A DNA stretch of 64,000 bases, taken from the NCBI GenBank assembly GCA_012862575.1, contig BLSF01000010.1, positions 62,001 through 126,000 on the forward strand, in the 5' to 3' direction. Positions 1 to 64,000 of this stretch are shown here, piece after piece. The position numbers and the translations under genes were made by a program. The stretch comes from Parietichytrium sp. I65-24A. Lineage: Eukaryota > Sar > Bigyra > Thraustochytrida > Thraustochytriidae. The notes under the pieces are model-generated. The model did no database searches, was not told where the DNA came from, and saw only the letters and a program-made list of their open reading frames with translations. Each line of letters begins with the position of its first letter. Position 1 is the stretch's first letter.

Positions 1-1
1 C

Positions 2-1468
2 GATCGGAAAACCGGACTAGTCACAGACACTGACCTGGAGACAAACGCAGTCGCTGACGTCGATCGCGAGACCGAGACAGTCACAGATTTTGATCATGGG
101 ATCGAAGCAGTTGCAGAGACCGTGGTACTCGCAGGCACCGACCGGGAGACCGAGGCACTCGCAGATACCGACCGTGAGACAGAAGCACTTGCAGAAACCT
201 GTCCGGAGACTCGGGAAAGGCTGGATGCCAATGACGTCTCTCGCATTCCACACCCCGTCCAAGAAGTAACAATTTCCAAACACCAGAAAGAGGAGACGCG
301 TGAAGGCGTGCAGCTCTATCAAAAATCGCGGAAAGTATTCTCTACCATGTCTGACGCAAAAGAGAGGCCATCAGAGGAAAGCTTCGGGCAAGCAACAAAG
401 CCTGATGGCGGCAATTCTATGGAAATTGAAGAACTTCGAGGGAACCCCTCACCGACAGTGCGCAACTCTGGTCCGGCATTGCATACATCGCATAGAAACG
501 AGGAGGTCGCCAAAGTAAACGCAAAGGGGAGCAGCAGCAGCAGCAGCAGCAGCGGCAGCGGCAGCGGAGGCGGTAGCAACTCTGGAAGTGCCCAGTCGTA
601 TGGTAAACTCGGTCCCTTCGATCGAAAGACTGGAAGTGTTCAGCCATCTGGTGAACAAGGCCCAAGGCTTAGTAGTTTGGGTCTGGAGACTCCGCCCCGA
701 GACACCATCCCCCGAAAGTCTGATTCAAGCGATACCGAGAGTGAAGGATATTCTTCCGACTCAGGCAAAGTCGACGGGAATCCAAGTCGCCGGAAGGGTG
801 TCGTTCAGGCGAAAGACGCGCGCGAAATTGCAGAAATTGCTGAGAAGCTCACACTGCTCACTCGTAAAGGTGCGGACTTGCCAGTCTTGAAGCTGACACC
901 AGAGGAAATCAAATCTCTCGAATTCGGAGAAGCAAAATCTGAGCAAGATCCTGGCAAAACCGAAAGGCTAATGAATTTAGCGAGACAATGGCTAAACAAC
1001 ATTTTGCCACCAGAAGCATGGGTCAATAGTTGCTGGAAGGATGTCACGAAAATCATAAAAATTGGGGGGTGTCAGACGGAGGAGGACGTGCTATCCTTGT
1101 TTGTGGAGTCCGTCTCACCGCAGAACAAGATCGCGATTGTACAGCGCACATCTCCACAAAATGGCGCCTACGTAAGGTTAAATATTCGAGGTAGGAAATT
1201 TGATCCAAATGTCTGCCTTGTTTGGCGGTGCTTTCAAGCACATGTGAAGAATTCCCCTCCTCGGAGTGTCGAGAAGGGAGCCAAGCATACACCCAAAAGT
1301 CGTATTACAAAGAGGCCATTGCGCGAGGAAAGCGGCATGTCAGTATCTAAGAAGAAGAAGAAGAAGCTGTCAATGACTCTCCCAGAGGAGCCGGAAAGAG
1401 AAAAGAAGAGAGCGGATACCACATTTTTTGATGCCAGAGGCAGCGCGAGTAATCCAATACTCCTCTAG
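2..1468 (+). CDS. Unrecognised low-complexity protein with 10-residue repeats, 5' end cut off by window
   Basis: The frame is open from the first bases of the window, so the start lies upstream; 488 residues are visible. The first ~65 residues are imperfect ten-residue repeats of the type D-T-D-R-E-T-E-A-L-A, about seven copies, one of them shortened. The middle is Ser/Gly-rich with an (AGC)n-encoded serine run near 530-555. A more ordered part follows around 840-1240, with a Trp/Cys-containing stretch (RQWLNNILPPEAW, CLVWRCFQ). The C-terminus has a six-lysine run that could be a nuclear localisation signal. No family was recognised. The only in-frame candidate start inside the repeats is a GTG at 122, and codons before it continue the same repeat, so a start there is unlikely. 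Confidence 0.7.
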   Translation, partial: DRKTGLVTDTDLETNAVADVDRETETVTDFDHGIEAVAETVVLAGTDRETEALADTDRETEALAETCPETRERLDANDVSRIPHPVQEVTISKHQKEETREGVQLYQKSRKVFSTMSDAKERPSEESFGQATKPDGGNSMEIEELRGNPSPTVRNSGPALHTSHRNEEVAKVNAKGSSSSSSSSGSGSGGGSNSGSAQSYGKLGPFDRKTGSVQPSGEQGPRLSSLGLETPPRDTIPRKSDSSDTESEGYSSDSGKVDGNPSRRKGVVQAKDAREIAEIAEKLTLLTRKGADLPVLKLTPEEIKSLEFGEAKSEQDPGKTERLMNLARQWLNNILPPEAWVNSCWKDVTKIIKIGGCQTEEDVLSLFVESVSPQNKIAIVQRTSPQNGAYVRLNIRGRKFDPNVCLVWRCFQAHVKNSPPRSVEKGAKHTPKSRITKRPLREESGMSVSKKKKKKLSMTLPEEPEREKKRADTTFFDARGSASNPILL

Positions 1469-2390
1469 GCACTCATGCCACTGGTATACTGCGTTTAAAG
1501 TGTCTCAAAGTCCCCTCCCCCCTTCCCCTTTGTTTTTATATCCTTTTTCAAATTTGAATGACAGGCACAAAAAATATTTTCTCTCTTTGCGAAAGCCCTA
1601 GCTAGCAACACGGTTTTCTTGTTGCATATCTATTGACACTTGGTTTAAAAAGCAAGAAATCTCAAGCAGCTCACTTTTCCGATACTGGTTTCTCTTCCAT
1701 TCCATTACCGAAAAAACTCGGCATCGAACCCCAAGACACCGAGCTCAAAGATTGGTCGACCAGTTCTCTTTGAACTTCAAAGATGACAGTCAGATCAGGA
1801 AAAGCCTTTTCGTTCGCGCATAGTTGGCATCGAGGACCATCAAAGAATCGCTCTATTCAACCGACCTCCCCACATCGCAGCACGCCTGTCAGGCTCGTCC
1901 AGAGCGCACGAAACACAGAAGCGAGTTGTTCATTGTTGATGCAACGCCCCACGCACGCAAGTCTCCCTCTCTCTCTCTCTTTTCCTCTACGACCTGGCGT
2001 AGCACTCTTGGACTTGCTCGTCAATCACATCAATCAAAAGGGGGAAACGTGGGCGCACGCCAGCGAGCGCGCAAGGCTAAGCTCGGTAGAAGGAACTTGT
2101 AAGCAAGTGGCTTAGAAAGTACACACGCAGGTCAGGTTGAAGCAAGTGCAAAGCCGGTGCATACTAGCAACACTCAGTGACTGGGCACTGACTGTGAGTC
2201 ATGATCATGTGAGTCAGTGCTTGATCGTGGAAGGGCGGATAGTGTATGGGGGTGATTGTAGAGGAGTAGAGAAGAAAGTGGCGAAGGCAATTCCCGAAAA
2301 GTGTCGCGGATTAGAGGCAGTGGAAGAGAGGCAAAGGCTCTGTTTGGGTGAAGGTGCGGGTGGTGGCGAGCGCAGAGTAGGAGGACGAGG
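1469..2390. other. Intergenic gap with likely promoter of the lectin-like gene
   Basis: No convincing gene. It holds pyrimidine-rich stretches (1505-1550, CT run 1969-1983). A quasi-palindrome at 2185-2220 has perfect 9-base arms, GCACTGACT and AGTCAGTGC, around CATGATCATG. From about 2230 to 2400 the + strand becomes purine-rich, running into the start codon at 2391. Short open frames at 1783-2115 have no recognisable content. Confidence 0.5.
2189..2199 (+). promoter_or_regulatory. TGACWGTGART site
   Basis: Exact match (TGACTGTGAGT) about 190 bases before the lectin-like start codon at 2391, in the same orientation, inside the quasi-palindrome 2185-2220. Function is inferred only from recurrence; see findings. 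Confidence 0.5.
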
Positions 2391-3542
2391 ATGAGGATGG
2401 CGAGGAAGCTCCTCGTGGGCAGCTTGGTGGCTGCCATGTGCGTGGCTGTGCGCGGCAAGGTGATCATGACAGAGGACTTTGAAGGGGGCTTCTCGAACGA
2501 GTACCTCTATCAGCTCGACTACGGCCCTGTGGCGTCGACCGGCGGAGACCTCCTCAAAATTGACACTAGCTCTGCTTACTCGGGGACGAGCTCGATGCGG
2601 ATCGAGGTGGCAGCATACAAGCCCGTATTTTTGGTGTACAAGATTGCCAACCCGGAGCAATATCAGAAACTCTTCGTTCGGGCCTACGTCAAGTTTGACA
2701 AGCCGCTCGGCGGTACGGCAAAAGAGGGGCATCAGACGCTCATAGGCTTCAAGGCAGCGTCTTCGTTCGAGAGCGGCCAGGTGAATGTGAACACAGAGCT
2801 GCGCTTTGGTCAAGTTTTCGGCTCAGTCGGACTTAACATTGTGCCTTCGGATGACATCATGTCCACGTCCGGACCTGTTTTTGAAGCTGGAACGTGGCAC
2901 TGTTTGGAGATTGCAGCCGATACAACTCCAGAGTTTGATACCTTGAAGGTTTACAAGGAAGGGGTGGAGATCATGTCTGTGACGAAGGCGAGTGACTGGG
3001 AACACGGCGCCGAAACTGGCACATATCTCACCGACAAGCTTGCTGGGGTCGCCTTTGGTATCCAGGAGTTTGGAGGCGCCGGCCTGCCTGGATCGCCTGG
3101 CTCCTATTCTATCGATAGCATTGTCATCGCAGATGAAGCTATCGGCTGCTCAGGAACCGGAGGCGGAGGTGGCGCAACTCCTTCAACAAGCCCCACAACG
3201 GTGGGCACTGCTCCTACGCCATCCACTCCAACAGCGCCATCGACGCCAACCACGTCAACCACGCCGACGAGTCCAACTGTGCCCACTCCCTCGGGCACCC
3301 CAACGACTCCGACGGCATCGAGCACAGCAGAGTCCGACTCTGGCATTTCCAGTTCAACGTTGGGCGCAATCGGCATCATAGGAGGCGCAGCTGTTGTGAC
3401 TGGCGCAATGGTATACTATATGAGCCGGAAGAGAGCTATGCAAGCCAACCAGCTCAGCCCTGTCACAAATCCTCAGACCTTCCAAAATAATTATGATAGC
3501 AAACAACGGGTTGCTCCAAGATACAGCGACTTGCCCTTGTGA
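2391..3542 (+). CDS. Cell-surface lectin/lyase-like jelly-roll protein, single-pass
   Basis: 383 residues. Residues 1-22 form a signal peptide (KLLVGSLVAAMCVAVRG). Residues ~25-250 look like a concanavalin-like beta-sandwich: an early EDFEGGF segment, then FVRAYVKF, ELRFG and TWHCLEIAAD followed by a VYKEGVEI strand. That pattern resembles Cip1-like and polysaccharide-lyase-like carbohydrate-binding domains. Residues ~255-315 are a Thr/Pro/Ser-rich stalk, likely O-glycosylated. One membrane helix lies at ~323-345 (AIGIIGGAAVVTGAMVYY), followed by a short basic tail, giving a type I protein with an extracellular domain. A role in binding or cutting surface polysaccharide is inferred from the fold; no catalytic residues could be assigned. 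A second ATG two codons downstream could also be the start. Confidence 0.75.
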   Translation: MRMARKLLVGSLVAAMCVAVRGKVIMTEDFEGGFSNEYLYQLDYGPVASTGGDLLKIDTSSAYSGTSSMRIEVAAYKPVFLVYKIANPEQYQKLFVRAYVKFDKPLGGTAKEGHQTLIGFKAASSFESGQVNVNTELRFGQVFGSVGLNIVPSDDIMSTSGPVFEAGTWHCLEIAADTTPEFDTLKVYKEGVEIMSVTKASDWEHGAETGTYLTDKLAGVAFGIQEFGGAGLPGSPGSYSIDSIVIADEAIGCSGTGGGGGATPSTSPTTVGTAPTPSTPTAPSTPTTSTTPTSPTVPTPSGTPTTPTASSTAESDSGISSSTLGAIGIIGGAAVVTGAMVYYMSRKRAMQANQLSPVTNPQTFQNNYDSKQRVAPRYSDLPL

Positions 3543-3713
3543 TTAGAACTTTTAGAGTTTAGAAAAGACTTTTTATGTTGTACCGGAACAAAGTTTTCCG
3601 TTTTTTTTTTACTGGACGGCTTCAAAATACTCGGCTCAGATCTCTCCACCCAAACGTTTAATTTTCAGCGGACGATTTAGCTCTACGTTTTGTTCTGCAG
3701 GGACAACCCAGCA

Positions 3714-3898
3714 CAACGCATTCGCATTAAATTGCCGACAAATGAATCCGTATGCTGGACTCGGCGTCTTCGCGTCCCTGCTCCAACGTTCAAAAGAGAG
3801 GGAACTGCGCTGCGCAAAGAACATCAGGCACTCATCCATTCATTCATATCCATTCATGGCGACCTGCGCTGGGTTTCAGCAGCCAATTCGAAAATGAT
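3714..3898 (+). repeat. Diverged direct repeat, copy 1
   Basis: Shares AACGCATTCG, CGACAAATGAA(T/C)CCGT, GCTGGACTCG, TCGCG(T/C)CCCTGC and G(C/T)GCTGGGT(T/C)TCAG, in order, with a block about 280 bases downstream. This is an old tandem duplication of non-coding DNA interrupted by indels. Confidence 0.55.
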
Positions 3899-3988
3899 CT
3901 CGAGGCGGCTACGTTCTCGGCAGTGAGTACCGAAGATATCATCCCTCCCAGCTAACACGTTTCCTCTGTTTGAAATACGCTGGACTTT

Positions 3989-4165
3989 CCAAACGCATTC
4001 GTGGCAAAGATCGTCGACAAATGAACCCGTGCGCTGGACTCGCTGGATGCGGCATACTCGCGCCCCTGCCCTGCTTTTAAAATCAAATCAACCAACCAAC
4101 CAGGAAGGAATCAACTCAAGGCTACATCTCGGTCCGTGCTGGGTCTCAGGAACCAACATCCAGAC
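3989..4165 (+). repeat. Diverged direct repeat, copy 2
   Basis: Partner of the block at 3714-3898. It keeps the same order of matching segments, with an extra ~10 bases (CTGGATGCGG region) and an ACCAACCAACC run. Confidence 0.55.
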
Positions 4166-4606
4166 ATATCCAGACACGGCAACCCACTTTTTGTATCGCA
4201 ACTGTATGATATTGTATGGCGTGGGCAACCCACCCATTCTCCTTCACGTGTCCACTTTCACTATGTACTGCAGTACTACCGACTCCCATCGAGCTCCTAT
4301 ATACCTCCCTAGCACACACTTTTGTTCTACCTCTCCAGAATAAGTTTCTCTTATCTATAATGTAAGAAAGCCCAGCCAAAGCGTGCACGTGCTGATGAAT
4401 GGACAGAGAATGACGACAACAAGAACAACAAGAGAAGGATGAAAACATGAAAAGATGAAAACTCTCTCTCGTTTCTCATTTATGCACATTGAAGTTTGGG
4501 ATGTATGCGAGTCAATTTGATACAAGGAGAGTCTAAGTACCATTACTGTATACGAAAACGTAGTCATGTTTTCTTTTTCAGCCTGTCACTCGGAGCCATT
4601 GTGTAC

Positions 4607-4617
4607 TGACTGTGAAT
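4607..4617 (+). promoter_or_regulatory. TGACWGTGART site
   Basis: Exact match (TGACTGTGAAT), preceded by GTAC as in the extended dyad form. It lies 720 bases before the nicotinamidase-like start at 5337, too far to assign confidently. Confidence 0.35.
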
Positions 4618-5265
4618 GCAAGATGTGAAGAAGAAGCATTGCAACGAATATGAAATATGACAATGAACCTCCGGCTCTTCAGCACAATACGTTTCGTCCC
4701 ATTACTCACAAACCGTAGCGCCAAACTCGTGCACGTTCACAAAATAAGGATCAACTGATTTTGCTTGGCTCTTGTGAACCAACCCATCGACGTAAACGAG
4801 GTTCACCTTCACCTTCATCCCAGGTACTCAGTACTCGTGCCAGTAAAGGCTACCGTATCGGTCCGTACGTACACTCTCTCACGCCAGCATGATCAATTGA
4901 TCAATAAGTTAGTGTACACAACAGCGCATCGCCACTGCTACCGAGTACTGTACAGCCGCAGTTGATGCTGACATTTCCGATAGTGAACATGGCATGTGCA
5001 TTACCTATGTGCACAACGTGCGAGAGGAGATTTTTCTCACTAAAGATTCAGTAAAGGGAGCGTTTCGGCAAGTACAGAAGTACTAACACTCTTTAAAATC
5101 CTCCGCTAGAGCTGCGTGAAGTGCGGAGAGCCAAGTTAGCACCCAAAAAAGCAAACGCAGGCAGACTGTAAACTTGTCAAGGTGCGCACTTGGAGAAGAA
5201 GGTGTCTTTGGCCCAAGTGCAAGCGAAGGCGGCATAGTTTGTAAAAACCAATAGTCGGAGGCGCG

Positions 5266-5268
<3 letters not shown>

Positions 5269-5302
<34 letters not shown>
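5269..5302 (+). repeat. (GA)17 microsatellite in 5' leader
   Basis: Uninterrupted GA dinucleotides ending 34 bases before the ATG at 5337, so probably transcribed or part of the core promoter. Confidence 0.9.
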
Positions 5303-5304
<2 letters not shown>

Positions 5305-5336
5305 GCCGGTGACGTGGTGGCAAGGAGCAGGCAAAG

Positions 5337-6179
5337 ATGCACGCTGCATACAAGTCCAACCTGCTGGGGAAGAAAGGAGGCAAGGCGCTGCTGATCATCG
5401 ATCCGCAGACAGACTTTCACACAGGGTCGCTAGCTATTCCGACGTCGCTGAAGGATGCAGCTTTGACGGCCGAGTTTATAAATGAGACCGAGCTGGATGA
5501 GATATATGTTACGCTGGATTCTCACCAGAGGTACCATATTGCGCATGCAGCGTTCTGGCACAATAAGGTCGGAGAGCATCCGCCTCCGTTCACAGTGATC
5601 TCCGAGGAGGACCTCAAGTCGCGCAAGTGGTTCCCCACAGTGTCTGCACAAGAATCCTGGTGCAAATTTTACTTGGAGTCACTGAAGAAGAACGGTAAAG
5701 TGTTGTGCATCTGGCCCGACCACTGTCTCGTAGGCTCCGAAGGCGCCTGCGTTGTTCAACCAATCCAGAAAGCTCTTGGCGAGTGGGAGAAAAAAACCAA
5801 TCGAGTCGTCACTTACATCAGAAAAGGTTGCAATAGTCTCACCGAACACTACTCTGCGTTTCGCGCCGAGGTGGAGCGGCCAGACGACCCTTCCACTGGG
5901 CTTAACCGAAACTTGATTGAGAAGCTGAAGACGCACGAGAAGGTGTATATTTGCGGCCAAGCGCTCAGTCACTGCGTAGGGCTAAGTGTTAAGGACCTCT
6001 CCGAAAACTGGGCCTCTGAAAAGCTGTCACAGCTCATAGTCCTCGAAAATTGCACGTCCAGCGTCAGTGGATTCGAAGCCCAGGGCGCAGGGTTTCTAAA
6101 GCTGTTTCGCGAGAAGGGTCTCAGCGTGCAAAAGCTGGATGCGCAAGTTACCCGCTCGAGCTGTTTTGGCGTCTTTTAA
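5337..6179 (+). CDS. Nicotinamidase/isochorismatase-family cysteine hydrolase, paralogue 1
   Basis: 280 residues, single exon, starting at an ATG. The family catalytic triad is visible: Asp22 (LLIIDPQTDF), Lys163 (YIRKG) and Cys213 (LSHCV). Metal-site residues of nicotinamidases are present as Asp61-x-His63 with His67 or His70 (LDSHQRYHIAH). The IWPDHCLVGSEG segment and NSLTEHYSAFRAEVE also match the nicotinamidase-related branch. The likely activity is amide hydrolysis of nicotinamide (to nicotinate and ammonia, NAD salvage) or a close relative; the exact substrate is inferred. No targeting signal is obvious, so it is probably cytosolic. It lies tail to tail with a close paralogue at 6740-7573, about half identical by eye. 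Confidence 0.88.
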   Translation: MHAAYKSNLLGKKGGKALLIIDPQTDFHTGSLAIPTSLKDAALTAEFINETELDEIYVTLDSHQRYHIAHAAFWHNKVGEHPPPFTVISEEDLKSRKWFPTVSAQESWCKFYLESLKKNGKVLCIWPDHCLVGSEGACVVQPIQKALGEWEKKTNRVVTYIRKGCNSLTEHYSAFRAEVERPDDPSTGLNRNLIEKLKTHEKVYICGQALSHCVGLSVKDLSENWASEKLSQLIVLENCTSSVSGFEAQGAGFLKLFREKGLSVQKLDAQVTRSSCFGVF

Positions 6180-6739
6180 TTGAATATCATATACTCTACA
6201 TACCCATCTTTTTCTGTTATAATTTTGTGGGAAGAGACACGATTTGCCCACTGGCTTCAAGCATCTTCAAGCACAGAGCGTTGAATAGAATTAGCGGATG
6301 TCCGTGTTCATTGTGTGAAACAAGTGAGTTGAGCAAGAACAGCCACGGCTTCAAGTGCTGGGCTCGAGCTGGAGACGACTTTCAACATCACCCATCGCGC
6401 TCGGTGTTTTGGGCGCAGAAACTGAGAACGAGGCTTACACATTTCGTCTATTCGGTCGGGTTATACTTTCATTCCGGACGGGGTTGGACAAAGAACGAAA
6501 AGTAAACCAAAAAGAGGGAAAATTCGGCGCAAAACAGAAGGGGTGTTCTTTGACAATGCGTGCCACCCTTTCATAGACGTTGCTGGTTGATGAAGATGAG
6601 CGCATATTCACCTGGCGTTCATATTTCCACCGCATGTCATTTCGCAAGGTTGTCGTTGTACAAGACTGAACGCGATATCGTTCTTTGAATAGAAGCCAAC
6701 ACAGATTACATGTGGTGAACGCATGCCAAAAAATTTTCC
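6180..6739. other. Gap between convergent nicotinamidase-like genes
   Basis: Holds the 3' flanks of both paralogues. No repeat, RNA gene or coding content recognised. Confidence 0.5.
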
Positions 6740-7573
6740 TTAAGTAAAACTACATTTTGCGCAAGTGGTGACTACCAAGCCCCTCTCCTTCATGTCAGAT
6801 ATGAACTTTTCGCCAGACTCCTCAAATCCTGGAACCGAAGAAGCTCCATCTTCCAGCACAACCAAGCTGGAGAGGCGGGACTGATCCCAATTGTCCGCGA
6901 GGTCTCTCACGGTAAAGTTTACACAATGGCTCTTTGCTTCGCCACACAAAATGATCCTTTTGTGTTTTCGCAGTTTGTCTAGCAATTTTGTGTTGAGCTT
7001 TGTTTTTGGATCGTCTTCACGCTCTACCTCTGCCCTGATTCCCGAATAATGTTCGGTCAAAGAGTTGTTACCTTTGAGAACGTAATTGACCGCCGAGCCT
7101 TTACGAGTTTCCCAATTCGCCAGCGCTTTCGCGATGGACGGCACAACGTTATGCCCCTCACTTGCGATGAGGCAGTGTTCCGGCCAGATAGTCAATGTGA
7201 ATCTGCCCATTCTCTCCAGCTCCGTGAGGTAATGGACGCTCCAGTCCATCAGCTCCTTCTTAATTGGCGCCCACTTCCCGGTTTCCGTCACGTCCTTCAA
7301 CGTTATGATCGTAAATGGAGTTGGGTGCTCGCCGTTTTCATCCACCCAATAAAGCGGATGTGCGATATGAAACTTTGCGTGGGTGTCCAGTGTTACATAA
7401 ATCTCATCAATTTCACTCCAATGCTTCTCAATCATCTTGGCTACTCGCTCGGCGTCCTCGTTTGCCGTCGGGATCGCCAAGCTCCCACCAGGATGAAAAT
7501 CCACTTGCGGGTCCACGATCAACACCGCGTTTCCGCCGCCCACCACATCCGTGTTCCTCGTGTAGGCCTCCAT
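6740..7573 (-). CDS. Nicotinamidase/isochorismatase-family cysteine hydrolase, paralogue 2
   Basis: 277 residues from the ATG at 7573. Reading further upstream gives only a GTG start and a Cys/Arg-rich stretch unlike the paralogue, so the shorter start is preferred. The triad is Asp21 (LIVDPQVDF), Lys at YVLKG (~162) and Cys at KSHCV (~212). The metal motif is LDTHAKFHIAH. Shared blocks with the gene at 5337 include GEHP.PFT, IWP(D/E)HCL, NSLTEHYS, RAEVER.DDP and a SHCV-containing strand. It has the same probable amidase role. Both copies keep every catalytic residue, so neither is decaying. The inverted, convergent arrangement suggests duplication with inversion. Confidence 0.88.
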   Translation of the reverse strand: MEAYTRNTDVVGGGNAVLIVDPQVDFHPGGSLAIPTANEDAERVAKMIEKHWSEIDEIYVTLDTHAKFHIAHPLYWVDENGEHPTPFTIITLKDVTETGKWAPIKKELMDWSVHYLTELERMGRFTLTIWPEHCLIASEGHNVVPSIAKALANWETRKGSAVNYVLKGNNSLTEHYSGIRAEVEREDDPKTKLNTKLLDKLRKHKRIILCGEAKSHCVNFTVRDLADNWDQSRLSSLVVLEDGASSVPGFEESGEKFISDMKERGLVVTTCAKCSFT

Positions 7574-9076
7574 CTCCGTCTCCCAGTGACCCGCGCTCGA
7601 GCCGCAGCCTGCGTCTCGCCGCCAAAGCCCCGCACAAAACTCACCGCCCCGGACTGGAACGCACAAGACCACGAGCTGAACGCCGCCCGAAGAGCTGTCA
7701 GCTGCTCGCGCTTGGTGCCTTCCTTGCTCCCTTCTCGCCGCTCAAGCTTGCTTCCTATTCTTACGGTGAAGAGAAGAAACAATTCAGTCCTGCGGTCAAG
7801 GCCAGCAGAGGTTGGCCAACAACAACAACAACAACAAGGAAGGAAGCACGAAGCGAGAGAGCTAAGCGAGCAACGAAGAAGGGTGGGAGGATGGATATGG
7901 ACACTATGTTACACGTGGCACGGCCGTAGTGTACGCGAAAGATATAAGCCATTACATGAAGAATCCTCCGCCGCGGCCGAAAAGCCTAGCTAGCCAAGCT
8001 AGCCTCTGTCAACGCGCTCACAGAGACAGTAGCGCAAAGGCAGACTCGGACGAGCAAACTTCCCTCACCGTGGCCAACATGGCCAACATGGTTACCATGG
8101 CCAACATATGACAACATCATCACCATTGTCACCTTTCAAGCTATAAAGCGAAAGTGAAAGCTGTGAAAGCAAAGCGAGACAAGTACAAGTGAGTCAAACG
8201 AGGCAGTTTCGAAGCACGCCACGGTCGCCCGGAGCGGCGGTTACGTCCGTGCCCAGCATTGAGTTCATCATTCATCATACATCATTCGTGATATGATGAT
8301 TCATGCGCCCTTCATTTTCGGAAATGGGATAATTGAAATGGGCCTCGGCTTTCCGTCGCAGACTGTCTCGAAGCGCAAACGCAATCAACAGAGCAGCGAA
8401 GCAAGGACAGCCTTCGAAGACTTCGACTCGCTTTGCAAGCATGAAGAAAAGCATTGAAGAAAAGAATAAATTTATATCATTTTTAATCCTGCACTCTTCG
8501 CCCCTATTTCAGTGCGACCGTGGTGTCCGGAGATCGAATTTCGGAGGCGACAATTGATCCGTTGTGGCGGCGAGTCCTTTCCGCTATTTTTTCTTCCACT
8601 TTTTCCTGGCTGATTGGTAGTGTTTGATAGGTAAGTGCTATATTCTGAAAGCACACGCACACGCGCGAAACGAGAGGAAAGGAAACGACACGAAAGGTAA
8701 AAGCATATAGCAAAAGACGAGAGCAAATGATCCGATGAGATGGTTCGTCCTTCGCGAAACTTTCACAAAAAGAAATGAATTGCAAACTGTAAACATTACA
8801 TTGTAAACTGTGGATGTGAATTGTATAGATTGCAATTGTTCACTAGGAAATCGGGAGTGACTGGTGAACCTCTTCGAGATTGATGAGTTACTAACATGTA
8901 AGTGTCTGCCATTTCCTTCTCTTTTACGCTGGTAGTAAGAGGTGGCGCGCAATGTCGATGGCAGATGCCAAAGCCCTTGGAGTTTGAAAGCAGGCAGTCT
9001 GCGCTGGTCCGAGATTCCAAGCAAAAGTAGTCGCGCAAGGCAGCAGCGAGCGGAGCAAAAAAAAGGTGCGAGCAAG
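7574..9076. other. Intergenic gap between divergent genes
   Basis: Serves the upstream sides of paralogue 2 (- strand) and the calcyphosin-like gene (+ strand). It contains an (AAC)n run at 7820-7840, a small tandem repeat at 8069-8112, and ATC/ATG-rich sequence at 8264-8305. GTAAGT donor-like sites at 8631 and 8898 on the + strand could mark an untranslated first exon of the calcyphosin-like gene; no protein evidence supports this. Confidence 0.45.
8069..8112 (+). repeat. Short tandem repeat TGGCCAACA
   Basis: Three near copies of TGGCCAACATGG interrupted by TTACCA. Non-coding. Confidence 0.7.
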
Positions 9077-10180
9077 ATGCAGCGCAAGGTGCACGAGAGT
9101 AAGATCGTTCTTCGCGGTGGGAAGGCAAACTACACGGAGCGAACGCTGGTCGGAAACTGGGAGGAAGACAGGGAGCAGCGCCCTGCCCCAAAATTCTTTC
9201 TCCGCGCGGGTTACGAGACGACCAAAGGCGTCGGAGAGCTTGAAGCAACTGCGGCCCAGCAAACGCACTTCGGGAACGGAATCGTGACGGATGGCGCAGT
9301 CGGCCGCAATACGATCCAGTACCAGTCGCCGGAAGTCACCGGCAAACCTGTGTCAATTTCCAGGATGGCATTTCAGCCAACTGGGAGCGGGCCTGACTTT
9401 AAAAAGCAGTTCGGTGCCGAGCCACGGCTAAAGCCGCCAAGAAAGCTCGGCCAAAATGAGATTGCGGAGTACAGGCGCACATGGTCCACAGATAAAACAA
9501 GAGAAGAGCGATTCTACACTGAGAAGACCATGTACCAGAACAAAGCCAATCTCGAAGGCTTCAAGATGGTGCATATGCGTCGTTTGCCAAACGTGCCAGT
9601 ATTTGTACAAGATCTACAGCAGGCGCTCCTATATTCGCATGGTATCCATGCCCTCCATCTTGCCACAAGAGTCTTCAGGTGCTACGACGCAGATCGCAAT
9701 GGTCGCCTAAGCAAGCAGGAGCTGGGAGAACTGCTCAAGGACCTTGACTCGGTGCTCTCCCACGATCAGTTCGATGCTATCTTTCGGTACTTTGACAAAG
9801 ACGGCTCTGGTTTCATCGATCACGTCGAGTTTACGGAAACGTTGATCGGATCCATGTCTCCTGAGCGGCAAGCTGCCGTGGCTCGTGCCTGGAAGGCTCT
9901 CGATGTTCGTTCAGACGGATTCATTAGCCCGGAGGCTTTACTCAGCTCGTTCTCTCTTTCGATGGACAGTGCAAAGGTTCGCAGCAACGCAATCCTTTCT
10001 CAGCTTGCCAAGCAGTTTCCGCGCCAGTGGAATTTCACGCTTGACCAAAGCGGCGAAAGCAAAGGCGGCGACGAAATCATCGATGAAGCCGAGTTCTTTG
10101 CATATTATAGAAAGCTCTCGCCTGCTATTGTCGACGACGACCAGTTTTTCTTCGTCCTCGACGCGTCATGGGGCCTGTAG
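9077..10180 (+). CDS. Calcyphosin-like EF-hand calcium-binding protein with N-terminal extension
   Basis: 367 residues from the ATG at 9077; earlier in-frame codons offer only a GTG. The C-terminal half has the calcyphosin (CAPS/CAPSL) layout. EF-hand 1 is at 204-215 (DADRNGRLSKQE) and EF-hand 2 at 240-251 (DKDGSGFIDHVE). EF-hand 3 (276-287) lacks the final acidic ligand. A fourth, atypical loop lies around residue 325. The protein ends DDQFFFVLDASWGL, like calcyphosin's conserved DEEF...SAWQL end. Residues 1-~165 are an added region rich in basic residues and Tyr/Phe (FFLRAGYETTKGVGELEATA), not seen in animal calcyphosins. A calcium-sensing role, possibly in the flagellum as for some calcyphosin relatives, is inferred. 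Confidence 0.85.
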   Translation: MQRKVHESKIVLRGGKANYTERTLVGNWEEDREQRPAPKFFLRAGYETTKGVGELEATAAQQTHFGNGIVTDGAVGRNTIQYQSPEVTGKPVSISRMAFQPTGSGPDFKKQFGAEPRLKPPRKLGQNEIAEYRRTWSTDKTREERFYTEKTMYQNKANLEGFKMVHMRRLPNVPVFVQDLQQALLYSHGIHALHLATRVFRCYDADRNGRLSKQELGELLKDLDSVLSHDQFDAIFRYFDKDGSGFIDHVEFTETLIGSMSPERQAAVARAWKALDVRSDGFISPEALLSSFSLSMDSAKVRSNAILSQLAKQFPRQWNFTLDQSGESKGGDEIIDEAEFFAYYRKLSPAIVDDDQFFFVLDASWGL

Positions 10181-10620
10181 GACCCCGCACTGCATTGATC
10201 TCCACCATGTTTCCATACTCCCAGAGCTCACGAATGTTTGTCCAACTCTTTTTTTAAAAGAAAAGAACAACAATTGCCTTTTTAGAATCGAAAGTCCACC
10301 GAATCTGCTTACCACAGCAACACAAGCATACGAGTACATGACTCTGGGCCCCGCCACACAATCTCGCGTGAGACTGGACGTCCTGAGAATCGTCTTCTCT
10401 TCCGACCCCAGCACCACTCCGAACGGAGTCATCCTCTCTCCCATCGACGCGGCACCCTCTTTCGCAATTGCCCAGTTCTGCCCCGCGCCCATGCCGCCAT
10501 GGACCGTCATCCGAACTGTAAACGAAGACGAGATAGATCTTTCTTTCTTTTGCCATCTTTCGTGCACCTTTCTACCTTTCCATCGTCCACCTTTCTATCT
10601 TGACTGTCCTCACATGTCCT

Positions 10621-10689
10621 CACAGTCAATCAATTCAATGAACATTGAGTCGAACAATGATGAACAGAGCATTGAGTTGATTGACAGTG
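10621..10689. repeat. Inverted repeat, 20-base arms
   Basis: Arms 10621-10640 and 10670-10689 pair with two mismatches around a 29-base loop. Both arms carry the TGAC(A/T)GTG core of the dispersed TGACWGTGART motif as near matches (TGACTGTGAGG on - and TGACAGTGAAG on +). It could form a stem-loop or be a paired binding site. Confidence 0.6.
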
Positions 10690-10910
10690 AAGCTGTGTTC
10701 AATTGAAATGATGTTCAATTGAACATTGACCTGAAGAATGTGTAGTTTCATTCACGTGGTTCCAATAGTTTATCTCAATCAATCGAGAGATAAGAGATAA
10801 GATAGATTAGATACATAGTTTTTCTTGTGCTTGTGTCCGTCTGTTCGTCTTTGCGAGCGGCACAGAGCGGCACAGAGCGGCAGCGGCGAAGAAGACAAAA
10901 GTGGCAAGAA

Positions 10911-10950
10911 ATCAAGAAATCAAGAAAGCAAGAAAGCAAGAAAGCAAGGA
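10911..10950 (+). repeat. Octamer tandem repeat (A(T/G)CAAGAA)5
   Basis: Five contiguous 8-base units: two ATCAAGAA, two AGCAAGAA and one AGCAAGGA. It ends 58 bases before the ATG at 11009, in the presumed 5' leader. Confidence 0.8.
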
Positions 10951-11008
10951 GAGAAAGGCGGAGCGTGGTGCGCACTTGGATGCATCCCGAGGAGTGTGGT
11001 TGAGCGGG

Positions 11009-11896
11009 ATGAGCAAGTCGGACGGGGAGAGACTTCGACTCTGTGCTCGGAAGGCGACTATTATCTTGGCGCTTGGATTGGGACTCGTCTGGCTGCTCTC
11101 GCCACGAGCGCACAGTAGAGCCATGGCGTTCGAGGATCGCGAGTGGACGAGCGAGAGCAGGGATGCAGAGGATACGGAGAGCGTGAAGAACTTGCGAGGC
11201 GTCGTCGATCAAGTCGACCGGTCCGAAGAGAATGCCAGTTCCACTCCGAATGAGCAAGCTGAAGCGGTCTTCACGGTGACACATGGCATGGAAGAATTCG
11301 ACGGAGATGGTGCTGAGAGAGAAAGGGTTTTTGTGCGCCGAGTTGCGAGTGAGTCGCCATCTGTCGAGAAGCCCCCAGTTTTGCTGCTTCATGGAAGGTC
11401 TTTTTCCTCGGCCACATGGGAGGCGCTCGGGACACTGGAGTTTCTCGGCAAGAGTGGCTACCAAGCTGTCGCGGTGGATCTTCCTGGGTTTGGCGAGACA
11501 CCCGACTCAAAATTGACTCCCGAGCGCTGGCTCACGGGGCTTATTTTTGGCCTTTTTAAATCCTCGTCGCGGTTTCCTGTTCTCGTGAGCCCATCCATGA
11601 GCGGGACATTCAGTATTCCCATCGTCTTACAGCACGTCGAAGGAGCGGCTTCGATTCTCTCGGGTTTTGTCCCAATCGCTCCCATAAATTATGCTCATGA
11701 CTTTGCCAAGGTCAACCTGCCCACTCTTTTGATGCGCGGCTCCGATGACGTAGGAATTGGAGCTCAGGGCGCCAAATTTCTTCTCCGCATCCCCGACGTC
11801 TCCGAGTACGTGCAAGAGGGCGGCTCGCACGCTTGGTATACGAAGGCGAGTAAGACGTTCCACTCCGAGCTTCTCTCTTTCCTGTCCTCTTTGTAA
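11009..11896 (+). CDS. ABHD14: ABHD14-type alpha/beta hydrolase with N-terminal membrane anchor
   Basis: 295 residues from the ATG at 11009; upstream in-frame codons begin only with GTG inside the octamer repeat. Residues ~16-30 form a signal anchor (ATIILALGLGLVWLL), giving a type II topology like ABHD14A. An acidic linker precedes the hydrolase domain from ~125. The family blocks are LLLHGRSFSSATWE, the strand VDLPGFG, the nucleophile elbow VSPSMSG with Ser196, an acid at Asp246/247 (RGSDD) and His274 (GGSHAWY). ABHD14B in animals has been reported to remove acetyl groups from lysine onto CoA; the substrate here is unknown. All triad positions are present, so it is probably active. It lies in the same orientation as the MUTYH gene, with a 434-base gap. 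Confidence 0.85.
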   Translation: MSKSDGERLRLCARKATIILALGLGLVWLLSPRAHSRAMAFEDREWTSESRDAEDTESVKNLRGVVDQVDRSEENASSTPNEQAEAVFTVTHGMEEFDGDGAERERVFVRRVASESPSVEKPPVLLLHGRSFSSATWEALGTLEFLGKSGYQAVAVDLPGFGETPDSKLTPERWLTGLIFGLFKSSSRFPVLVSPSMSGTFSIPIVLQHVEGAASILSGFVPIAPINYAHDFAKVNLPTLLMRGSDDVGIGAQGAKFLLRIPDVSEYVQEGGSHAWYTKASKTFHSELLSFLSSL

Positions 11897-12330
11897 GTAA
11901 CCATGCAATATCTCCATCAAATGTCCCTTTCCGGGGAATCATTTTACATCCATCCTCTAATCAGGGCTCGACACCCTCATGCTCTATAAGCACCATCGGC
12001 CTCCAACGCAAGCGTCCGTCCCGTTCGCGCTCCATCGTCCATGCACGCACAGCATATCATAGCGCGATACTCGCCCTCACTGGCCTACATTCTTTGCACA
12101 CGCACAGCTGACAGACATGACACACAGACATGCACAAACGCTTTCACACTCCGACCCTCCGTAAATAAAAACATATAAAAACACACAAACTCCGCCTCGA
12201 GTCTCCCACGGGTTATCCTTCCATCTTTCCATCTAAACATCCCTCCATCTACACAATACATCTCTCTCCATCAATACAACAATACATCTCGACGCTCAAC
12301 CTCGCGAACTCACTCAAAGCCCAATGCGAA
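11897..12330. other. Intergenic gap before MUTYH
   Basis: AT-rich AAATAAAAACATATAAAAAC at 12164-12183 may be the polyadenylation region of the hydrolase gene. After it, a pyrimidine-rich CCATC/ACATCTC stretch leads into the MUTYH start. Confidence 0.4.
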
Positions 12331-14043
12331 ATGCCTGCCGCAGCGAAGCCTAAGCGCAAGCAAGCAATGTCCCAAATGTCCCAAATGTCCCGCGGGAAGA
12401 GCAGAGAAGGCGGGGCCAAGGAGCGCAGAGAGGCGCCCGGCGGGGAAGTTGGTCAAGTTGGACAAGTTGGAGAAGGAGCGGGGCTGCAGGACGTGGAGGA
12501 TATGTGCCTGCCGTCGCGCAATGGGATCCTCGCGCGAAAGGCGCAGCTGGCGGCGGACCTGCTGCTCTGGTACGACGCGAATCGGCGCTTGCTGCCGTGG
12601 CGAGGCGATGATGTGAGCGGCGGCGTGGAAGAGCCCCTGACGCATGATAGTACGAATGTCAAGGTGGAGTCGACTTTGAATGCGAATGCGAATGCGAATG
12701 CGAGTGCGAGTGCGAGTGCGAGTGCGAAGGGCAAGGTTGCGCCGTATCACACGTGGGTGTCGGAAATCATGCTTCAGCAGACCCGCGTGGAAACGGTTGT
12801 GGCGTACTTTCGAAAGTGGGTACACGCGTTCCCTGACGTGAAGGCACTGGCCAATGCAACAGAGGATGAGGTCAACGCCCGCTGGGCAGGGCTAGGATAC
12901 TATCGGCGAGCGAGGAACTTGCACAAAGGCGCCAAGATGGTCGCCGAGGAGATGGGCGGTGAGCTTCCGGCTGAAGTGACCGATCTGCTGAAAATTCCTG
13001 GCATCGGGGAGTACACTGCCGGCGCTATCTCGTCCATCGCATTCGACAAACCTGTTCCGCTGGTGGACGGGAATGTGATCAGAGTATTTTCGAGGCTGTG
13101 CGCAGTTGACGCCGACGCGAAAGATAGAAAACTCGCCAAAGCTTGCTGGACGATGGCTCGCCAGCTGGTCCCGCTTGAACGACCTGGGGACTACAACCAA
13201 GCTCTCATGGAACTAGGCGCGACAGTATGCACCCCGCAAAACCCGAAATGCAGCTCCTGCCCCGTCAGAGACATGTGCGAGGCTTACAAAAAAGACCCGG
13301 ATAGTGTCACACGTTATCCTGCAAAGGCTGCAAAGAAAGTCACACCAGAGGAAAAGTTCTTCGTGTCAATCTTATGTCGCCCGCGAGCCGAGGAAGCAGT
13401 CCGTGCGACGAATTCCAGGAAAAGGAGGCAGGTAGGCCCAGCAAAGACGCAAGAGCCGGAAAATCTTCAGTTCCTCATGGAAAAAAGAGCAAAGGATGGT
13501 CTGCTGGCGGGACAATGGCAATTTGTGATGTTACCCGCAAATGATTTCGACGACTCTGATTATGCATACGCGCGGCGCAGCGAGCTTTCCTCTGAAGCCA
13601 TCTATAAATCGGAAGATCTAAACTTGTTACGCCCGTGTGAATCCTGCTTGAAAAGTGCCTTGCGAAAGGACCTCGGGGATTTCAAGCACGTTTTCTCGCA
13701 TATTCGTCATCACCTTTATGTGGAAGGTGTTCTCCTCCCAAACCGATGCGACAATTGCGGGCCCCTATTTATGGAGGGCAATCAATCTTGGAAGACGGTG
13801 CAAGACCTCGAAGAGGTCGGATTGACAAAGTCTGCCAGCACTTGTCTGGAAATGGCCAAACAGTTTTTAAAAGACCCATCCGGCTCCGTGAAAAGTACTG
13901 CGAAGGGCGAGAAAAGCAGGAAAGCGACGACAGCCGGCAAGTCGGCCAAGTCAGCCAAAAAGGTCAGAAAGGTCAAAACGGAAGAGCCTCCAGGGAAGAA
14001 ACAAAAACTATTGACAGCGTTTCTTGCGAAGAAGCAAATTTAG
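12331..14043 (+). CDS. MUTYH: Adenine DNA glycosylase (MutY homologue)
   Basis: 570 residues. It removes adenine paired with 8-oxoguanine in base-excision repair. The N-terminus is basic and repetitive (MSQMSQMS, GQVGQVGE). The glycosylase domain begins near residue 65 (LLLWYDANRRLLPWRG). Catalytic Glu145 sits in SEIMLQQTRVETV and Asp246 in VPLVDGNVIRV after the helix-hairpin-helix (LLKIPGIGEYTAGAI). The [4Fe-4S] ligands are Cys300, 307, 310 and 316 with MutY spacing 6-2-5. A NUDIX-like 8-oxoG recognition domain follows (GLLAGQWQFVML, FKHVFSHIRHHLYVEG). The Lys-rich tail ends with QKLLTAFL, a near-PIP box suggesting PCNA contact. An Asn/Ala-Ser/Ala hexanucleotide-coded insert (~111-131) splits the N-terminal part of the domain. 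Confidence 0.95.
   Translation: MPAAAKPKRKQAMSQMSQMSRGKSREGGAKERREAPGGEVGQVGQVGEGAGLQDVEDMCLPSRNGILARKAQLAADLLLWYDANRRLLPWRGDDVSGGVEEPLTHDSTNVKVESTLNANANANASASASASAKGKVAPYHTWVSEIMLQQTRVETVVAYFRKWVHAFPDVKALANATEDEVNARWAGLGYYRRARNLHKGAKMVAEEMGGELPAEVTDLLKIPGIGEYTAGAISSIAFDKPVPLVDGNVIRVFSRLCAVDADAKDRKLAKACWTMARQLVPLERPGDYNQALMELGATVCTPQNPKCSSCPVRDMCEAYKKDPDSVTRYPAKAAKKVTPEEKFFVSILCRPRAEEAVRATNSRKRRQVGPAKTQEPENLQFLMEKRAKDGLLAGQWQFVMLPANDFDDSDYAYARRSELSSEAIYKSEDLNLLRPCESCLKSALRKDLGDFKHVFSHIRHHLYVEGVLLPNRCDNCGPLFMEGNQSWKTVQDLEEVGLTKSASTCLEMAKQFLKDPSGSVKSTAKGEKSRKATTAGKSAKSAKKVRKVKTEEPPGKKQKLLTAFLAKKQI
12678..12725 (+). repeat. In-frame hexanucleotide repeat inside MUTYH
   Basis: Four AATGCG units followed by four AGTGCG units encode alternating Asn-Ala then Ser-Ala. 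It lies in a surface insertion just before the catalytic segment, and its length is probably polymorphic. Confidence 0.85.
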
Positions 14044-14344
14044 TACTGCTTCTCCTTCCTTTCAAGTCAACACGAGTCGAAGCACTCCATGAGCTGGTGG
14101 AAGCTGAGGACCAAATATTTTGGCCGTGGACTGACTGTGAATTCTTGCGGTGGCGCGCAAGAGCTAGTTCATAGGCATTCCCTTGAGACACAATGAGAAG
14201 AGGGCTGAAGTGCAGTGTAATGAAAAGAAAACTCTATTTTCCTTGATCGTCTCGTCCCTAATTCCAAACAAACTTTTTTTTTTTTTTTTTGGAAAACACA
14301 CAAACAGGTGACACTGTTGATGGGCCTATTTGCAAAATTAAAAT
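14044..14344. other. Gap between convergent MUTYH and PGK genes
   Basis: Contains a TGACWGTGART site at 14132 and a 17-base T run at 14274-14290. On the - strand this lies just past the PGK stop, within its probable 3' UTR/polyadenylation zone. Confidence 0.5.
14132..14142 (+). promoter_or_regulatory. TGACWGTGART site
   Basis: Exact match (TGACTGTGAAT) between two converging stop codons, so not a promoter-proximal example. Confidence 0.3.
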
Positions 14345-15766
14345 TTACTTGCTGCTGAGAGCAGCAACACCTGGAAGGTTTTTGCCCTCCTACATAGTTC
14401 AAACAAGTGGGGAACAGTGTTAGACTTTCGCGTCATCCAGAGGAAAATTGGTCGTGCACACAAAACTTACCAGTAACTCAAGGCTGGCACCACCTCCCGT
14501 TGAGACGTGGCTGACTTGGCCAGTTGCTCCAAACTTTTTGACGCAAGTCGCGGTGTCGCCTCCTCCGATTACGGAAGTTCCACCAGCTTTTGTAGATGTG
14601 ACCACTGCGTCGAGAATGGCACGAGTCCCTGAAGAAAAGCCTTCCCACTCAAACACACCCATCGGGCCATTCCACACAACAAGTTTCGCGCGAGACACGG
14701 CCTCTGCGAAAGACTTGGCGCTCTTTGGGCCAATGTCGAGTCCAAGCCATCCTTCGGGGATCCCAGTCTTGTCGTCAACAACCTTTACTTCGGCGTCTTT
14801 ATCGAATTTGCTCGCGGCAACGTGGTCGAAAGGCAGATGGATTTTCACACCCTTGCTCTTTGCTTTTGCCATAATTTCCGGCACAAGTTTGGCGCCCTCC
14901 TCGTCAAATAGAGATTTGCCAATTTCAACACCATCAAGTGCCTTTTTGAAGGTGAACGCCATCCCTCCGCCGATAATCATTTCATCCACTTTGTCAAGCA
15001 AGTTGTTGATGAGCTGGATCTTGTCTGCAACCTTGGCACCTCCCAGAATGGTGATAAATGGTCTGGCCGGCTTCTCGAGTGCCTGGCCGAAATACTCGAG
15101 CTCCTTTTGAAGTAGAAGGCCGGAGACGCGATCCGCGAGATCTACACCAACCATGCTAGAATGAGCGCGATGCGCGGTACCAAAGGCGTCGTTGACGTAC
15201 ACGTCGCCAAGCTTTGTCAGCGACTTGCGAAACTCCTTCACTTTGGCAGGGTCGGCTTTCACCTTTTCCCCGTCAATTTCGCCTTTGCCCTCCTCTTCGA
15301 TGTGAAACCTCAGGTTCTCCAGAAGAACGACCTGCCCCCCGCTTAGGGAGCTGCACACCTTTTCCACGCTCTCCCCAACGCAGGCGTCCAGAAATGTGCC
15401 CTGCTTGCCAAGGAGCTCCCAGAGTCTGTCTCCAACAGGCTTGAGCGAAAGGGACTTTTTCACCTTGCCCTTTGGCCTACCCAAGTGCGACATGAGCACC
15501 ACGCCGCTAGCCCCGTGGTCCAGAACGTACTTGATCGTCGGAAGCGCCTCCTTGATGCGCTGGTCATTGGTAATGCGGCCGTTCTCATCGAACGGCACAT
15601 TGAAGTCCACTCTCACGAGCGCCCTCTTGCCGCCAAAGTCCACATCACGCACGCTCTTCTTGTCTGTCACGCTCACCACCGAGGAGAGGGACCTGCTGCC
15701 GGTCCCTGCCCTTCTGAAGGCCGATCTCCCGGCTATCATGGACCTTGCTCGCAAACGCAGAGCCAT
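14345..15766 (-). CDS. PGK: Phosphoglycerate kinase, probably mitochondrial, two exons
   Basis: Exons 15766-14471 and 14389-14345 (joined, 446 residues). The enzyme transfers phosphate from 1,3-bisphosphoglycerate to ADP. Family blocks: RVDFNVP (52-58), [42 protein letters not shown] and GGGDT. Residues 1-30 are Arg/Ser/Ala-rich with no acidic residue, a classic mitochondrial presequence. Stramenopiles are known to carry lower glycolysis in mitochondria, so this targeting is plausible. The reading frame through GASLELL meets GTAAGT; after an 81-base intron ending TAG it resumes with [14 protein letters not shown] and stop, the normal PGK C-terminus. The unspliced frame would instead add an unrelated 16-residue tail. 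The first in-frame codon (15769) is GTG, so the ATG at 15766 is taken. Confidence 0.95.
14390..14470 (-). other. PGK intron (81 nt)
   Basis: On the - strand it starts GTAAGTTTTGTG and ends CTATGTAG. Phase 0. It leaves a terminal coding exon of only 45 nucleotides including the stop. Confidence 0.93.
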
Positions 15767-16172
15767 CACCGCTCTCCTGACAGGCTTTCTTCTTCAACCC
15801 GAAGCAAACTCAACGTTGCTCTCGGTGCAACGATCCGTGCGACTGTACAGGGTTGTGCGATTGCGAGACTGTGAGACTGCACGGACGAACCCGACTTGAC
15901 CGATTGGACTGCGCTGGCAATGCTTGCAATGCTTTGGCTGTGTATTCTGTGTATCTGCAACTGCAACGTCGTGAAGAAGATTGCCTGCGTCACAAGCTGC
16001 TATGGGCGTTCGTATTTTCTCCTCTAGGCTTGGGCTGTGATCTCGGTACTCTCGGTGTTACTATGCACCGGTGCACCAATGCACAGTCAAGCCCAACAGA
16101 GAACAAGAAAAAAGAGTCTACAGACTCACAGAGCTTTCCTTTTTTCTCTCTTCTTTTCTTTCCACTTTGGGT

Positions 16173-16284
16173 GCATTGGAGCATTGGAGCATTGGAGCAT
16201 TGGAGCATTGGAGCATTGGAGCATTGGAGCATTGGAGCATTGGAGCATTGGAGCATTGGAGCATTGGAGCATTGGAGCATTGGA
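16173..16284 (+). repeat. Perfect octamer array (GCATTGGA)14
   Basis: Fourteen identical 8-base units with no mismatch, 112 bases. Eight is not a multiple of three, so every frame reads an eight-residue repeat on both strands. It sits ~407 bases upstream of the PGK start codon. Its perfection implies very recent expansion. Confidence 0.97.
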
Positions 16285-16611
16285 GAGACCACTTAAGAAA
16301 GTGCAATTCGTTCTTGTTGAACCTGTTGAAGAAAAGTTGAACCTTGAAGGATGCACAATGTGCTTTGCAAATCGATCGTGGGAGTACCGAAATTGCAAGT
16401 CAGAGGTGGAGGGAGGGGGTGTGAAACTAAAAAAATTAGTGGTGCCAAGTACGCCGAGCTTTGCCAAGCTGATTCTCACAGCCAGTACGTCGCGATACAG
16501 GTTGGCGAAACGGATTGTTTGTTCGAATGACTTGTTGTGCAGTGCACTGCAGTACTCGTACCTATTGGAAAGAAGAGGTGCAAATTAAAAATAGCGCAAG
16601 TGTAACGTGAC

Positions 16612-16622
16612 TGACAGTGAAT
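16612..16622 (+). promoter_or_regulatory. TGACWGTGART site
   Basis: Exact match (TGACAGTGAAT), 846 bases upstream of the PGK start and 150 bases past the end of the sphingomyelinase-fold gene. Confidence 0.3.
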
Positions 16623-16772
16623 GCTGAATTCTGATAAATCTATTTACATTTTTTATTTCAATGTGTAAGCCTCAAGTCTTCAAAAGAATAACCCGGTTCG
16701 AAAATTATTGCTCATGGTATTATAGTCAAGAAAAACTCTCTCTCTCTCTCTCTCTGTGGCTAGGGCTCGGGG

Positions 16773-18851
16773 TTATGGGAGCTCCAACTGTGAGATCACT
16801 GGAAATGACTTTGACAAGTCGCGGTGCGTTGAGCCCTTCCAGTGGAGAGCATCGTCTGAACAAACCTCGCTAAGCACGGAGAGAGTCTGTTTCCGCGGTT
16901 GAAGGTGGTACTTGGAAGTCAGGACATACTCTGAAATCTGTGAGGGTTTGTCCTTGTATTTTGTGGGCACAAGGCGAGCGAGAGTGTTTTTGCCTGGATT
17001 GAAAGTAAACAGTTCTTCGGCCCCAGGTACGAAAGAAAGATCCGAGTCCCGATCCTTAGTTTGCTCCTCAGTCGGGTGCTCGTTCGGATATGCAATTTTA
17101 GAACCACTTGGTGAGGATTCCCCACGCCTGGCATCTCTCTCAAGAAAGCCGGGCATCTTCTCGAAAGGGTCCGTAGTTCCGAGTATATCCATAATCCGGG
17201 AATACTGTTGCTGGTGCTGCACTTTGCAGGAATTGATGGTACCTGTAATGACAACGAGCTCAGATTGCAGAATGCCCAACTCCTGGATGAATTCCCGGAT
17301 AGCAAGACACTGTACCTGCCTGGTTTGAGCGGCTTTGTCGCTGTTCCCACTCTGCAGGCTCGTCGAGAAAACGTGAACGTTTCGCCCCTCGCGACGGATG
17401 CAAACATAGTAAACCCCCTTGTTGAAAAATCTGTCCTCTTTGCAGGATTCTTTAAAGATCTTGAACTTGGCCCTCGTGATGGGATACTTGGAAAGCACGA
17501 CGACTCCGCCATTCAATAGGCATTTGCCCCTCACCAATTGCTTGATGCCGGACCCGAGCATGATGGTTTCGAAATACAGTCCGAAGCGTTTCTTCAGCCC
17601 CCCTACCAAGGTCGTGACACTTTTGGCACAGTAGGCCTCGGTTAGCACAATCAGGTCTAGCTCCCGATCCCAATGGCCGGGAGCTTCCTTAAATACCTTG
17701 TCCAATGCTTTCGGAATCAATTCGGCACGGCGCTGCTTCTCCAGCGACGTCCCATAAAAGTGCTCAGCCCAGCTTGTCACTTGGCCGGGAAGCATCCAAA
17801 TGTCATAGGTCAATATTGTGAATGTCGCGGGGCTGGGTTGCTTCTCACTGCGGATTCTGGGCATAAGTTCAGGGCTGCAATAGTCGCTCAAAGTTCTCCG
17901 TCCATCGCGCGAACTATACACTTGAGAGTGTATCGTAAAGTAGAGGGGCGAGCGCGAGGAACTTTGCGTACTAATATTGTAAGAGAAAATGTTGGATTTG
18001 GCCAATGTCCAGGAGGCCTTGGGACCGTCTTCTGCCTTCTGGCGATCGTCAACCGCGATGACGCAAGCGTGGTCACCGGTTCGCACAGGTCCAAACTTTC
18101 CTGGACACACGAACTGCACTTGCCACGTGTGCCCGCGACGGCTCTGAATCCAAACGTAGTCTCCATAGTTAATTACGTCTTCCTCGCTCTGGAGATGATC
18201 TAAATCGTCTTGCGCCTCCCCGTTCTCAGCGTTCATCTTAGAGTGAAACGTCTCACTAGTTACAATGTGGAACGCCTCGGCGTACTGGCTTTTAGGATGC
18301 AAGAACAACCCTCCACGTGGGCCTTTTGTTGGCATCGAGAACAATCGGGTGGCCACCCAGAACCCGCATGCACTCAGAGCAATTGAGTCACCGTACTTTA
18401 TTTCCACCCCTCCGTTCTCAACGATGCCCTTGGTCTCGTTCAGTCCCGGATAACGCGACTGAAGGCTGTATCTCACTTGGTCCAAGCTGCAATAGCGAGA
18501 GCTCTTGCGCGAGCTTTTGGTGATACTAAACCCCGAACTTCCTTCGGATCCTCGTCTGCTAGCGTCGTCTTCATCGACAAGCTGTCTTGACGCTCTTGTG
18601 CTCGCGCTCGCAGCGGTAGCCCCGGAGGAGAGCTCATTTGTACCAGAAACCGTGGACTCGTACGACCTCTCCGAGGAGCATCCAAGGTCAACTAGTCCGC
18701 CGCCAATCCACCTCTTGCAAACCTGCCCGGCCTCCACTCCATCCACGACGAGCCCCTCCTTGAACAAGAAATCGGCCACAGTTCTGTGCGACACCTTCTC
18801 CACACCTTCAATGTCGCCCTTGAACACTTGCGCCACAAAGTCGTCCCTCAT
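16773..18851 (-). CDS. Sphingomyelinase-fold (DNase I-like) protein lacking catalytic residues
   Basis: 692 residues from an ATG. Residues 1-130 are a Ser-rich head. Residues ~130-340 are a beta-rich region (GDSIALSACGFWVAT, GDYVWIQSRRGHTWQVQFV) of unknown family, possibly trefoil-like. Residues ~343-692 follow the sphingomyelinase C / endonuclease-exonuclease-phosphatase fold: LTYDIWMLP, DLIVLTEAY with Glu405, NGGVVVLSKYPI, FNKGVYYV, VHVFSTSLQSG, GTINS and DLSKSFPV. Three family motifs are changed at catalytic positions: THLQ to TSLQ (Ser498), GDxN to GTIN (Thr538) and the final SDH to SKS (Lys681-Ser682). The first-motif Asn is Asp. It is probably a pseudoenzyme that keeps the fold, perhaps binding lipid or a partner. 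No signal peptide or membrane helix is apparent. Confidence 0.75.
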   Translation of the reverse strand: MRDDFVAQVFKGDIEGVEKVSHRTVADFLFKEGLVVDGVEAGQVCKRWIGGGLVDLGCSSERSYESTVSGTNELSSGATAASASTRASRQLVDEDDASRRGSEGSSGFSITKSSRKSSRYCSLDQVRYSLQSRYPGLNETKGIVENGGVEIKYGDSIALSACGFWVATRLFSMPTKGPRGGLFLHPKSQYAEAFHIVTSETFHSKMNAENGEAQDDLDHLQSEEDVINYGDYVWIQSRRGHTWQVQFVCPGKFGPVRTGDHACVIAVDDRQKAEDGPKASWTLAKSNIFSYNISTQSSSRSPLYFTIHSQVYSSRDGRRTLSDYCSPELMPRIRSEKQPSPATFTILTYDIWMLPGQVTSWAEHFYGTSLEKQRRAELIPKALDKVFKEAPGHWDRELDLIVLTEAYCAKSVTTLVGGLKKRFGLYFETIMLGSGIKQLVRGKCLLNGGVVVLSKYPITRAKFKIFKESCKEDRFFNKGVYYVCIRREGRNVHVFSTSLQSGNSDKAAQTRQVQCLAIREFIQELGILQSELVVITGTINSCKVQHQQQYSRIMDILGTTDPFEKMPGFLERDARRGESSPSGSKIAYPNEHPTEEQTKDRDSDLSFVPGAEELFTFNPGKNTLARLVPTKYKDKPSQISEYVLTSKYHLQPRKQTLSVLSEVCSDDALHWKGSTHRDLSKSFPVISQLELP

Positions 18852-20135
18852 TTGCGCAAACCCAGCTCCTTCAGCTTGCTTGCCATCAACTCCCCGCTTC
18901 GAAAATCGACACTCGAAACTCGAAAATCAAACTCGAACCTACCACACAATTAACCAATCAACCTCCACCAAAAACCGCACTTGGCAAGGTTCTCCTCAGC
19001 GTCCTCACACTGCCTCAGAGCGGCTGCCAGGTCAATATGTCCGCGACGTACGCCGAGTAATCCTCACTGATCTGCGCTCCTCCTCACGACGGCTCACAGT
19101 TACAAACGCGCGTACATCCAGTACGTCCTCTTTGGTATTTTTGGTACTCAGTATCGTCTCACTGTTCATGAAACAACTTCTTGGGACCGCTCCAGAAAAT
19201 GCCTTCTAATCCTTCTATCGTTTACCCCATAAAACCTTACCCAAGGCCCTCCGGTTCCTCCCCGACTAGCGAGCTAGTATGCGAGGTCTTAGCGTCGCCT
19301 AGGGATGGTTGGAACCTCTGATGTTACAGATTGCGTGTAAGAGGACAGTAGTGCGAGGAGGAAAGGTAACTTCTGTAAAGTTTGTAGTAGATAGAGGATT
19401 AGGCGCGCGCACACCGCGCGTTGGAGCGGTCGCGTGCGACTGAGTGAGATATAATGGGGTCTTATTAATGTTAGTTAATGATGGAAAGCTTTCTTTCCTA
19501 ACAGTGTAAGTACTGATATGTACTGATGCTGACGTTGAGAGTAAGTGTAAGTGTAAGTGTAAGCTTGCCAATAAATCAATGCTGCCGAGAACATGGCTTA
19601 CGTGAAAAATGTGAAACATCAAAGAGAGCGCTCCTCGTGCGATACGCCATGATACGCCGATGCGAAGAAAACAGTGAAATCGAATGGGACAGCGAAAAGG
19701 CGTTGCAGATGTGGAGGCTGATTGACTTTTGAGAGCTTGGTCCCACAGTGCTAACAAACTGTCCGGGAGGAGAGGGTCTTCAAGAGATCGAGAAAAAGGT
19801 GTCTGCGGCGATTGGTGGCGCTGGAGTTGTTGCATAGTGCAGCTAGCTGGAGCTTACTGATTGAGAGTAAAAAAGACCACTTAAAACAGAAAGGAAGAAT
19901 CTCGAAACTAGAAATCTTGCTTGAGGGATCTGATCTAGCCCGGAGACGACAACGGTGACAAAAGCAGGGACAGTGCGATGAACGTGAGTCACAAAGAGGG
20001 GGAAACGAACAAAACAGCTGAAGGGTGACAAACGAAAGGTTAATAATCCTGATAGTTATTAATAAATGTTGTTGTTGATAGAAAAACACAAGGTGTTGCG
20101 TGCCTTCGCGAGGAGTGCGAGACAGCACACAAAGA
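18852..20135. other. Intergenic gap
   Basis: Upstream side of the sphingomyelinase-fold gene and 3' side of the receptor gene. It contains a TAAGTG hexamer run at about 19540-19563. No RNA gene or protein recognised. Confidence 0.45.
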
Positions 20136-22511
20136 TTACACATCCACCCCTTCGGAGGACTGGGTCGGTCCAGGAGTGACGCCATACGAATTATGACGAT
20201 GGCCTCCAGTGCGGGAGCTGTATTTTGGCTCCTGAATATTGAGGTAGGCTGCGTAAATGCGCGAACCTGCAATGAGCATGGCGGTCATTATTGTTGCCAA
20301 AAAGATGCACACAGACACGAAAACACTGAGGGTTGGCGTCGACATTCCGTCGAGGAAGCTCAGTGCAATCGCAAATGTGAAAAACATGGCAGCGTTATAG
20401 TTGCTAAAAAACATAAACTTTGCCTCGCCAAAAATAACTCCGGCAAAGTCTTTGGTCTGCTGGGCGAGAATGCACGACACAACAAGGACGATCACCGCCA
20501 CAAACAGGTAGATGAAGAGAAGCACAGAGTTTGATGCGCACTTCTCCTCATAGATTTCATACGCGGAGTCGACTAGTTCTGTTGTCACGGGGCCGTCAAG
20601 CATGAAATAAAGGGCCAATATCCACAAACCAACGAGGAAAATGGAGGCACCTGAAAGTACAGTGAGCTGGTATCTCAAGAGAATTGTATGCCTTCGTGCA
20701 TCTCGGCGATCGAGCTTATATTTGACACGCATCAGCGAATTTATGATGATTTGCTTGACCAACAAAGAACCCGCGAAAAACACAAACCCGGTAATGACCA
20801 ATGCGGCGCGCATGATGCAGCGCACCTCAGAAACCTCCCCAATCACCATGACCGCAGAGCAGTTCAGCATTGCTCCGCCGAGTAAAAAGTTTAGCATCGT
20901 CCAGACTCGCGCGGCTTTGATCGCCGGCGTAGCTCTCATGAGAACTGTCAGCACCGCGAGGCAAACGAGAATGAGCACTGCAAGTCCAGCAATGCCGATT
21001 ATGACATTGCTTTTGGCGTTGTTGTAAGGCACGTAAACGCACGTATATTCAACGGATTCCTTTTCGATAGGAATTTCTCGATAGGTCCACCGCGTTTTGT
21101 ACACAGTGGATAGAGTGCTTGGATCCGCATAGCTACAGATGTCATCTGGGACATCCCAAGTGACAAGCCCCTCGTCTGTGTATGCGCTGGTCTTGTACAT
21201 TTTATAAATTTGCTGGATACCCTCTGTGGTGCACCCACACGTAAAGTACGAAGCCACCAGATCCTCGTCGCGCCAAGTGCTACCGGAGAACTGGTTTTCA
21301 GTTGCGTTCGTCCAGAGCTCGACTGTGTCCGTGTTTTCTTTGGCCCACTCGCACGCGATTTGACGATACGAATTGCTTGGATTGCGGTATTTTTTCACCA
21401 GCATTTCCTCTTGTTGATCAGTTGATGTGTACTTTAGCGCAGAAAGAAGCACCCCTCCGTCGGGAAACTCAGTTTGAAACGAATTGGACACCAGTTTATA
21501 GAACATCTCCGTGGGGTAATCGCAATCTACGGAATCGCTTTCCCAGCAGTCTGTCGAGTGCGTGGGCAACATCACACTTGAGAGGTTGAACACCTTAAAT
21601 AGAGCGTGTGGTTTCCAAAAGTAGAAGATAACTGGCTCCCGGCTGTCGATGGCGTCTTCAATCGCATCGATAAGGTTTTCTTCAGTCGCCGCAAATTCAA
21701 TAGTCATGTTCAAATTGAGGTTCTCAATTAGCTGCTGATCAACTTGGACCCAGTCTGGCGCACCAGCAAGAAATCTGGCACCGTAAGTTGGCAAAGTTAT
21801 GGTTGGGTCAGCGTCACACTCTGTTGCTGTTGCATACCCGCCTACTTCAACGGGGGTTCCACCAAGCTCCTCGGCGGCCATGCACGGGAATTGAGTCGCG
21901 GATGTTACGTTGGTCATGTCCGTTGGACAGCACGAGAGCTTGTCTTCTGGGTCTGCAAAGATCTCGATGTTACTTTGAGTCCTCAAGAACCTCCAGTATT
22001 CAAGGGCAGGGTCGTGGTCGTCCAGCACAAACTCTGGCAAATACCAACCTATTTTACCCGTGGCGCCAAGAGTACCAGCATCAATCACGCTCCCGTCTCT
22101 CACTACATACGTGTTGTAACTGTCTTGATGCCCGCTCGGCCACACCTCAAGGATCCCATGAATTTTGTTGTCTCGGAGCTTCTCCCACATTCCATCCCCG
22201 GCACCTTCGCTGCTCTCCACTTCCAGCTCTTCAGAGATCTCAACCGGGTACCCAAGAAACTCCTCAATAAAGATCGCTGCAAGGTGGACATTCATATGCG
22301 ATCCGCCCCAGCTATTCACCCCGAGCTTGACGAGGCATGGGTACTCGCCGGAAGAGTCAATGTCGCAACGAAAACGTTTTCCGTCGCTTGTGGTCCATCT
22401 TGACTCCGCGAAACAACAATTTGAACTATCCGCCACACATGAGTATTCGCTCAGGTCAGCACGCGCAAGACCGGCGCAGAGAGCCAGGGATAAGAGGGCA
22501 ACCTTGAACAT
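20136..22511 (-). CDS. Class C seven-helix receptor with an OpuAC-type betaine/choline-binding ectodomain
   Basis: 791 residues from the ATG at 22511. Upstream codons of the same frame run through a TTTC microsatellite and encode a Lys/Glu run, so they are leader. Signal peptide 1-18 (FKVALLSLALCAGLARA). Residues ~55-365 resemble bacterial periplasmic glycine betaine/choline-binding proteins: WGGSHMNVHLAAIFIEEFLGY, ILEVWPSGHQ, GKIGWYLPEFV and FYFWKPHALFKVF, the last matching the family's (Y/F)-W-x-P-H segment. A Cys-rich linker (~370-495) precedes seven helices (~502-755). The intracellular loop before helix 6 reads FGEAKFMFFSNY, like the FNEAK(Y/F)I.F signature of metabotropic/GABA-B receptors. 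It is probably a plasma-membrane sensor for a quaternary amine or related osmolyte; ligand and coupling are inferred. Confidence 0.82.
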   Translation of the reverse strand: MFKVALLSLALCAGLARADLSEYSCVADSSNCCFAESRWTTSDGKRFRCDIDSSGEYPCLVKLGVNSWGGSHMNVHLAAIFIEEFLGYPVEISEELEVESSEGAGDGMWEKLRDNKIHGILEVWPSGHQDSYNTYVVRDGSVIDAGTLGATGKIGWYLPEFVLDDHDPALEYWRFLRTQSNIEIFADPEDKLSCCPTDMTNVTSATQFPCMAAEELGGTPVEVGGYATATECDADPTITLPTYGARFLAGAPDWVQVDQQLIENLNLNMTIEFAATEENLIDAIEDAIDSREPVIFYFWKPHALFKVFNLSSVMLPTHSTDCWESDSVDCDYPTEMFYKLVSNSFQTEFPDGGVLLSALKYTSTDQQEEMLVKKYRNPSNSYRQIACEWAKENTDTVELWTNATENQFSGSTWRDEDLVASYFTCGCTTEGIQQIYKMYKTSAYTDEGLVTWDVPDDICSYADPSTLSTVYKTRWTYREIPIEKESVEYTCVYVPYNNAKSNVIIGIAGLAVLILVCLAVLTVLMRATPAIKAARVWTMLNFLLGGAMLNCSAVMVIGEVSEVRCIMRAALVITGFVFFAGSLLVKQIIINSLMRVKYKLDRRDARRHTILLRYQLTVLSGASIFLVGLWILALYFMLDGPVTTELVDSAYEIYEEKCASNSVLLFIYLFVAVIVLVVSCILAQQTKDFAGVIFGEAKFMFFSNYNAAMFFTFAIALSFLDGMSTPTLSVFVSVCIFLATIMTAMLIAGSRIYAAYLNIQEPKYSSRTGGHRHNSYGVTPGPTQSSEGVDV

Positions 22512-22635
22512 GACTGAGAGTCTCAGACCTGATCGCTCAAAGCAGCGTTTGGTTTTTGTCGACGACGTCAGATGTCCCGAGATCACACACAGATGCATTG
22601 CTAAGACCCGAGAAGTATCATTAGAATCCAATTGC

Positions 22636-22667
<32 letters not shown>

Positions 22668-22669
22668 TT
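22636..22669 (+). repeat. (CTTT)n microsatellite in receptor leader
   Basis: About seven CTTT units plus an interrupted one. On the coding (-) strand it reads GAAA, 125-160 bases before the receptor ATG. Confidence 0.9.
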
Positions 22670-22832
22670 TCATTTTATCTTTCTTCATACGCCTGATTTA
22701 TGTGTGCTCCCAAAGCCGCTGACGATGAATGTCTAGCACCAAGAACGCGAGAAATCTGATTGAAGGGCTGAGAGAGGGAAAATTTGCAGAAACTCAACAG
22801 CTCTTACAGACAAGTTCTCTCGTTGCACGTGT

Positions 22833-22843
22833 ACTCACAGTCA
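22833..22843 (-). promoter_or_regulatory. TGACWGTGART site
   Basis: Exact - strand match within GTACTCACAGTCAGTAC, the best example of the extended dyad. It lies 322 bases upstream of the receptor ATG at 22511, in the gene's orientation. Confidence 0.5.
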
Positions 22844-24238
22844 GTACCAATCCTCTCCACGGACACGGGACTGAGAGTGAGGTTTAAACACGCTGAGATC
22901 TTGACTGGCCTAATTCCGGGTAAGGCAGGAAAGCGCCGTGAGAGAAAAAGAGCAGAATGGAGATGTAGAACTCGGTCACAAGTTGCCGCAGAAAGTTCAA
23001 ATGTCTTCGCCAGAGGGAGAGGCAGAGGGAACACTCACACTCCTCCTCTTCCTTCTCCCATCCAGACTGAACGTAGGGGCGAAAGGAGGAGGGCGTGGGT
23101 GACGGAGACGGGCTTCTCGCTGTACGAATTCTAGCGAATGAACCATTTGCCCACCATTGAGTGCTTGAGTAGCTCCTGAGCAAGTACCAGTACCAGTACG
23201 TCGTATGATACTGTTGCCCTCACGATCTCGTTTACGGTGTTATCTTACTTTATCACTGCTCATGTGCAGCCACGGTTCTCAAAACCTCGAAGTGCCCATC
23301 CACACGACTGGCGCAGTGCCGCTTACACACTTGGAGATTCGTTGGCACACAACGCCAAACTCTGTGTGTGGAGCTTCAGTTCTTCATCTCAAATCATTTC
23401 AAATTAAATTTTTAAAAAGAAAGATGTGAACAAGGGGACGAAATCCGACTCATTTCCACCCCTTCGACCTCAATTTATCAAACTGCCGATAAAGCCCTAT
23501 AGAGCCCGCACCACTCTTATTATCTATCCGTGCAGGACATTGCTCCGTTTTGCTTCTTCACCCTCAGCTTGACCTCCGCACCGTCGCGCCTTTGCCTTTT
23601 CCCTCGCTGACAATCAATTCAATGTCAATTTCATCAATTTCATTGCCATGGCAAAGGCGTCGTGCAATGGACAGCGGCATTGCTCTTATAAATAGATGAG
23701 GAGGAAGATCGTTCGGCTGAAAAGGTCTTACGGATGTACATAGATTAATGTACTATTTCGTCTGCCTTACGCAAATGTACAAAGCCAGATAGCTGCAGCC
23801 TGACTTTTCACTGTACACTCTATCATCAGTAGTCCTGAAGAATAGTACAGCCACAAACAGTCCTCTTACTAAACAGTACTGGCATGGATAGTACACAAGC
23901 TGGCACATAGCTTTTCTCGTTGGTGTAAACTCAGAAACTCGCTCCGACCGAAAGAAAGTCTTGATCTTAGTATAAAGAGGTAGTTATACTAAAGACCAAT
24001 TCGCGGACGTGACAGTTTTGCAACTCAGACGACTGCGCCCTTACAAGAAAGCGACAAAGAGAGACAAAGAAAGAAAAAGGGTGAAAGAGAAGAAGAAACG
24101 ATGAAGTCTCTCAGGCTCTTTTCGATGTCACTGGAAAAATGCAAGAGTGCGACTAGAGTGTTGAACTTTCTTCCTCTGTTTGGAGTTGCCGATTGACACC
24201 ATGCTCTGTTTGAGCACATCAATATAGAGCTCTTTGGT

Positions 24239-24246
24239 ACCGGTAC
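24239..24246. promoter_or_regulatory. ACCGGTAC palindromic site
   Basis: Embedded in GGTACCGGTACGAGTACG. Function unknown. Confidence 0.3.
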
Positions 24247-24989
24247 GAGTACGCAGGCGGTTCATCATGACCACCTGCATGCTTTAAAGGTATTCAGTAA
24301 CGTACCAGCTACCGGTGTATTGAGAAAGGACAGTAGAGATCTGGCGCTATTTCACTTCCAGTGGCTCCCACCCAAGCTCCGAGCAACGCTCAAGACCGCG
24401 GGTCTCAAGATGTCTCAAGGCCCTTCTGGTCTCCTTTTAGCCTGTCCAAATAAATGTTGATTGATCAAGATCAAGAGAAAGAAGAGAGGAGAAGAGAACG
24501 TCAGGGCTACCAACCGCTAAGCCGGACTTCGGGGGGTGAAGCGGGTGAACATGAGTGAACGAGCAAATCCAATTGGCGATTGCTATTGCTTCACGTAGTC
24601 TGCATGCGCCTCCCTGGTCACTTGGACAGCTGGCCGGAGTGACGGGTCTCAAGTAACCCTTCCCCACAGTTCTAAGACCACGATACAAAAGGGAAACGCC
24701 ACATCGGTGATGGGAGCCGTGCCCCGATCTCGAGGTGGCGATCCTACTATTTTCTGTACGAGCATGAAAACGGCACTGTTGTTGAAGATGATGATGATGA
24801 TGGTCCTGTTTCCCCGATCCACCATGAGATCAGTCAAGCTCCACGTCGATAGCTGAGCCACGATATCGCTATTGTGAACCGTCCTTGGATTTCCCCAGGC
24901 AAACCTACCTACCAGCAAAGAAGGTCTCGGAGTTCAGGCTCGTCGCGGTGGGGAAAAAAGTGCGTTGTAATGTCTAACCTAACCCAAGT

Positions 24990-24997
24990 ACCGGTAC
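24990..24997. promoter_or_regulatory. ACCGGTAC palindromic site
   Basis: Context AAGTACCGGTACTTG, a 15-base perfect palindrome core (AAGTACCGGTACTT). Confidence 0.35.
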
Positions 24998-25031
24998 TTG
25001 TCCCAGGTGTCAAGGGCAGTAGTACTACGGT

Positions 25032-25039
25032 ACCGGTAC
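25032..25039. promoter_or_regulatory. ACCGGTAC palindromic site
   Basis: Context CGGTACCGGTACTC, 42 bases after the previous site. Confidence 0.35.
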
Positions 25040-26853
25040 TCTGCTTCGGTGCCTGGGGAAATGTGCGCAACAAGGGAACCCGCAAGAAGCTACACACGGA
25101 AAGTGCACTCGTGCGATTTACTTGTTTCCGCAGCACGTCCAAGCAGACGGCGGACTTGTGTGCTCACTGCTGTACGGCCTGCCCAACTACTTTCTTTTAA
25201 GGTTTCTCCTGACCGATCACTCAATCAATCGACAGAAAGGCATCACCTTTCAAGAATTGTTCGTTGATGCTGCTAACCTTTGAATACGAGAGAAGATTTT
25301 CGGTCTGTTGGTCTGCTCGTCAGCGTTGTCGACAGAAAAGAGACGGGATATTGCGCTAGTGCCCTAGTGGCAGAAGGCGCATTGGGCACATTGGACTTGC
25401 TCTTCGAAGGGAGAAAGCTGTCCAAAATCAAAAATTTTTTAACCCTCTCGGTAGAGTGCAGGTGTAGATCGAAATAGCAGCCAGGTCATGACGAAGTTGG
25501 GACATGTAATCTCGTAAATTCCGTGCACAATAAGCTTAGCGCAGGAACTGGGTACCATCGATATTGTTTTGTACTCTTCACAAGCCAAAGTGCGCGCCTT
25601 GTCACCAGTGATGCATGCATGCCTGTTCTTCGACTGAACTCACGATCACTTCCCGTCTTAGGACTGGCTGACTCCACTCGGCGTTCGGTGACATGAGGCA
25701 TCATGAGGCCTCCGGGACCCTTTAGAAATGAAACCTTTCAACCAACACAACGACTCATTCGTGTCGCGGATTTTGGATGTGTGCATTCGTGGACAAGTAG
25801 TCTTACAATGGTCCAAAAGACAAAGGTTTGACCATTGCTGATGATGAGTTGTTGAAAGCGAACCCGCCACCCTTTGTACGTTGCATCGCACTCCGTGAAG
25901 AGTTGCATACTAGTGGTAGTACAGATCACCACCATAGGTTGTTCAATGCGTTGTCAAAAGGTAGTGTCAGATAGATGCTCAGAGGCAGTCGCGAACTGGC
26001 AAGAGCCGAACCTCCAACACCGCCTCCTATTTTTCCTAGATCTGTTGTCCCATCTGCGCTGTCTGACTTGACCGTGTCCGTGGCAATTAAATTGCGATAA
26101 ACCTAATTACGGCAGTTCCAGTAGACATACCGACGGCGCAGTCCTGTTCAAGACAGAACGCGATGATGAGTCAACGTGAAGCAGTTGCAAAAGCCGACCG
26201 AGGGAAAGCTTGGTTGTGAAGAAGGCTGTTTAACTATCTCTTCAGCTTCTCCAGTGTGTGTACTCACTTGTGAACTTTCATAACTGTCGGACACTCTTTG
26301 CTTCCTCTCCGCTTTTTACTTTTGTTTTGCAGTTGATCTAACTTTTTACCGAGGCACTCGCTAAGGTAATGAAGCACCATGTTCCAACATAGCCATACTG
26401 ACATTGTGTCCAGCAGTAGTTTAGTTCTGCTGGTTTCACTCTTGTCATTGCTTCACACTACTATTCATGGTCTAATCTCTTTATTCTGACAAGTGTGCGC
26501 AGCAGCCATGTGTTCGTAGATCAAATTTTCTTTTTCTCTCGCACTTTGGTGCCGAGTTCATTTTCTGACAATTGTGGTGTTTACGCAGAAATAGCTTGTC
26601 AAGAATTGCCGACGTGATGTCACAGCTGCTTTCCACGTCCACCTGTAAACTTCTCAAAGCGAATACGCAGATAAAGGAGCGAGATGTACGGCAAATCTCA
26701 AGTCTCACGAAGACTGAGGATCTCAGGCGCTAGCTGGATGTGCACATCAAGGAGGCTTGCCAATCAAATTGGCGTACCGCTCGAAAGACGGGCAACGACA
26801 AGCCATCTTCTGGCGCGAAGACTTCGTCCGCTGTGGCTTCAAATTCGCTCGAG

Positions 26854-27115
26854 GTTTCTATTATCTTGCGCAGGCTTGGTAGCTCTTTTTTCTTTTTTTT
26901 CTTTTTTAAAAGGTGGGAGCCAGTCTGGCTGATTTGGGAAAGGGTCATTCAGCGCAACGTATCAATCATATTGGACAGGCTGGGCAGCTCGATTTTTCTC
27001 AGGTGGGAACTACTTTCGCTGATTGGTGGAAGGGATTTCATTCAACGCAACGTATCTATTTTCTTGGGCAGGCTGGGCAGCTCAAGGTTTTTACAGCTGG
27101 GAACCAGTTAGACTG
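26854..27115 (+). repeat. 93-base minisatellite, three copies, frame-preserving
   Basis: Units begin at 26854, 26959 and 27052. The second-to-third spacing is 93 bases; the first unit is 12 bases longer because of an internal T-run. All spacings are multiples of three. In one frame each unit reads VSI(I/F)L.RLGSS; a 123-residue open frame (26740-27111) covers the array. Another frame reads GQAGQL(D/K). Whether it is translated is unknown. It matches no family I recognise, so it is listed as a repeat and not a gene. Confidence 0.75.
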
Positions 27116-27533
27116 ATTGAACTTGACAAAAAGAACCCTCGAAGCGTCAGCTACAGAGCACGAGAAAGTTCAGCTTTCAGAATACTGAGCCTTTCTTGAA
27201 CGGGTATCAAAGCCGCACGTAAACCAGTGCAATGTTCTCTTCCAAAAGCAATACTACAAGTCGCTGATCGTCCAGCTCGCTCTCCATTGACAGAGTTCAT
27301 GACGAACCCCGACTCTCTGAAGAACTTGTCGCTAGTACTGACTGTAACTTTGAAATCCTCGGCCTATCGGGGAAAGGTCAACTCCGTGCGCTGGAACCCC
27401 ACCTGTCTAAACTATAAAACTCTAGCAGCACAGAGGAGCCCGGAGAAATTCGGGGAAACCATCCTCTGCCACGCAATGTCCTAAGCCCTCTTAACAGTAC
27501 CAGGCCTGGCGCGGCATTAAGAGTTCTTTATCC

Positions 27534-27541
27534 ACCGGTAC
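27534..27541. promoter_or_regulatory. ACCGGTAC palindromic site
   Basis: Context TCCACCGGTACGC, 512 bases before the SEC14 start codon. Confidence 0.3.
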
Positions 27542-27838
27542 GCTATTTTGATATGCATAGTACTTGGTAGGTCAGGATAGGGACCCAATTGCTACTTCGT
27601 CTGAGTGATTTGCTACCCAATACTACTACAAACGAAAGACTCTCCGCGCCGTAATCGTGCAATACTAAATACTACTCCTCGCTAGCAAAGAACCGCCCTA
27701 AGTTTATTCGCACACCAGCTGTAGTGATCTACTTTGGCTCGCTAGCACAAACCTTAGTGATCGAAGGTCCGCGCCGAGGACTGACAGTTTCAAACGCGGA
27801 CACACTCTGAGGCTGACGGCCACGGTGGTCTCGCAACA

Positions 27839-27880
27839 GACTACAGACTACAGACTACAGACTACAGACTACAGACTACA
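27839..27880 (+). repeat. Perfect heptamer array (GACTACA)6
   Basis: Six identical 7-base units, 173 bases before the SEC14 ATG. Confidence 0.95.
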
Positions 27881-28052
27881 GCGTCCGATACATCGCGCTA
27901 AGAGTTCTTCTGTCACACACGAAGGAAAGGAGACAGAGAGAGAGAGAGAGAAAGTGAATAGAAAAGTGCGCAAGTTGGAGCGGCGGTAAAGCTTCGTGCG
28001 TGTATTAAAAGGTTAATCAAAGAGTTGTTTGCGCGGCGATTGGCGAGCAAAG

Positions 28053-29689
28053 ATGTCGGAGTTGGAGCAGCTGGAAGAGCAGTTTGCCGCGCTGGAAAGC
28101 CGTGTGAGGCAGGTTGGCAAAAGCGCGGAAGCGTCGAGGGCTGTGTGGGTCGCCCAGGGAAGGTACATTCACAGGCTCAACCGTGGCCTACTGGCGCTGT
28201 GCCTGTCGGTGATCGTGGCGGAAGTTGGGTTTGAGGAGATCGAGAACGGCCACATCAAGACTGGGTCTGGCATGGCCATCGCGCTGCTCTTGGTTTGGTT
28301 TGTCGTGCTAGACCCGTCGCAAAGCCCACATGACACGAAGAAAGCGCCAACTGTCAAGGAAGGTGATGTTGAGCCTGGCCAGGATGACCTCGATACAGAA
28401 TTGAAAAGCTCGAAACTTGAGCGGCCGACCCGGAATCCGAGGCTTGGAGAGCTACGCAAATCTAGCCAACAACAGCAATCCACGCAATCAAGCCGGAGAA
28501 GTGCAAGCGGCAACCAACAAAAGGTGCCCAAATTTGAGTCAACTTTGGATGGATGGGTCATCAAGACTGAAGAGGAGCTGGTCGGGGTCCAGAGCCTCCG
28601 GGAACGTCTGCAAGATCTGAACTCTGTCTGCGTAGAGCGCCCTCTGAACCTCAGCGACCCTGTCCTCGTTCGATTTTACCGAGCGCGCAAGAGCTTGGAC
28701 GAGTCCGAGGCGATGTTTCGCAAAGCGCACGAGTTCCGGCTGGAGAAGAAGCCTGAAGAGATATACGAACTCTTTGATCCGTCATCGATCCTAAAAACGT
28801 ACATGACTGGAGGATGGGCTGGGTTCGACAAGGAGGGAAGCGTGGTCTTCATTGATAGGATTGGGCAGTTAGATGTTCCCGGGATGACGGCCAAGTGCGA
28901 AGAAGAGGAGGTCCTGAACTTGGCCATCAAAAGGCAAGAGACGCACACTCGCTTGATGTTGGAGAGCGAGCAGAAATATGGTAAAGTACAGTATCAGTGT
29001 GTGGTCATCCAAGATTTGAAAGGTCTCTCCATGCGACACTTCCAAAACAAGGCCTTGGCGATACTGAAAAAGATGGCCAAGATCGATGACGATTATTATC
29101 CGGAAAGACTTAAGGTCGCATTTGTCATCAATGCTCCGGTAAGTTTGACTTGTCCTGGAGGAATGAAAACAGGGAGCAAAACTGACATTTTCTTTTATAT
29201 ATTCGTTGAATGAAAATATCATGTCGGCAGCGTGTGTTTGGTAAGTACTTTACCTCGGCATCGGGATTCAACGTCTTTTGTAACAAATTTTCAGCTTTTA
29301 CTAACCGAGAATCCCGGAATGCATCTCCTGTCGCATGCCTTCGTGTTTGCATGACTTGACAATACCTAATAAAACGTTTGCGCCGTTTAGCTATGATTTG
29401 GAACGTGGTCAAAGTAAGTTTCTAAAAAATACTTGTCTCGTAACAATGCAAGAAAATAGGGGAGTGCGGAGCTAACCGTGCCTACTAAATGGCGTCTTTG
29501 TAGTACTTCTTCCACGTAAACACCAGGGAGAAGATCAACATTTCTGCGGGGCCAAACACAGAGGAGCTTCTCAAGTGCATAGATGCGGACGTGTTGCCGA
29601 AATTTCTTGGCGGCAATAGAGTAATCGATGGCGATCCGGAATGCTCGTCCATCATCGGGAAGGGCGGCCGGATCCAAAACTTTGAGTAA
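28053..29689 (+). CDS. SEC14-like (CRAL-TRIO) lipid-transfer protein with two N-terminal membrane segments; four exons
   Basis: Exons 28053-29138, 29231-29240, 29391-29413 and 29504-29689; 434 residues. The start is the first ATG (an upstream TTG is not used). Residues ~41-58 and ~73-88 are hydrophobic and likely membrane-embedded. A charged Gln/Ser-rich linker leads to a CRAL-TRIO N-domain (~165-225, LVRFYRARKSLDESEAMF) and the SEC14 lipid-binding domain (~230-420). Splicing restores VINAPRVFAMIWNVVK, the hallmark VINAP-W/R-F-..-W..VKP segment of the family, and then YFFHVNTREKINI...VLPKFLGG. Without splicing the frame runs into an unrelated tail after VINAP. It probably moves or senses phosphoinositides or other lipids at a membrane. 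It is convergent with the DnaJ gene, whose stop lies 53 bases away. Confidence 0.9.
29139..29230 (+). other. SEC14 intron 1 (92 nt)
   Basis: Starts GTAAGTTTGA and ends TGTCGGCAG. Phase 0. Confidence 0.9.
29231..29240 (+). other. 10-nt micro-exon of the SEC14 gene
   Basis: CGTGTGTTTG lies between CAG and GTAAGT and encodes Arg-Val-Phe plus the first base of an Ala codon. Its inclusion is needed to give VINAPRVFA in frame. Confidence 0.88.
29241..29390 (+). other. SEC14 intron 2 (150 nt)
   Basis: Starts GTAAGTACTT and ends CCGTTTAG. Phase 1. Confidence 0.88.
29414..29503 (+). other. SEC14 intron 3 (90 nt)
   Basis: Starts GTAAGTTTCT and ends CTTTGTAG. GCTAACC and TACTAAAT near the 3' end are branch-point-like. 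The 23-nt exon before it (29391-29413) encodes AMIWNVVK with the micro-exon's last base. Confidence 0.9.
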
Positions 29690-29742
29690 TATCCCACGGG
29701 GGTTCATCTTGTGTTCACTGTCAATCAAACTATGTTCATTTT

Positions 29743-31467
29743 TCAAAGATCGGGAAGCACCTCTTTGAGCCCTGATACTTGCTCTTTTGACAAGTGCGTT
29801 GGGAAGTTGACCTCAAACTGTACGTGGAGGTCGCCCTTTTGCGAGGGGACATGGTGCACGGGCATTCCTTCGCCAACAATGACGCGCACCTGCTGATGCG
29901 TAATCAGCTGAGAGGGGTCCTTGAGAGGGTCCGCCTCGACCAAGACGACGTGCCCATCCAGGTGCTCAATGGTGCGCGAAAATCCGGTAAGCGCTTCTTT
30001 GAGTGTGATGGGGAGCTTGACCTTGAGGTTGTTGCCGTCCCTCTCGAACGTCTTGTGCGGGTTCCCTTCGAGCGTGAGGATGATGTCTCCCGGAATCTCC
30101 CCTGGGGTCTGCTCCCCCATTCGCTCGAACACGATTCGCTCTCCCGAGGCCATCCCTTGTTCTATCTGCACCTCCAGCTCGGCGGCAGCTTGCTGGCACT
30201 TCTCCTTGGACGGCACCTGCTCCTGCTGCTGCACGATGAACCCGCCCATCTGCCTGTGCACCGTGCGATACTCGGGCGGGCACGGGCCGCACTTGGCGCA
30301 GCGCTCCCTATTCTTGTCGCTGACTTTCCTGCAGCCGCGGCACACGACTCGCCTCTGCACGCTGGTTCTCACCCCGACGCCGGTGTAAAAGCTCTCCAAG
30401 CCCACCTTCATCGTAAACTGCATGTCCTGTCCCTGTCCTTCGTCCCTGCCGCCTCCGAACATCATGGAAAAAGGGTCCCTCCCGCGCTCCTGGCGCCTCT
30501 TGTTGCGTCCCTCGCGACCGCCCTCCTCTTCGAAGGCCCTCACTGCCTCCATGCCGCCAGTGTCGTACAGCAACCTCTTGTCCGCGTCCGACAGCACCTC
30601 GTGCGCGCGCCGCACTTTGTCAAACATCCTGGCTGCCTGCTCACCGTCACCGTGACCGCTGCCCTTGCTCTGCGCTCTGTCCGGGTGGTACTCCCGCGAC
30701 AGCTTCCGGAACGCCTTCTTCACAGCCGACTCCTCCGCGTCGAAATCCAACCCCAGCACCTCGTACAGGTCGTCGTCTGCATCATCGTCCGTGTCATCCG
30801 CAACCCTCTTCTCCCCATCCTCCTCCTCCTCGTCGTCGTCGTCGTCGACAAACTCCTCGTCGCCAGCGGAAGCCGTGGGAGGTTCGCGGGCGACCAGGGT
30901 CGCGACGCACTTCTCGCCATCGAAGCGCCTGCCGGTGAGACGCGTGCCGCCGGCGTCCAGCTTGGCGACATGCATTCCCGCGGCGCCCCATTGCACGAAC
31001 AGCACGTGTCCTTCCGCGGCGGCCCAGCTGCATTCTCCTCGCGCGCACTCTTCCGTTGGCGCCCAGAACAGGCCGTCCTCGCGCAGCTCCACCTCGCGCC
31101 ACGCGTTCCACAGCCACGTCGTTCCGCGCAGCTTGCCGTCATCGTTGCCGTCATCGTCGCCGCTGCCAGCGCGTTCCGCGAACGTTCGCCGGCATGCGGC
31201 CGCGCACGTCTCGCCGGCGCGGCGTACGCGGGCGTTCGTCTCCGGACCCACGCACGAGCAGGAAGTTCCAACCGCAGCCGCCTGCGTGCACGCAGCGGCG
31301 CCGCCGACGCAGCCGTGCCTGTCGAAGTCAACTTCCAGCGGGCTCGACAGACTGCCCCAGCCCAACAAGGACAGCAATGGAAACAGCAACAGCAACACAG
31401 ACAGCGACAGAAACAACAACAACAACGCGCCCGTGAGGGGAGTTCGAGAGCCTTTCGCTGCTGCCAT
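29743..31467 (-). CDS. ER-lumenal DnaJ (Hsp40) co-chaperone with extra N-terminal domain
   Basis: 574 residues from the ATG at 31467, which immediately precedes a signal peptide/anchor (LLLLFLSLSVLLLLFPLLSLLGW). An upstream in-frame start would place that segment internally. Residues ~40-195 are a Cys/Trp-rich lumenal domain (LWNAWREVELREDGLFWAP, HVLFVQWGAAG) not found in ERdj3 or Scj1. A strongly acidic run (~200-233) precedes the J-domain (~234-310) with His261-Pro262-Asp263. A Gly-rich/Met linker, a reduced zinc-binding segment (CRGCRK...CAKCGPC) and the two C-terminal substrate-binding beta domains follow (GDIILTLEGNPHKTFERDG, LIEADP-like LVEADPLKD). It would deliver clients to BiP in the ER. 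The C-terminus ends without a retrieval tetrapeptide. Confidence 0.88.
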   Translation of the reverse strand: MAAAKGSRTPLTGALLLLFLSLSVLLLLFPLLSLLGWGSLSSPLEVDFDRHGCVGGAAACTQAAAVGTSCSCVGPETNARVRRAGETCAAACRRTFAERAGSGDDDGNDDGKLRGTTWLWNAWREVELREDGLFWAPTEECARGECSWAAAEGHVLFVQWGAAGMHVAKLDAGGTRLTGRRFDGEKCVATLVAREPPTASAGDEEFVDDDDDEEEEDGEKRVADDTDDDADDDLYEVLGLDFDAEESAVKKAFRKLSREYHPDRAQSKGSGHGDGEQAARMFDKVRRAHEVLSDADKRLLYDTGGMEAVRAFEEEGGREGRNKRRQERGRDPFSMMFGGGRDEGQGQDMQFTMKVGLESFYTGVGVRTSVQRRVVCRGCRKVSDKNRERCAKCGPCPPEYRTVHRQMGGFIVQQQEQVPSKEKCQQAAAELEVQIEQGMASGERIVFERMGEQTPGEIPGDIILTLEGNPHKTFERDGNNLKVKLPITLKEALTGFSRTIEHLDGHVVLVEADPLKDPSQLITHQQVRVIVGEGMPVHHVPSQKGDLHVQFEVNFPTHLSKEQVSGLKEVLPDL

Positions 31468-31647
31468 CTCACTCTGACTCTGACTCTGTGCTTTGGAGGG
31501 AATGAAAGGATGAAAGATGATGAAAGGATGAAAGGGTGGACTGTCCACCCTAGATGGATGCTCAGACGGGGCAAGGCCCGCGCAGAGAATGTGCACTGCG
31601 ATGAAAGGGCGAGCGCGTCTCACTGGGATCACTGAGAGTGCGCGAGT

Positions 31648-31658
31648 ACTCACTGTCA
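31648..31658 (-). promoter_or_regulatory. TGACWGTGART site
   Basis: Exact - strand match within AGTACTCACTGTCAGTACT, 181 bases upstream of the DnaJ ATG and in its orientation. It is followed by further GTACTGA copies. Confidence 0.5.
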
Positions 31659-32497
31659 GTACTCACAAGTCAGTACTGAGTACTGAGTACCGCTTCGAAG
31701 CTCTTCGAAGATGGGTACGCCTGGGGTCCTGGGGTTTTGATGATTGATGGGATTGATAGTATTGAAAGTATTGATGGGATGGAAACGCCGGCTAGCTACT
31801 CTGGTGAACAGGAGGCGTCAGTGCAAAGATGTACAAAGAGCAACTTGAAGAGATTGAAGAGCCCTGAGTCTCAAGCTCAGGCTCATGCTCATGCTCATGC
31901 TCAGGCTTGAGGTTTCATTTCTTGAGGCCCGGGGTCCGCATGTTCGCGTGCACGCATGCTCTGATAGCGCTGAGTGATGTGTAGAAGCCGTGGTGTAGAG
32001 GAGATCGACGTTGTGGGGAATGTCGCCAGGGGCGGGTAGGTGGGTGGGTGAGTGCGGTGACTGCCAAAAGCGGTTCTTCCAGCGAGATTCCTGGTTCCCG
32101 AGTCGAGTGAGCTCCGACGTCCTGACAGCGAGGACTGAAGAGTTTGAAGTGTTTGGAGGACGCGGGCTGCCGCGATGGAGGCATGGGTTTAGATTCTCAT
32201 GTACCACGATTCAATTCCAAGGCATCGCACAGGGCCCACGCTGTATTCGACTCTGCAATATCCATGTACTAGTAGAGTTCGACGCCAGCGACGCGAACAA
32301 TGGAGCATGCAAATGGGCCTTTCCTTGGTTGTGCCTTGCAGTGCATTCATCGTCAAACGGCTAAGGAGATGTTTTGGAGGATTGTCAACAGTGATTGTCG
32401 ACATTGAAAGAGTCTAGCTCTGCGCATGTCACCCTGGAGCTGCTGTCTCCTCGCTCATCGTATTAGCATTGACTTGAATCACTACAACTATTACTTT

Positions 32498-32505
32498 ACC
32501 GGTAC
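32498..32505. promoter_or_regulatory. ACCGGTAC palindromic site
   Basis: Context TTTACCGGTACCCATG, no nearby start codon of a supported gene. Confidence 0.3.
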
Positions 32506-33224
32506 CCATGCTTTTGGGCTTCCACTCGCCAACCCCATCAACCACCTCGTCTTCGCTTTTTTCTCAAACATTCAGCCGATGTGCCAATTAGTTCTGTACG
32601 ATTTGGTTCTGTACTCTGGCGAAAAGGTTGGATTGCTCTTTGTTGTCCGAACAGCGCAAACCAGCTCATGTTTGATTTGTTCCACTAATGCCATTTGACG
32701 AGCATCCATGTCACGCGAAATGAAACAAAATTTGAGGTTAAGAGATCACGATTTGAATGTGATACTGTGAAGGTTGTCCGAAGGCGTTTGCAGACCCCAC
32801 TGCCAATCATCAAATAATGCATATTTATGATGCATCTTGGACTATTCCTTGAAGTCCAGTTTTCTAAATTCTATCTCTTGACAGGCACGAAGAAGATGTC
32901 CGAGCAAACTCGTTGCATTTGCAGCTTTCTCCATGCCTACGGCGGCGAATACGCTCTGATCATCTAGAACAGAATGAGCAAAGCAGTAAGATTTACATAC
33001 GTGCCTTTCGCCGCTGAGTTGGAGTTGCCAATCTGGGCTGAGCATCTTTTTGATTCTCTCAATTTTCTCTAATCGTCAAAACGTTTTTGTTGTATTATTA
33101 GTATTATTCCCTTCGCCAACCTTCACCGTTCAAAATTTGGTCCCTACCCGCGCGACTCAGCCCATGAATGCGTGCCGCTTTACAAGCCCAAAGCCTCTGG
33201 GAAGAAGAACTTCAGGAGTACGGT

Positions 33225-33232
33225 ACCGGTAC
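33225..33232. promoter_or_regulatory. ACCGGTAC palindromic site
   Basis: Context GTACGGTACCGGTACCGGG; the 12-base core GGTACCGGTACC is perfectly palindromic. Another copy begins at 33260. Confidence 0.4.
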
Positions 33233-33259
33233 CGGGACATACTGGGACTCACAGTCGAT

Positions 33260-33267
33260 ACCGGTAC
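33260..33267. promoter_or_regulatory. ACCGGTAC palindromic site
   Basis: Context CGATACCGGTACTGAC, 35 bases after the site at 33225. Confidence 0.35.
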
Positions 33268-33485
33268 TGACTTTTGAGTACCATAACACCATAACTGCCA
33301 AGCGTTCAAGAGCTCAATCAGATCGCTCGAGCCCAGATCTACTGGACTCTTTTGGCCTCCTACAGCACACGCAGTCACAGTCAGAACACATCCTATGACT
33401 TTGAAAATAGCGTTGGATTAGTGCTTCAAGTTTTCAGTATGCGACTCATACTGAAAGCACGGAAACACCACACAGCATTCCATGT

Positions 33486-33496
33486 TGACAGTGAAT
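33486..33496 (+). promoter_or_regulatory. TGACWGTGART site
   Basis: Exact match (TGACAGTGAAT), 1.0 kb before the glycosyltransferase-like start. Confidence 0.3.
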
Positions 33497-33792
33497 TTAC
33501 AGAATTCAGTTAATTTAAAAAATCCCTCCAAATCGCCGCGCTGGCCATTTTACTCCGTCTTTTGATTTTAAATGTTTAATGCCCATGCTCTTTCGACGAA
33601 CACAAGCTCCACGAGACTGCGCAAAGAGGTGAATTCTCGCACTCACGTCAATCAGCCGGCAAATAGATAAAGATAGAACAGAGTAGAAAAATGAATCCAA
33701 GACAGATTTTTGGTATTGTTTTTCTTACCAAAGCCACTGACATCCTTCTCATCGAACGGAAACCGTTATTTCCTTCACAAGCTCAGCTGTAC

Positions 33793-33803
33793 TGACAGTG
33801 AGT
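33793..33803 (+). promoter_or_regulatory. TGACWGTGART site
   Basis: Exact match inside GTACTGACAGTGAGTGC, one base short of the full dyad, 712 bases before the start at 34515. Confidence 0.35.
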
Positions 33804-34514
33804 GCTTGAGCCGGCCAACACACTTCCCGGGTTACAATCTATCCAGCAGACGTTATCAATGGACATTCAAGTTCTCGCTTGCTGTGCTATTAAAATGCTC
33901 GCCAATGGAAATTGCAACTTATTTTGCCAAGCAAGGCTCGGGATTTTTTCTCCGGAGATCCTTAAACAAGTTAACAGATGAGAGCGGATTCTCCCGCCTG
34001 TGTTCATCATACTGTAATGTACTCGCATGTCAGCACCGGCATCAGTACACGACACAGTCATTTTGCCTTGCCCTTCGATGAGAATGAGCAGAATGAGCGC
34101 TAAAATAGTTGGAGATTCACCGCAATTTCTTTTGCAGCACAAGAGAGTTTGGATCAACGAGGGAGCAAGCTACGGTGCCGAGTATGACCACTCAGCGAGG
34201 ACCTGCGGTTTCCGTTTACAAGTACAACTGGTGGCTTGGTAGTGATAGACACATAACACACTTGATGTCGAGTTGCCAGTGAATTCGATCTAATGCTCTC
34301 CACAATGGTGACCGGGTAATTTGGCAAACCCCAGAGCGCTCACGCACCTAGTAAACTGCAGTGCAAGAGGATCAGACTTTGCGTTGTGTGCCACGCGCAG
34401 GGTATTCGTCCGGCGCCAGGAGTTCGCCTCGCGCAAACCCTCCAGTTCCCAAGGAAGCTGCTTGCTGTTCTCTCCTCTTCATTCTTCACGCGCTGCTCGT
34501 GCACCTCCGTAGCC

Positions 34515-35660
34515 ATGACGGCCTCTTTCCGCTCGCCGGGGTCGCAGCTGAGAGCTATTTGCGCTCTTCTTGTGCTGCTTGTTGTCATTTACCACCTACG
34601 CGTCGAACGCCTACGCGTAAAGCTCAAAATCGATCCTGATGCCATTGTGATGGGGTCTTTGCGGCATGGCCCCGAGGTCCAGAATCTGGCAGATGCGGCC
34701 ATGAGCCACGCAGGAGACCCAGAGTGGCTTGAGAGCAACATAGCTTGGCAAGAGTGCTCAGAAGAGTCTTCCAGGCAGTCCAAAAAGTTGCTTATTACTG
34801 CCGCAGACCACTTTGATTTTGACGCACTGTCTGCATGGGTCAATCGAATGCAAACGAACGGGGACGGAGACACGGTTCTCATGGTGTTTGACCTGGGGCT
34901 CACCCGCAAACAAGCCGCTCACGTGAGATCGTGGTGCAAAGTGAGGTATGTCTTGTTTCAGCACCGTTGGCTAGGGCTCAAGATGCTCGAAAAAGGAATG
35001 CAACGAAACCTTGTTCTATCGCGCGACACTGCGGCATGGAAACCGCTCGCGATTCTTTACGGAATGCTGGTCATGAGCCTTGAAGGCAACCATTGTGCAC
35101 AAGTGCTTTATACGGATCCCACGGTTCTGCTCAGCAAAACGTTTTTTCGCAAGCGAGCAATCGAGAGCTCTGTCGAAACTGGCGTTTCCTTGCTCCGAGC
35201 TAGAGCACATGGAAAATTGCAGGTGGAGCAAGAAACTCTTGACTCTCTACAGAACTTGACTGGATCCACCAAAGCTGATGCGGAAGCGTATGCTGATCTG
35301 CCTCAAGTCGAGGGGAGCTATATCAACTTGCACATTGCCAACCAATCCATGCGAAGTCAATTCCTTTATCCACTAATAAAATGCGCCATGGAACCTGGGT
35401 GTCTGGATCCAATCTTAGGGCGAGACTTCCAACCCCATCGACAGGCCATAATTTTCGACACAGATTGCAAAATGCACCTCGCAAATGATGCGTATTGCCG
35501 CAAAGACGATGCTGCAGTTCTGGCTGTGCTCCGAAGCGTCTATTTAGAGTCAGAGTCTTCGGACAAATCGGGTATTCTTCTTCTCTCTGCTCAAAGGGGA
35601 ATTTTCGAAAGATACAAGAAGAAGATGCAAGCAAAGTCCTGCGGCATAGACCTTCATTAG
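34515..35660 (+). CDS. Type II membrane glycosyltransferase-like protein (DUF1647-like)
   Basis: 381 residues from the ATG at 34515; the longer frame begins only with GTG. Residues ~12-26 form a signal anchor (LRAICALLVLLVVIY) after a short basic tail, the usual Golgi glycosyltransferase topology. The lumenal part has LLITAADHFDFDALSAWVNR, MVFDLGLTRKQAAHVRSW, AWKPLAILYGML and VLYTDPTVLLSKTF. The order resembles the poorly characterised DUF1647-type family (YDLGLs..q, WKPl, then a VLY.D.. strand where a donor-binding Asp motif would sit). Asp200 in YTDP is a candidate metal or sugar-nucleotide ligand. The function is inferred and sugar specificity is unknown. Confidence 0.6.
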   Translation: MTASFRSPGSQLRAICALLVLLVVIYHLRVERLRVKLKIDPDAIVMGSLRHGPEVQNLADAAMSHAGDPEWLESNIAWQECSEESSRQSKKLLITAADHFDFDALSAWVNRMQTNGDGDTVLMVFDLGLTRKQAAHVRSWCKVRYVLFQHRWLGLKMLEKGMQRNLVLSRDTAAWKPLAILYGMLVMSLEGNHCAQVLYTDPTVLLSKTFFRKRAIESSVETGVSLLRARAHGKLQVEQETLDSLQNLTGSTKADAEAYADLPQVEGSYINLHIANQSMRSQFLYPLIKCAMEPGCLDPILGRDFQPHRQAIIFDTDCKMHLANDAYCRKDDAAVLAVLRSVYLESESSDKSGILLLSAQRGIFERYKKKMQAKSCGIDLH

Positions 35661-37775
35661 ATTTGGTGCGCAGAGCGCCCACTTTTGCCAACAAAAGATT
35701 TGTTGGTCTCTCTTTTAAGAAGCTGGCCAAAAAGCTCCAAATCAGTGTTGGTTTCCCGAGTTTGATATTCCGGTATTGAGCCGCCGGTTGCCTTTCCGGG
35801 CGATCATCTTGCGGCTTTGATTTTTAACCGGTGAGTAAAAACGGCGCGGATTTGAGCCGCGTTTGTGCTGTAAACATAACTCGTACCCCGCGTTGCCACA
35901 TTGTTTGGTGGGGTAGTACTAGAGTCTCCGAACTCGTGGAAAAAATATTCGGAGGAAACCATATTTTCTTTTTCGTAATCGTCTGTAGACTGCCCAAATC
36001 GCATTTCTAGAGACAGCTCTGCGAAGACTTGAGCCATTTCTTTCCGCTGACACAGAAATTGTTCCGAACCGGTCCTATCAGTTTTTTGGGAAATTTGGGA
36101 CCGATTCATTTGCAAACCCACACGATCATTTCTCAGCCATTTACTTGGTACTGCTTTAATTGAACATTTATGCATCAAAACTGTTCTTCACGCCACCTTT
36201 GGCAAAACGTGAGTTTGTTAGCTTTCAGGAGGTAAAGATTTCCCTTTCATGCGTTCGAGAAAAAAAAAGTTTACATATCAGCCAAGATCGATGCAATCGC
36301 TGATATATCAGTAAAATGATCGAGCCTCTCTGAAGCAAATTTCTGCGCATTTGTTCACTGTTGTCGCTGCTGTCTCGAACTTCTTGGCGGAAATGATCCA
36401 ACGAAGTGAGCTGCTGCAAACCCTGCCCATGGTGTGGCGCCGATGTCGTGGTTCCTAAGGAATTTGGAGACTCACTTCTTGGCCCCAACTTACAACACTT
36501 TGAGAACTTCAACAGAACAAACAACACCTCAATTCACCGTCGATCCACGGGCTCCAAAAGCTTCGTCTTTGATCAAAATTCAGAACAAAGGTTGACCCTC
36601 GGGTCTCCGACTTCCGTGATGTCCGACGCCAACCTTCTCTGCCATTTCGTTGCACCAACTGCAAAACGCAAAATCTTGCAATCCAAAGCGATCTTCCTTA
36701 TTATACCAGCAGGCCAGCAAGTCACCTACTGCACCTTACTGTCACTCTTTGAAGATATTTTCCTCGCTCACCTTGCGACAAAAGTGCTTTTCAGATGTAA
36801 TTCTGTCAAATTAATTCCAAGTGCATGTAATTTTATTGTATGGAAACACTTTTGGTAGGTAGGCCGGAAGCATGACTTTCAAATTACACGCTGTACGCAA
36901 TGTTTCCTTGCTAGTTTAATTTCATTTTGAAATATTACATGCGTTTGCGCATTCTCCTTTATTCGCCTTTTCTTAGCTTTGTCAGTCGTAAGTTATGATC
37001 ATCATGTTGAGGGGACTGCCGGCCTAGGCTGCCTACGCTGTCTCGGAAGGAGAGGATCAGCTCAGCAGAATCACATCAGTCCGACAGTCCCCATCACCAG
37101 CTTAGCTAGTGCTTGTTTTCGCAGACAACTTACAGAATGATGCAGATAGCACCTTCAGAGTCCTTCAGAGTTCGATGCCAAGAATCAATACTCATTGTCA
37201 GTACAAAGAAAGTAGGAGAGCTTCGTCCTTCGCCTTTTTGTCCTTTTTAAAAGCTTGTACTACCATGGTACTGAGTACCTTTGATTTTGATCTTGCAAAA
37301 GCTCTTGATCTTTTGGCTCTTCTTCTTGTGGTGGAGAACTGAGTACCGGTGCCAGTGCCTTTCGTGAGCTCGCGAATGCACCTCAAGGTCGAAGAGAAAG
37401 AGAGAAAAAGACAGAGAGAGACAAGCAAGTAAAAGAAGTAAAAGAGCGGAATGCGTCCGGGATGTATGCTCTAACTCGAGAGGGAGTGAGTGACACAGCA
37501 AGCCGCTATGACTTTTCTAGTATTGACTTTGAGTGTACTTTTTACTTACGTTCTTGTCTGGAGCGCGAAAAGGATCTTATTTGTTAGCCAATTATTTCTC
37601 TTTCAAGTCCAAGGAAGGGTCTCCGGCCTTGACGGGTACTGAATATGCATTCACTGTCAAGTCATGACAGAAACCAAACGAGACTCTCACTCTCAAGCAG
37701 CTCACACGCTTGCGCGCATACAAGAGTTGGGTTACCTCTCGCAAGCGCAGCTGCCTGATCAAGAGCGCTCGAAAG
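35661..37775. other. 2.1-kb intergenic gap
   Basis: AT-rich in the middle. It contains an A/G-rich run (GAGAAAAAGACAGAGAG) near 37393-37425 and a TGACWGTGART site at 37649. A 150-residue open frame at 36406-36858 has no family resemblance and is not called. Confidence 0.45.
37649..37659 (-). promoter_or_regulatory. TGACWGTGART site
   Basis: Exact match on the - strand (ATTCACTGTCA on +), 117 bases upstream of the monooxygenase ATG: the closest of all sites to a start codon, but in opposite orientation. Confidence 0.45.
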
Positions 37776-39513
37776 ATGGTTGCGCAGGCCTTTGCCAAGT
37801 GGAAGAAGCGAGCGCTGCTCGTTGCGGCGCTCCTCGCAGTGTATAAATTGTACAAAGCTTTGAAAGCGCGCCAGCTGAGAAATGCAGCAAAGAAAAGGCT
37901 TGTAAAGTGTCAGCAAAAGGACGTCAAGGTTGCTATCGCTGGCGCCGGGTACAGCGGCTTGTGCTTGGCGATCAAGCTGAAAGAAGCTGGAATTCCATTC
38001 GAGATCTTTGAGAGAGATGAGGACTTTGGAGGAACTTGGCTGAAGAACAAGTACCCCGGTGCTGCTTGCGACATCCCGAGCTCGTGGTACTCGTACTCGT
38101 TCGAATACCACTGGGACTGGAGCATGGTGTGGCCGCTTCGGGACGAGATCATGCAGTACATTCGCACGGTGGCACAAAAGTATGGTATCCCTGCTCACAC
38201 CAAGTTTGAGTGTAAAATCGACAAGGCTTCCTATGACTCTTCGCGCGGTTGGCTTGTAGAGTACACCGACCTCAAAACTGGCGAACAACACTCCAAGTAC
38301 TACGCGGTGTTCCTCGCTGCGGTCGGTCAGCTTGACGAACCCAAAATCCCAGAATATCCTGGTCTGGAGAAGTTCAAAGGCATTCAGATGCATACAGCAC
38401 AGTGGGACCGAGCCCATAGCTTTGCAGGCGAGCGCATCATTGGTATTGGCACTGGGCCGTCTGCCGTGCAAGCCTTCCCTGAGCTTGCCAAAGAATGCGA
38501 GCATCTCACAGTCATTCAGCGATCGCCGACCTGGATTTCTCCAAAGGTGAATACCCCATTTTCAAGCACAATGCGCTGGCTGAACAGCTTGCTTCCAATC
38601 ATGTGGCCTTTGAGACGTTTTGGTTCGTTCCTTTACGCTGAAGCTCTCTTTTACATGCTCATCAGGAAAGATTCTCCGGTCAACGTGAACGAAAGCGCCC
38701 AAAAATTGATTGGTGCCATGATGCGACAGCAAATGGGCCACAAAGTAAAAGAACTCGAGCACAAATTAATCCCTCCAAAAGAGCCGCTGGGTGCAAAACG
38801 TATTGCTTTGACATCAGACTGGGTTCCGATGTTTACACGTGACAATGTCTCTCTTGAGACTGATCCAGTGGAGTCTGTCACCGAGAACAGCGTCATCCTC
38901 AAAGACGGGAAAGAAATTCCATGCGACGGCATTGTGTATGCAACTGGGTTCAAGTCGACCGATTTCTTGGCGTCCATTAATGTGGAGTCTGAACAGAAGA
39001 AGAGGCTCTCGGAGGTGTGGAACGGCGTCCCACGATCATACCGCGGAGTTGCCGTACCTGGGTTCCCAAACTTTTGGATGATGTACGGACCGGGGTCAAA
39101 CCTTGGACACGGTTCAATCGTAAGTGTCGCGCGGCAGCAGGATTTAGAAATTCCTGAATTTTGAAGATTTCTGCCCTTGCTAACTCTTGTGTTTTGATGA
39201 TGATGTTACTCCATCGTTCCTTTTGTTGAATCTACAGATCTTTATGATTGAATGCCAAGTAAACTACATCGTCGGAGTCATCAAGCAGATGGTCGACAAG
39301 GATCTCAAGGCCGTGGAAATCAGCCGAGACAGCTTCCAGGCGGACGTCGACAGACTGCGCGAGGATCTCAATGCAACCACCTTCGTTGACGCTGACCACA
39401 GCTGGTACAAGACCAAGACCGGAGAAGTTGTGAACAACTGGAGCGGGTCGTGCACGAACTACTATTTCCATATGGCGCAACCAGATTTTGACGCCTATGA
39501 ACACACCAAATGA
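37776..39513 (+). CDS. Baeyer-Villiger-type flavin monooxygenase, two exons
   Basis: Exons 37776-39119 and 39238-39513; 539 residues. The start is the first ATG; the frame upstream has only TTG. A short hydrophobic N-terminal segment (ALLVAALLAVYKLY) may anchor it to a membrane. The FAD Rossmann motif is G56-A-G-Y-S-G61; the NADPH Rossmann motif is G223-I-G-T-G-P-S-A230. Between them F200-K-G-I-Q-M-H206-T-A-Q-W210-D fits the Baeyer-Villiger fingerprint FxGxxxHxxxW(P/D) exactly. It would insert oxygen next to a ketone to form an ester or lactone, or oxidise a heteroatom; the substrate is unknown. Splicing gives YGPGSNLGHGSI-IFMIECQVNYI, the conserved C-terminal block of the family. Without it the frame ends after a 12-residue unrelated tail. 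Confidence 0.92.
39120..39237 (+). other. Monooxygenase intron (118 nt)
   Basis: Starts GTAAGTGTCG and ends GAATCTACAG. Phase 0. Conserved protein sequence continues across the junction. Confidence 0.93.
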
Positions 39514-40131
39514 GTCTTTGGAAGGACGTTCATCACATTATTGCAAACGAACAAACAGTGGAGTTCTCCGGGTGATTCTTTCTCGAAATTAAGGCAAATT
39601 GTTTTTTTCTCCATTTCTGTCCATTTCTTGCGAAAAACGACAAGAGCTTTCGTCCGTTTTGGTCAAAAGTTTGCTTGAGAGAGCGTTAATGGACCTATAG
39701 CTTATTAGCGCTTCTTCAGTTTTGATTAGCTTTTATAGATATACTATTACTCTTACTAAAATCCTTTATCCCTACCGCTAATCAACCTCTGGACTATCTC
39801 TGTCAAAACCCGTACCTTAAGAGTGGTTAGTGAGACACTATAATCACACGCCAGACCATATAGTATACAGTAGGGATACATGGACAACTCATGTAATCGG
39901 ACCCTATTGCGAATGCGTAGATGATAGATGGATGGGATTGCTTGCGTTCCTTCTATTCACTCTACCCACCTTACCCTCTCCCCTAATCCAGCCTAGTCAC
40001 CGTCACACTTTTCCAAGTCCGCCGCACTCCCTACTCACTCCCCTACCCCTGCTTACACTAACCCCCTCCCAGTGCAAACCATACAAACGGAGATGGAGTT
40101 TTGAAGGCGGTGGAGCTGAGATGGATCAACA

Positions 40132-40163
<32 letters not shown>
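40132..40163 (+). repeat. (ATCT)8 microsatellite
   Basis: Eight perfect tetranucleotide units. Confidence 0.95.
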
Positions 40164-40317
40164 CCCAACAGTAAGCGCCCCTAGCGCGCGACCTGTATCT
40201 TGTACGAGCCCGGTAACACATAGATACGCAGAGGCGTAGAGAGGGACATAGAGAGAGGGGTAGAGGGAGGGAACGAGAGGATGATGGTGGCGAGTGGGAG
40301 AGAGAGAGACTGAGATA

Positions 40318-40325
40318 TAGACAGA

Positions 40326-40362
<37 letters not shown>
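40318..40362 (+). repeat. GA-rich microsatellite
   Basis: AGACAGAGAGAGAG-type dinucleotide tract within the purine-rich leader of the helicase gene. Confidence 0.8.
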
Positions 40363-40558
40363 GTAGATAGAGAGGGCGGCGAAGGAAAGGGCGAGAAGAG
40401 GAGGAGGAGAAGAGGAGAAGAGGAGAAGAGGGAAGGTGAAAGTGGAAGAAGAAGAAGGAGAAGAAGAAGAAGAAAAAGGAGAAGAAGAGAAGTGAGCGAC
40501 AGGAGAGCACGTCGACTCGACTCGAATCGAAAGCGTAGAGGAAGGAAGAAGGAAGGTG

Positions 40559-43201
40559 ATGGATAGCGGAAATGCAGGTGGCAGCAGCGGTAGTGAGTCT
40601 CTCGCTGCGAAAACAGTGCCGTTGAAATTTTCAAAGAAGAAGCCCAAGAAGACCAAGAACTACAATGCCATGCTCGGGGGTCCTGCCGCGGGGGGCGCTC
40701 CAGAAGGGGATGCGCGGCCGCCAATGTCAAACTCGCCGGCTCCTCAGGCGAGCAGCGAGTCGGCGCCCGTGACTGCGAGCCCACCCAGGGCCCCACAACA
40801 TGGGTCCCCGCAGATCAATGCGAACGCAGCAGTGTATAGTCCGCAAATGACCCCTCAAGCTCCCGCGATGCAGCAAGGCGGCGCCGGCGCACCGCAGCAG
40901 CAGCAACAACAGCAACAGATGCAAGCTATGATGGCAGCGCAGCAGCAGTACCCGTCCATGATGTACCCGGGAATGGACCAGAGCGGGATGATGCCCCAGG
41001 GCGGAATGATGGCCGGATTCGACCCGATGGCCATGCAGCAGCAACTGATGCAGGTGCAACAGGCGATGCTCATGCAGCCCTCCGTGGAGCTCGCGCTCCG
41101 ACAGCAGGAGCAAATCGAAAAGTTGACCAAGGAGTTAGAGATGCTCAAGATGGGGATGGGAATGCAGGCTCCTCCTCAAGGACAAGCGCAACAGCAACAA
41201 AGCGTGCCGCAGCAGCAACAACAGTCCCATCAGCCGAGACAGCAGCACAACCAACGACCGCAGCATGACTCGCACCAGGGCCGCGGACCTCAGCCTATGC
41301 GCAACAACCAAACTGGGCCTGCTATTAACGTTGGTCCTGGTGACGTGCAGTCTGCCGGGAAAGCGAAGAAACCAGCTGGCGTTTGGGAGAAACCCAAGGT
41401 GTGGACGCGGGAGCGAGCTGCGAGCGCTGCAAGCGAGGAGGACGAGGCAAACTATGGTGATCCAGATGCTTCTGCGGACGGCTTCATGACAAAATCCGAC
41501 AAACAGGGACAGTTATTGCGCGGAATGCATACGAAAGAAGGCCGCGAAGCTATCGAAAAGGAGCTCTTTGGTGCTGACAGACACATGACTGCTGGTCTTG
41601 ATTTTGACAAGTACGATGACATCCCTGTGGAGGCCTCCGGACACGGCATTCCAGAGCCCATCAACTCGTTCGACGAGGCAGATTTCTGCCAGGCTTTGAT
41701 GGAGAATATTAGGCGCGCAAATTACACTCGACCGACCCCGATCCAGAAACATGCAATCCCAATGGCAAGGCTCGGTCGCGACGTTATGGCGTGTGCGCAA
41801 ACCGGTTCCGGTAAAACCGCGGCTTTCTTGTTTCCTATCATTAACAGTTTACTGTCTGGCGCCACGCCAAACCCTGGTGCTCGCGGTGGGCACGGGGGCA
41901 GGGGAGGATATCATGGCGGCGGTGGCAGGTACGGCGGCCGCAGACAGGCAACTCCCTCTGCACTTGTGCTTGCACCGACTCGCGAGCTTGCAAGTCAGAT
42001 TCACGATGAGGCTATGCGCTTCACCTACCAGACCAACGTTCGATGCGTCGTTCTCTACGGTGGTGCAGACATTCGCGCTCAAATTGATGAGCTCAGCCAG
42101 GGATGCTCGATCGTTGTTGCAACACCTGGTCGTCTGCAGGATTTGATCGACCGTGGTCGTGTTTCCCTCCGTTTTGTTCGTCATTTGGTTTTGGACGAGG
42201 CTGATCGGATGCTCGACATGGGATTCGAGCCTGATATCAGGAGAATTGTGCAAGGGTATGACATGCCACAGGACACTGACGGCAGACAGACCGCTATGTT
42301 CTCTGCAACGTTTCCTCAAGAAATTCAGGTCCTTGCTCAAGACTTTATGGGTGACTATATCTTTGTTACTGTGGGGCGCGTCGGCTCAACTAACTCAAGT
42401 ATCGAGCAGAACCTGCTCTGGGTAGAAGACGGGAACAAAATGTTCAAACTGTTAGAGATGCTAAACACCGTCCCAGGCCTTACTCTGGTGTTCGTCGAGA
42501 CAAAGCGCATGGCGGACGTGTTGCACCAGGAGCTGTTCTACAAGCAAAACATTCGTTGTACGTCGATTCACGGTGACCGCTCCCAGCGCGAGCGAGAGAG
42601 GGCCCTTTGGGAGTTCTCAAATAAACACGTTACTGTGCTCATCGCAACCGAGGTGGCTGCTCGAGGTTTGGATATCCCAGAGGTCACTCATGTTATCAAC
42701 TATGATCTTCCTAGTGAAATTGACAGCTACGTGCATCGAATTGGTCGTACTGGTCGTGCTGGTAACAAGGGTGTGGCCACATCCTTTGTCAACGAGGAGA
42801 ACAAAAATCTCGCCAAAGATCTCGTTCGTGTACTCGAGGAGACGCATCAGGATATTCCTTCTTGGCTTGTCGGACTCGCCAACCACGCTGGATTAGGGAA
42901 AAGCAGTAGAGGCAGGGGCGGAGGCAAGAGCTTTGGTGGGCGCGACTTCCGCCGAGAGTCAGGCCAGGTTCAAGCCGCCTCCTACAGTGGTCGGGGCGGT
43001 GGTTCGGCTGGAGGTGGAAGGCCTGGCAATGGTGGCGGCGGCGGTGGTGGCGGTAACGGCGGCGGCAAAGTTAGTGATCGAGCAAGTGACAAGGGTGGCG
43101 GCGGCGGCGGTAGAGGGCGTGGACGCCGCGGGCGCCGTGGTGGCAAGTCTGGTGGAGGCGGAGGCGCCAAAGCTGCCCCGGAGCCAACAGACGCATGGTG
43201 A
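40559..43201 (+). CDS. DDX3: DEAD-box RNA helicase of the DDX3/Ded1 family
   Basis: 880 residues; the ATG at 40559 is used because the codon before it is GTG. It unwinds RNA, chiefly in translation initiation for this family. Residues ~1-340 are a disordered Gln/Met/Pro-rich arm with polyQ runs; LKFSKKKPKK near the start is basic. The core has the Q motif (RPTPIQKHAIP), motif I AQTGSGKT (~413-420), PTRELA, TPGRL, DEAD (546-549), SAT (~582), LVFVETK, ATEVAARGLDIPEV and HRIGRTGRAG (~727-736). A Gly/Arg insert with HGGRGGYHGGGGRYGGR sits between motifs I and Ia, as DDX3 relatives have an insert there. The C-terminus (~780-880) is an RGG/GGG tail ending in DAW. Confidence 0.96.
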   Translation: MDSGNAGGSSGSESLAAKTVPLKFSKKKPKKTKNYNAMLGGPAAGGAPEGDARPPMSNSPAPQASSESAPVTASPPRAPQHGSPQINANAAVYSPQMTPQAPAMQQGGAGAPQQQQQQQQMQAMMAAQQQYPSMMYPGMDQSGMMPQGGMMAGFDPMAMQQQLMQVQQAMLMQPSVELALRQQEQIEKLTKELEMLKMGMGMQAPPQGQAQQQQSVPQQQQQSHQPRQQHNQRPQHDSHQGRGPQPMRNNQTGPAINVGPGDVQSAGKAKKPAGVWEKPKVWTRERAASAASEEDEANYGDPDASADGFMTKSDKQGQLLRGMHTKEGREAIEKELFGADRHMTAGLDFDKYDDIPVEASGHGIPEPINSFDEADFCQALMENIRRANYTRPTPIQKHAIPMARLGRDVMACAQTGSGKTAAFLFPIINSLLSGATPNPGARGGHGGRGGYHGGGGRYGGRRQATPSALVLAPTRELASQIHDEAMRFTYQTNVRCVVLYGGADIRAQIDELSQGCSIVVATPGRLQDLIDRGRVSLRFVRHLVLDEADRMLDMGFEPDIRRIVQGYDMPQDTDGRQTAMFSATFPQEIQVLAQDFMGDYIFVTVGRVGSTNSSIEQNLLWVEDGNKMFKLLEMLNTVPGLTLVFVETKRMADVLHQELFYKQNIRCTSIHGDRSQRERERALWEFSNKHVTVLIATEVAARGLDIPEVTHVINYDLPSEIDSYVHRIGRTGRAGNKGVATSFVNEENKNLAKDLVRVLEETHQDIPSWLVGLANHAGLGKSSRGRGGGKSFGGRDFRRESGQVQAASYSGRGGGSAGGGRPGNGGGGGGGGNGGGKVSDRASDKGGGGGGRGRGRRGRRGGKSGGGGGAKAAPEPTDAW

Positions 43202-44117
43202 TGACCTTACAGAATTAACAAACCGGATCTTTTCTTTTTGGCTTCTTCCGTCTTTTCTTCGTTATGCAGGCTGGCTTCCATGCCATCCTGACCAACACTT
43301 TAGAGCCCCTGCCCTCGCTCATCTTCATAGTCTCCAGCCGAAAGCTACTCGATTGGACTCGATTGGGCTATTGCAATTAGAGGCTCTCGCCCGTTGCTTC
43401 TTTGATTCTTTGATTGAATACTTTCTTGAAAAAATTCCATTCTCTCTTCTGCATGGCTCTTCCATGCACTGCCTTTTACTTTTACAACTCTCGCCCGGCC
43501 TGAGTCAAAATAAACGGACTCATCTGAAATCTATCCTTCTCCACAAAAACCCATGCACAGACAACACAGACATTATTTTAACTTAATCATTCACTAAGAG
43601 ACACTAACCCTCAGAGATTGGATAAAGTGTACTCCTAAAGCGATACAACTCTGCTGTGATAATCCGTAAGGACAACATAGGAGACTAATACCCTCTTACC
43701 ATTTGCCTGTACACAGTAGCAGTAGCTGGCATTAGAATTGGAGTCTCAGCGAAGGTTAAGAGCGGGTTAGAAGGAATACACATAGACACTACGGTTACAT
43801 TATGTCGAAGCGTACCGGACACCAGTAGCATTCTCGAGGCCTATGCAGCACTACTGCAAGTGTTAGGACCACTGAGAGCCGGTCGCTGTCCGCGAGTACG
43901 CTTTTTTCCACACCTCCTCACCCTTCCCTCTCCCGACTGGCGATCGCTCTTTATCGCTCTTTATCGCTCTTTATCGCTCTCATCACCCAACCGGAAGAAG
44001 AACGTTCCCGCGGTTCCCGCGGTTCCTCGACCACTCTGTTGAAATCACACAAACCTCTCAACTGTGTAAGATCGAGCGAGCGCAGCGCGGACCCTGGGCC
44101 ACTCGTATCTCGGCTAG
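43202..44117. other. Intergenic gap before PAM
   Basis: Contains a 10-base tandem repeat TTATCGCTCT at 43942-43980 (about four copies) and GTTCCCGCG repeats at 44003-44023. Both lie within 180 bases of the PAM start. Confidence 0.5.
43942..43980 (+). repeat. TTATCGCTCT tandem repeat
   Basis: Nearly four 10-base copies, the first truncated, about 140 bases before the PAM start codon. Confidence 0.85.
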
Positions 44118-46538
44118 ATGAGCACGCATCGCCCCGGCCGCGAGGACACAGAGGACACAGAGGACACAGAGGACAGAGCGCTGGTGGACGCGGCCGAGCG
44201 GGGATCCCTTCTGCGGAGCGGCATTGAGAGCGAGGACATCGAGAAAGAGCGGCGCGGGAGACGCTGGGACAGTGCGGGCGCGAGGTGGGACGGTCGGAGG
44301 AACAGTGCGTTGTTCGCTGTCGCGGCGGTGGCAGTGCTTCTGGTGACGCTGCTGGTGGTGGGTCGCGGAAGAGGGGATGATGATGGGGCGAAAGTGGCGA
44401 AAGTTGGCCCTGAATCGGGAGCGAAAGGCGGTCAGAATGTCTGGCATGAAAATGGTCAAACGAATGCAGATGCAGATGCAGATACAGGTGCGGGCGGAAA
44501 TGAGAATGGCTTGAATGCGGGCGGAGATGGGACAGTTCCTGGGATGATGGAGGAAGAATTGGAGGTGGTCTCGTTCACGACAACGGCGTTGGAAAATCCT
44601 GAGCTTGGCGAGAATCTGGTCTACTTTGGACCACTAAAATTTGACCGGCCAGGAGTGGTGCGGGAGATTCGCCCCCTCGCGAATCTGAGCTTTGTACATC
44701 ACCTTCTCGTGCTCAAGTCTGCGGAGGAGACGCCCACGTCACCCGACTATGTCGATGTGAGCGATCTCCCAATGCTAAGGCGGATGTCAAGCGCGATCGT
44801 TTTCGCTTGGGCTCGAACTGGCCAGGCCACTCCGCAAGGCTTTACGTTTGGCATCGGGAATGGCATTTTTGTCGGTCCCGGGACAGACGCCGTCGAATTG
44901 TATCTGAATATTCACTACGAGGTACCCGAGTCCATTCTCAATGCCGTCAAAGCTGGCGAAGCGGAAATCAACATGGGCATCGAGTTCAAGCTCTCCGGCC
45001 TTGCCGAGGATCAGGTCGACGATTGGGTAGAGGAGTCAAAGCTACCCGAAATAAATGGGCAAGAAACTAAGGCTCTTGCTGTGGAGATTTTGGATGAGAG
45101 CAACTTTGTGTTGCGGCCGCACCGTCTGACTGACCTGAAGCATTCGTGCAGATTGACGAGGGATGTGACGCTATTTGCATATCGCAATCATGCGCATCAA
45201 GCTGGCAGAGATTTTGTCACTAATTTATTTCGCGACGATGTCGACACTGGGGAAATAATTCACAGGTCCGTTCAAGATCCCCAAGTCTTCTACAAATTTC
45301 CTTCGGGGGGTCTTCAACTCCGTAAAAACGATGTTCTCCAGCTTCACTGCAACTACGATACGTCAGACCGCAACTATAATACCGTGACAGGAGCAGATGT
45401 TTCAAGAGGAGAGGAGATGTGCAATCAGTATCTTATGTATTCGCCGATGAGACCATTCTCTAAGGAGATAATCTGCAACAAAATACCTTCGTCGATTGGC
45501 ATCATTAAGAAACGTTATGCGGTCGCTAGCCTGGAGGCAGACTCTGTGCCTGCAACTGCACTTCTGCCTCCACCTGATTCGCTTGGCGAAGTCTCGGGAA
45601 CGGCAGTGTCTCCTGATGGCTCTTTATCATACGTCCTCGCCAGGAGGTCCAATAATTACTTTTCGGACGCAACCATCCCAGATGCGACCATCTTTGTGCT
45701 CGAGTCAGCCACCGGCGCAGTTCGAAGCTCTTTCGGAGCAGATCTTCTCGTTACTCCGCATGGGCTCTATGCGGACGAAGCTGGATTTTTGTGGGCCACC
45801 GACACCGCATTGCACCAGGTTTTCAAATTGAATGCGACAGATGGCTCGCTAGTTTTGACTTTGGGAAGCGCAAAGGTTCCCGGAAGCACCGAATCGACAT
45901 TTGCTGCGCCAACGGATGTTGTCGTCGACTCTGAGGAAAACGAAGTTTACATCTCTGATGGATATGGAAACAGCCGTGTAATCGTGTTCGACGCCACTTC
46001 AGGGGCATACCGGAGACAATGGGGCAAGGAGAGGGGCAAGGCGCCAGGCCAATTTGACATTGTGCATGACATCACGTTCGACACCACGAGAAGGCACGTC
46101 ATCGTCGCTGACCGCGAAAACTGCCGCATTCAAGTATTTGACACGGTTGGGAATCTCTTGCAGATCTGGAATTCTAAGTTCTGCGACCTCGAAGGCGCTG
46201 AGTTGAATGCCTCCATGGAAAAGCCTTGGTTATCGCATGTCTCTGCTGTAAGTTACAGCGCCTATATGGATCTCCTCTACTCCGTGGAGGGTGAGAGTGT
46301 CGTTTTGCGCAGACCGGATACAGGTTTGGTGGTGGACCATATTGGCAAAGGGGGTGAATTCGTTTGGCCGCACGACATCGATGTTGCATTGCGTGCTCCT
46401 CGCCCTGATATTTTCGTGGCGCAGCTGTATGGCCACAAAGCAACGCGACTTGCCGTGCCTGACACGATGAAAAATGTTGGAGCTGCGAGGCTCCTTGATC
46501 TTCGTAAGGGGGTCAGACTCCACTTTCAACATCCCTAG
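44118..46538 (+). CDS. PAM: Bifunctional peptidylglycine alpha-amidating enzyme (PHM + PAL), N-terminally anchored
   Basis: 806 residues. PHM hydroxylates the alpha carbon of a C-terminal glycine using copper; PAL then releases the amidated peptide and glyoxylate. After a cytosolic EDTEDTED repeat a signal anchor spans ~65-82. PHM copper ligands are all present: His194-His195 (FVHHLLV), His266 (LNIHYEV), His358-x-His360 (RNHAHQAGR) and Met434 (GEEMCNQYLMY). The FAWAR...GFTFGIG block also matches. The PAL six-blade propeller (~480-790) keeps the zinc ligands His548 (TPHGL), His650 (IVHDI) and His752 (WPHDI) and the catalytic Tyr616 (DGYGNSR). Animal PAM has the domains in the same order but a C-terminal (type I) anchor; here the protein is type II. 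All catalytic residues are intact. Confidence 0.95.
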   Translation: MSTHRPGREDTEDTEDTEDRALVDAAERGSLLRSGIESEDIEKERRGRRWDSAGARWDGRRNSALFAVAAVAVLLVTLLVVGRGRGDDDGAKVAKVGPESGAKGGQNVWHENGQTNADADADTGAGGNENGLNAGGDGTVPGMMEEELEVVSFTTTALENPELGENLVYFGPLKFDRPGVVREIRPLANLSFVHHLLVLKSAEETPTSPDYVDVSDLPMLRRMSSAIVFAWARTGQATPQGFTFGIGNGIFVGPGTDAVELYLNIHYEVPESILNAVKAGEAEINMGIEFKLSGLAEDQVDDWVEESKLPEINGQETKALAVEILDESNFVLRPHRLTDLKHSCRLTRDVTLFAYRNHAHQAGRDFVTNLFRDDVDTGEIIHRSVQDPQVFYKFPSGGLQLRKNDVLQLHCNYDTSDRNYNTVTGADVSRGEEMCNQYLMYSPMRPFSKEIICNKIPSSIGIIKKRYAVASLEADSVPATALLPPPDSLGEVSGTAVSPDGSLSYVLARRSNNYFSDATIPDATIFVLESATGAVRSSFGADLLVTPHGLYADEAGFLWATDTALHQVFKLNATDGSLVLTLGSAKVPGSTESTFAAPTDVVVDSEENEVYISDGYGNSRVIVFDATSGAYRRQWGKERGKAPGQFDIVHDITFDTTRRHVIVADRENCRIQVFDTVGNLLQIWNSKFCDLEGAELNASMEKPWLSHVSAVSYSAYMDLLYSVEGESVVLRRPDTGLVVDHIGKGGEFVWPHDIDVALRAPRPDIFVAQLYGHKATRLAVPDTMKNVGAARLLDLRKGVRLHFQHP

Positions 46539-46785
46539 ACACTTTCAGCTTTCCGAAGCACACAATCTGGGGGCAAAAAACACATACTTGCACGGATCTC
46601 TCTGCTGCCAGAGAAGCTCACAACCGAACGACTCTGGGAAAGCTTGCTGCAGATGCTGCAGCCCACGCAGGGGGGATATGTTTTAAACAATATAGGCTAA
46701 TGACTAATCGTTTTTGATGATGATGATGATGATGATGAAAAACTTGCTTTGAAATTGTTGAGTTTTGTCTTCGTGTTTTTCAGAT
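46539..46785. other. Short gap between convergent PAM and polycystin genes
   Basis: Contains (GAT)7 at about 46717-46737 and T-rich sequence next to the polycystin stop. No gene. Confidence 0.6.
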
Positions 46786-49700
46786 CTACTTCTCTTCCCT
46801 TGGAGTCTTCACTTGATCTAAAAGATTGCTGACGGTTTGACCGCCTTTAGCACCAGGTGGCAAGGACGAAACCTCTCTCTGTTCTTGGGGAACGAGTGCG
46901 GCCTCAGACGAAAGTTCCTGGATTTCCACTTTATCCTTCGCCTCATCTGACGCCTTCTTTTTGCTCCTTACCTGCTCGAGGTTCGGAACAGCCATGGGCA
47001 TCTCTGGAATGACCTTAGAGATGTCAAACATGTTCTTGCCCTCACCATATCTGTGGATGATATTTGCAGCGATAAGCCTCGCAAGCTGCTCAGTGTTGTT
47101 TTTGGATTCCAAAACCGGACTGCCGGGCTTTGTAGCCGCAGTGGTTTTCTTTTTGTTCTTGCTTTTGAAGCGAGCGTCCGCTTTCAGAAACCCTTCGAGT
47201 TCGTTTTGGAACTTGACATCGGTGGACTTGAGCTTATCTAATTCGACCGCAAGCACTTCGGCAAGTTGCTGCTGCGTTACTAGATAGCCCTCCGATTTAA
47301 AGACTCTGCGCCCGATCGTGTCTTCTTCGTCCAGAAGCTGATTTTTAATGACGAAATCATCAGTGAGCTCACTGATGGCATAGTCACTAATGTACTCTTC
47401 TGCAGACAATCTGAATCCTGGGAGCGTGCGGAGGAGACTTGAGAGCATCTCCAGCACTTCCGCTGGCAGCGTTTGACTGTGCTCCGCGGCAGTTTTAACT
47501 TCGACATACGCCTCAACTAAAATTGCAAGCAAAATGTTCATCAGCATGAACAAACATACGAACAGAAACGAGTAATAGAATGTCACCGCTGCAAAATTTG
47601 AAGGGTGCTTGAAGAGCTCGGTCGCGACGCTCAGATCTCCCAAAAGCATCGAGAAGCAGGTGTTGAAGGCGAGCGGTAGAGTCGAAAAGCTAGAGATACT
47701 GCTTCCAAAGATCACATACGCTAGCATCGAGTACACGAAAAATATCAATGCGAAGAGGACAGAAAAGTGAGCGAGATCGGCTGCAGCGTTTTGAATGGTC
47801 CGAGTCACCAAGCCCATTCGCTTCTGGAAGTCCAGGACCTTGAGAATCCTGAAGACAATCAATATGATTGAAATCCCATTCCAACTCATATATGATAAAG
47901 ACTTATCACTCAGACTTTTCGACTCGACGAAGTAGTTGAGCATCTCGTCCATGCCAGATATATTTGCGTTTGTGAATCCCGCTGATGCTGTCTGATCAAT
48001 ATAAACACCATACCTTTCCGCAGGTGAGTAGCTTTCTGCATCTCGGTTGTACGCAATCCAGTCTACACCATTCACTACAAACAGGAGGATGCTGGCAAGA
48101 TCCAATATGTTCCAAAATGAGGCAAAATAGGCGAATGGACTGCGCGTTCGGTACCATGCCATGATGAGCTCCTTTGCCTCTATCGCGAGGTTGAAAACGG
48201 TCAACACGAAAAACGCAATCTCTATGAAATGCTGCTGTCCTCCGCCCTCCGCTGAGTACTGCTCCACGCGAAAAGTCTGCACTATATAATTCATATTGAC
48301 CCGTCCACCAGTTTCAAATGTAAATGTAATCAGCGTGTATGCAAAGAGATGATGCTCGGGATTGTACACTACAAAACTAACAAACAGGTCGCTGGTATCA
48401 CTGTCCAAGTAAAATCCCTCCTTCCCATAAGCCAAAAAACGCAACGCGTCCGCATTCCTGAGATTCACGTCAAAATACAATGGGAAACCGCCCCAATTTG
48501 AAGAACTTGACGCTTCTGCGTAATGGAATCCATATGCAAGGCCCATGCTGCTGACGTTATTAGAGTCTTTGGGATCGTGGTACACGTCTTTATCGGCAAA
48601 TATGGCTGAATCCACATTCAAGCTACTAGACTTGAGAAAAACAGGATCGGCCCCAAACGGCTCTGTAGAGTACTCACCCGCTCGGCAAGTGTCAGCGAGA
48701 TACGAAAAGCGTGATGTGCAGTTTGTGTACTTGCTCCGCTTTTGCAAAAGCAATACACCACCGATCAATCGATTTGCCGACGAAACGTATCGTTTCAGTG
48801 GAATGGCGGGGTCCGGAGTAAGTCGCTCGAATTCTTCCTTCGTGCTGTACTCAAAAAGCTCGAAACCCTGCTGATACACAGTCTCAAATGTTCTTTCGCA
48901 GCAGTCTCCAAGATCAAGCCCGCACTGTACTGAGGAGCACTCCTTGTCACAGACACCGTCCGCCAACATTGTGCAATAGCAGCTTGGTGCGCACACATAG
49001 TTAAGAAGTTGGGCAGTGTCGTCGCACATCCCATTATCAAAGTTGCATTCCCCAATATTGCACTCATCATCGCATATGCTGTTCACGAGCATGCTATACG
49101 TACATTCTTCGCTTGCAGCTTCTTCACATGTGGACTACATTATAGATTCCCCCACTTAGTATCCACAAATAGCCTTAAAATCCTTGGGTCGCGAGAAACT
49201 CAAATTGCAAAACAACTTACTGGTATGTCCTCGTAACATTCTTCCATGTCCGCATCGTAAGAGCAATGGAATTTATCTGTACACCCTTTCATGTTGCCGT
49301 GGCACGCTTCACATGTAAGGCCGTGTTCGCATGCGCCTGCTTGAGCTGTCTGGAGCGCCCTTCGGTCGCCCAAGTCCCGTTCGGCCGGAACGCATTCCCC
49401 ATTCCAGTCACAGAATGCATGCGACTTTTCGCAGCTTGTTTTGAACTCGCAGAACGAGCAATTTGATTGGCATTTCGAAGTACAAGATTCTCCGCTCCAG
49501 CTGCAAGCCGCATTGTCCGTGCAAGAATACTCGTCTACGCAAGCGCTGCACCGGGAGCTGCACAAATTCGACGAGGACAAAATACGGGCCGGACCCGGCG
49601 GAGGGACAGGCGGTTGTACAGTTGCTGTTGGAGCAGTCGTCGGACTTTGCGTTGGCGGAGGTCCTTGCATCACTCCCTCGGTCGGGGTTGAAGTTGGAGC

Positions 49701-52700
49701 GTTTGACGCCTGTTGCGCTGTCGGTGATTCCGTTGCCTCTTCTGTCGGTGCTTCAGTTGGCTCTTCTGCCGGTGATTCTACAGGAGGGTGCGTGGGCTGT
49801 CCTGTTGGTTGCTCCGTCGGTTGCGCTGTCGGAGCCCCGGTTGGAGCTTGGACCGGCGATTGCGTAGGCTGCTCCGTTGGCTCCTCTGTTGTTGGCGCAT
49901 CCGTCAATTCTTCTGACGGTTGCTCAGTAGGTCCTGCTGCTGGTTGTTCTGTTGGTTCTTCTACAGGAGGATTGGTGGGCTGCTTTGTTGGCGCATTCGT
50001 CAATTCTTCTGACGGCTGCTCAGTAGGTCCTGCTGCTGGTTGCTCTGTTGGTTCTTCTGTCGGTGATTCTACAGGAGGATTGGTGGGCTGCTTTGTTGGC
50101 GCATTCGTCAATTCTTCTGACGGCTGCTCAATGGGGCCTTGCGCTGGCTGTTCTGTCGGTGTTTCTGTTGGCTCTGAAGCTGGAACAGGGGGTTCGGCAG
50201 TCGGGCTCTCGGCCGGGCTTTCTACGGGTTGATTTGTTGGTGATGAGGCTGGCGCCTGTGCACTCGGGCTCTCAGCCGGGCTTTCTACGGGTTGATTTGT
50301 TGGTGATGGGACTGGCGCCTGTGCACTCGGGCTCTCAGCCGGGCTTTCTACGGGTTGATTTGTTGGTGATGGGACTGGCGCCTGTGCACTCGGCGAAGCA
50401 ACAGGGGTTTGCGCGCTCGGTGCTGCCACTGGTGCTTGTACAGGGGCAGAGTTAGTAGTGGGCTGAGTGGAGCCCTGACCAGAGCTCGACGGAGCAGTCA
50501 CGCTTCCCAGTGAAACTTCACACTGCACACCATCGTAATCGGTGTCGCACACACACTCAGCTTGGGTGCTCGAGACCTCTGCACAGGTTCCGTGCCCAGA
50601 GCACGTCCTACCGCTACATAGGTCGAAAGAGAAGTCGTCAGCGTTAAACTTGTCCGCTGAGACCTTGTCAAGCGCCTCCTTCAGTTTATCCTTGTCAGTG
50701 GCTATGGATTGGATATAAGTCACGTTGAGAGCACTGGAGGACTGATATGTTTCAAGACTTTGCAGCGCGCTATCCTTCGGATAGAGGTCGAACCGAAAGG
50801 ATTTGGACGTGACTGGGCTTGAAACCGACTCAAAAGTGAATTCGAAGTCAATGCCCTCGTAGAAAGCCAAAGACGATACGTCGGAGTTCATCAGACTGCC
50901 ATCCAAAGCAATGGACGTATAAGTGTTATCCCCTGAAAACTCGCGATTGATTGTGAACTCTAATGTGTCAGTGCCCAAGCGGCGGCGTCCTGTCAGGGAT
51001 TCGATGTTGACTGTGCAAGTTGATGACGTCCCACATATTTGGGAAGTGATAGATTCCTGAAACAGAGCCAAGACCTCTTCAGTTAATGCACCAGATGTCA
51101 AAGTGATTACTATTTCTCCAGTCGCATCTTCTTCGATTGTGGACGTCACATCGAGCTGGCTTTGGTAATCGGTCTCGAAGCTTGCAATGAACTCAGTATT
51201 GAAACTCTCGAGTTCCGCAAGTAGATCATTGATCTCTGAATCTGTCAAATTCGACAGAGAAACCGAGACAGTTGCGACTTTTTCTGCGGTAACCGAAGTA
51301 GTCGGGGCAGCGGTAGTACCGCTTCCTGAGCTCGTAGTCGGCGTAGTTGCAGAGGTCTCATCTTTCCTGCACGTCAAAAGCTGCAAGTCCCAGACACAAC
51401 TGGCTGCTGAAAGTGTGCATACATTCACGTCGAGACACGCGGCACATTCTGTTGCGCAAGTCGGTATTGGGAGGCATGAGTCGGAGTCTGTATTGCAAAG
51501 TAAGCCGTCATCGCAAAAGTCTAGTGGAACACTCGAACACAGAGACTCCGCATCCACATCTGCGGCAAAAGTACATTCTGAGCTTTCCCAAGTACAGAAC
51601 TCCTGGCTCGCGCATCTTGAGGCAGAATCACACGCGTAGCCCTCGCAGTCGTTAGCAAAGCAGGTTGGTTCGCAAAAGCTATCATCAGAATTCCATGAGC
51701 AACCATCAAAGGCATCACACTCTGTAGAATTGCAAAATTGACACTGGTCATAGGCTTCAGCACAAGTTTCCTCATAGCACTCTGAAGTGGTAGACGAGAA
51801 ACTACAATCTTGCTGGAGGCAGGCTTCCTCATTGAGGCACGCGAAGCATTGCGCCGAGCTGCAGATAGCGTTTATGACCCCTGTCTCGATATAACAGAGC
51901 TCCTGGACTTCCGTCTGAGTGTCGCTGATATTTGCAGCAGTTTCTTTGCACTTGTCCCACTCGAGGAGAGTGTAGTCGTGGTATACTAGAGAAGTTGTTG
52001 TCACCGGAGATGCAGTAGGAGAGTTTGTTGTTGTGCCATTTGTTGTGCTGTTCGTCGCTGTTGGAGATATTGTTGGAGAACTCGTTGAAACGTTTGAAGC
52101 CGTTGGAGTAGAGCTCGGGGCGGCCGTTGGCGAGCTCGTTGTGTCATTAGAGCCAGTTGGACTCAGTGTCGGTGCCATAGATGGGGCGGGTGTCACAGCT
52201 GCATACTCCAGAACTTTGGTGTAAATTTTCCCGGAAATACCTCCCCGCGAAGCTTTGAGCTGAATGGACCAGTCCCCGTCCGGGAGACTTGCTGAGGCCT
52301 CTACAGTTTCGTTGAGGGACGTGAAGGTTTGATCGGTCGTGTATAGACAAATTTCATGCATTGAACTGCACAAGTTCCATGACGCAGCAGCGAGTTCCGA
52401 GGCGTCTGAGAAGTCCACCTCGATTTCGATGTACACATCGGTCAGCGCCGTTTTAGGGTAATAGCCACAGTCGTCTGCGCACCCATAGTCGCCCCACGCC
52501 CGGAACTCTAGTGGCTCGTCGCAGATTCCATCTCCACAGACGGGGTCAGTAAACATCTTCTTCACGACAGTTTCATTCAGCCATGTCCAGATATCTGACG
52601 CTGACCAGTCTATGTCGGAGTACCCAGATAAGACAGCATCTTTCACGGCTTCTTCCACTAGAAATGCGCTTGTGGGCGTCCGTTGCTCCGTGAGCATCAC

Positions 52701-53039
52701 GAGGTAGAGAGATACGTAACCTAAGAACGCAAGCAAGCTGCAATAATTAAGGCGATTGTCTCGGCTTTGCTTTAAATGTTCGTTCACGTTTTCCACGAGC
52801 ACCCTGCCAGGGAGCATTTCGAGATCTCCTGTCCTCGTTTTTCGGTATACGTTTCCAGGCTCCTTCCCATTTTCTTCATCTACTTTGACCGAGCGGGTAG
52901 CTGGGGTTGTGGCTTCCCTCCGCAACAACAATCGCCTGCTGCTCCCTTGAGATGAATGAGAACGGCGGACGTCTTCATCGTTCTCATCCTCGCCATCTTT
53001 CAGGGCATTTAAAACAGCAGCTACAGCAGCACCTTGCAT
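46786..53039 (-). CDS. Giant polycystin-2-like (TRPP) channel with ~1,200-residue extracellular insert, two exons
   Basis: Exons 53039-49221 and 49134-46786; ~2055 residues. The frame extends upstream to a GTG at 53144, but the first ATG is 53039. Residues ~97-119 are helix S1 (LNYCSLLAFLGYVSLYLVML). Then follow CGDGICDEP...GCADDCG (LNR-like), a Ser/Thr-rich spacer, Cys-rich modules, an EGF-like module (~805-845, CSGHGTC...CDTDYDGVQC) and a long PT-rich stalk (~850-1150). More Cys repeats and two Lin-12/Notch repeats (~1275-1355, LVNSICDDECNIGECNFDNGMC) come before the polycystin TOP domain. Helices S2-S6 (~1578-1830) include the pore segment FNTCFSMLLGDLSV. A Lys-rich cytosolic tail ends the protein. 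Splicing joins EDIP to STCEEAASEECTYSMLVN, completing an LNR. It is a Ca2+-permeable, probably mechano- or chemosensory cation channel. Confidence 0.88.
49135..49220 (-). other. Polycystin intron (86 nt)
   Basis: On the - strand it starts GTAAGTTGTTTTG and ends TATAATGTAG. Phase 0. It joins two long frames that otherwise look like separate genes. Confidence 0.9.
49905..50130 (-). repeat. Minisatellite in polycystin stalk, 96-108-base units
   Basis: Three starts of TTCTTCTGACGG at 49908, 50004 and 50112 (+ strand). Units encode EQPSEELT(N/D)APT repeats of 32 and 36 residues and stay in frame. Confidence 0.85.
50200..50395 (-). repeat. 63-base minisatellite in polycystin stalk
   Basis: About three near-identical 63-base units encoding a 21-residue SPTNQPVESPAESPSAQAP.. 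repeat. The high identity suggests recent expansion and likely length polymorphism. Confidence 0.9.
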
Positions 53040-55066
53040 ACTTGGCAAAATAGTTTTCTCCCGCCCAGACCTGCTGTCCTGTAAAGTCACCGATTCTCCT
53101 TTCGAACGACCGCCCAAGCCCGTGCAAGCAAGCCAAGCAGCCACTGCTTCGCCGCCAGCCCGTCAACGCTTTGCAGGTCACAGATGCTTGCTCCTCTCGA
53201 GAGGTTTGCTTCGTCAGTCCCCAGTCTGCCCCTCAAGCGCGTTGGAAGTTGGGAGCTGGGAGCTGGGAGTTGGCAGGAGTAAATTGTGCTTACTCCTTTC
53301 CTTGCCCAGTTGATTCACTCACAGTCAATGAAGACTTCGGAAAGACGTTCAAGGTTTTGGACAGCAAGGTGACAGCTCTTTCCCTCTACGAGCGAATGAG
53401 TGAATGAAAATGAATGAACAAGTAGCTTGCTTACAGTTAGCCCGGTCGTCGCGTGGCTGTCACCTTCTTGGCCCTCTCATGCGCGTCTGAGATCGTCTGA
53501 GAGTGAATCCCAAATGCTTCCAAAACCTTTCCAGACGTTGCTAAACGCCTCGACTCGGAAGGAAGCCCCAAACGCGACAAACTCGCTCCTGAAATTCCTT
53601 TCCTTACCGGTAGTACCTTTGTCTTGGACTGAAAGATTGGGATCGATCACCTACGAGATGAACAGCAAGATGAGGTGGCCTCTAGGAGCTTTGGAACTGT
53701 GGGACTGGAAGACGACGTCTACGCGAAGCACTGAGACGTTGGCTTTCTAGGCTCCTCTGGGCGGACGCATCAAATCCAAGTCCCTCTAAACGAGAGACAG
53801 GTTGGCTCTTCTCACTCGAAGGCCATGGGGATAAGATATGACATGACATAGGTGCCGTGCGTTGGACGCTCAGCGCTCTCAACTGCCAACGACGACTGAC
53901 GGTGTTACTTTATGTTCGAATAATTTACGTCTATCATAAACACAATTTATACATCTTGCAGCCCCATGCGCATAAACGCTCATGCAAAAGCAGACACTTG
54001 TCAAAGTGAGGACTAGGAATTCGAAATTGCAACCTTTACTTTGTGTTACATTTATTCTCAGTCAAAGCACGTGAGTCAAAGTGGAGATTTCTGGCTGGAA
54101 GTGTTCTCAGCTAGGTAAACTCCACGTCTTGGTTGATCAATGTTCTAAATGGACATGAAAGACAAACCGTAAAGTGTAAGTTGCAATTTGCAATTTTCAG
54201 CTCTACGAACGCATCTGTCAGCACTGTCATCATTGTCAGTATTGTCAGCCCAAAAATGCCCAAAACATCCCAAAACGTTTCAACCGTTGGAATCATAATA
54301 GTAGTTCCGCAAAAACGGATCAAAAAAAGTCCTGCAAAAGTCTCGACCTGCATTCTCTACGGTGCGACTATACCTAGCAGCCGAGCAGCCGTATCTCCGA
54401 GAGCCGCGTTTTGGGAACCTCAGAACTGGGAGAGAACGAGAGCAGCAGTCGCACAGAACCACGCTCCGCGCACTAGCCCTTGTGACCACTTGGCACTGCG
54501 ACCAAAGCGGAGAACCAGCCGCGGACACGCCGTGCTGGCCGTCAGCATCCCGGTTCTTACGCGCTGAGGGTCGGGTTCCAACGGGGCCCCTGGTCGAGTC
54601 ACGCGAAGATTTTGAAAATTTGAAATCTCCATTTCTGCATTTCTACTTTTCTACATCTCTACTTTTCTACTTTTCTCCATCGTGCAGACCAGTGGCAGTG
54701 GAAGTGGAAGTGGCAGAGCGAACAGCTGGGCATCGGTATTTGGGGAGTGGAGCAAATACCATATACTGTGGCGCACGCAGACACGTTGCAGTCGTCGTTT
54801 TGGTTGGTGCGGTCTGCGAGTGTGGTCTTGGTTTGAAAAAAGATCGTTAAGCGCGAGCTGGGATTGGGATCCAGGTTTGTATGCGGTGCATCGGGAGCTG
54901 CACTTTCGCGATCAGCGATCGGCGACCATCGAGCAGTGATTCAGAATCAAGTGGAGTTTGATTTGGCGAAAGGGGTGTTGCGGCGATATAGTGAGTGGGG
55001 TGAGGGGAAAGGCTCAGAAGATATTGGAGAGCCGCTCCGCAGGGCGGTGCAAAATTAGTTTAGCAG
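53040..55066. other. Intergenic gap between divergent polycystin and CABIN1 genes
   Basis: Two-kilobase divergent promoter region. Contains GGGAGCTGG repeats (53249-53275), a TGACWGTGART site at 53318, CTGTCA/TTGTCAG-rich sequence at 54206-54250 and TTTCTAC repeats at 54640-54680. No gene supported. Confidence 0.5.
53318..53328 (-). promoter_or_regulatory. TGACWGTGART site
   Basis: Exact - strand match (ACTCACAGTCA on +), 279 bases upstream of the polycystin ATG and in its orientation. Confidence 0.5.
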
Positions 55067-58000
55067 ATGAGGCGCTGGGCAGCGATAAATGATGAAAACT
55101 CCTCATCAGAGCCGGACAGCTCTTCAGAGAGCGAGGTTGCAGATGGGGAGGATGATGCACAAGCCAGAGAAGATATGGAAATTGACAAGGGTGGCCTCTC
55201 TAGTCAGTCAGAGTCGGAGGCAAAGGACGAGTCGGATCTGAAGAGAAGTTCAGTTTCAAAGTCAAACAGGCAACTTAAACGTCGCAGGGTGGAGAGAGAA
55301 ACGCGAGAAAATGTAGAAATGCGAGAGGCGGACGCACACAGACGGTACTCCACTGCTTTGGAATTATTGTCCAACGGATCAGCTCACTCCGAAGACTGGA
55401 AACAGGCTCGGGAGCTATTCACAGGGCTTGTGGCGGAGAAAGATGTTTTGTCTCATAGGCAGTTGAAGCTTGGGCCAAAAATTCTTTGTTCTGCTCTGAG
55501 GAATCTTGCTGTGATCGAACAAGAAGAAGGGCGCAATGTCGAAGCAATGGATCTCGTGAAAACATCAATGAAGTACGATCCCTCGGATATATTGGCATGG
55601 CGACGGTTGGGGTGCTTGGCCAGGAACTGTGAAGACTATCTTTTAAGCAAATTTGCTTTTGAACAAGCAGTCTTTCGAGGCAAGCTGACTGGGCGCACGA
55701 GCTATTTATATATCTTATCGGATCTTGTCCAAGCAGCCTTCATACTCGGAAATGACAAACAAGTCCAGAATTTGGGCCAAAACTTCGAGCATGAGGAGGA
55801 CGTCATAGTTCGGGCGATGGTGCACTTGTCGAAATGCCCAAGTAAAGAAGCCGAGTCGGAGTTGCTCTCCAAATTCAGCACCGTGCTGCCTGAGAAGGTT
55901 TTATCGCCTCTCAAAAATATTTGCAAAGCTAGGTGTGCGTGGCGCACGTTGCCAACGCGTGCGAGCAATCAGACCTGCATTCATAATCTCGCGAAACCGC
56001 TTGCCGTTCCGGTCAAATCAACCCGATTAAATTTTGCTACACTCCTGGAATCTCTTCTGAACGTTGCCAAACTCCTCACTCCCAACAGAGTCTGTTCCTT
56101 TTCCATAGATGGAGTGACTTCGACTGCTAAAGTGGAACCTTCAATCGAGAGCAGTGAAAAAGCACCGCAAGTTAAAGAACCCAAGAGCGTTGAAGATGAC
56201 AAGTCGTTATCATTGGCTTCTGAAGAGCAGCCGCCAAATAGCGCTCAAAGTGCAGTCGCGAACTCGAAAGCAAAGAAAAAGGAGATTGTAGAGCCGAAGC
56301 GGGTTTCTAAAAGAGTGCGTGCCAAAGAAGAGGATCTGCAGAAAGAAAAGCAAGCTGCTTTGAAGCGTGCCACGAGACAGGAGTCTCCCTTGGAAAGGCT
56401 GTTTGAAATTGTCTTCGGGGGAGGGGTTGACACTTGCTTGGAGACATTCGCCGGCTTTACAGCAACTGGTGAAGATCATGAGAATGCTGAAGAGCAGACG
56501 CACGCTGCGAAGGTAAAAGAGAATTTGGCAATAGAAAGTATCAAATCAGATCTGACAGCAGATCCAATTTTCACAGTGGCTGACACGGACTCATTGCTTG
56601 GAGATAGTAGTCGAGTGTTTCTCAGCCTGAACCAGAACACCGCATCTGGTGGTAATCGAGGCGCGCGAAGACCCCGCAAACGCAAGGTGCACGACCCTGA
56701 GAAAGAAGACTCGCTGTTTGCAGGCAACACAGCACAGGCTGAACTTTTTCTTAAGGAACGTCGCCCGGCTGCGAGCGGAGATCTCTTCTTGGAAGTATTC
56801 GCGGGGCTATGTCAGAGCATTATGGATTTTGAGGGAACCTGCCAGTCTTTAAAGCTTTGCGATCTTTTAATGCGTGGCTTAGACTATATCACCGATGACA
56901 TTCGCGCGGAACTCTTTCATCGTGAAGAGTTTCCATTCGTAGTAGTAACCTGCGCGGAAGTGTTTTTGGAAACCTGCATAGGAATGGAGAGACATGATCT
57001 ACTCGCCCCTGCAACGGAGTGTATTGCTCTATCGCACCAAGCGCTGGAAAGCTATGGGCGAGTTGTGACTACCGCAAGTCGAGAAATCAGTAGTCTTGAA
57101 TGTTTAGCTCGGGCTTATTGGGCACACCTCAGATTGTTAACCTTGAGAGAAGATGCAAAGTCTAGCGAAGTGGGGGCCACAGTGCAGCAGGTGAAATACT
57201 TGCTCTCAAGACTCAAGACATTGAAAAGGGGAGATTTATCAATCCGGCTCCCTCACCTGTCATCTGACAATGTCATCTCTCTCTTGAGCATAGAGAACAA
57301 GGACAAAGACCTGGAGAGCAAGGACAATATCAAGGTTGCAAAGAGCTTGTTTCTGGAAGCTCAGAAGAAGAAATCACAAGGCACTTCTGGGGAGGGGCTC
57401 GACACTGAGTCCCCCCAAGCCCGCGTCTTTGAGCTATTGATGTCTCGCTACACTGCACGTTCAGAGAACGGGCACATGAAGTTGCAAAATTTTGACGAGT
57501 TGGAGTCTGAAAAGAAGCAAGCAGCCCTCGACATATCAAGAAATCGCGAAACGTCACCGCTTGTTTTAGACATACTCTCAGCTACAAAGGTGGCAGTCGC
57601 GGATGGGCCGGCACGCTTCCAAGTTATGTTACGGGCTATTTTGGAACATGTCTCTCACTTGATCATAAGTACTTCCCCCTTGTTTGAAGGTGAGGATTCA
57701 ACGGAGCTTGACTCCAAAATTACGGCTCTCCCATTCCTGTTTTCGGATGCACTGCTGCTACTTTGCGAGGAATCACCTCCAGGAACTTCAGAGAGGTCTG
57801 TCCTTCCAGCGCTCGTTGTTTTGACTGGCTATCGCTTGCTTCCTATACTTGGTAACGTGCCGCGGTACATGGACGCTCTAAGAATTTTGGGGCAAGAATC
57901 GGGCACAAAATCATCTGCAGTAAAGGGCGTTCAGCGAAGGGTTCTTGCATGGTGTTATACAAGGATACATTCCATAGACCAGCAAAGTGCGCCCCAAGCC

Positions 58001-60991
58001 GTTGAGGCGGCAGCGCAAACTGCTGTTCACCTGCTTGCTAGTCTTGAGCTTGAGCGAGATGACCCATTTGCATCCTCTCTTTTTGGAGTCGTGTATGCTC
58101 TTGCGAAAGAGGCATGCACAATGCTATCAAATGGATCATCAAAGTCATTGGCAGATTGGTGCAAACTCCTGTTCCTGAGCTCTACAAGCGTTCTCACAGT
58201 TTTGCTCTCCCACAGCGAGAGCTGCAAAGCCGAGGATCTCATTCGTGCAGTTCCGCTGACTAAATTCTTTCTTGACATGCGCTCGGATCCATCTTTGAAG
58301 CTGGAAAATGACACGAGCGACTTGCACTACAAAGCTCTGAAAAGCATCACCTTAGGTTTGTCCGCCCAGCACTTTATCTTGGCTCTTGGGCAAATTGAGG
58401 ACCAAGCCAGAAAGGATGCAGCCGAGACGATGCGCCAAGACTTGCTCTCTGACTTGATGAGTATTCTGTATGGTGTGTCCGAATTTGCTGAGTCTGGCAG
58501 TACACGTTCGCAAGACTCCGAGTTTGGTGGTGGGGTGTTCGTGTCCGAGTCCGCTGTAAGCTCTGTTCGGAGCAACATAATTGCCCGGCTAGAGAGTGAT
58601 GGAGTAGAGGTGGAGTCCGATTCTCCGCTGCGCACAATCACATGCGGAATGCTCGGTTCCTCAGGCACAGAGGCTGACCAATCGAGTCTGCTTCGTTTCA
58701 TGCTGAATTACATGGAGAGCAGATCTACATCCATGAGTTTTGCGTACCAAAAACCAGTGTACATGCGACAGCTAATGGGATTTCTGTTGGAGTGCCAGGA
58801 GAAATCTAGCAAGACTGGACCATTCGAACCCGAAGTAGCGAAATTACGTGACGTGGCAAGCTCATACTCGAATTTGCTCTTGAACTTTGACCCCAAAACG
58901 GGCACGCGTTGGTCGAGAATTGATATAGATGCCGAGATAAAGAGCTTGAGTGCAGCTCTGACGAGTCGTACTGAGTGCGATACGCGCTCCGTGCAACGGC
59001 CAAGCGACACGGTGAGCCCGTGGGAGGTTCAGGACCGCTTGAATTTCTATCTTGCCGAGGAGATGACAGACGAACTGGTATCCAACTTCTCCTACATCGT
59101 CACCGACAAGAGCAAGAGACAGAGCGAGGAATTGCAGCGCGACCTACTGCGTGCTCTCAAATTTCTCGAAAGGGATCTTGCTTACAATCCGTGGAGGTTT
59201 CTCAGCTGGTTCAAGATTGGGCAGGCCAAAGAGCACTTGTTTAACCTGAGCATGTCTTCCCCGGAAGCTTGCTTTGCAAATATGCAGATGGCAGAAAGTG
59301 GCTCCAGGTCGACCGAGAAGTTGAAATCGATGGTTGATTTTAAGCTCTTCTATGAAGCAGCTGTGGCCTGGGAAGCCGCAATTGCACTAGCCGAGAAAGA
59401 GATTGATGATTACAAAGACATGGTCTTGGAGAACCGTACATTTGTGCCGCGGCGGCTAAACTATGTTGAAACAAACGTTGGCGATGACCAAAGTTGGGCG
59501 ATGGCAGTTGTTTCTCGTCTGAACGCTGACGGAACGTTTGATCTGTGTTTTGAGGACGAGGACGAGATGGGTTTTGCAATCGCGAGAGAGAATATCAGAC
59601 CGAGGAGATCGGCTTTGGAAACTCTGTGTCAACATCCATATCTTCGCGACATGCTCGTGGATTGCTATGTTTTTCTTGGAAATCTTCTCTACACGAGCCT
59701 TTCCTGGTGCGCAACACTCTTTCCCTATGCGAGCCAGCAGCATGCTTTACGGGCAATGGAATGTTACACCAGGGCCAGGGAGCTTAACATTTGTTCAGCT
59801 CCAGATTCTGAAGCCGTTCGCTATGAGCGGGACGACAAGGCACACCTTTGCGAGTACATGATCGGGAAATGCATGGAAAAATTATTGGTTCAATGCACTG
59901 AAGAAAATTGTGTTCAGGTCTTGGATCAATTTAGTAGAGCTGCCAGGATCGTTCCGGAATCTGGAAAGAAACAGGACATTATCAAGCCTAAGGCAATATG
60001 CGCCCTTCACATGGCGAAGATTCGCTTTCTGCAGGGAGCTGATTCAAGCATTTTGCACATCTTGGGCAGACCGGAATATATGTTTAAAAATTCATCTCCA
60101 TCAGGCCCAGGCACTCCCGTCGATATCGATCTGATTGTGAACGACTCCTTGGACGCCTTTGAGCACTGCGCGAAAGCATCCGACAAATGTGTGCATATTG
60201 CCCGGTATCGATTTGCGACTACCGTGCTCGCTTTTCAGAACAAATTACCAAGTAGGTTGGCTAGGCTGGAAGAAGCTGTCGCGCTTATGGGGGCTTTCAT
60301 CGCGAGAAATCCGAAGGGCCCATTCTGTGTTGTGCAGTATCCGGAATGGGCAATGCCGTACGAGTCTTTGGAGGTGCCCTGGGCGAAGATGGAAGTCCGG
60401 CGACTCAGATATCTCTCTGCCACAGTCGACTTGTATGTGGCCACGAACGCAGGCGACAAATTGATTTCTCTTCTGGAGCTCTTGCTGGACAAAAGGCGAT
60501 GGGATAAGGACTTGCATCGCTCCACGTTTCTTCTCGCTGCAGACGAAGCAATAATTGGTTTATTAGATGTTATCAGCGACGAAGTTGAGCAGGTTGTCTC
60601 GCAGCGTGTCGATTCAGAAGGCCCTGAACCTTTGGCCTTGACAGGAGAGCTGACATCATCGCTGAGACATGCTTATAGGGCGTACCTCTTCAGTGTTCAG
60701 CTGGAAGAGGCCAAAAAGCAGTTCGCCGTCCTGAGCGAAGTTGAGTTTCTTTCTCTTCAAAAAAGCGAGGCGATGCTAAAGGAGAACTACAAAAAGGCAT
60801 CAGGAATGGCAGAAACCGAGGCTGCAAAGATGAGCTCCGTGGACGTTGTACTGGAATCCTGCAAGACCCTTTTCCCAGAAGTTCACTCACAAGGGCCTTC
60901 GTCTAGAAAGTCTGGTGGCAGAAGTAAGTCTGGCACACAGCAAGAGCTACTTGAAGTTGACAAGAGCATGGACGCCGCACCAGAATCGTAG
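55067..60991 (+). CDS. CABIN1: CABIN1/HIR3 histone-chaperone complex subunit with Tudor-like insert
   Basis: 1974 residues, one exon. CABIN1/Hir3 is the large TPR scaffold of the HIR complex, which deposits H3.3-H4 independently of replication. The start MRRWAAINDENSSSE resembles CABIN1's MIRIAALN followed by an acidic stretch. TPR-like helices at ~90-230 (YSTALELLSNG, ALRNLAVIEQEEGRNVEAMDLVKTSMKYDPSDILAWRRLGCLA) match the CABIN1 N-terminal TPRs. A basic PKRVSKRVRAKEED motif (~405-420) corresponds to CABIN1's RRSARVR segment. The rest is alpha-helical. Residues ~1461-1512 (DDQSWAMAVVSRLNADGTFDLCFEDEDEMGFAIARENIRP, given here by its ends only as DDQSWAMAVV to ARENIRP) look like a Tudor/SH3-like barrel, unusual for this family. 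Confidence 0.8.
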   Translation: MRRWAAINDENSSSEPDSSSESEVADGEDDAQAREDMEIDKGGLSSQSESEAKDESDLKRSSVSKSNRQLKRRRVERETRENVEMREADAHRRYSTALELLSNGSAHSEDWKQARELFTGLVAEKDVLSHRQLKLGPKILCSALRNLAVIEQEEGRNVEAMDLVKTSMKYDPSDILAWRRLGCLARNCEDYLLSKFAFEQAVFRGKLTGRTSYLYILSDLVQAAFILGNDKQVQNLGQNFEHEEDVIVRAMVHLSKCPSKEAESELLSKFSTVLPEKVLSPLKNICKARCAWRTLPTRASNQTCIHNLAKPLAVPVKSTRLNFATLLESLLNVAKLLTPNRVCSFSIDGVTSTAKVEPSIESSEKAPQVKEPKSVEDDKSLSLASEEQPPNSAQSAVANSKAKKKEIVEPKRVSKRVRAKEEDLQKEKQAALKRATRQESPLERLFEIVFGGGVDTCLETFAGFTATGEDHENAEEQTHAAKVKENLAIESIKSDLTADPIFTVADTDSLLGDSSRVFLSLNQNTASGGNRGARRPRKRKVHDPEKEDSLFAGNTAQAELFLKERRPAASGDLFLEVFAGLCQSIMDFEGTCQSLKLCDLLMRGLDYITDDIRAELFHREEFPFVVVTCAEVFLETCIGMERHDLLAPATECIALSHQALESYGRVVTTASREISSLECLARAYWAHLRLLTLREDAKSSEVGATVQQVKYLLSRLKTLKRGDLSIRLPHLSSDNVISLLSIENKDKDLESKDNIKVAKSLFLEAQKKKSQGTSGEGLDTESPQARVFELLMSRYTARSENGHMKLQNFDELESEKKQAALDISRNRETSPLVLDILSATKVAVADGPARFQVMLRAILEHVSHLIISTSPLFEGEDSTELDSKITALPFLFSDALLLLCEESPPGTSERSVLPALVVLTGYRLLPILGNVPRYMDALRILGQESGTKSSAVKGVQRRVLAWCYTRIHSIDQQSAPQAVEAAAQTAVHLLASLELERDDPFASSLFGVVYALAKEACTMLSNGSSKSLADWCKLLFLSSTSVLTVLLSHSESCKAEDLIRAVPLTKFFLDMRSDPSLKLENDTSDLHYKALKSITLGLSAQHFILALGQIEDQARKDAAETMRQDLLSDLMSILYGVSEFAESGSTRSQDSEFGGGVFVSESAVSSVRSNIIARLESDGVEVESDSPLRTITCGMLGSSGTEADQSSLLRFMLNYMESRSTSMSFAYQKPVYMRQLMGFLLECQEKSSKTGPFEPEVAKLRDVASSYSNLLLNFDPKTGTRWSRIDIDAEIKSLSAALTSRTECDTRSVQRPSDTVSPWEVQDRLNFYLAEEMTDELVSNFSYIVTDKSKRQSEELQRDLLRALKFLERDLAYNPWRFLSWFKIGQAKEHLFNLSMSSPEACFANMQMAESGSRSTEKLKSMVDFKLFYEAAVAWEAAIALAEKEIDDYKDMVLENRTFVPRRLNYVETNVGDDQSWAMAVVSRLNADGTFDLCFEDEDEMGFAIARENIRPRRSALETLCQHPYLRDMLVDCYVFLGNLLYTSLSWCATLFPYASQQHALRAMECYTRARELNICSAPDSEAVRYERDDKAHLCEYMIGKCMEKLLVQCTEENCVQVLDQFSRAARIVPESGKKQDIIKPKAICALHMAKIRFLQGADSSILHILGRPEYMFKNSSPSGPGTPVDIDLIVNDSLDAFEHCAKASDKCVHIARYRFATTVLAFQNKLPSRLARLEEAVALMGAFIARNPKGPFCVVQYPEWAMPYESLEVPWAKMEVRRLRYLSATVDLYVATNAGDKLISLLELLLDKRRWDKDLHRSTFLLAADEAIIGLLDVISDEVEQVVSQRVDSEGPEPLALTGELTSSLRHAYRAYLFSVQLEEAKKQFAVLSEVEFLSLQKSEAMLKENYKKASGMAETEAAKMSSVDVVLESCKTLFPEVHSQGPSSRKSGGRSKSGTQQELLEVDKSMDAAPES

Positions 60992-61032
60992 CTTTCTGTT
61001 TCTACAATATGCTCGGCAACAAGGCGTTTCTT

Positions 61033-62286
61033 TCAAGTATTGTTCCGAAGGCGAGGGTGGCGCAAATAGTCCGGATAGTCGCTTGAGCAAAGTTGGAGCG
61101 GCGTTTGGCCGATGGAATTTTTGGCAATAAAGGAAGCGCCCCGGTCGAGAAGCAGATGGCAAGTTTTGTCGTGTTCTCCCATCATTGCATAGTGCAGGGG
61201 TGTCATGCCGTATGCATTGACGGTGTCGTGTTTATCATTGCCAAGATCAAGAAGCCACCGCACTCTTTCAGAGTCACCTTCTCTGGCGGCGACAAAGATG
61301 GAGGTGTCTGTCAAAATTGCGCGGCATCGTGTTACATCCTCTTTTAAAAGTCTCAAGGTTTTATCCCGAGCGACAATGTTCAGGATCTGCATCGCTGTCA
61401 GGCCGTCCGCAGACTTCACGTGCATGTCCGCTTTCAGACGCGCCAGGTACTCCATCGAGGCGACTGTGGCGCGGGAAGCCGCTGCGTGAACAGCAGTGAT
61501 GCCCTCCGAGCCCGAGGCACTTACGAATATTCGACTATTTCTGAAATTGTAGAGCAATTTGACCATTTGCTCCACATTTCCTACCCTCGCAAAATGCACA
61601 AATTTGTCCTGTTCCCTGGTGTTCATGTAAGAGAGTTCGACAATCTCCTCTTTCACTTTGTGGGGTCCCACCAAACGGGGATCGAACAAGCCGCTCGTCC
61701 TTGCTTGCGTCGGGCTTGGAAGGGTTGTATTTCGCTTAGCAATGACGTTGTCCTTCGTTTCGCTTTCATCTAACAAAATAGAGCTTGTGCTGCTTGTCAA
61801 ATGAAACGTTTTGCTGAGTTGTTCTTCAATCATGCTAAGCTTTTGCGACGAAATAGCCCCGTTTGCGATAGTCTTCGTGTCCAGAGCCTTGGACGGGTCG
61901 CAACGTCTCTCCTTCTTCGGTGACTTTCTTCGTTTTCCCGCTGCTCGCAAGGCGCGAGCTTTTTCTCGTTGAATTCGCTCAAGAGCAGGGTCGCTCATCT
62001 GCTTCTCCCATGTGCTCCTGTTCTGTTCTAAATTCGCCATCGCCTGAAAAGCTCGGAATGGGATAGCCTCGCATTCAGCAGATGGATCAAACCCCACGGC
62101 TAGCCTTTCTTCTCGCCTCTCGGCCCGCAGTGCGCGGAGCTCCTCAGCTCTTCGTTGCGCAATATTGAGCCTTGGCTTGACGCGCGCCCGCTGCGATCGC
62201 GCCCCCTCATTTTGAGTCTCCCGGCACACCGGTGCCTCTGCGGTCAGAGTCCGTGAGGTGTACTTGGACGCATATTCCAGCATCAT
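61033..62286 (-). CDS. Ankyrin-repeat protein
   Basis: 417 residues. The gene begins ATG-ATG, so the second codon could also be the start. Residues 1-~215 are basic and probably helical (QRRAEELRALRAERREERL), with an RKSPKKERR stretch that may be a nuclear signal. Ankyrin repeats fill ~225-410: GITAVHAAASRATVASMEYLARLKAD, GLTAMQILN, the recognisable GMTPLHYAMMGEHDKTCHLLLDRGAS and GQTPLQLC. It is a protein-binding adaptor of unknown partner. Its stop codon is 41 bases from the CABIN1 stop on the other strand, so their 3' UTRs must overlap. Confidence 0.8.
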   Translation of the reverse strand: MMLEYASKYTSRTLTAEAPVCRETQNEGARSQRARVKPRLNIAQRRAEELRALRAERREERLAVGFDPSAECEAIPFRAFQAMANLEQNRSTWEKQMSDPALERIQREKARALRAAGKRRKSPKKERRCDPSKALDTKTIANGAISSQKLSMIEEQLSKTFHLTSSTSSILLDESETKDNVIAKRNTTLPSPTQARTSGLFDPRLVGPHKVKEEIVELSYMNTREQDKFVHFARVGNVEQMVKLLYNFRNSRIFVSASGSEGITAVHAAASRATVASMEYLARLKADMHVKSADGLTAMQILNIVARDKTLRLLKEDVTRCRAILTDTSIFVAAREGDSERVRWLLDLGNDKHDTVNAYGMTPLHYAMMGEHDKTCHLLLDRGASFIAKNSIGQTPLQLCSSDYPDYLRHPRLRNNT

Positions 62287-63668
62287 CTTGCCAAGGCTGC
62301 GTTATAGAACATCTGCGACCGGCGCTTCAAAGTCAACGCAGATTTCCGACGGGCAACGCGTTCCCCACGTTCTCACCGCACGAGAACGACGGGTAAGGGC
62401 CACCTGTCTCTGTCTCTGTCTCCCTAGCTGTTTCTCCGTGCATGTGTTGTACTCGAAAACATGAAACGATGGCCGTGCCTCGATCTACACAACTTTTGTC
62501 GTCAGCACATGGGTCCATCATCTTAATTCGCTCAGATGAAAGCTTTCACAGAAGGCTGGGCATTTGAGACATTTGAGGCATTTGAGGCATTTGCATGCGC
62601 TGAGGAGTTCACCAGGGAGTCTCCGTCCGATCGAACTCCAATGTTTCCAATCCCCCTGCACTACAGCCGCAAGCGATGGGTTGTTTCTTCCATCAAAGAA
62701 TCCATGAATAAATGAATGCCTGAATGCATGAATGGATGAATGGATGAATGAATGGATGGGTTATGTCAAGATCATCTTGACCGACGTGATGAAATAAAAT
62801 GAGGGATAGACAGAGAGACAGAGAGATAAATGGATGATCAGATTCACTTTCGACCTGAGTGCTTTCGACTTGACAGTGAGTGTTGAACACGATATTTTTA
62901 TAAATGCTACGCCCGGGACTACGTTCTGTGAACGGCTCCAAAGTTCTTCCCGAGCCTTCCCTTGCTCATGAACAGGCGAACAAATGTGTAACTGCTACAT
63001 CATCGTAACGCCTTTTCTTTACTGCCGCACAATATTGCTAGCGCTTCCTTACCACCTGCTACGCCCCAGGTCCGCGAGGACACCTGCTGAACTGAAACCC
63101 GGTCCCCGCCCCGCGAATCGGCTCTCCCACAGCCTCACACTCACGCGCTCAGTGCAACGCACGCACACGGCCAGGCCCCTCGCGAGTGACCATTTTGCGC
63201 AAGTGGGGACGAGGACGAGGTGCACACAGAAGAGGGGTCCTCGAACGTTTCTCTTTCCGCGGACAGGAGTGACAGGAGTGGCAGGAGGGACAGGAGGGTC
63301 AGGAGGTCCAATAAACAATAAACAATTAACAATTAACAACCAGCACAGTCTGCAACGTTGCAACGGGATCCGCGAGGCTGGTCAGGCTGGTCCCTGCTTT
63401 GGGCCAAAAATCATTGGAGAACGGAGCAGTCGAGGCTGGAACCACGTACGTCCCTTCCCAATTGCGAGTCCTCGCAGGCGGTCCTCGCAGTCCGTCCCAC
63501 TTCTTCGCAGTTTGTCCCGATCTGTCCCAGGTGGTGCTCGGTCCTTGGTCCTTGGTCCTTGGTGCTTGGTCATTTGGTCATTTGGTCATTGCTCGTTGGT
63601 GGTTGGTGGTTGGCATGTGGATGTGGGCGTAGCTTGTGGCGTGTTTCGGGATCGTTGTTTCGCGGAGG
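62287..63668. other. Intergenic gap between divergent genes
   Basis: Contains CATTTGAGG repeats (62562-62590), GAATG(GAT) repeats (62701-62757), a TGACWGTGART site at 62871, GACAGGAGTG/GGACAGGAGG repeats (63264-63308) and GGTCCTT/GGTCATTT/GGTTGGT repeats (63538-63612). A 315-residue open frame starting at 62984 crosses these repeats and is not called. Confidence 0.5.
62871..62881 (+). promoter_or_regulatory. TGACWGTGART site
   Basis: Exact match (TGACAGTGAGT), 585 bases upstream of the ankyrin-gene ATG and ~790 before the partial gene at 63669. Confidence 0.35.
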
Positions 63669-64000
63669 ATGGCGCACAGCAGCCGCGAAGCGGAGGAGGC
63701 TCTCATCCGCGCTGCGGTGTCCTCTCTCGGGGCCAGCCCCCGTGCTGCTGCCCTCGTGGCTGCATGCAGCTCAGCGTCAAAAGCGTCAGCGTCCGCGGCG
63801 CGTCCTGCATCATCCAAGTCCTTGACCGCGGCGGACGTACGCGTGGATGCGGTGACGGACCGCCTGCTGCAGGAGCGCGACCCTGTGGTGGTGCGTTTGC
63901 GGTACGCGCAGGCAGTGGAGGACGTGCTTAGCGGCGCGTGCCCATGCACGGCGGAGACAGCGTATACTTTGGCGGCTTTGTTACTGCTCCGCGAGGGGCT
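63669..64000 (+). CDS. Start of an unrecognised gene, 3' end beyond window
   Basis: From the ATG at 63669 the frame stays open to the window end (110 codons). It begins MAHSSREAEEALIRAAVSSL, then an Ala/Ser-rich stretch, then DVRVDAVTDRLLQERDPVVV and RYAQAVEDVLSG, which has the look of HEAT-type helical repeats. No family can be named from this fragment. Codon choice is strongly G/C-ending, unlike the flanking non-coding DNA, which supports coding. Confidence 0.6.
   Translation, partial: MAHSSREAEEALIRAAVSSLGASPRAAALVAACSSASKASASAARPASSKSLTAADVRVDAVTDRLLQERDPVVVRLRYAQAVEDVLSGACPCTAETAYTLAALLLLREG

Follow-up and report, generated by a model that had tools for sequence, protein, structure and literature searches.

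Within the window, by which we mean the whole 64-kb stretch of DNA analysed here, we identified a 791-codon open reading frame on the minus strand at 20136..22511, running from an ATG at 22511 to a TAA at 20138-20136 with zero internal stops. These coordinates are exactly those given in the initial annotation. A second in-frame ATG lies upstream at 22688, and the signal peptide starts at 22511. The product matched two families in Pfam at E<=1: OpuAC (PF04069; E=1.2e-17, 64.8 bits against a curated cut-off of 21.2) and 7tm_3 (PF00003; E=5.8e-22, 79 bits against a cut-off of 33.5). An OpuAC domain and a class C seven-helix (7TM) domain are thus encoded by one gene, as the initial annotation had proposed on the understanding that the OpuAC match would prove significant. 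When the halves of the OpuAC domain were scored apart, the N-terminal one gave 25.0 bits and the C-terminal one 45.0 bits, each over the cut-off alone, indicating that both lobes are present and that the match stands far above chance. A tblastn search of the receptor within the window (E<=1) returned the gene itself, and otherwise matches at E 0.18 or weaker. The gene comes from a single contig, as would suit two adjacent genes fused by misassembly or through a missed intron or terminator, but we regard such an artefact as highly improbable, both in view of a frame free of stops from the signal peptide to TM7 and because the same domain pair has been published for six Allomyces proteins (PMC3251606, available sections).

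The domain layout could be followed along the whole of the frame, all features being on the minus strand. The product begins with a signal peptide recognised by eye (residues 1-18, 22458..22511; MFKVALLSLALCAGLARA), probably cleaved after ARA, of which residues 2-18 form a helix in the AlphaFold model. The OpuAC domain follows as two Pfam stretches, comprising residues 61-164 (22020..22331; profile 3-98), with W68, W124, H128 and I154, and residues 244-391 (21339..21782; profile 120-256), with W254, Y297, W299 and C322/C330. We accordingly place this domain at about residues 60-400, in correction of the earlier ectodomain bounds of ~40-370. Between the two stretches lies an insert of about 49 residues with four Cys (residues 190-238, 21798..21944), delimited by alignment to six bacterial proteins, from all of which it is absent. 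A linker (residues 392-497, 21021..21338), defined from the Pfam results, the Cys positions and the model, leads to the class C seven-helix domain (residues 498-746, 20274..21020; profile 5-246 of 251), which carries C565/C658, K586 in TM3 and E696 within FGEAKF. The remaining residues, 747-791 (20139..20273), comprise the end of helix 7, extending to 759 in the model, and a short, probably disordered tail (pLDDT <50 over 760-791). All four motifs quoted in the initial annotation were located in the protein, WGGSHMN at residue 68, GWYLPEFV at 155, FYFWKPHALFKVF at 296 and FGEAKF at 694.

We investigated the surroundings of the receptor gene by scanning 17 longer frames of the window, and found no ABC permease or ATPase among the neighbouring frames scanned. 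These included frames of eukaryotic kinds, such as a polycystin-type channel with LNR and a Cu2_monoox_C protein with NHL, and frames of widespread kind, such as PGK, DnaJ, DEAD-box and MutY-type genes. The polycystin/PKD channel, with an LNR (Notch) domain, lies at 46789-49134 (minus strand) and is preceded by 68 bases by a 1320-codon frame rich in Cys and PT repeats (49203-53162, minus strand), so that the two may form one large gene. The phosphoglycerate kinase (14423-15793, minus strand; E=2.5e-151) has an Arg/Ala/Ser-rich N-terminal extension that appears mitochondrial-like by eye; mitochondrial PGK is described in stramenopiles, for example Blastocystis and a diatom, in the accessible part of PMC6198282, where Schizochytrium and Aurantiochytrium go unmentioned. 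An FMO-like flavin monooxygenase is encoded at 37668-39161 (plus strand). Within this frame, FKGIQMHTAQWD resembles what we take to be the Baeyer-Villiger fingerprint. Two further frames gave no Pfam match at E<=0.01: a 717-codon frame at 16776-18926 (minus strand), the C-terminal part of which resembles a sphingomyelinase-like endonuclease/phosphatase by eye, and a frame at 5313-6176 (plus strand) that is nicotinamidase/isochorismatase-like by eye (ALLIIDPQTDFH). The frame at 2352-3539 (plus strand) matched a Cip1-like polysaccharide-lyase core at 24.8 bits, just below the cut-off of 27, and by eye its product starts with a signal peptide and is anchored to the membrane at its C-terminus. Neither Rfam (at gathering thresholds) nor ARAGORN identified RNA genes in the window.

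For the predicted structure, we ran AlphaFold on the full-length protein together with 30 bacterial relatives. Averaged in ten-residue blocks, pLDDT was 74-96 over residues 51-180 and 241-410, with most of the binding domain above 80, 33-53 over residues 181-240, which take in the insert, and 35-74 over the 7TM region. The 7TM region folded alone, without relatives, reached a mean pLDDT of 51; this model is poor, and the 7TM assignment consequently rests on the sequence. In Foldseek, which returned 920 matches at E<=10, the top match was TmoX with TMAO (4xz6; E=8.3e-19, TM-score 0.83 by target and 0.32 by query), followed within the best 50 by DmpX with DMSP, a ProX, ChoX with choline and the lactococcal OpuAC with glycine betaine. 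These best 50 of 920 were substrate-binding proteins, sensors built from such proteins, or the OpuA transporter carrying one, and the binding domain, as modelled, has the two-lobe PBP fold. The aromatic cage between two lobes suggested in the initial annotation finds its lobes in this model, and its putative walls, a box of four Trp, in the alignments described below.

We additionally examined the seven-helix domain for features of class C receptors. Of the seven hydrophobic helices claimed in the initial annotation, six were recovered as stretches by hydropathy (threshold 1.6), whereas the helix at 697-718 was seen in the low-confidence model alone. In alignment with mGlu3, C565/C658 fall on the loop cysteines, K586 on the lysine of TM3 and E696 on the glutamate within FNEAKF; the available part of PMC3727952 lists the loop Cys pair and the basic TM3 and acidic TM6 residues among those conserved in, or important for, class C activation. 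Helix 7 has SRIY at residue 750 and the PK motif was not seen there, the PDB alignments ending before this helix. The linker, which had been termed Cys-rich, does hold four Cys after residue 391 (425, 427, 459 and 491; five with C387), but an NCD3G cysteine-rich domain was absent from it in Pfam at E<=1. This absence does not exclude a class C identity, since GABAB receptors and non-metazoan members also lack NCD3G (PMC3251606 and PMC3727952, both in excerpt). On these sequence features, we assign the receptor to the class C (Glutamate-family) type.

We then considered the bacterial relatives of the binding domain. A tblastn search matched 33 of 72,556 plasmid records at E<=0.01, most strongly in a Nonomuraea gerenzanensis protein (E=4e-19, aligned over residues 61-400). 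Seven loci were fetched from the plasmid matches, and in all five that were annotated an ABC ATPase or permease gene adjoins the match, with a choline dehydrogenase gene also beside it in one. The Nonomuraea gerenzanensis locus (L001, 444-4278) encodes two tandem OpuAC-type binding proteins after a long frame that is permease-like by eye; the position of W299 is occupied by Trp in the first of the pair and by Tyr in the second. Three scans of viral contigs, one queried with the full protein and two with alignments, yielded zero relatives, and phages gave a single match, in a Listeria phage, too weak to be used (E=5e-3).

A first profile search of genome contigs confirmed none of eight candidate stretches, and a later one confirmed 265 of 329. 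The best 80 of these 265 are actinobacterial by title, one being an "uncultured bacterium"; the search patterns were built from the receptor ectodomain and two Nonomuraea proteins, so that this sample is biased and silent on other phyla. We used 78 of the 80, dropping two (L074 and L086) in which the match was too long for a single gene, and kept 30 actinobacterial rows at <82% mutual identity, with three sequences interrupted by a stop in frame (L041, L042 and L048) left outside the 30. Of 64 columns conserved to 90% or more across the 30 actinobacterial proteins, the receptor retains 42, at 29-35% identity, a count that takes in a few columns beside or inside the insert (e.g. 211, 213, 217), which are mostly mismatches. 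C322 occurs in all rows of the six-protein and 30-row alignments, and C330 in all but one (L005). In a tree of 40 rows, the ectodomain adjoins 32 actinobacterial rows but falls outside them, with a support of 94/90 that was not starred, on a long branch that the program flagged for joining other long ones. A grouping with six alphaproteobacterial rows was not rejected (p-AU 0.208), an actinobacterial origin of the ectodomain being one possibility among others.

The correspondence of pocket residues was taken from HMMER alignments. In E. coli ProX, the cation is presumably held by W65, W140 and W188 and the carboxylate by H69, and the expected letters were found at these mature positions in proX of E. 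coli MG1655. All four align with receptor residues of the same kind (W124, H128, W254 and W299 for W65, H69, W140 and W188) at an overall identity of 13%. The TmoX pocket comprises W55, W102, F106, E131, W177, F220 and W222 (PMC8918994, available text), of which W55/W102/W177/W222 correspond to receptor W68/W124/W254/W299, F106 to H128, E131 to I154 and F220 to Y297. The DmpX pocket comprises W35, T64, W84, E113, W152, A153, Y200 and W202, with Y200 contacting the DMSP sulfonium (PMC10030565, available text); here W35/W84/W152/W202 again correspond to W68/W124/W254/W299, and E113 to I154, A153 to V255 and Y200 to Y297, the position of T64 falling in a gapped, uncertain stretch that we left unscored. 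As read from these alignments, the aromatic box of W68, W124, W254 and W299 is retained.

The nearest relatives do not keep the box constant: all 30 actinobacterial rows have Tyr or Phe in place of W254, and 25 of the 30 have Tyr in place of W299. Ile154 stands where TmoX and DmpX have a ligand-contacting glutamate (Glu131 and Glu113, respectively), with Ile also present at this position in 29 of the 30 actinobacterial rows. TMAO or DMSP as first-choice ligand was set aside on this ground, and the suggestion of DMSP in the initial annotation accordingly went unsupported. None of the five alphaproteobacterial rows in the six-protein alignment has His at position 128; among the 30 actinobacterial rows, 28 have it, but it aligns only over a gap of two residues. 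TmoX, the ligand of which has no carboxylate, has Phe in this place, pointing to a carboxylate betaine over TMAO, and H128 would seem, less clearly, to point away from DMSP too. The position of A303 is Trp in all 36 bacterial rows of the six-protein and 30-row actinobacterial alignments, and Phe, Ser and Pro in TmoX, DmpX and ChoX, respectively.

Taken with the domain pair, these alignments suggest that the gene probably encodes a eukaryotic class C GPCR with an OpuAC Venus flytrap and a betaine-like quaternary amine as ligand, the betaine-type ligand itself being proposed with moderate confidence. The retained box and betaine-type His are in keeping with the osmolyte or quaternary-amine sensor of the initial annotation, although the domain pairing is not new, having been published in 2012 (PMC3251606, in the part available). 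It is possible, but in our judgement rather unlikely, that the same receptor design serves a non-betaine ligand through shifted specificity, such as choline, DMSP, TMAO, carnitine, ergothioneine or another cation. The fold accommodates many ligands, with DMSP, TMAO, choline, carnitine and ergothioneine structures all among the best 50 of 920 Foldseek matches; the glutamate has been lost (I154) and A303 is unlike the close bacterial relatives; Y297 is the equivalent of the DmpX Tyr that contacts the sulfonium; and a choline-binding subfamily is the single, though weak, NCBIfam match (25.8 bits against a cut-off of 379). Set against these are H128, standing where ProX has H69 and TmoX has Phe, and, for DMSP and TMAO, the same missing glutamate.

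The changes at I154 and A303, on the side of the pocket, would also fit a subunit that is blind to ligand or serves as an obligate partner, its fold having been kept for dimer contacts, much as GABAB2 partners GABAB1. We consider this improbable: all six of the residues that a pocket without a ligand should have lost, the four box Trp, Y297 and H128, are kept at identities of 13-35%.

For a betaine receptor, the following mechanism may be proposed. The cleft would admit a trimethylammonium compound, with glycine betaine or a near analogue (e.g. proline betaine) as the likeliest candidate; the cationic head of the ligand would be held among W68, W124, W254 and W299, with Y297 alongside, and its carboxylate would pair with H128. 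The lobes would then close, the linker with its Cys would relay this movement to the seven helices, and these would switch a G protein. Dimerisation, the relay of lobe closure to the helices and the switching of a G protein are all proposed by analogy with known class C receptors. More tentatively, glycine betaine outside the cell, or a related betaine (possibly DMSP), may be recognised by a working GPCR built on an acquired bacterial importer-type domain, by which the protist would read released osmolytes without prior import. Its role might, speculatively, be in sensing an osmolyte from other organisms or a change in salinity, or in sensing prey or a host.

To our knowledge, most class C receptors of protists have no known ligand. 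The ligands and contact residues of the OpuAC family have been solved in bacteria, so that here a ligand, of the betaine type, can be predicted and the prediction tested on the soluble ectodomain. If it is true, eukaryotic microbes would possess a receptor that senses abundant osmolytes directly, and class C receptors would appear to exchange whole periplasmic-type modules. The entries IPR000337, IPR002455 and IPR017978 are, we presume, those of class C receptors. GPCR domains under these three entries are reported to be enriched in thraustochytrids (PMC6050695, available part). Together with the neighbouring genes, notably the extended PGK, this leads us to guess at a stramenopile, perhaps a thraustochytrid, as the host.

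Finally, we compared the receptor with known systems. OpuAC was identified in 2012 in the N-terminus of six Glutamate-family receptors of Allomyces macrogynus (AMAG_01750, 04252, 14324, 14326, 15836 and 17562), alongside variants with BMP, LysR_substrate, PBP_like_2 and SBP_bac_1, and was noted, in the available portion of the paper, without a ligand prediction (PMC3251606). These are likened to the present receptor by domain architecture alone, OpuAC lying N-terminal to a class C 7TM in a eukaryote, and differ in their fungal host. In the literature searched, OpuAC and GPCR were both mentioned in PMC3251606 and PMC7952708; beyond the first of these, no report of the pair stood among the matches listed, subscription journals lying outside the coverage, and among these listed matches no GPCR was named for glycine betaine, a related betaine or DMSP. 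The main text of a choanoflagellate GPCR paper (PMC12716839) contains none of the terms OpuAC, periplasmic, betaine, Venus flytrap, PBP and substrate-binding.

TmoX, DmpX, E. coli ProX, B. subtilis OpuAC and the actinobacterial proteins share the fold and the tryptophan box with the receptor, which differs from bacterial OpuAC proteins in its seven helices, four-Cys insert, extra N-terminal Cys and A303. With mGlu and GABAB receptors it shares a 7TM with the loop Cys pair, the TM3 Lys and the TM6 Glu (FGEAKF here, FNEAKF there); unlike them, it has no NCD3G match, its TM7 PK motif was not seen, and its binding domain belongs to clan PBP (CL0177), whereas ANF_receptor belongs to CL0144 (PMC3251606, in excerpt). 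Closer in kind are the class C receptors of Phaeodactylum, which carry an ABC-sugar-type PBP domain (PMC3727952, in excerpt), and the amoebozoan Grl receptors, which carry BMP or ANF domains (PMC10445921, in excerpt); these are likewise protist class C receptors with a periplasmic-type domain, but of other domain families and presumably with other ligands. Thus, the architecture has been known since 2012, and what is added here is a member from another genome, together with a reading of its pocket and a testable prediction of its ligand.
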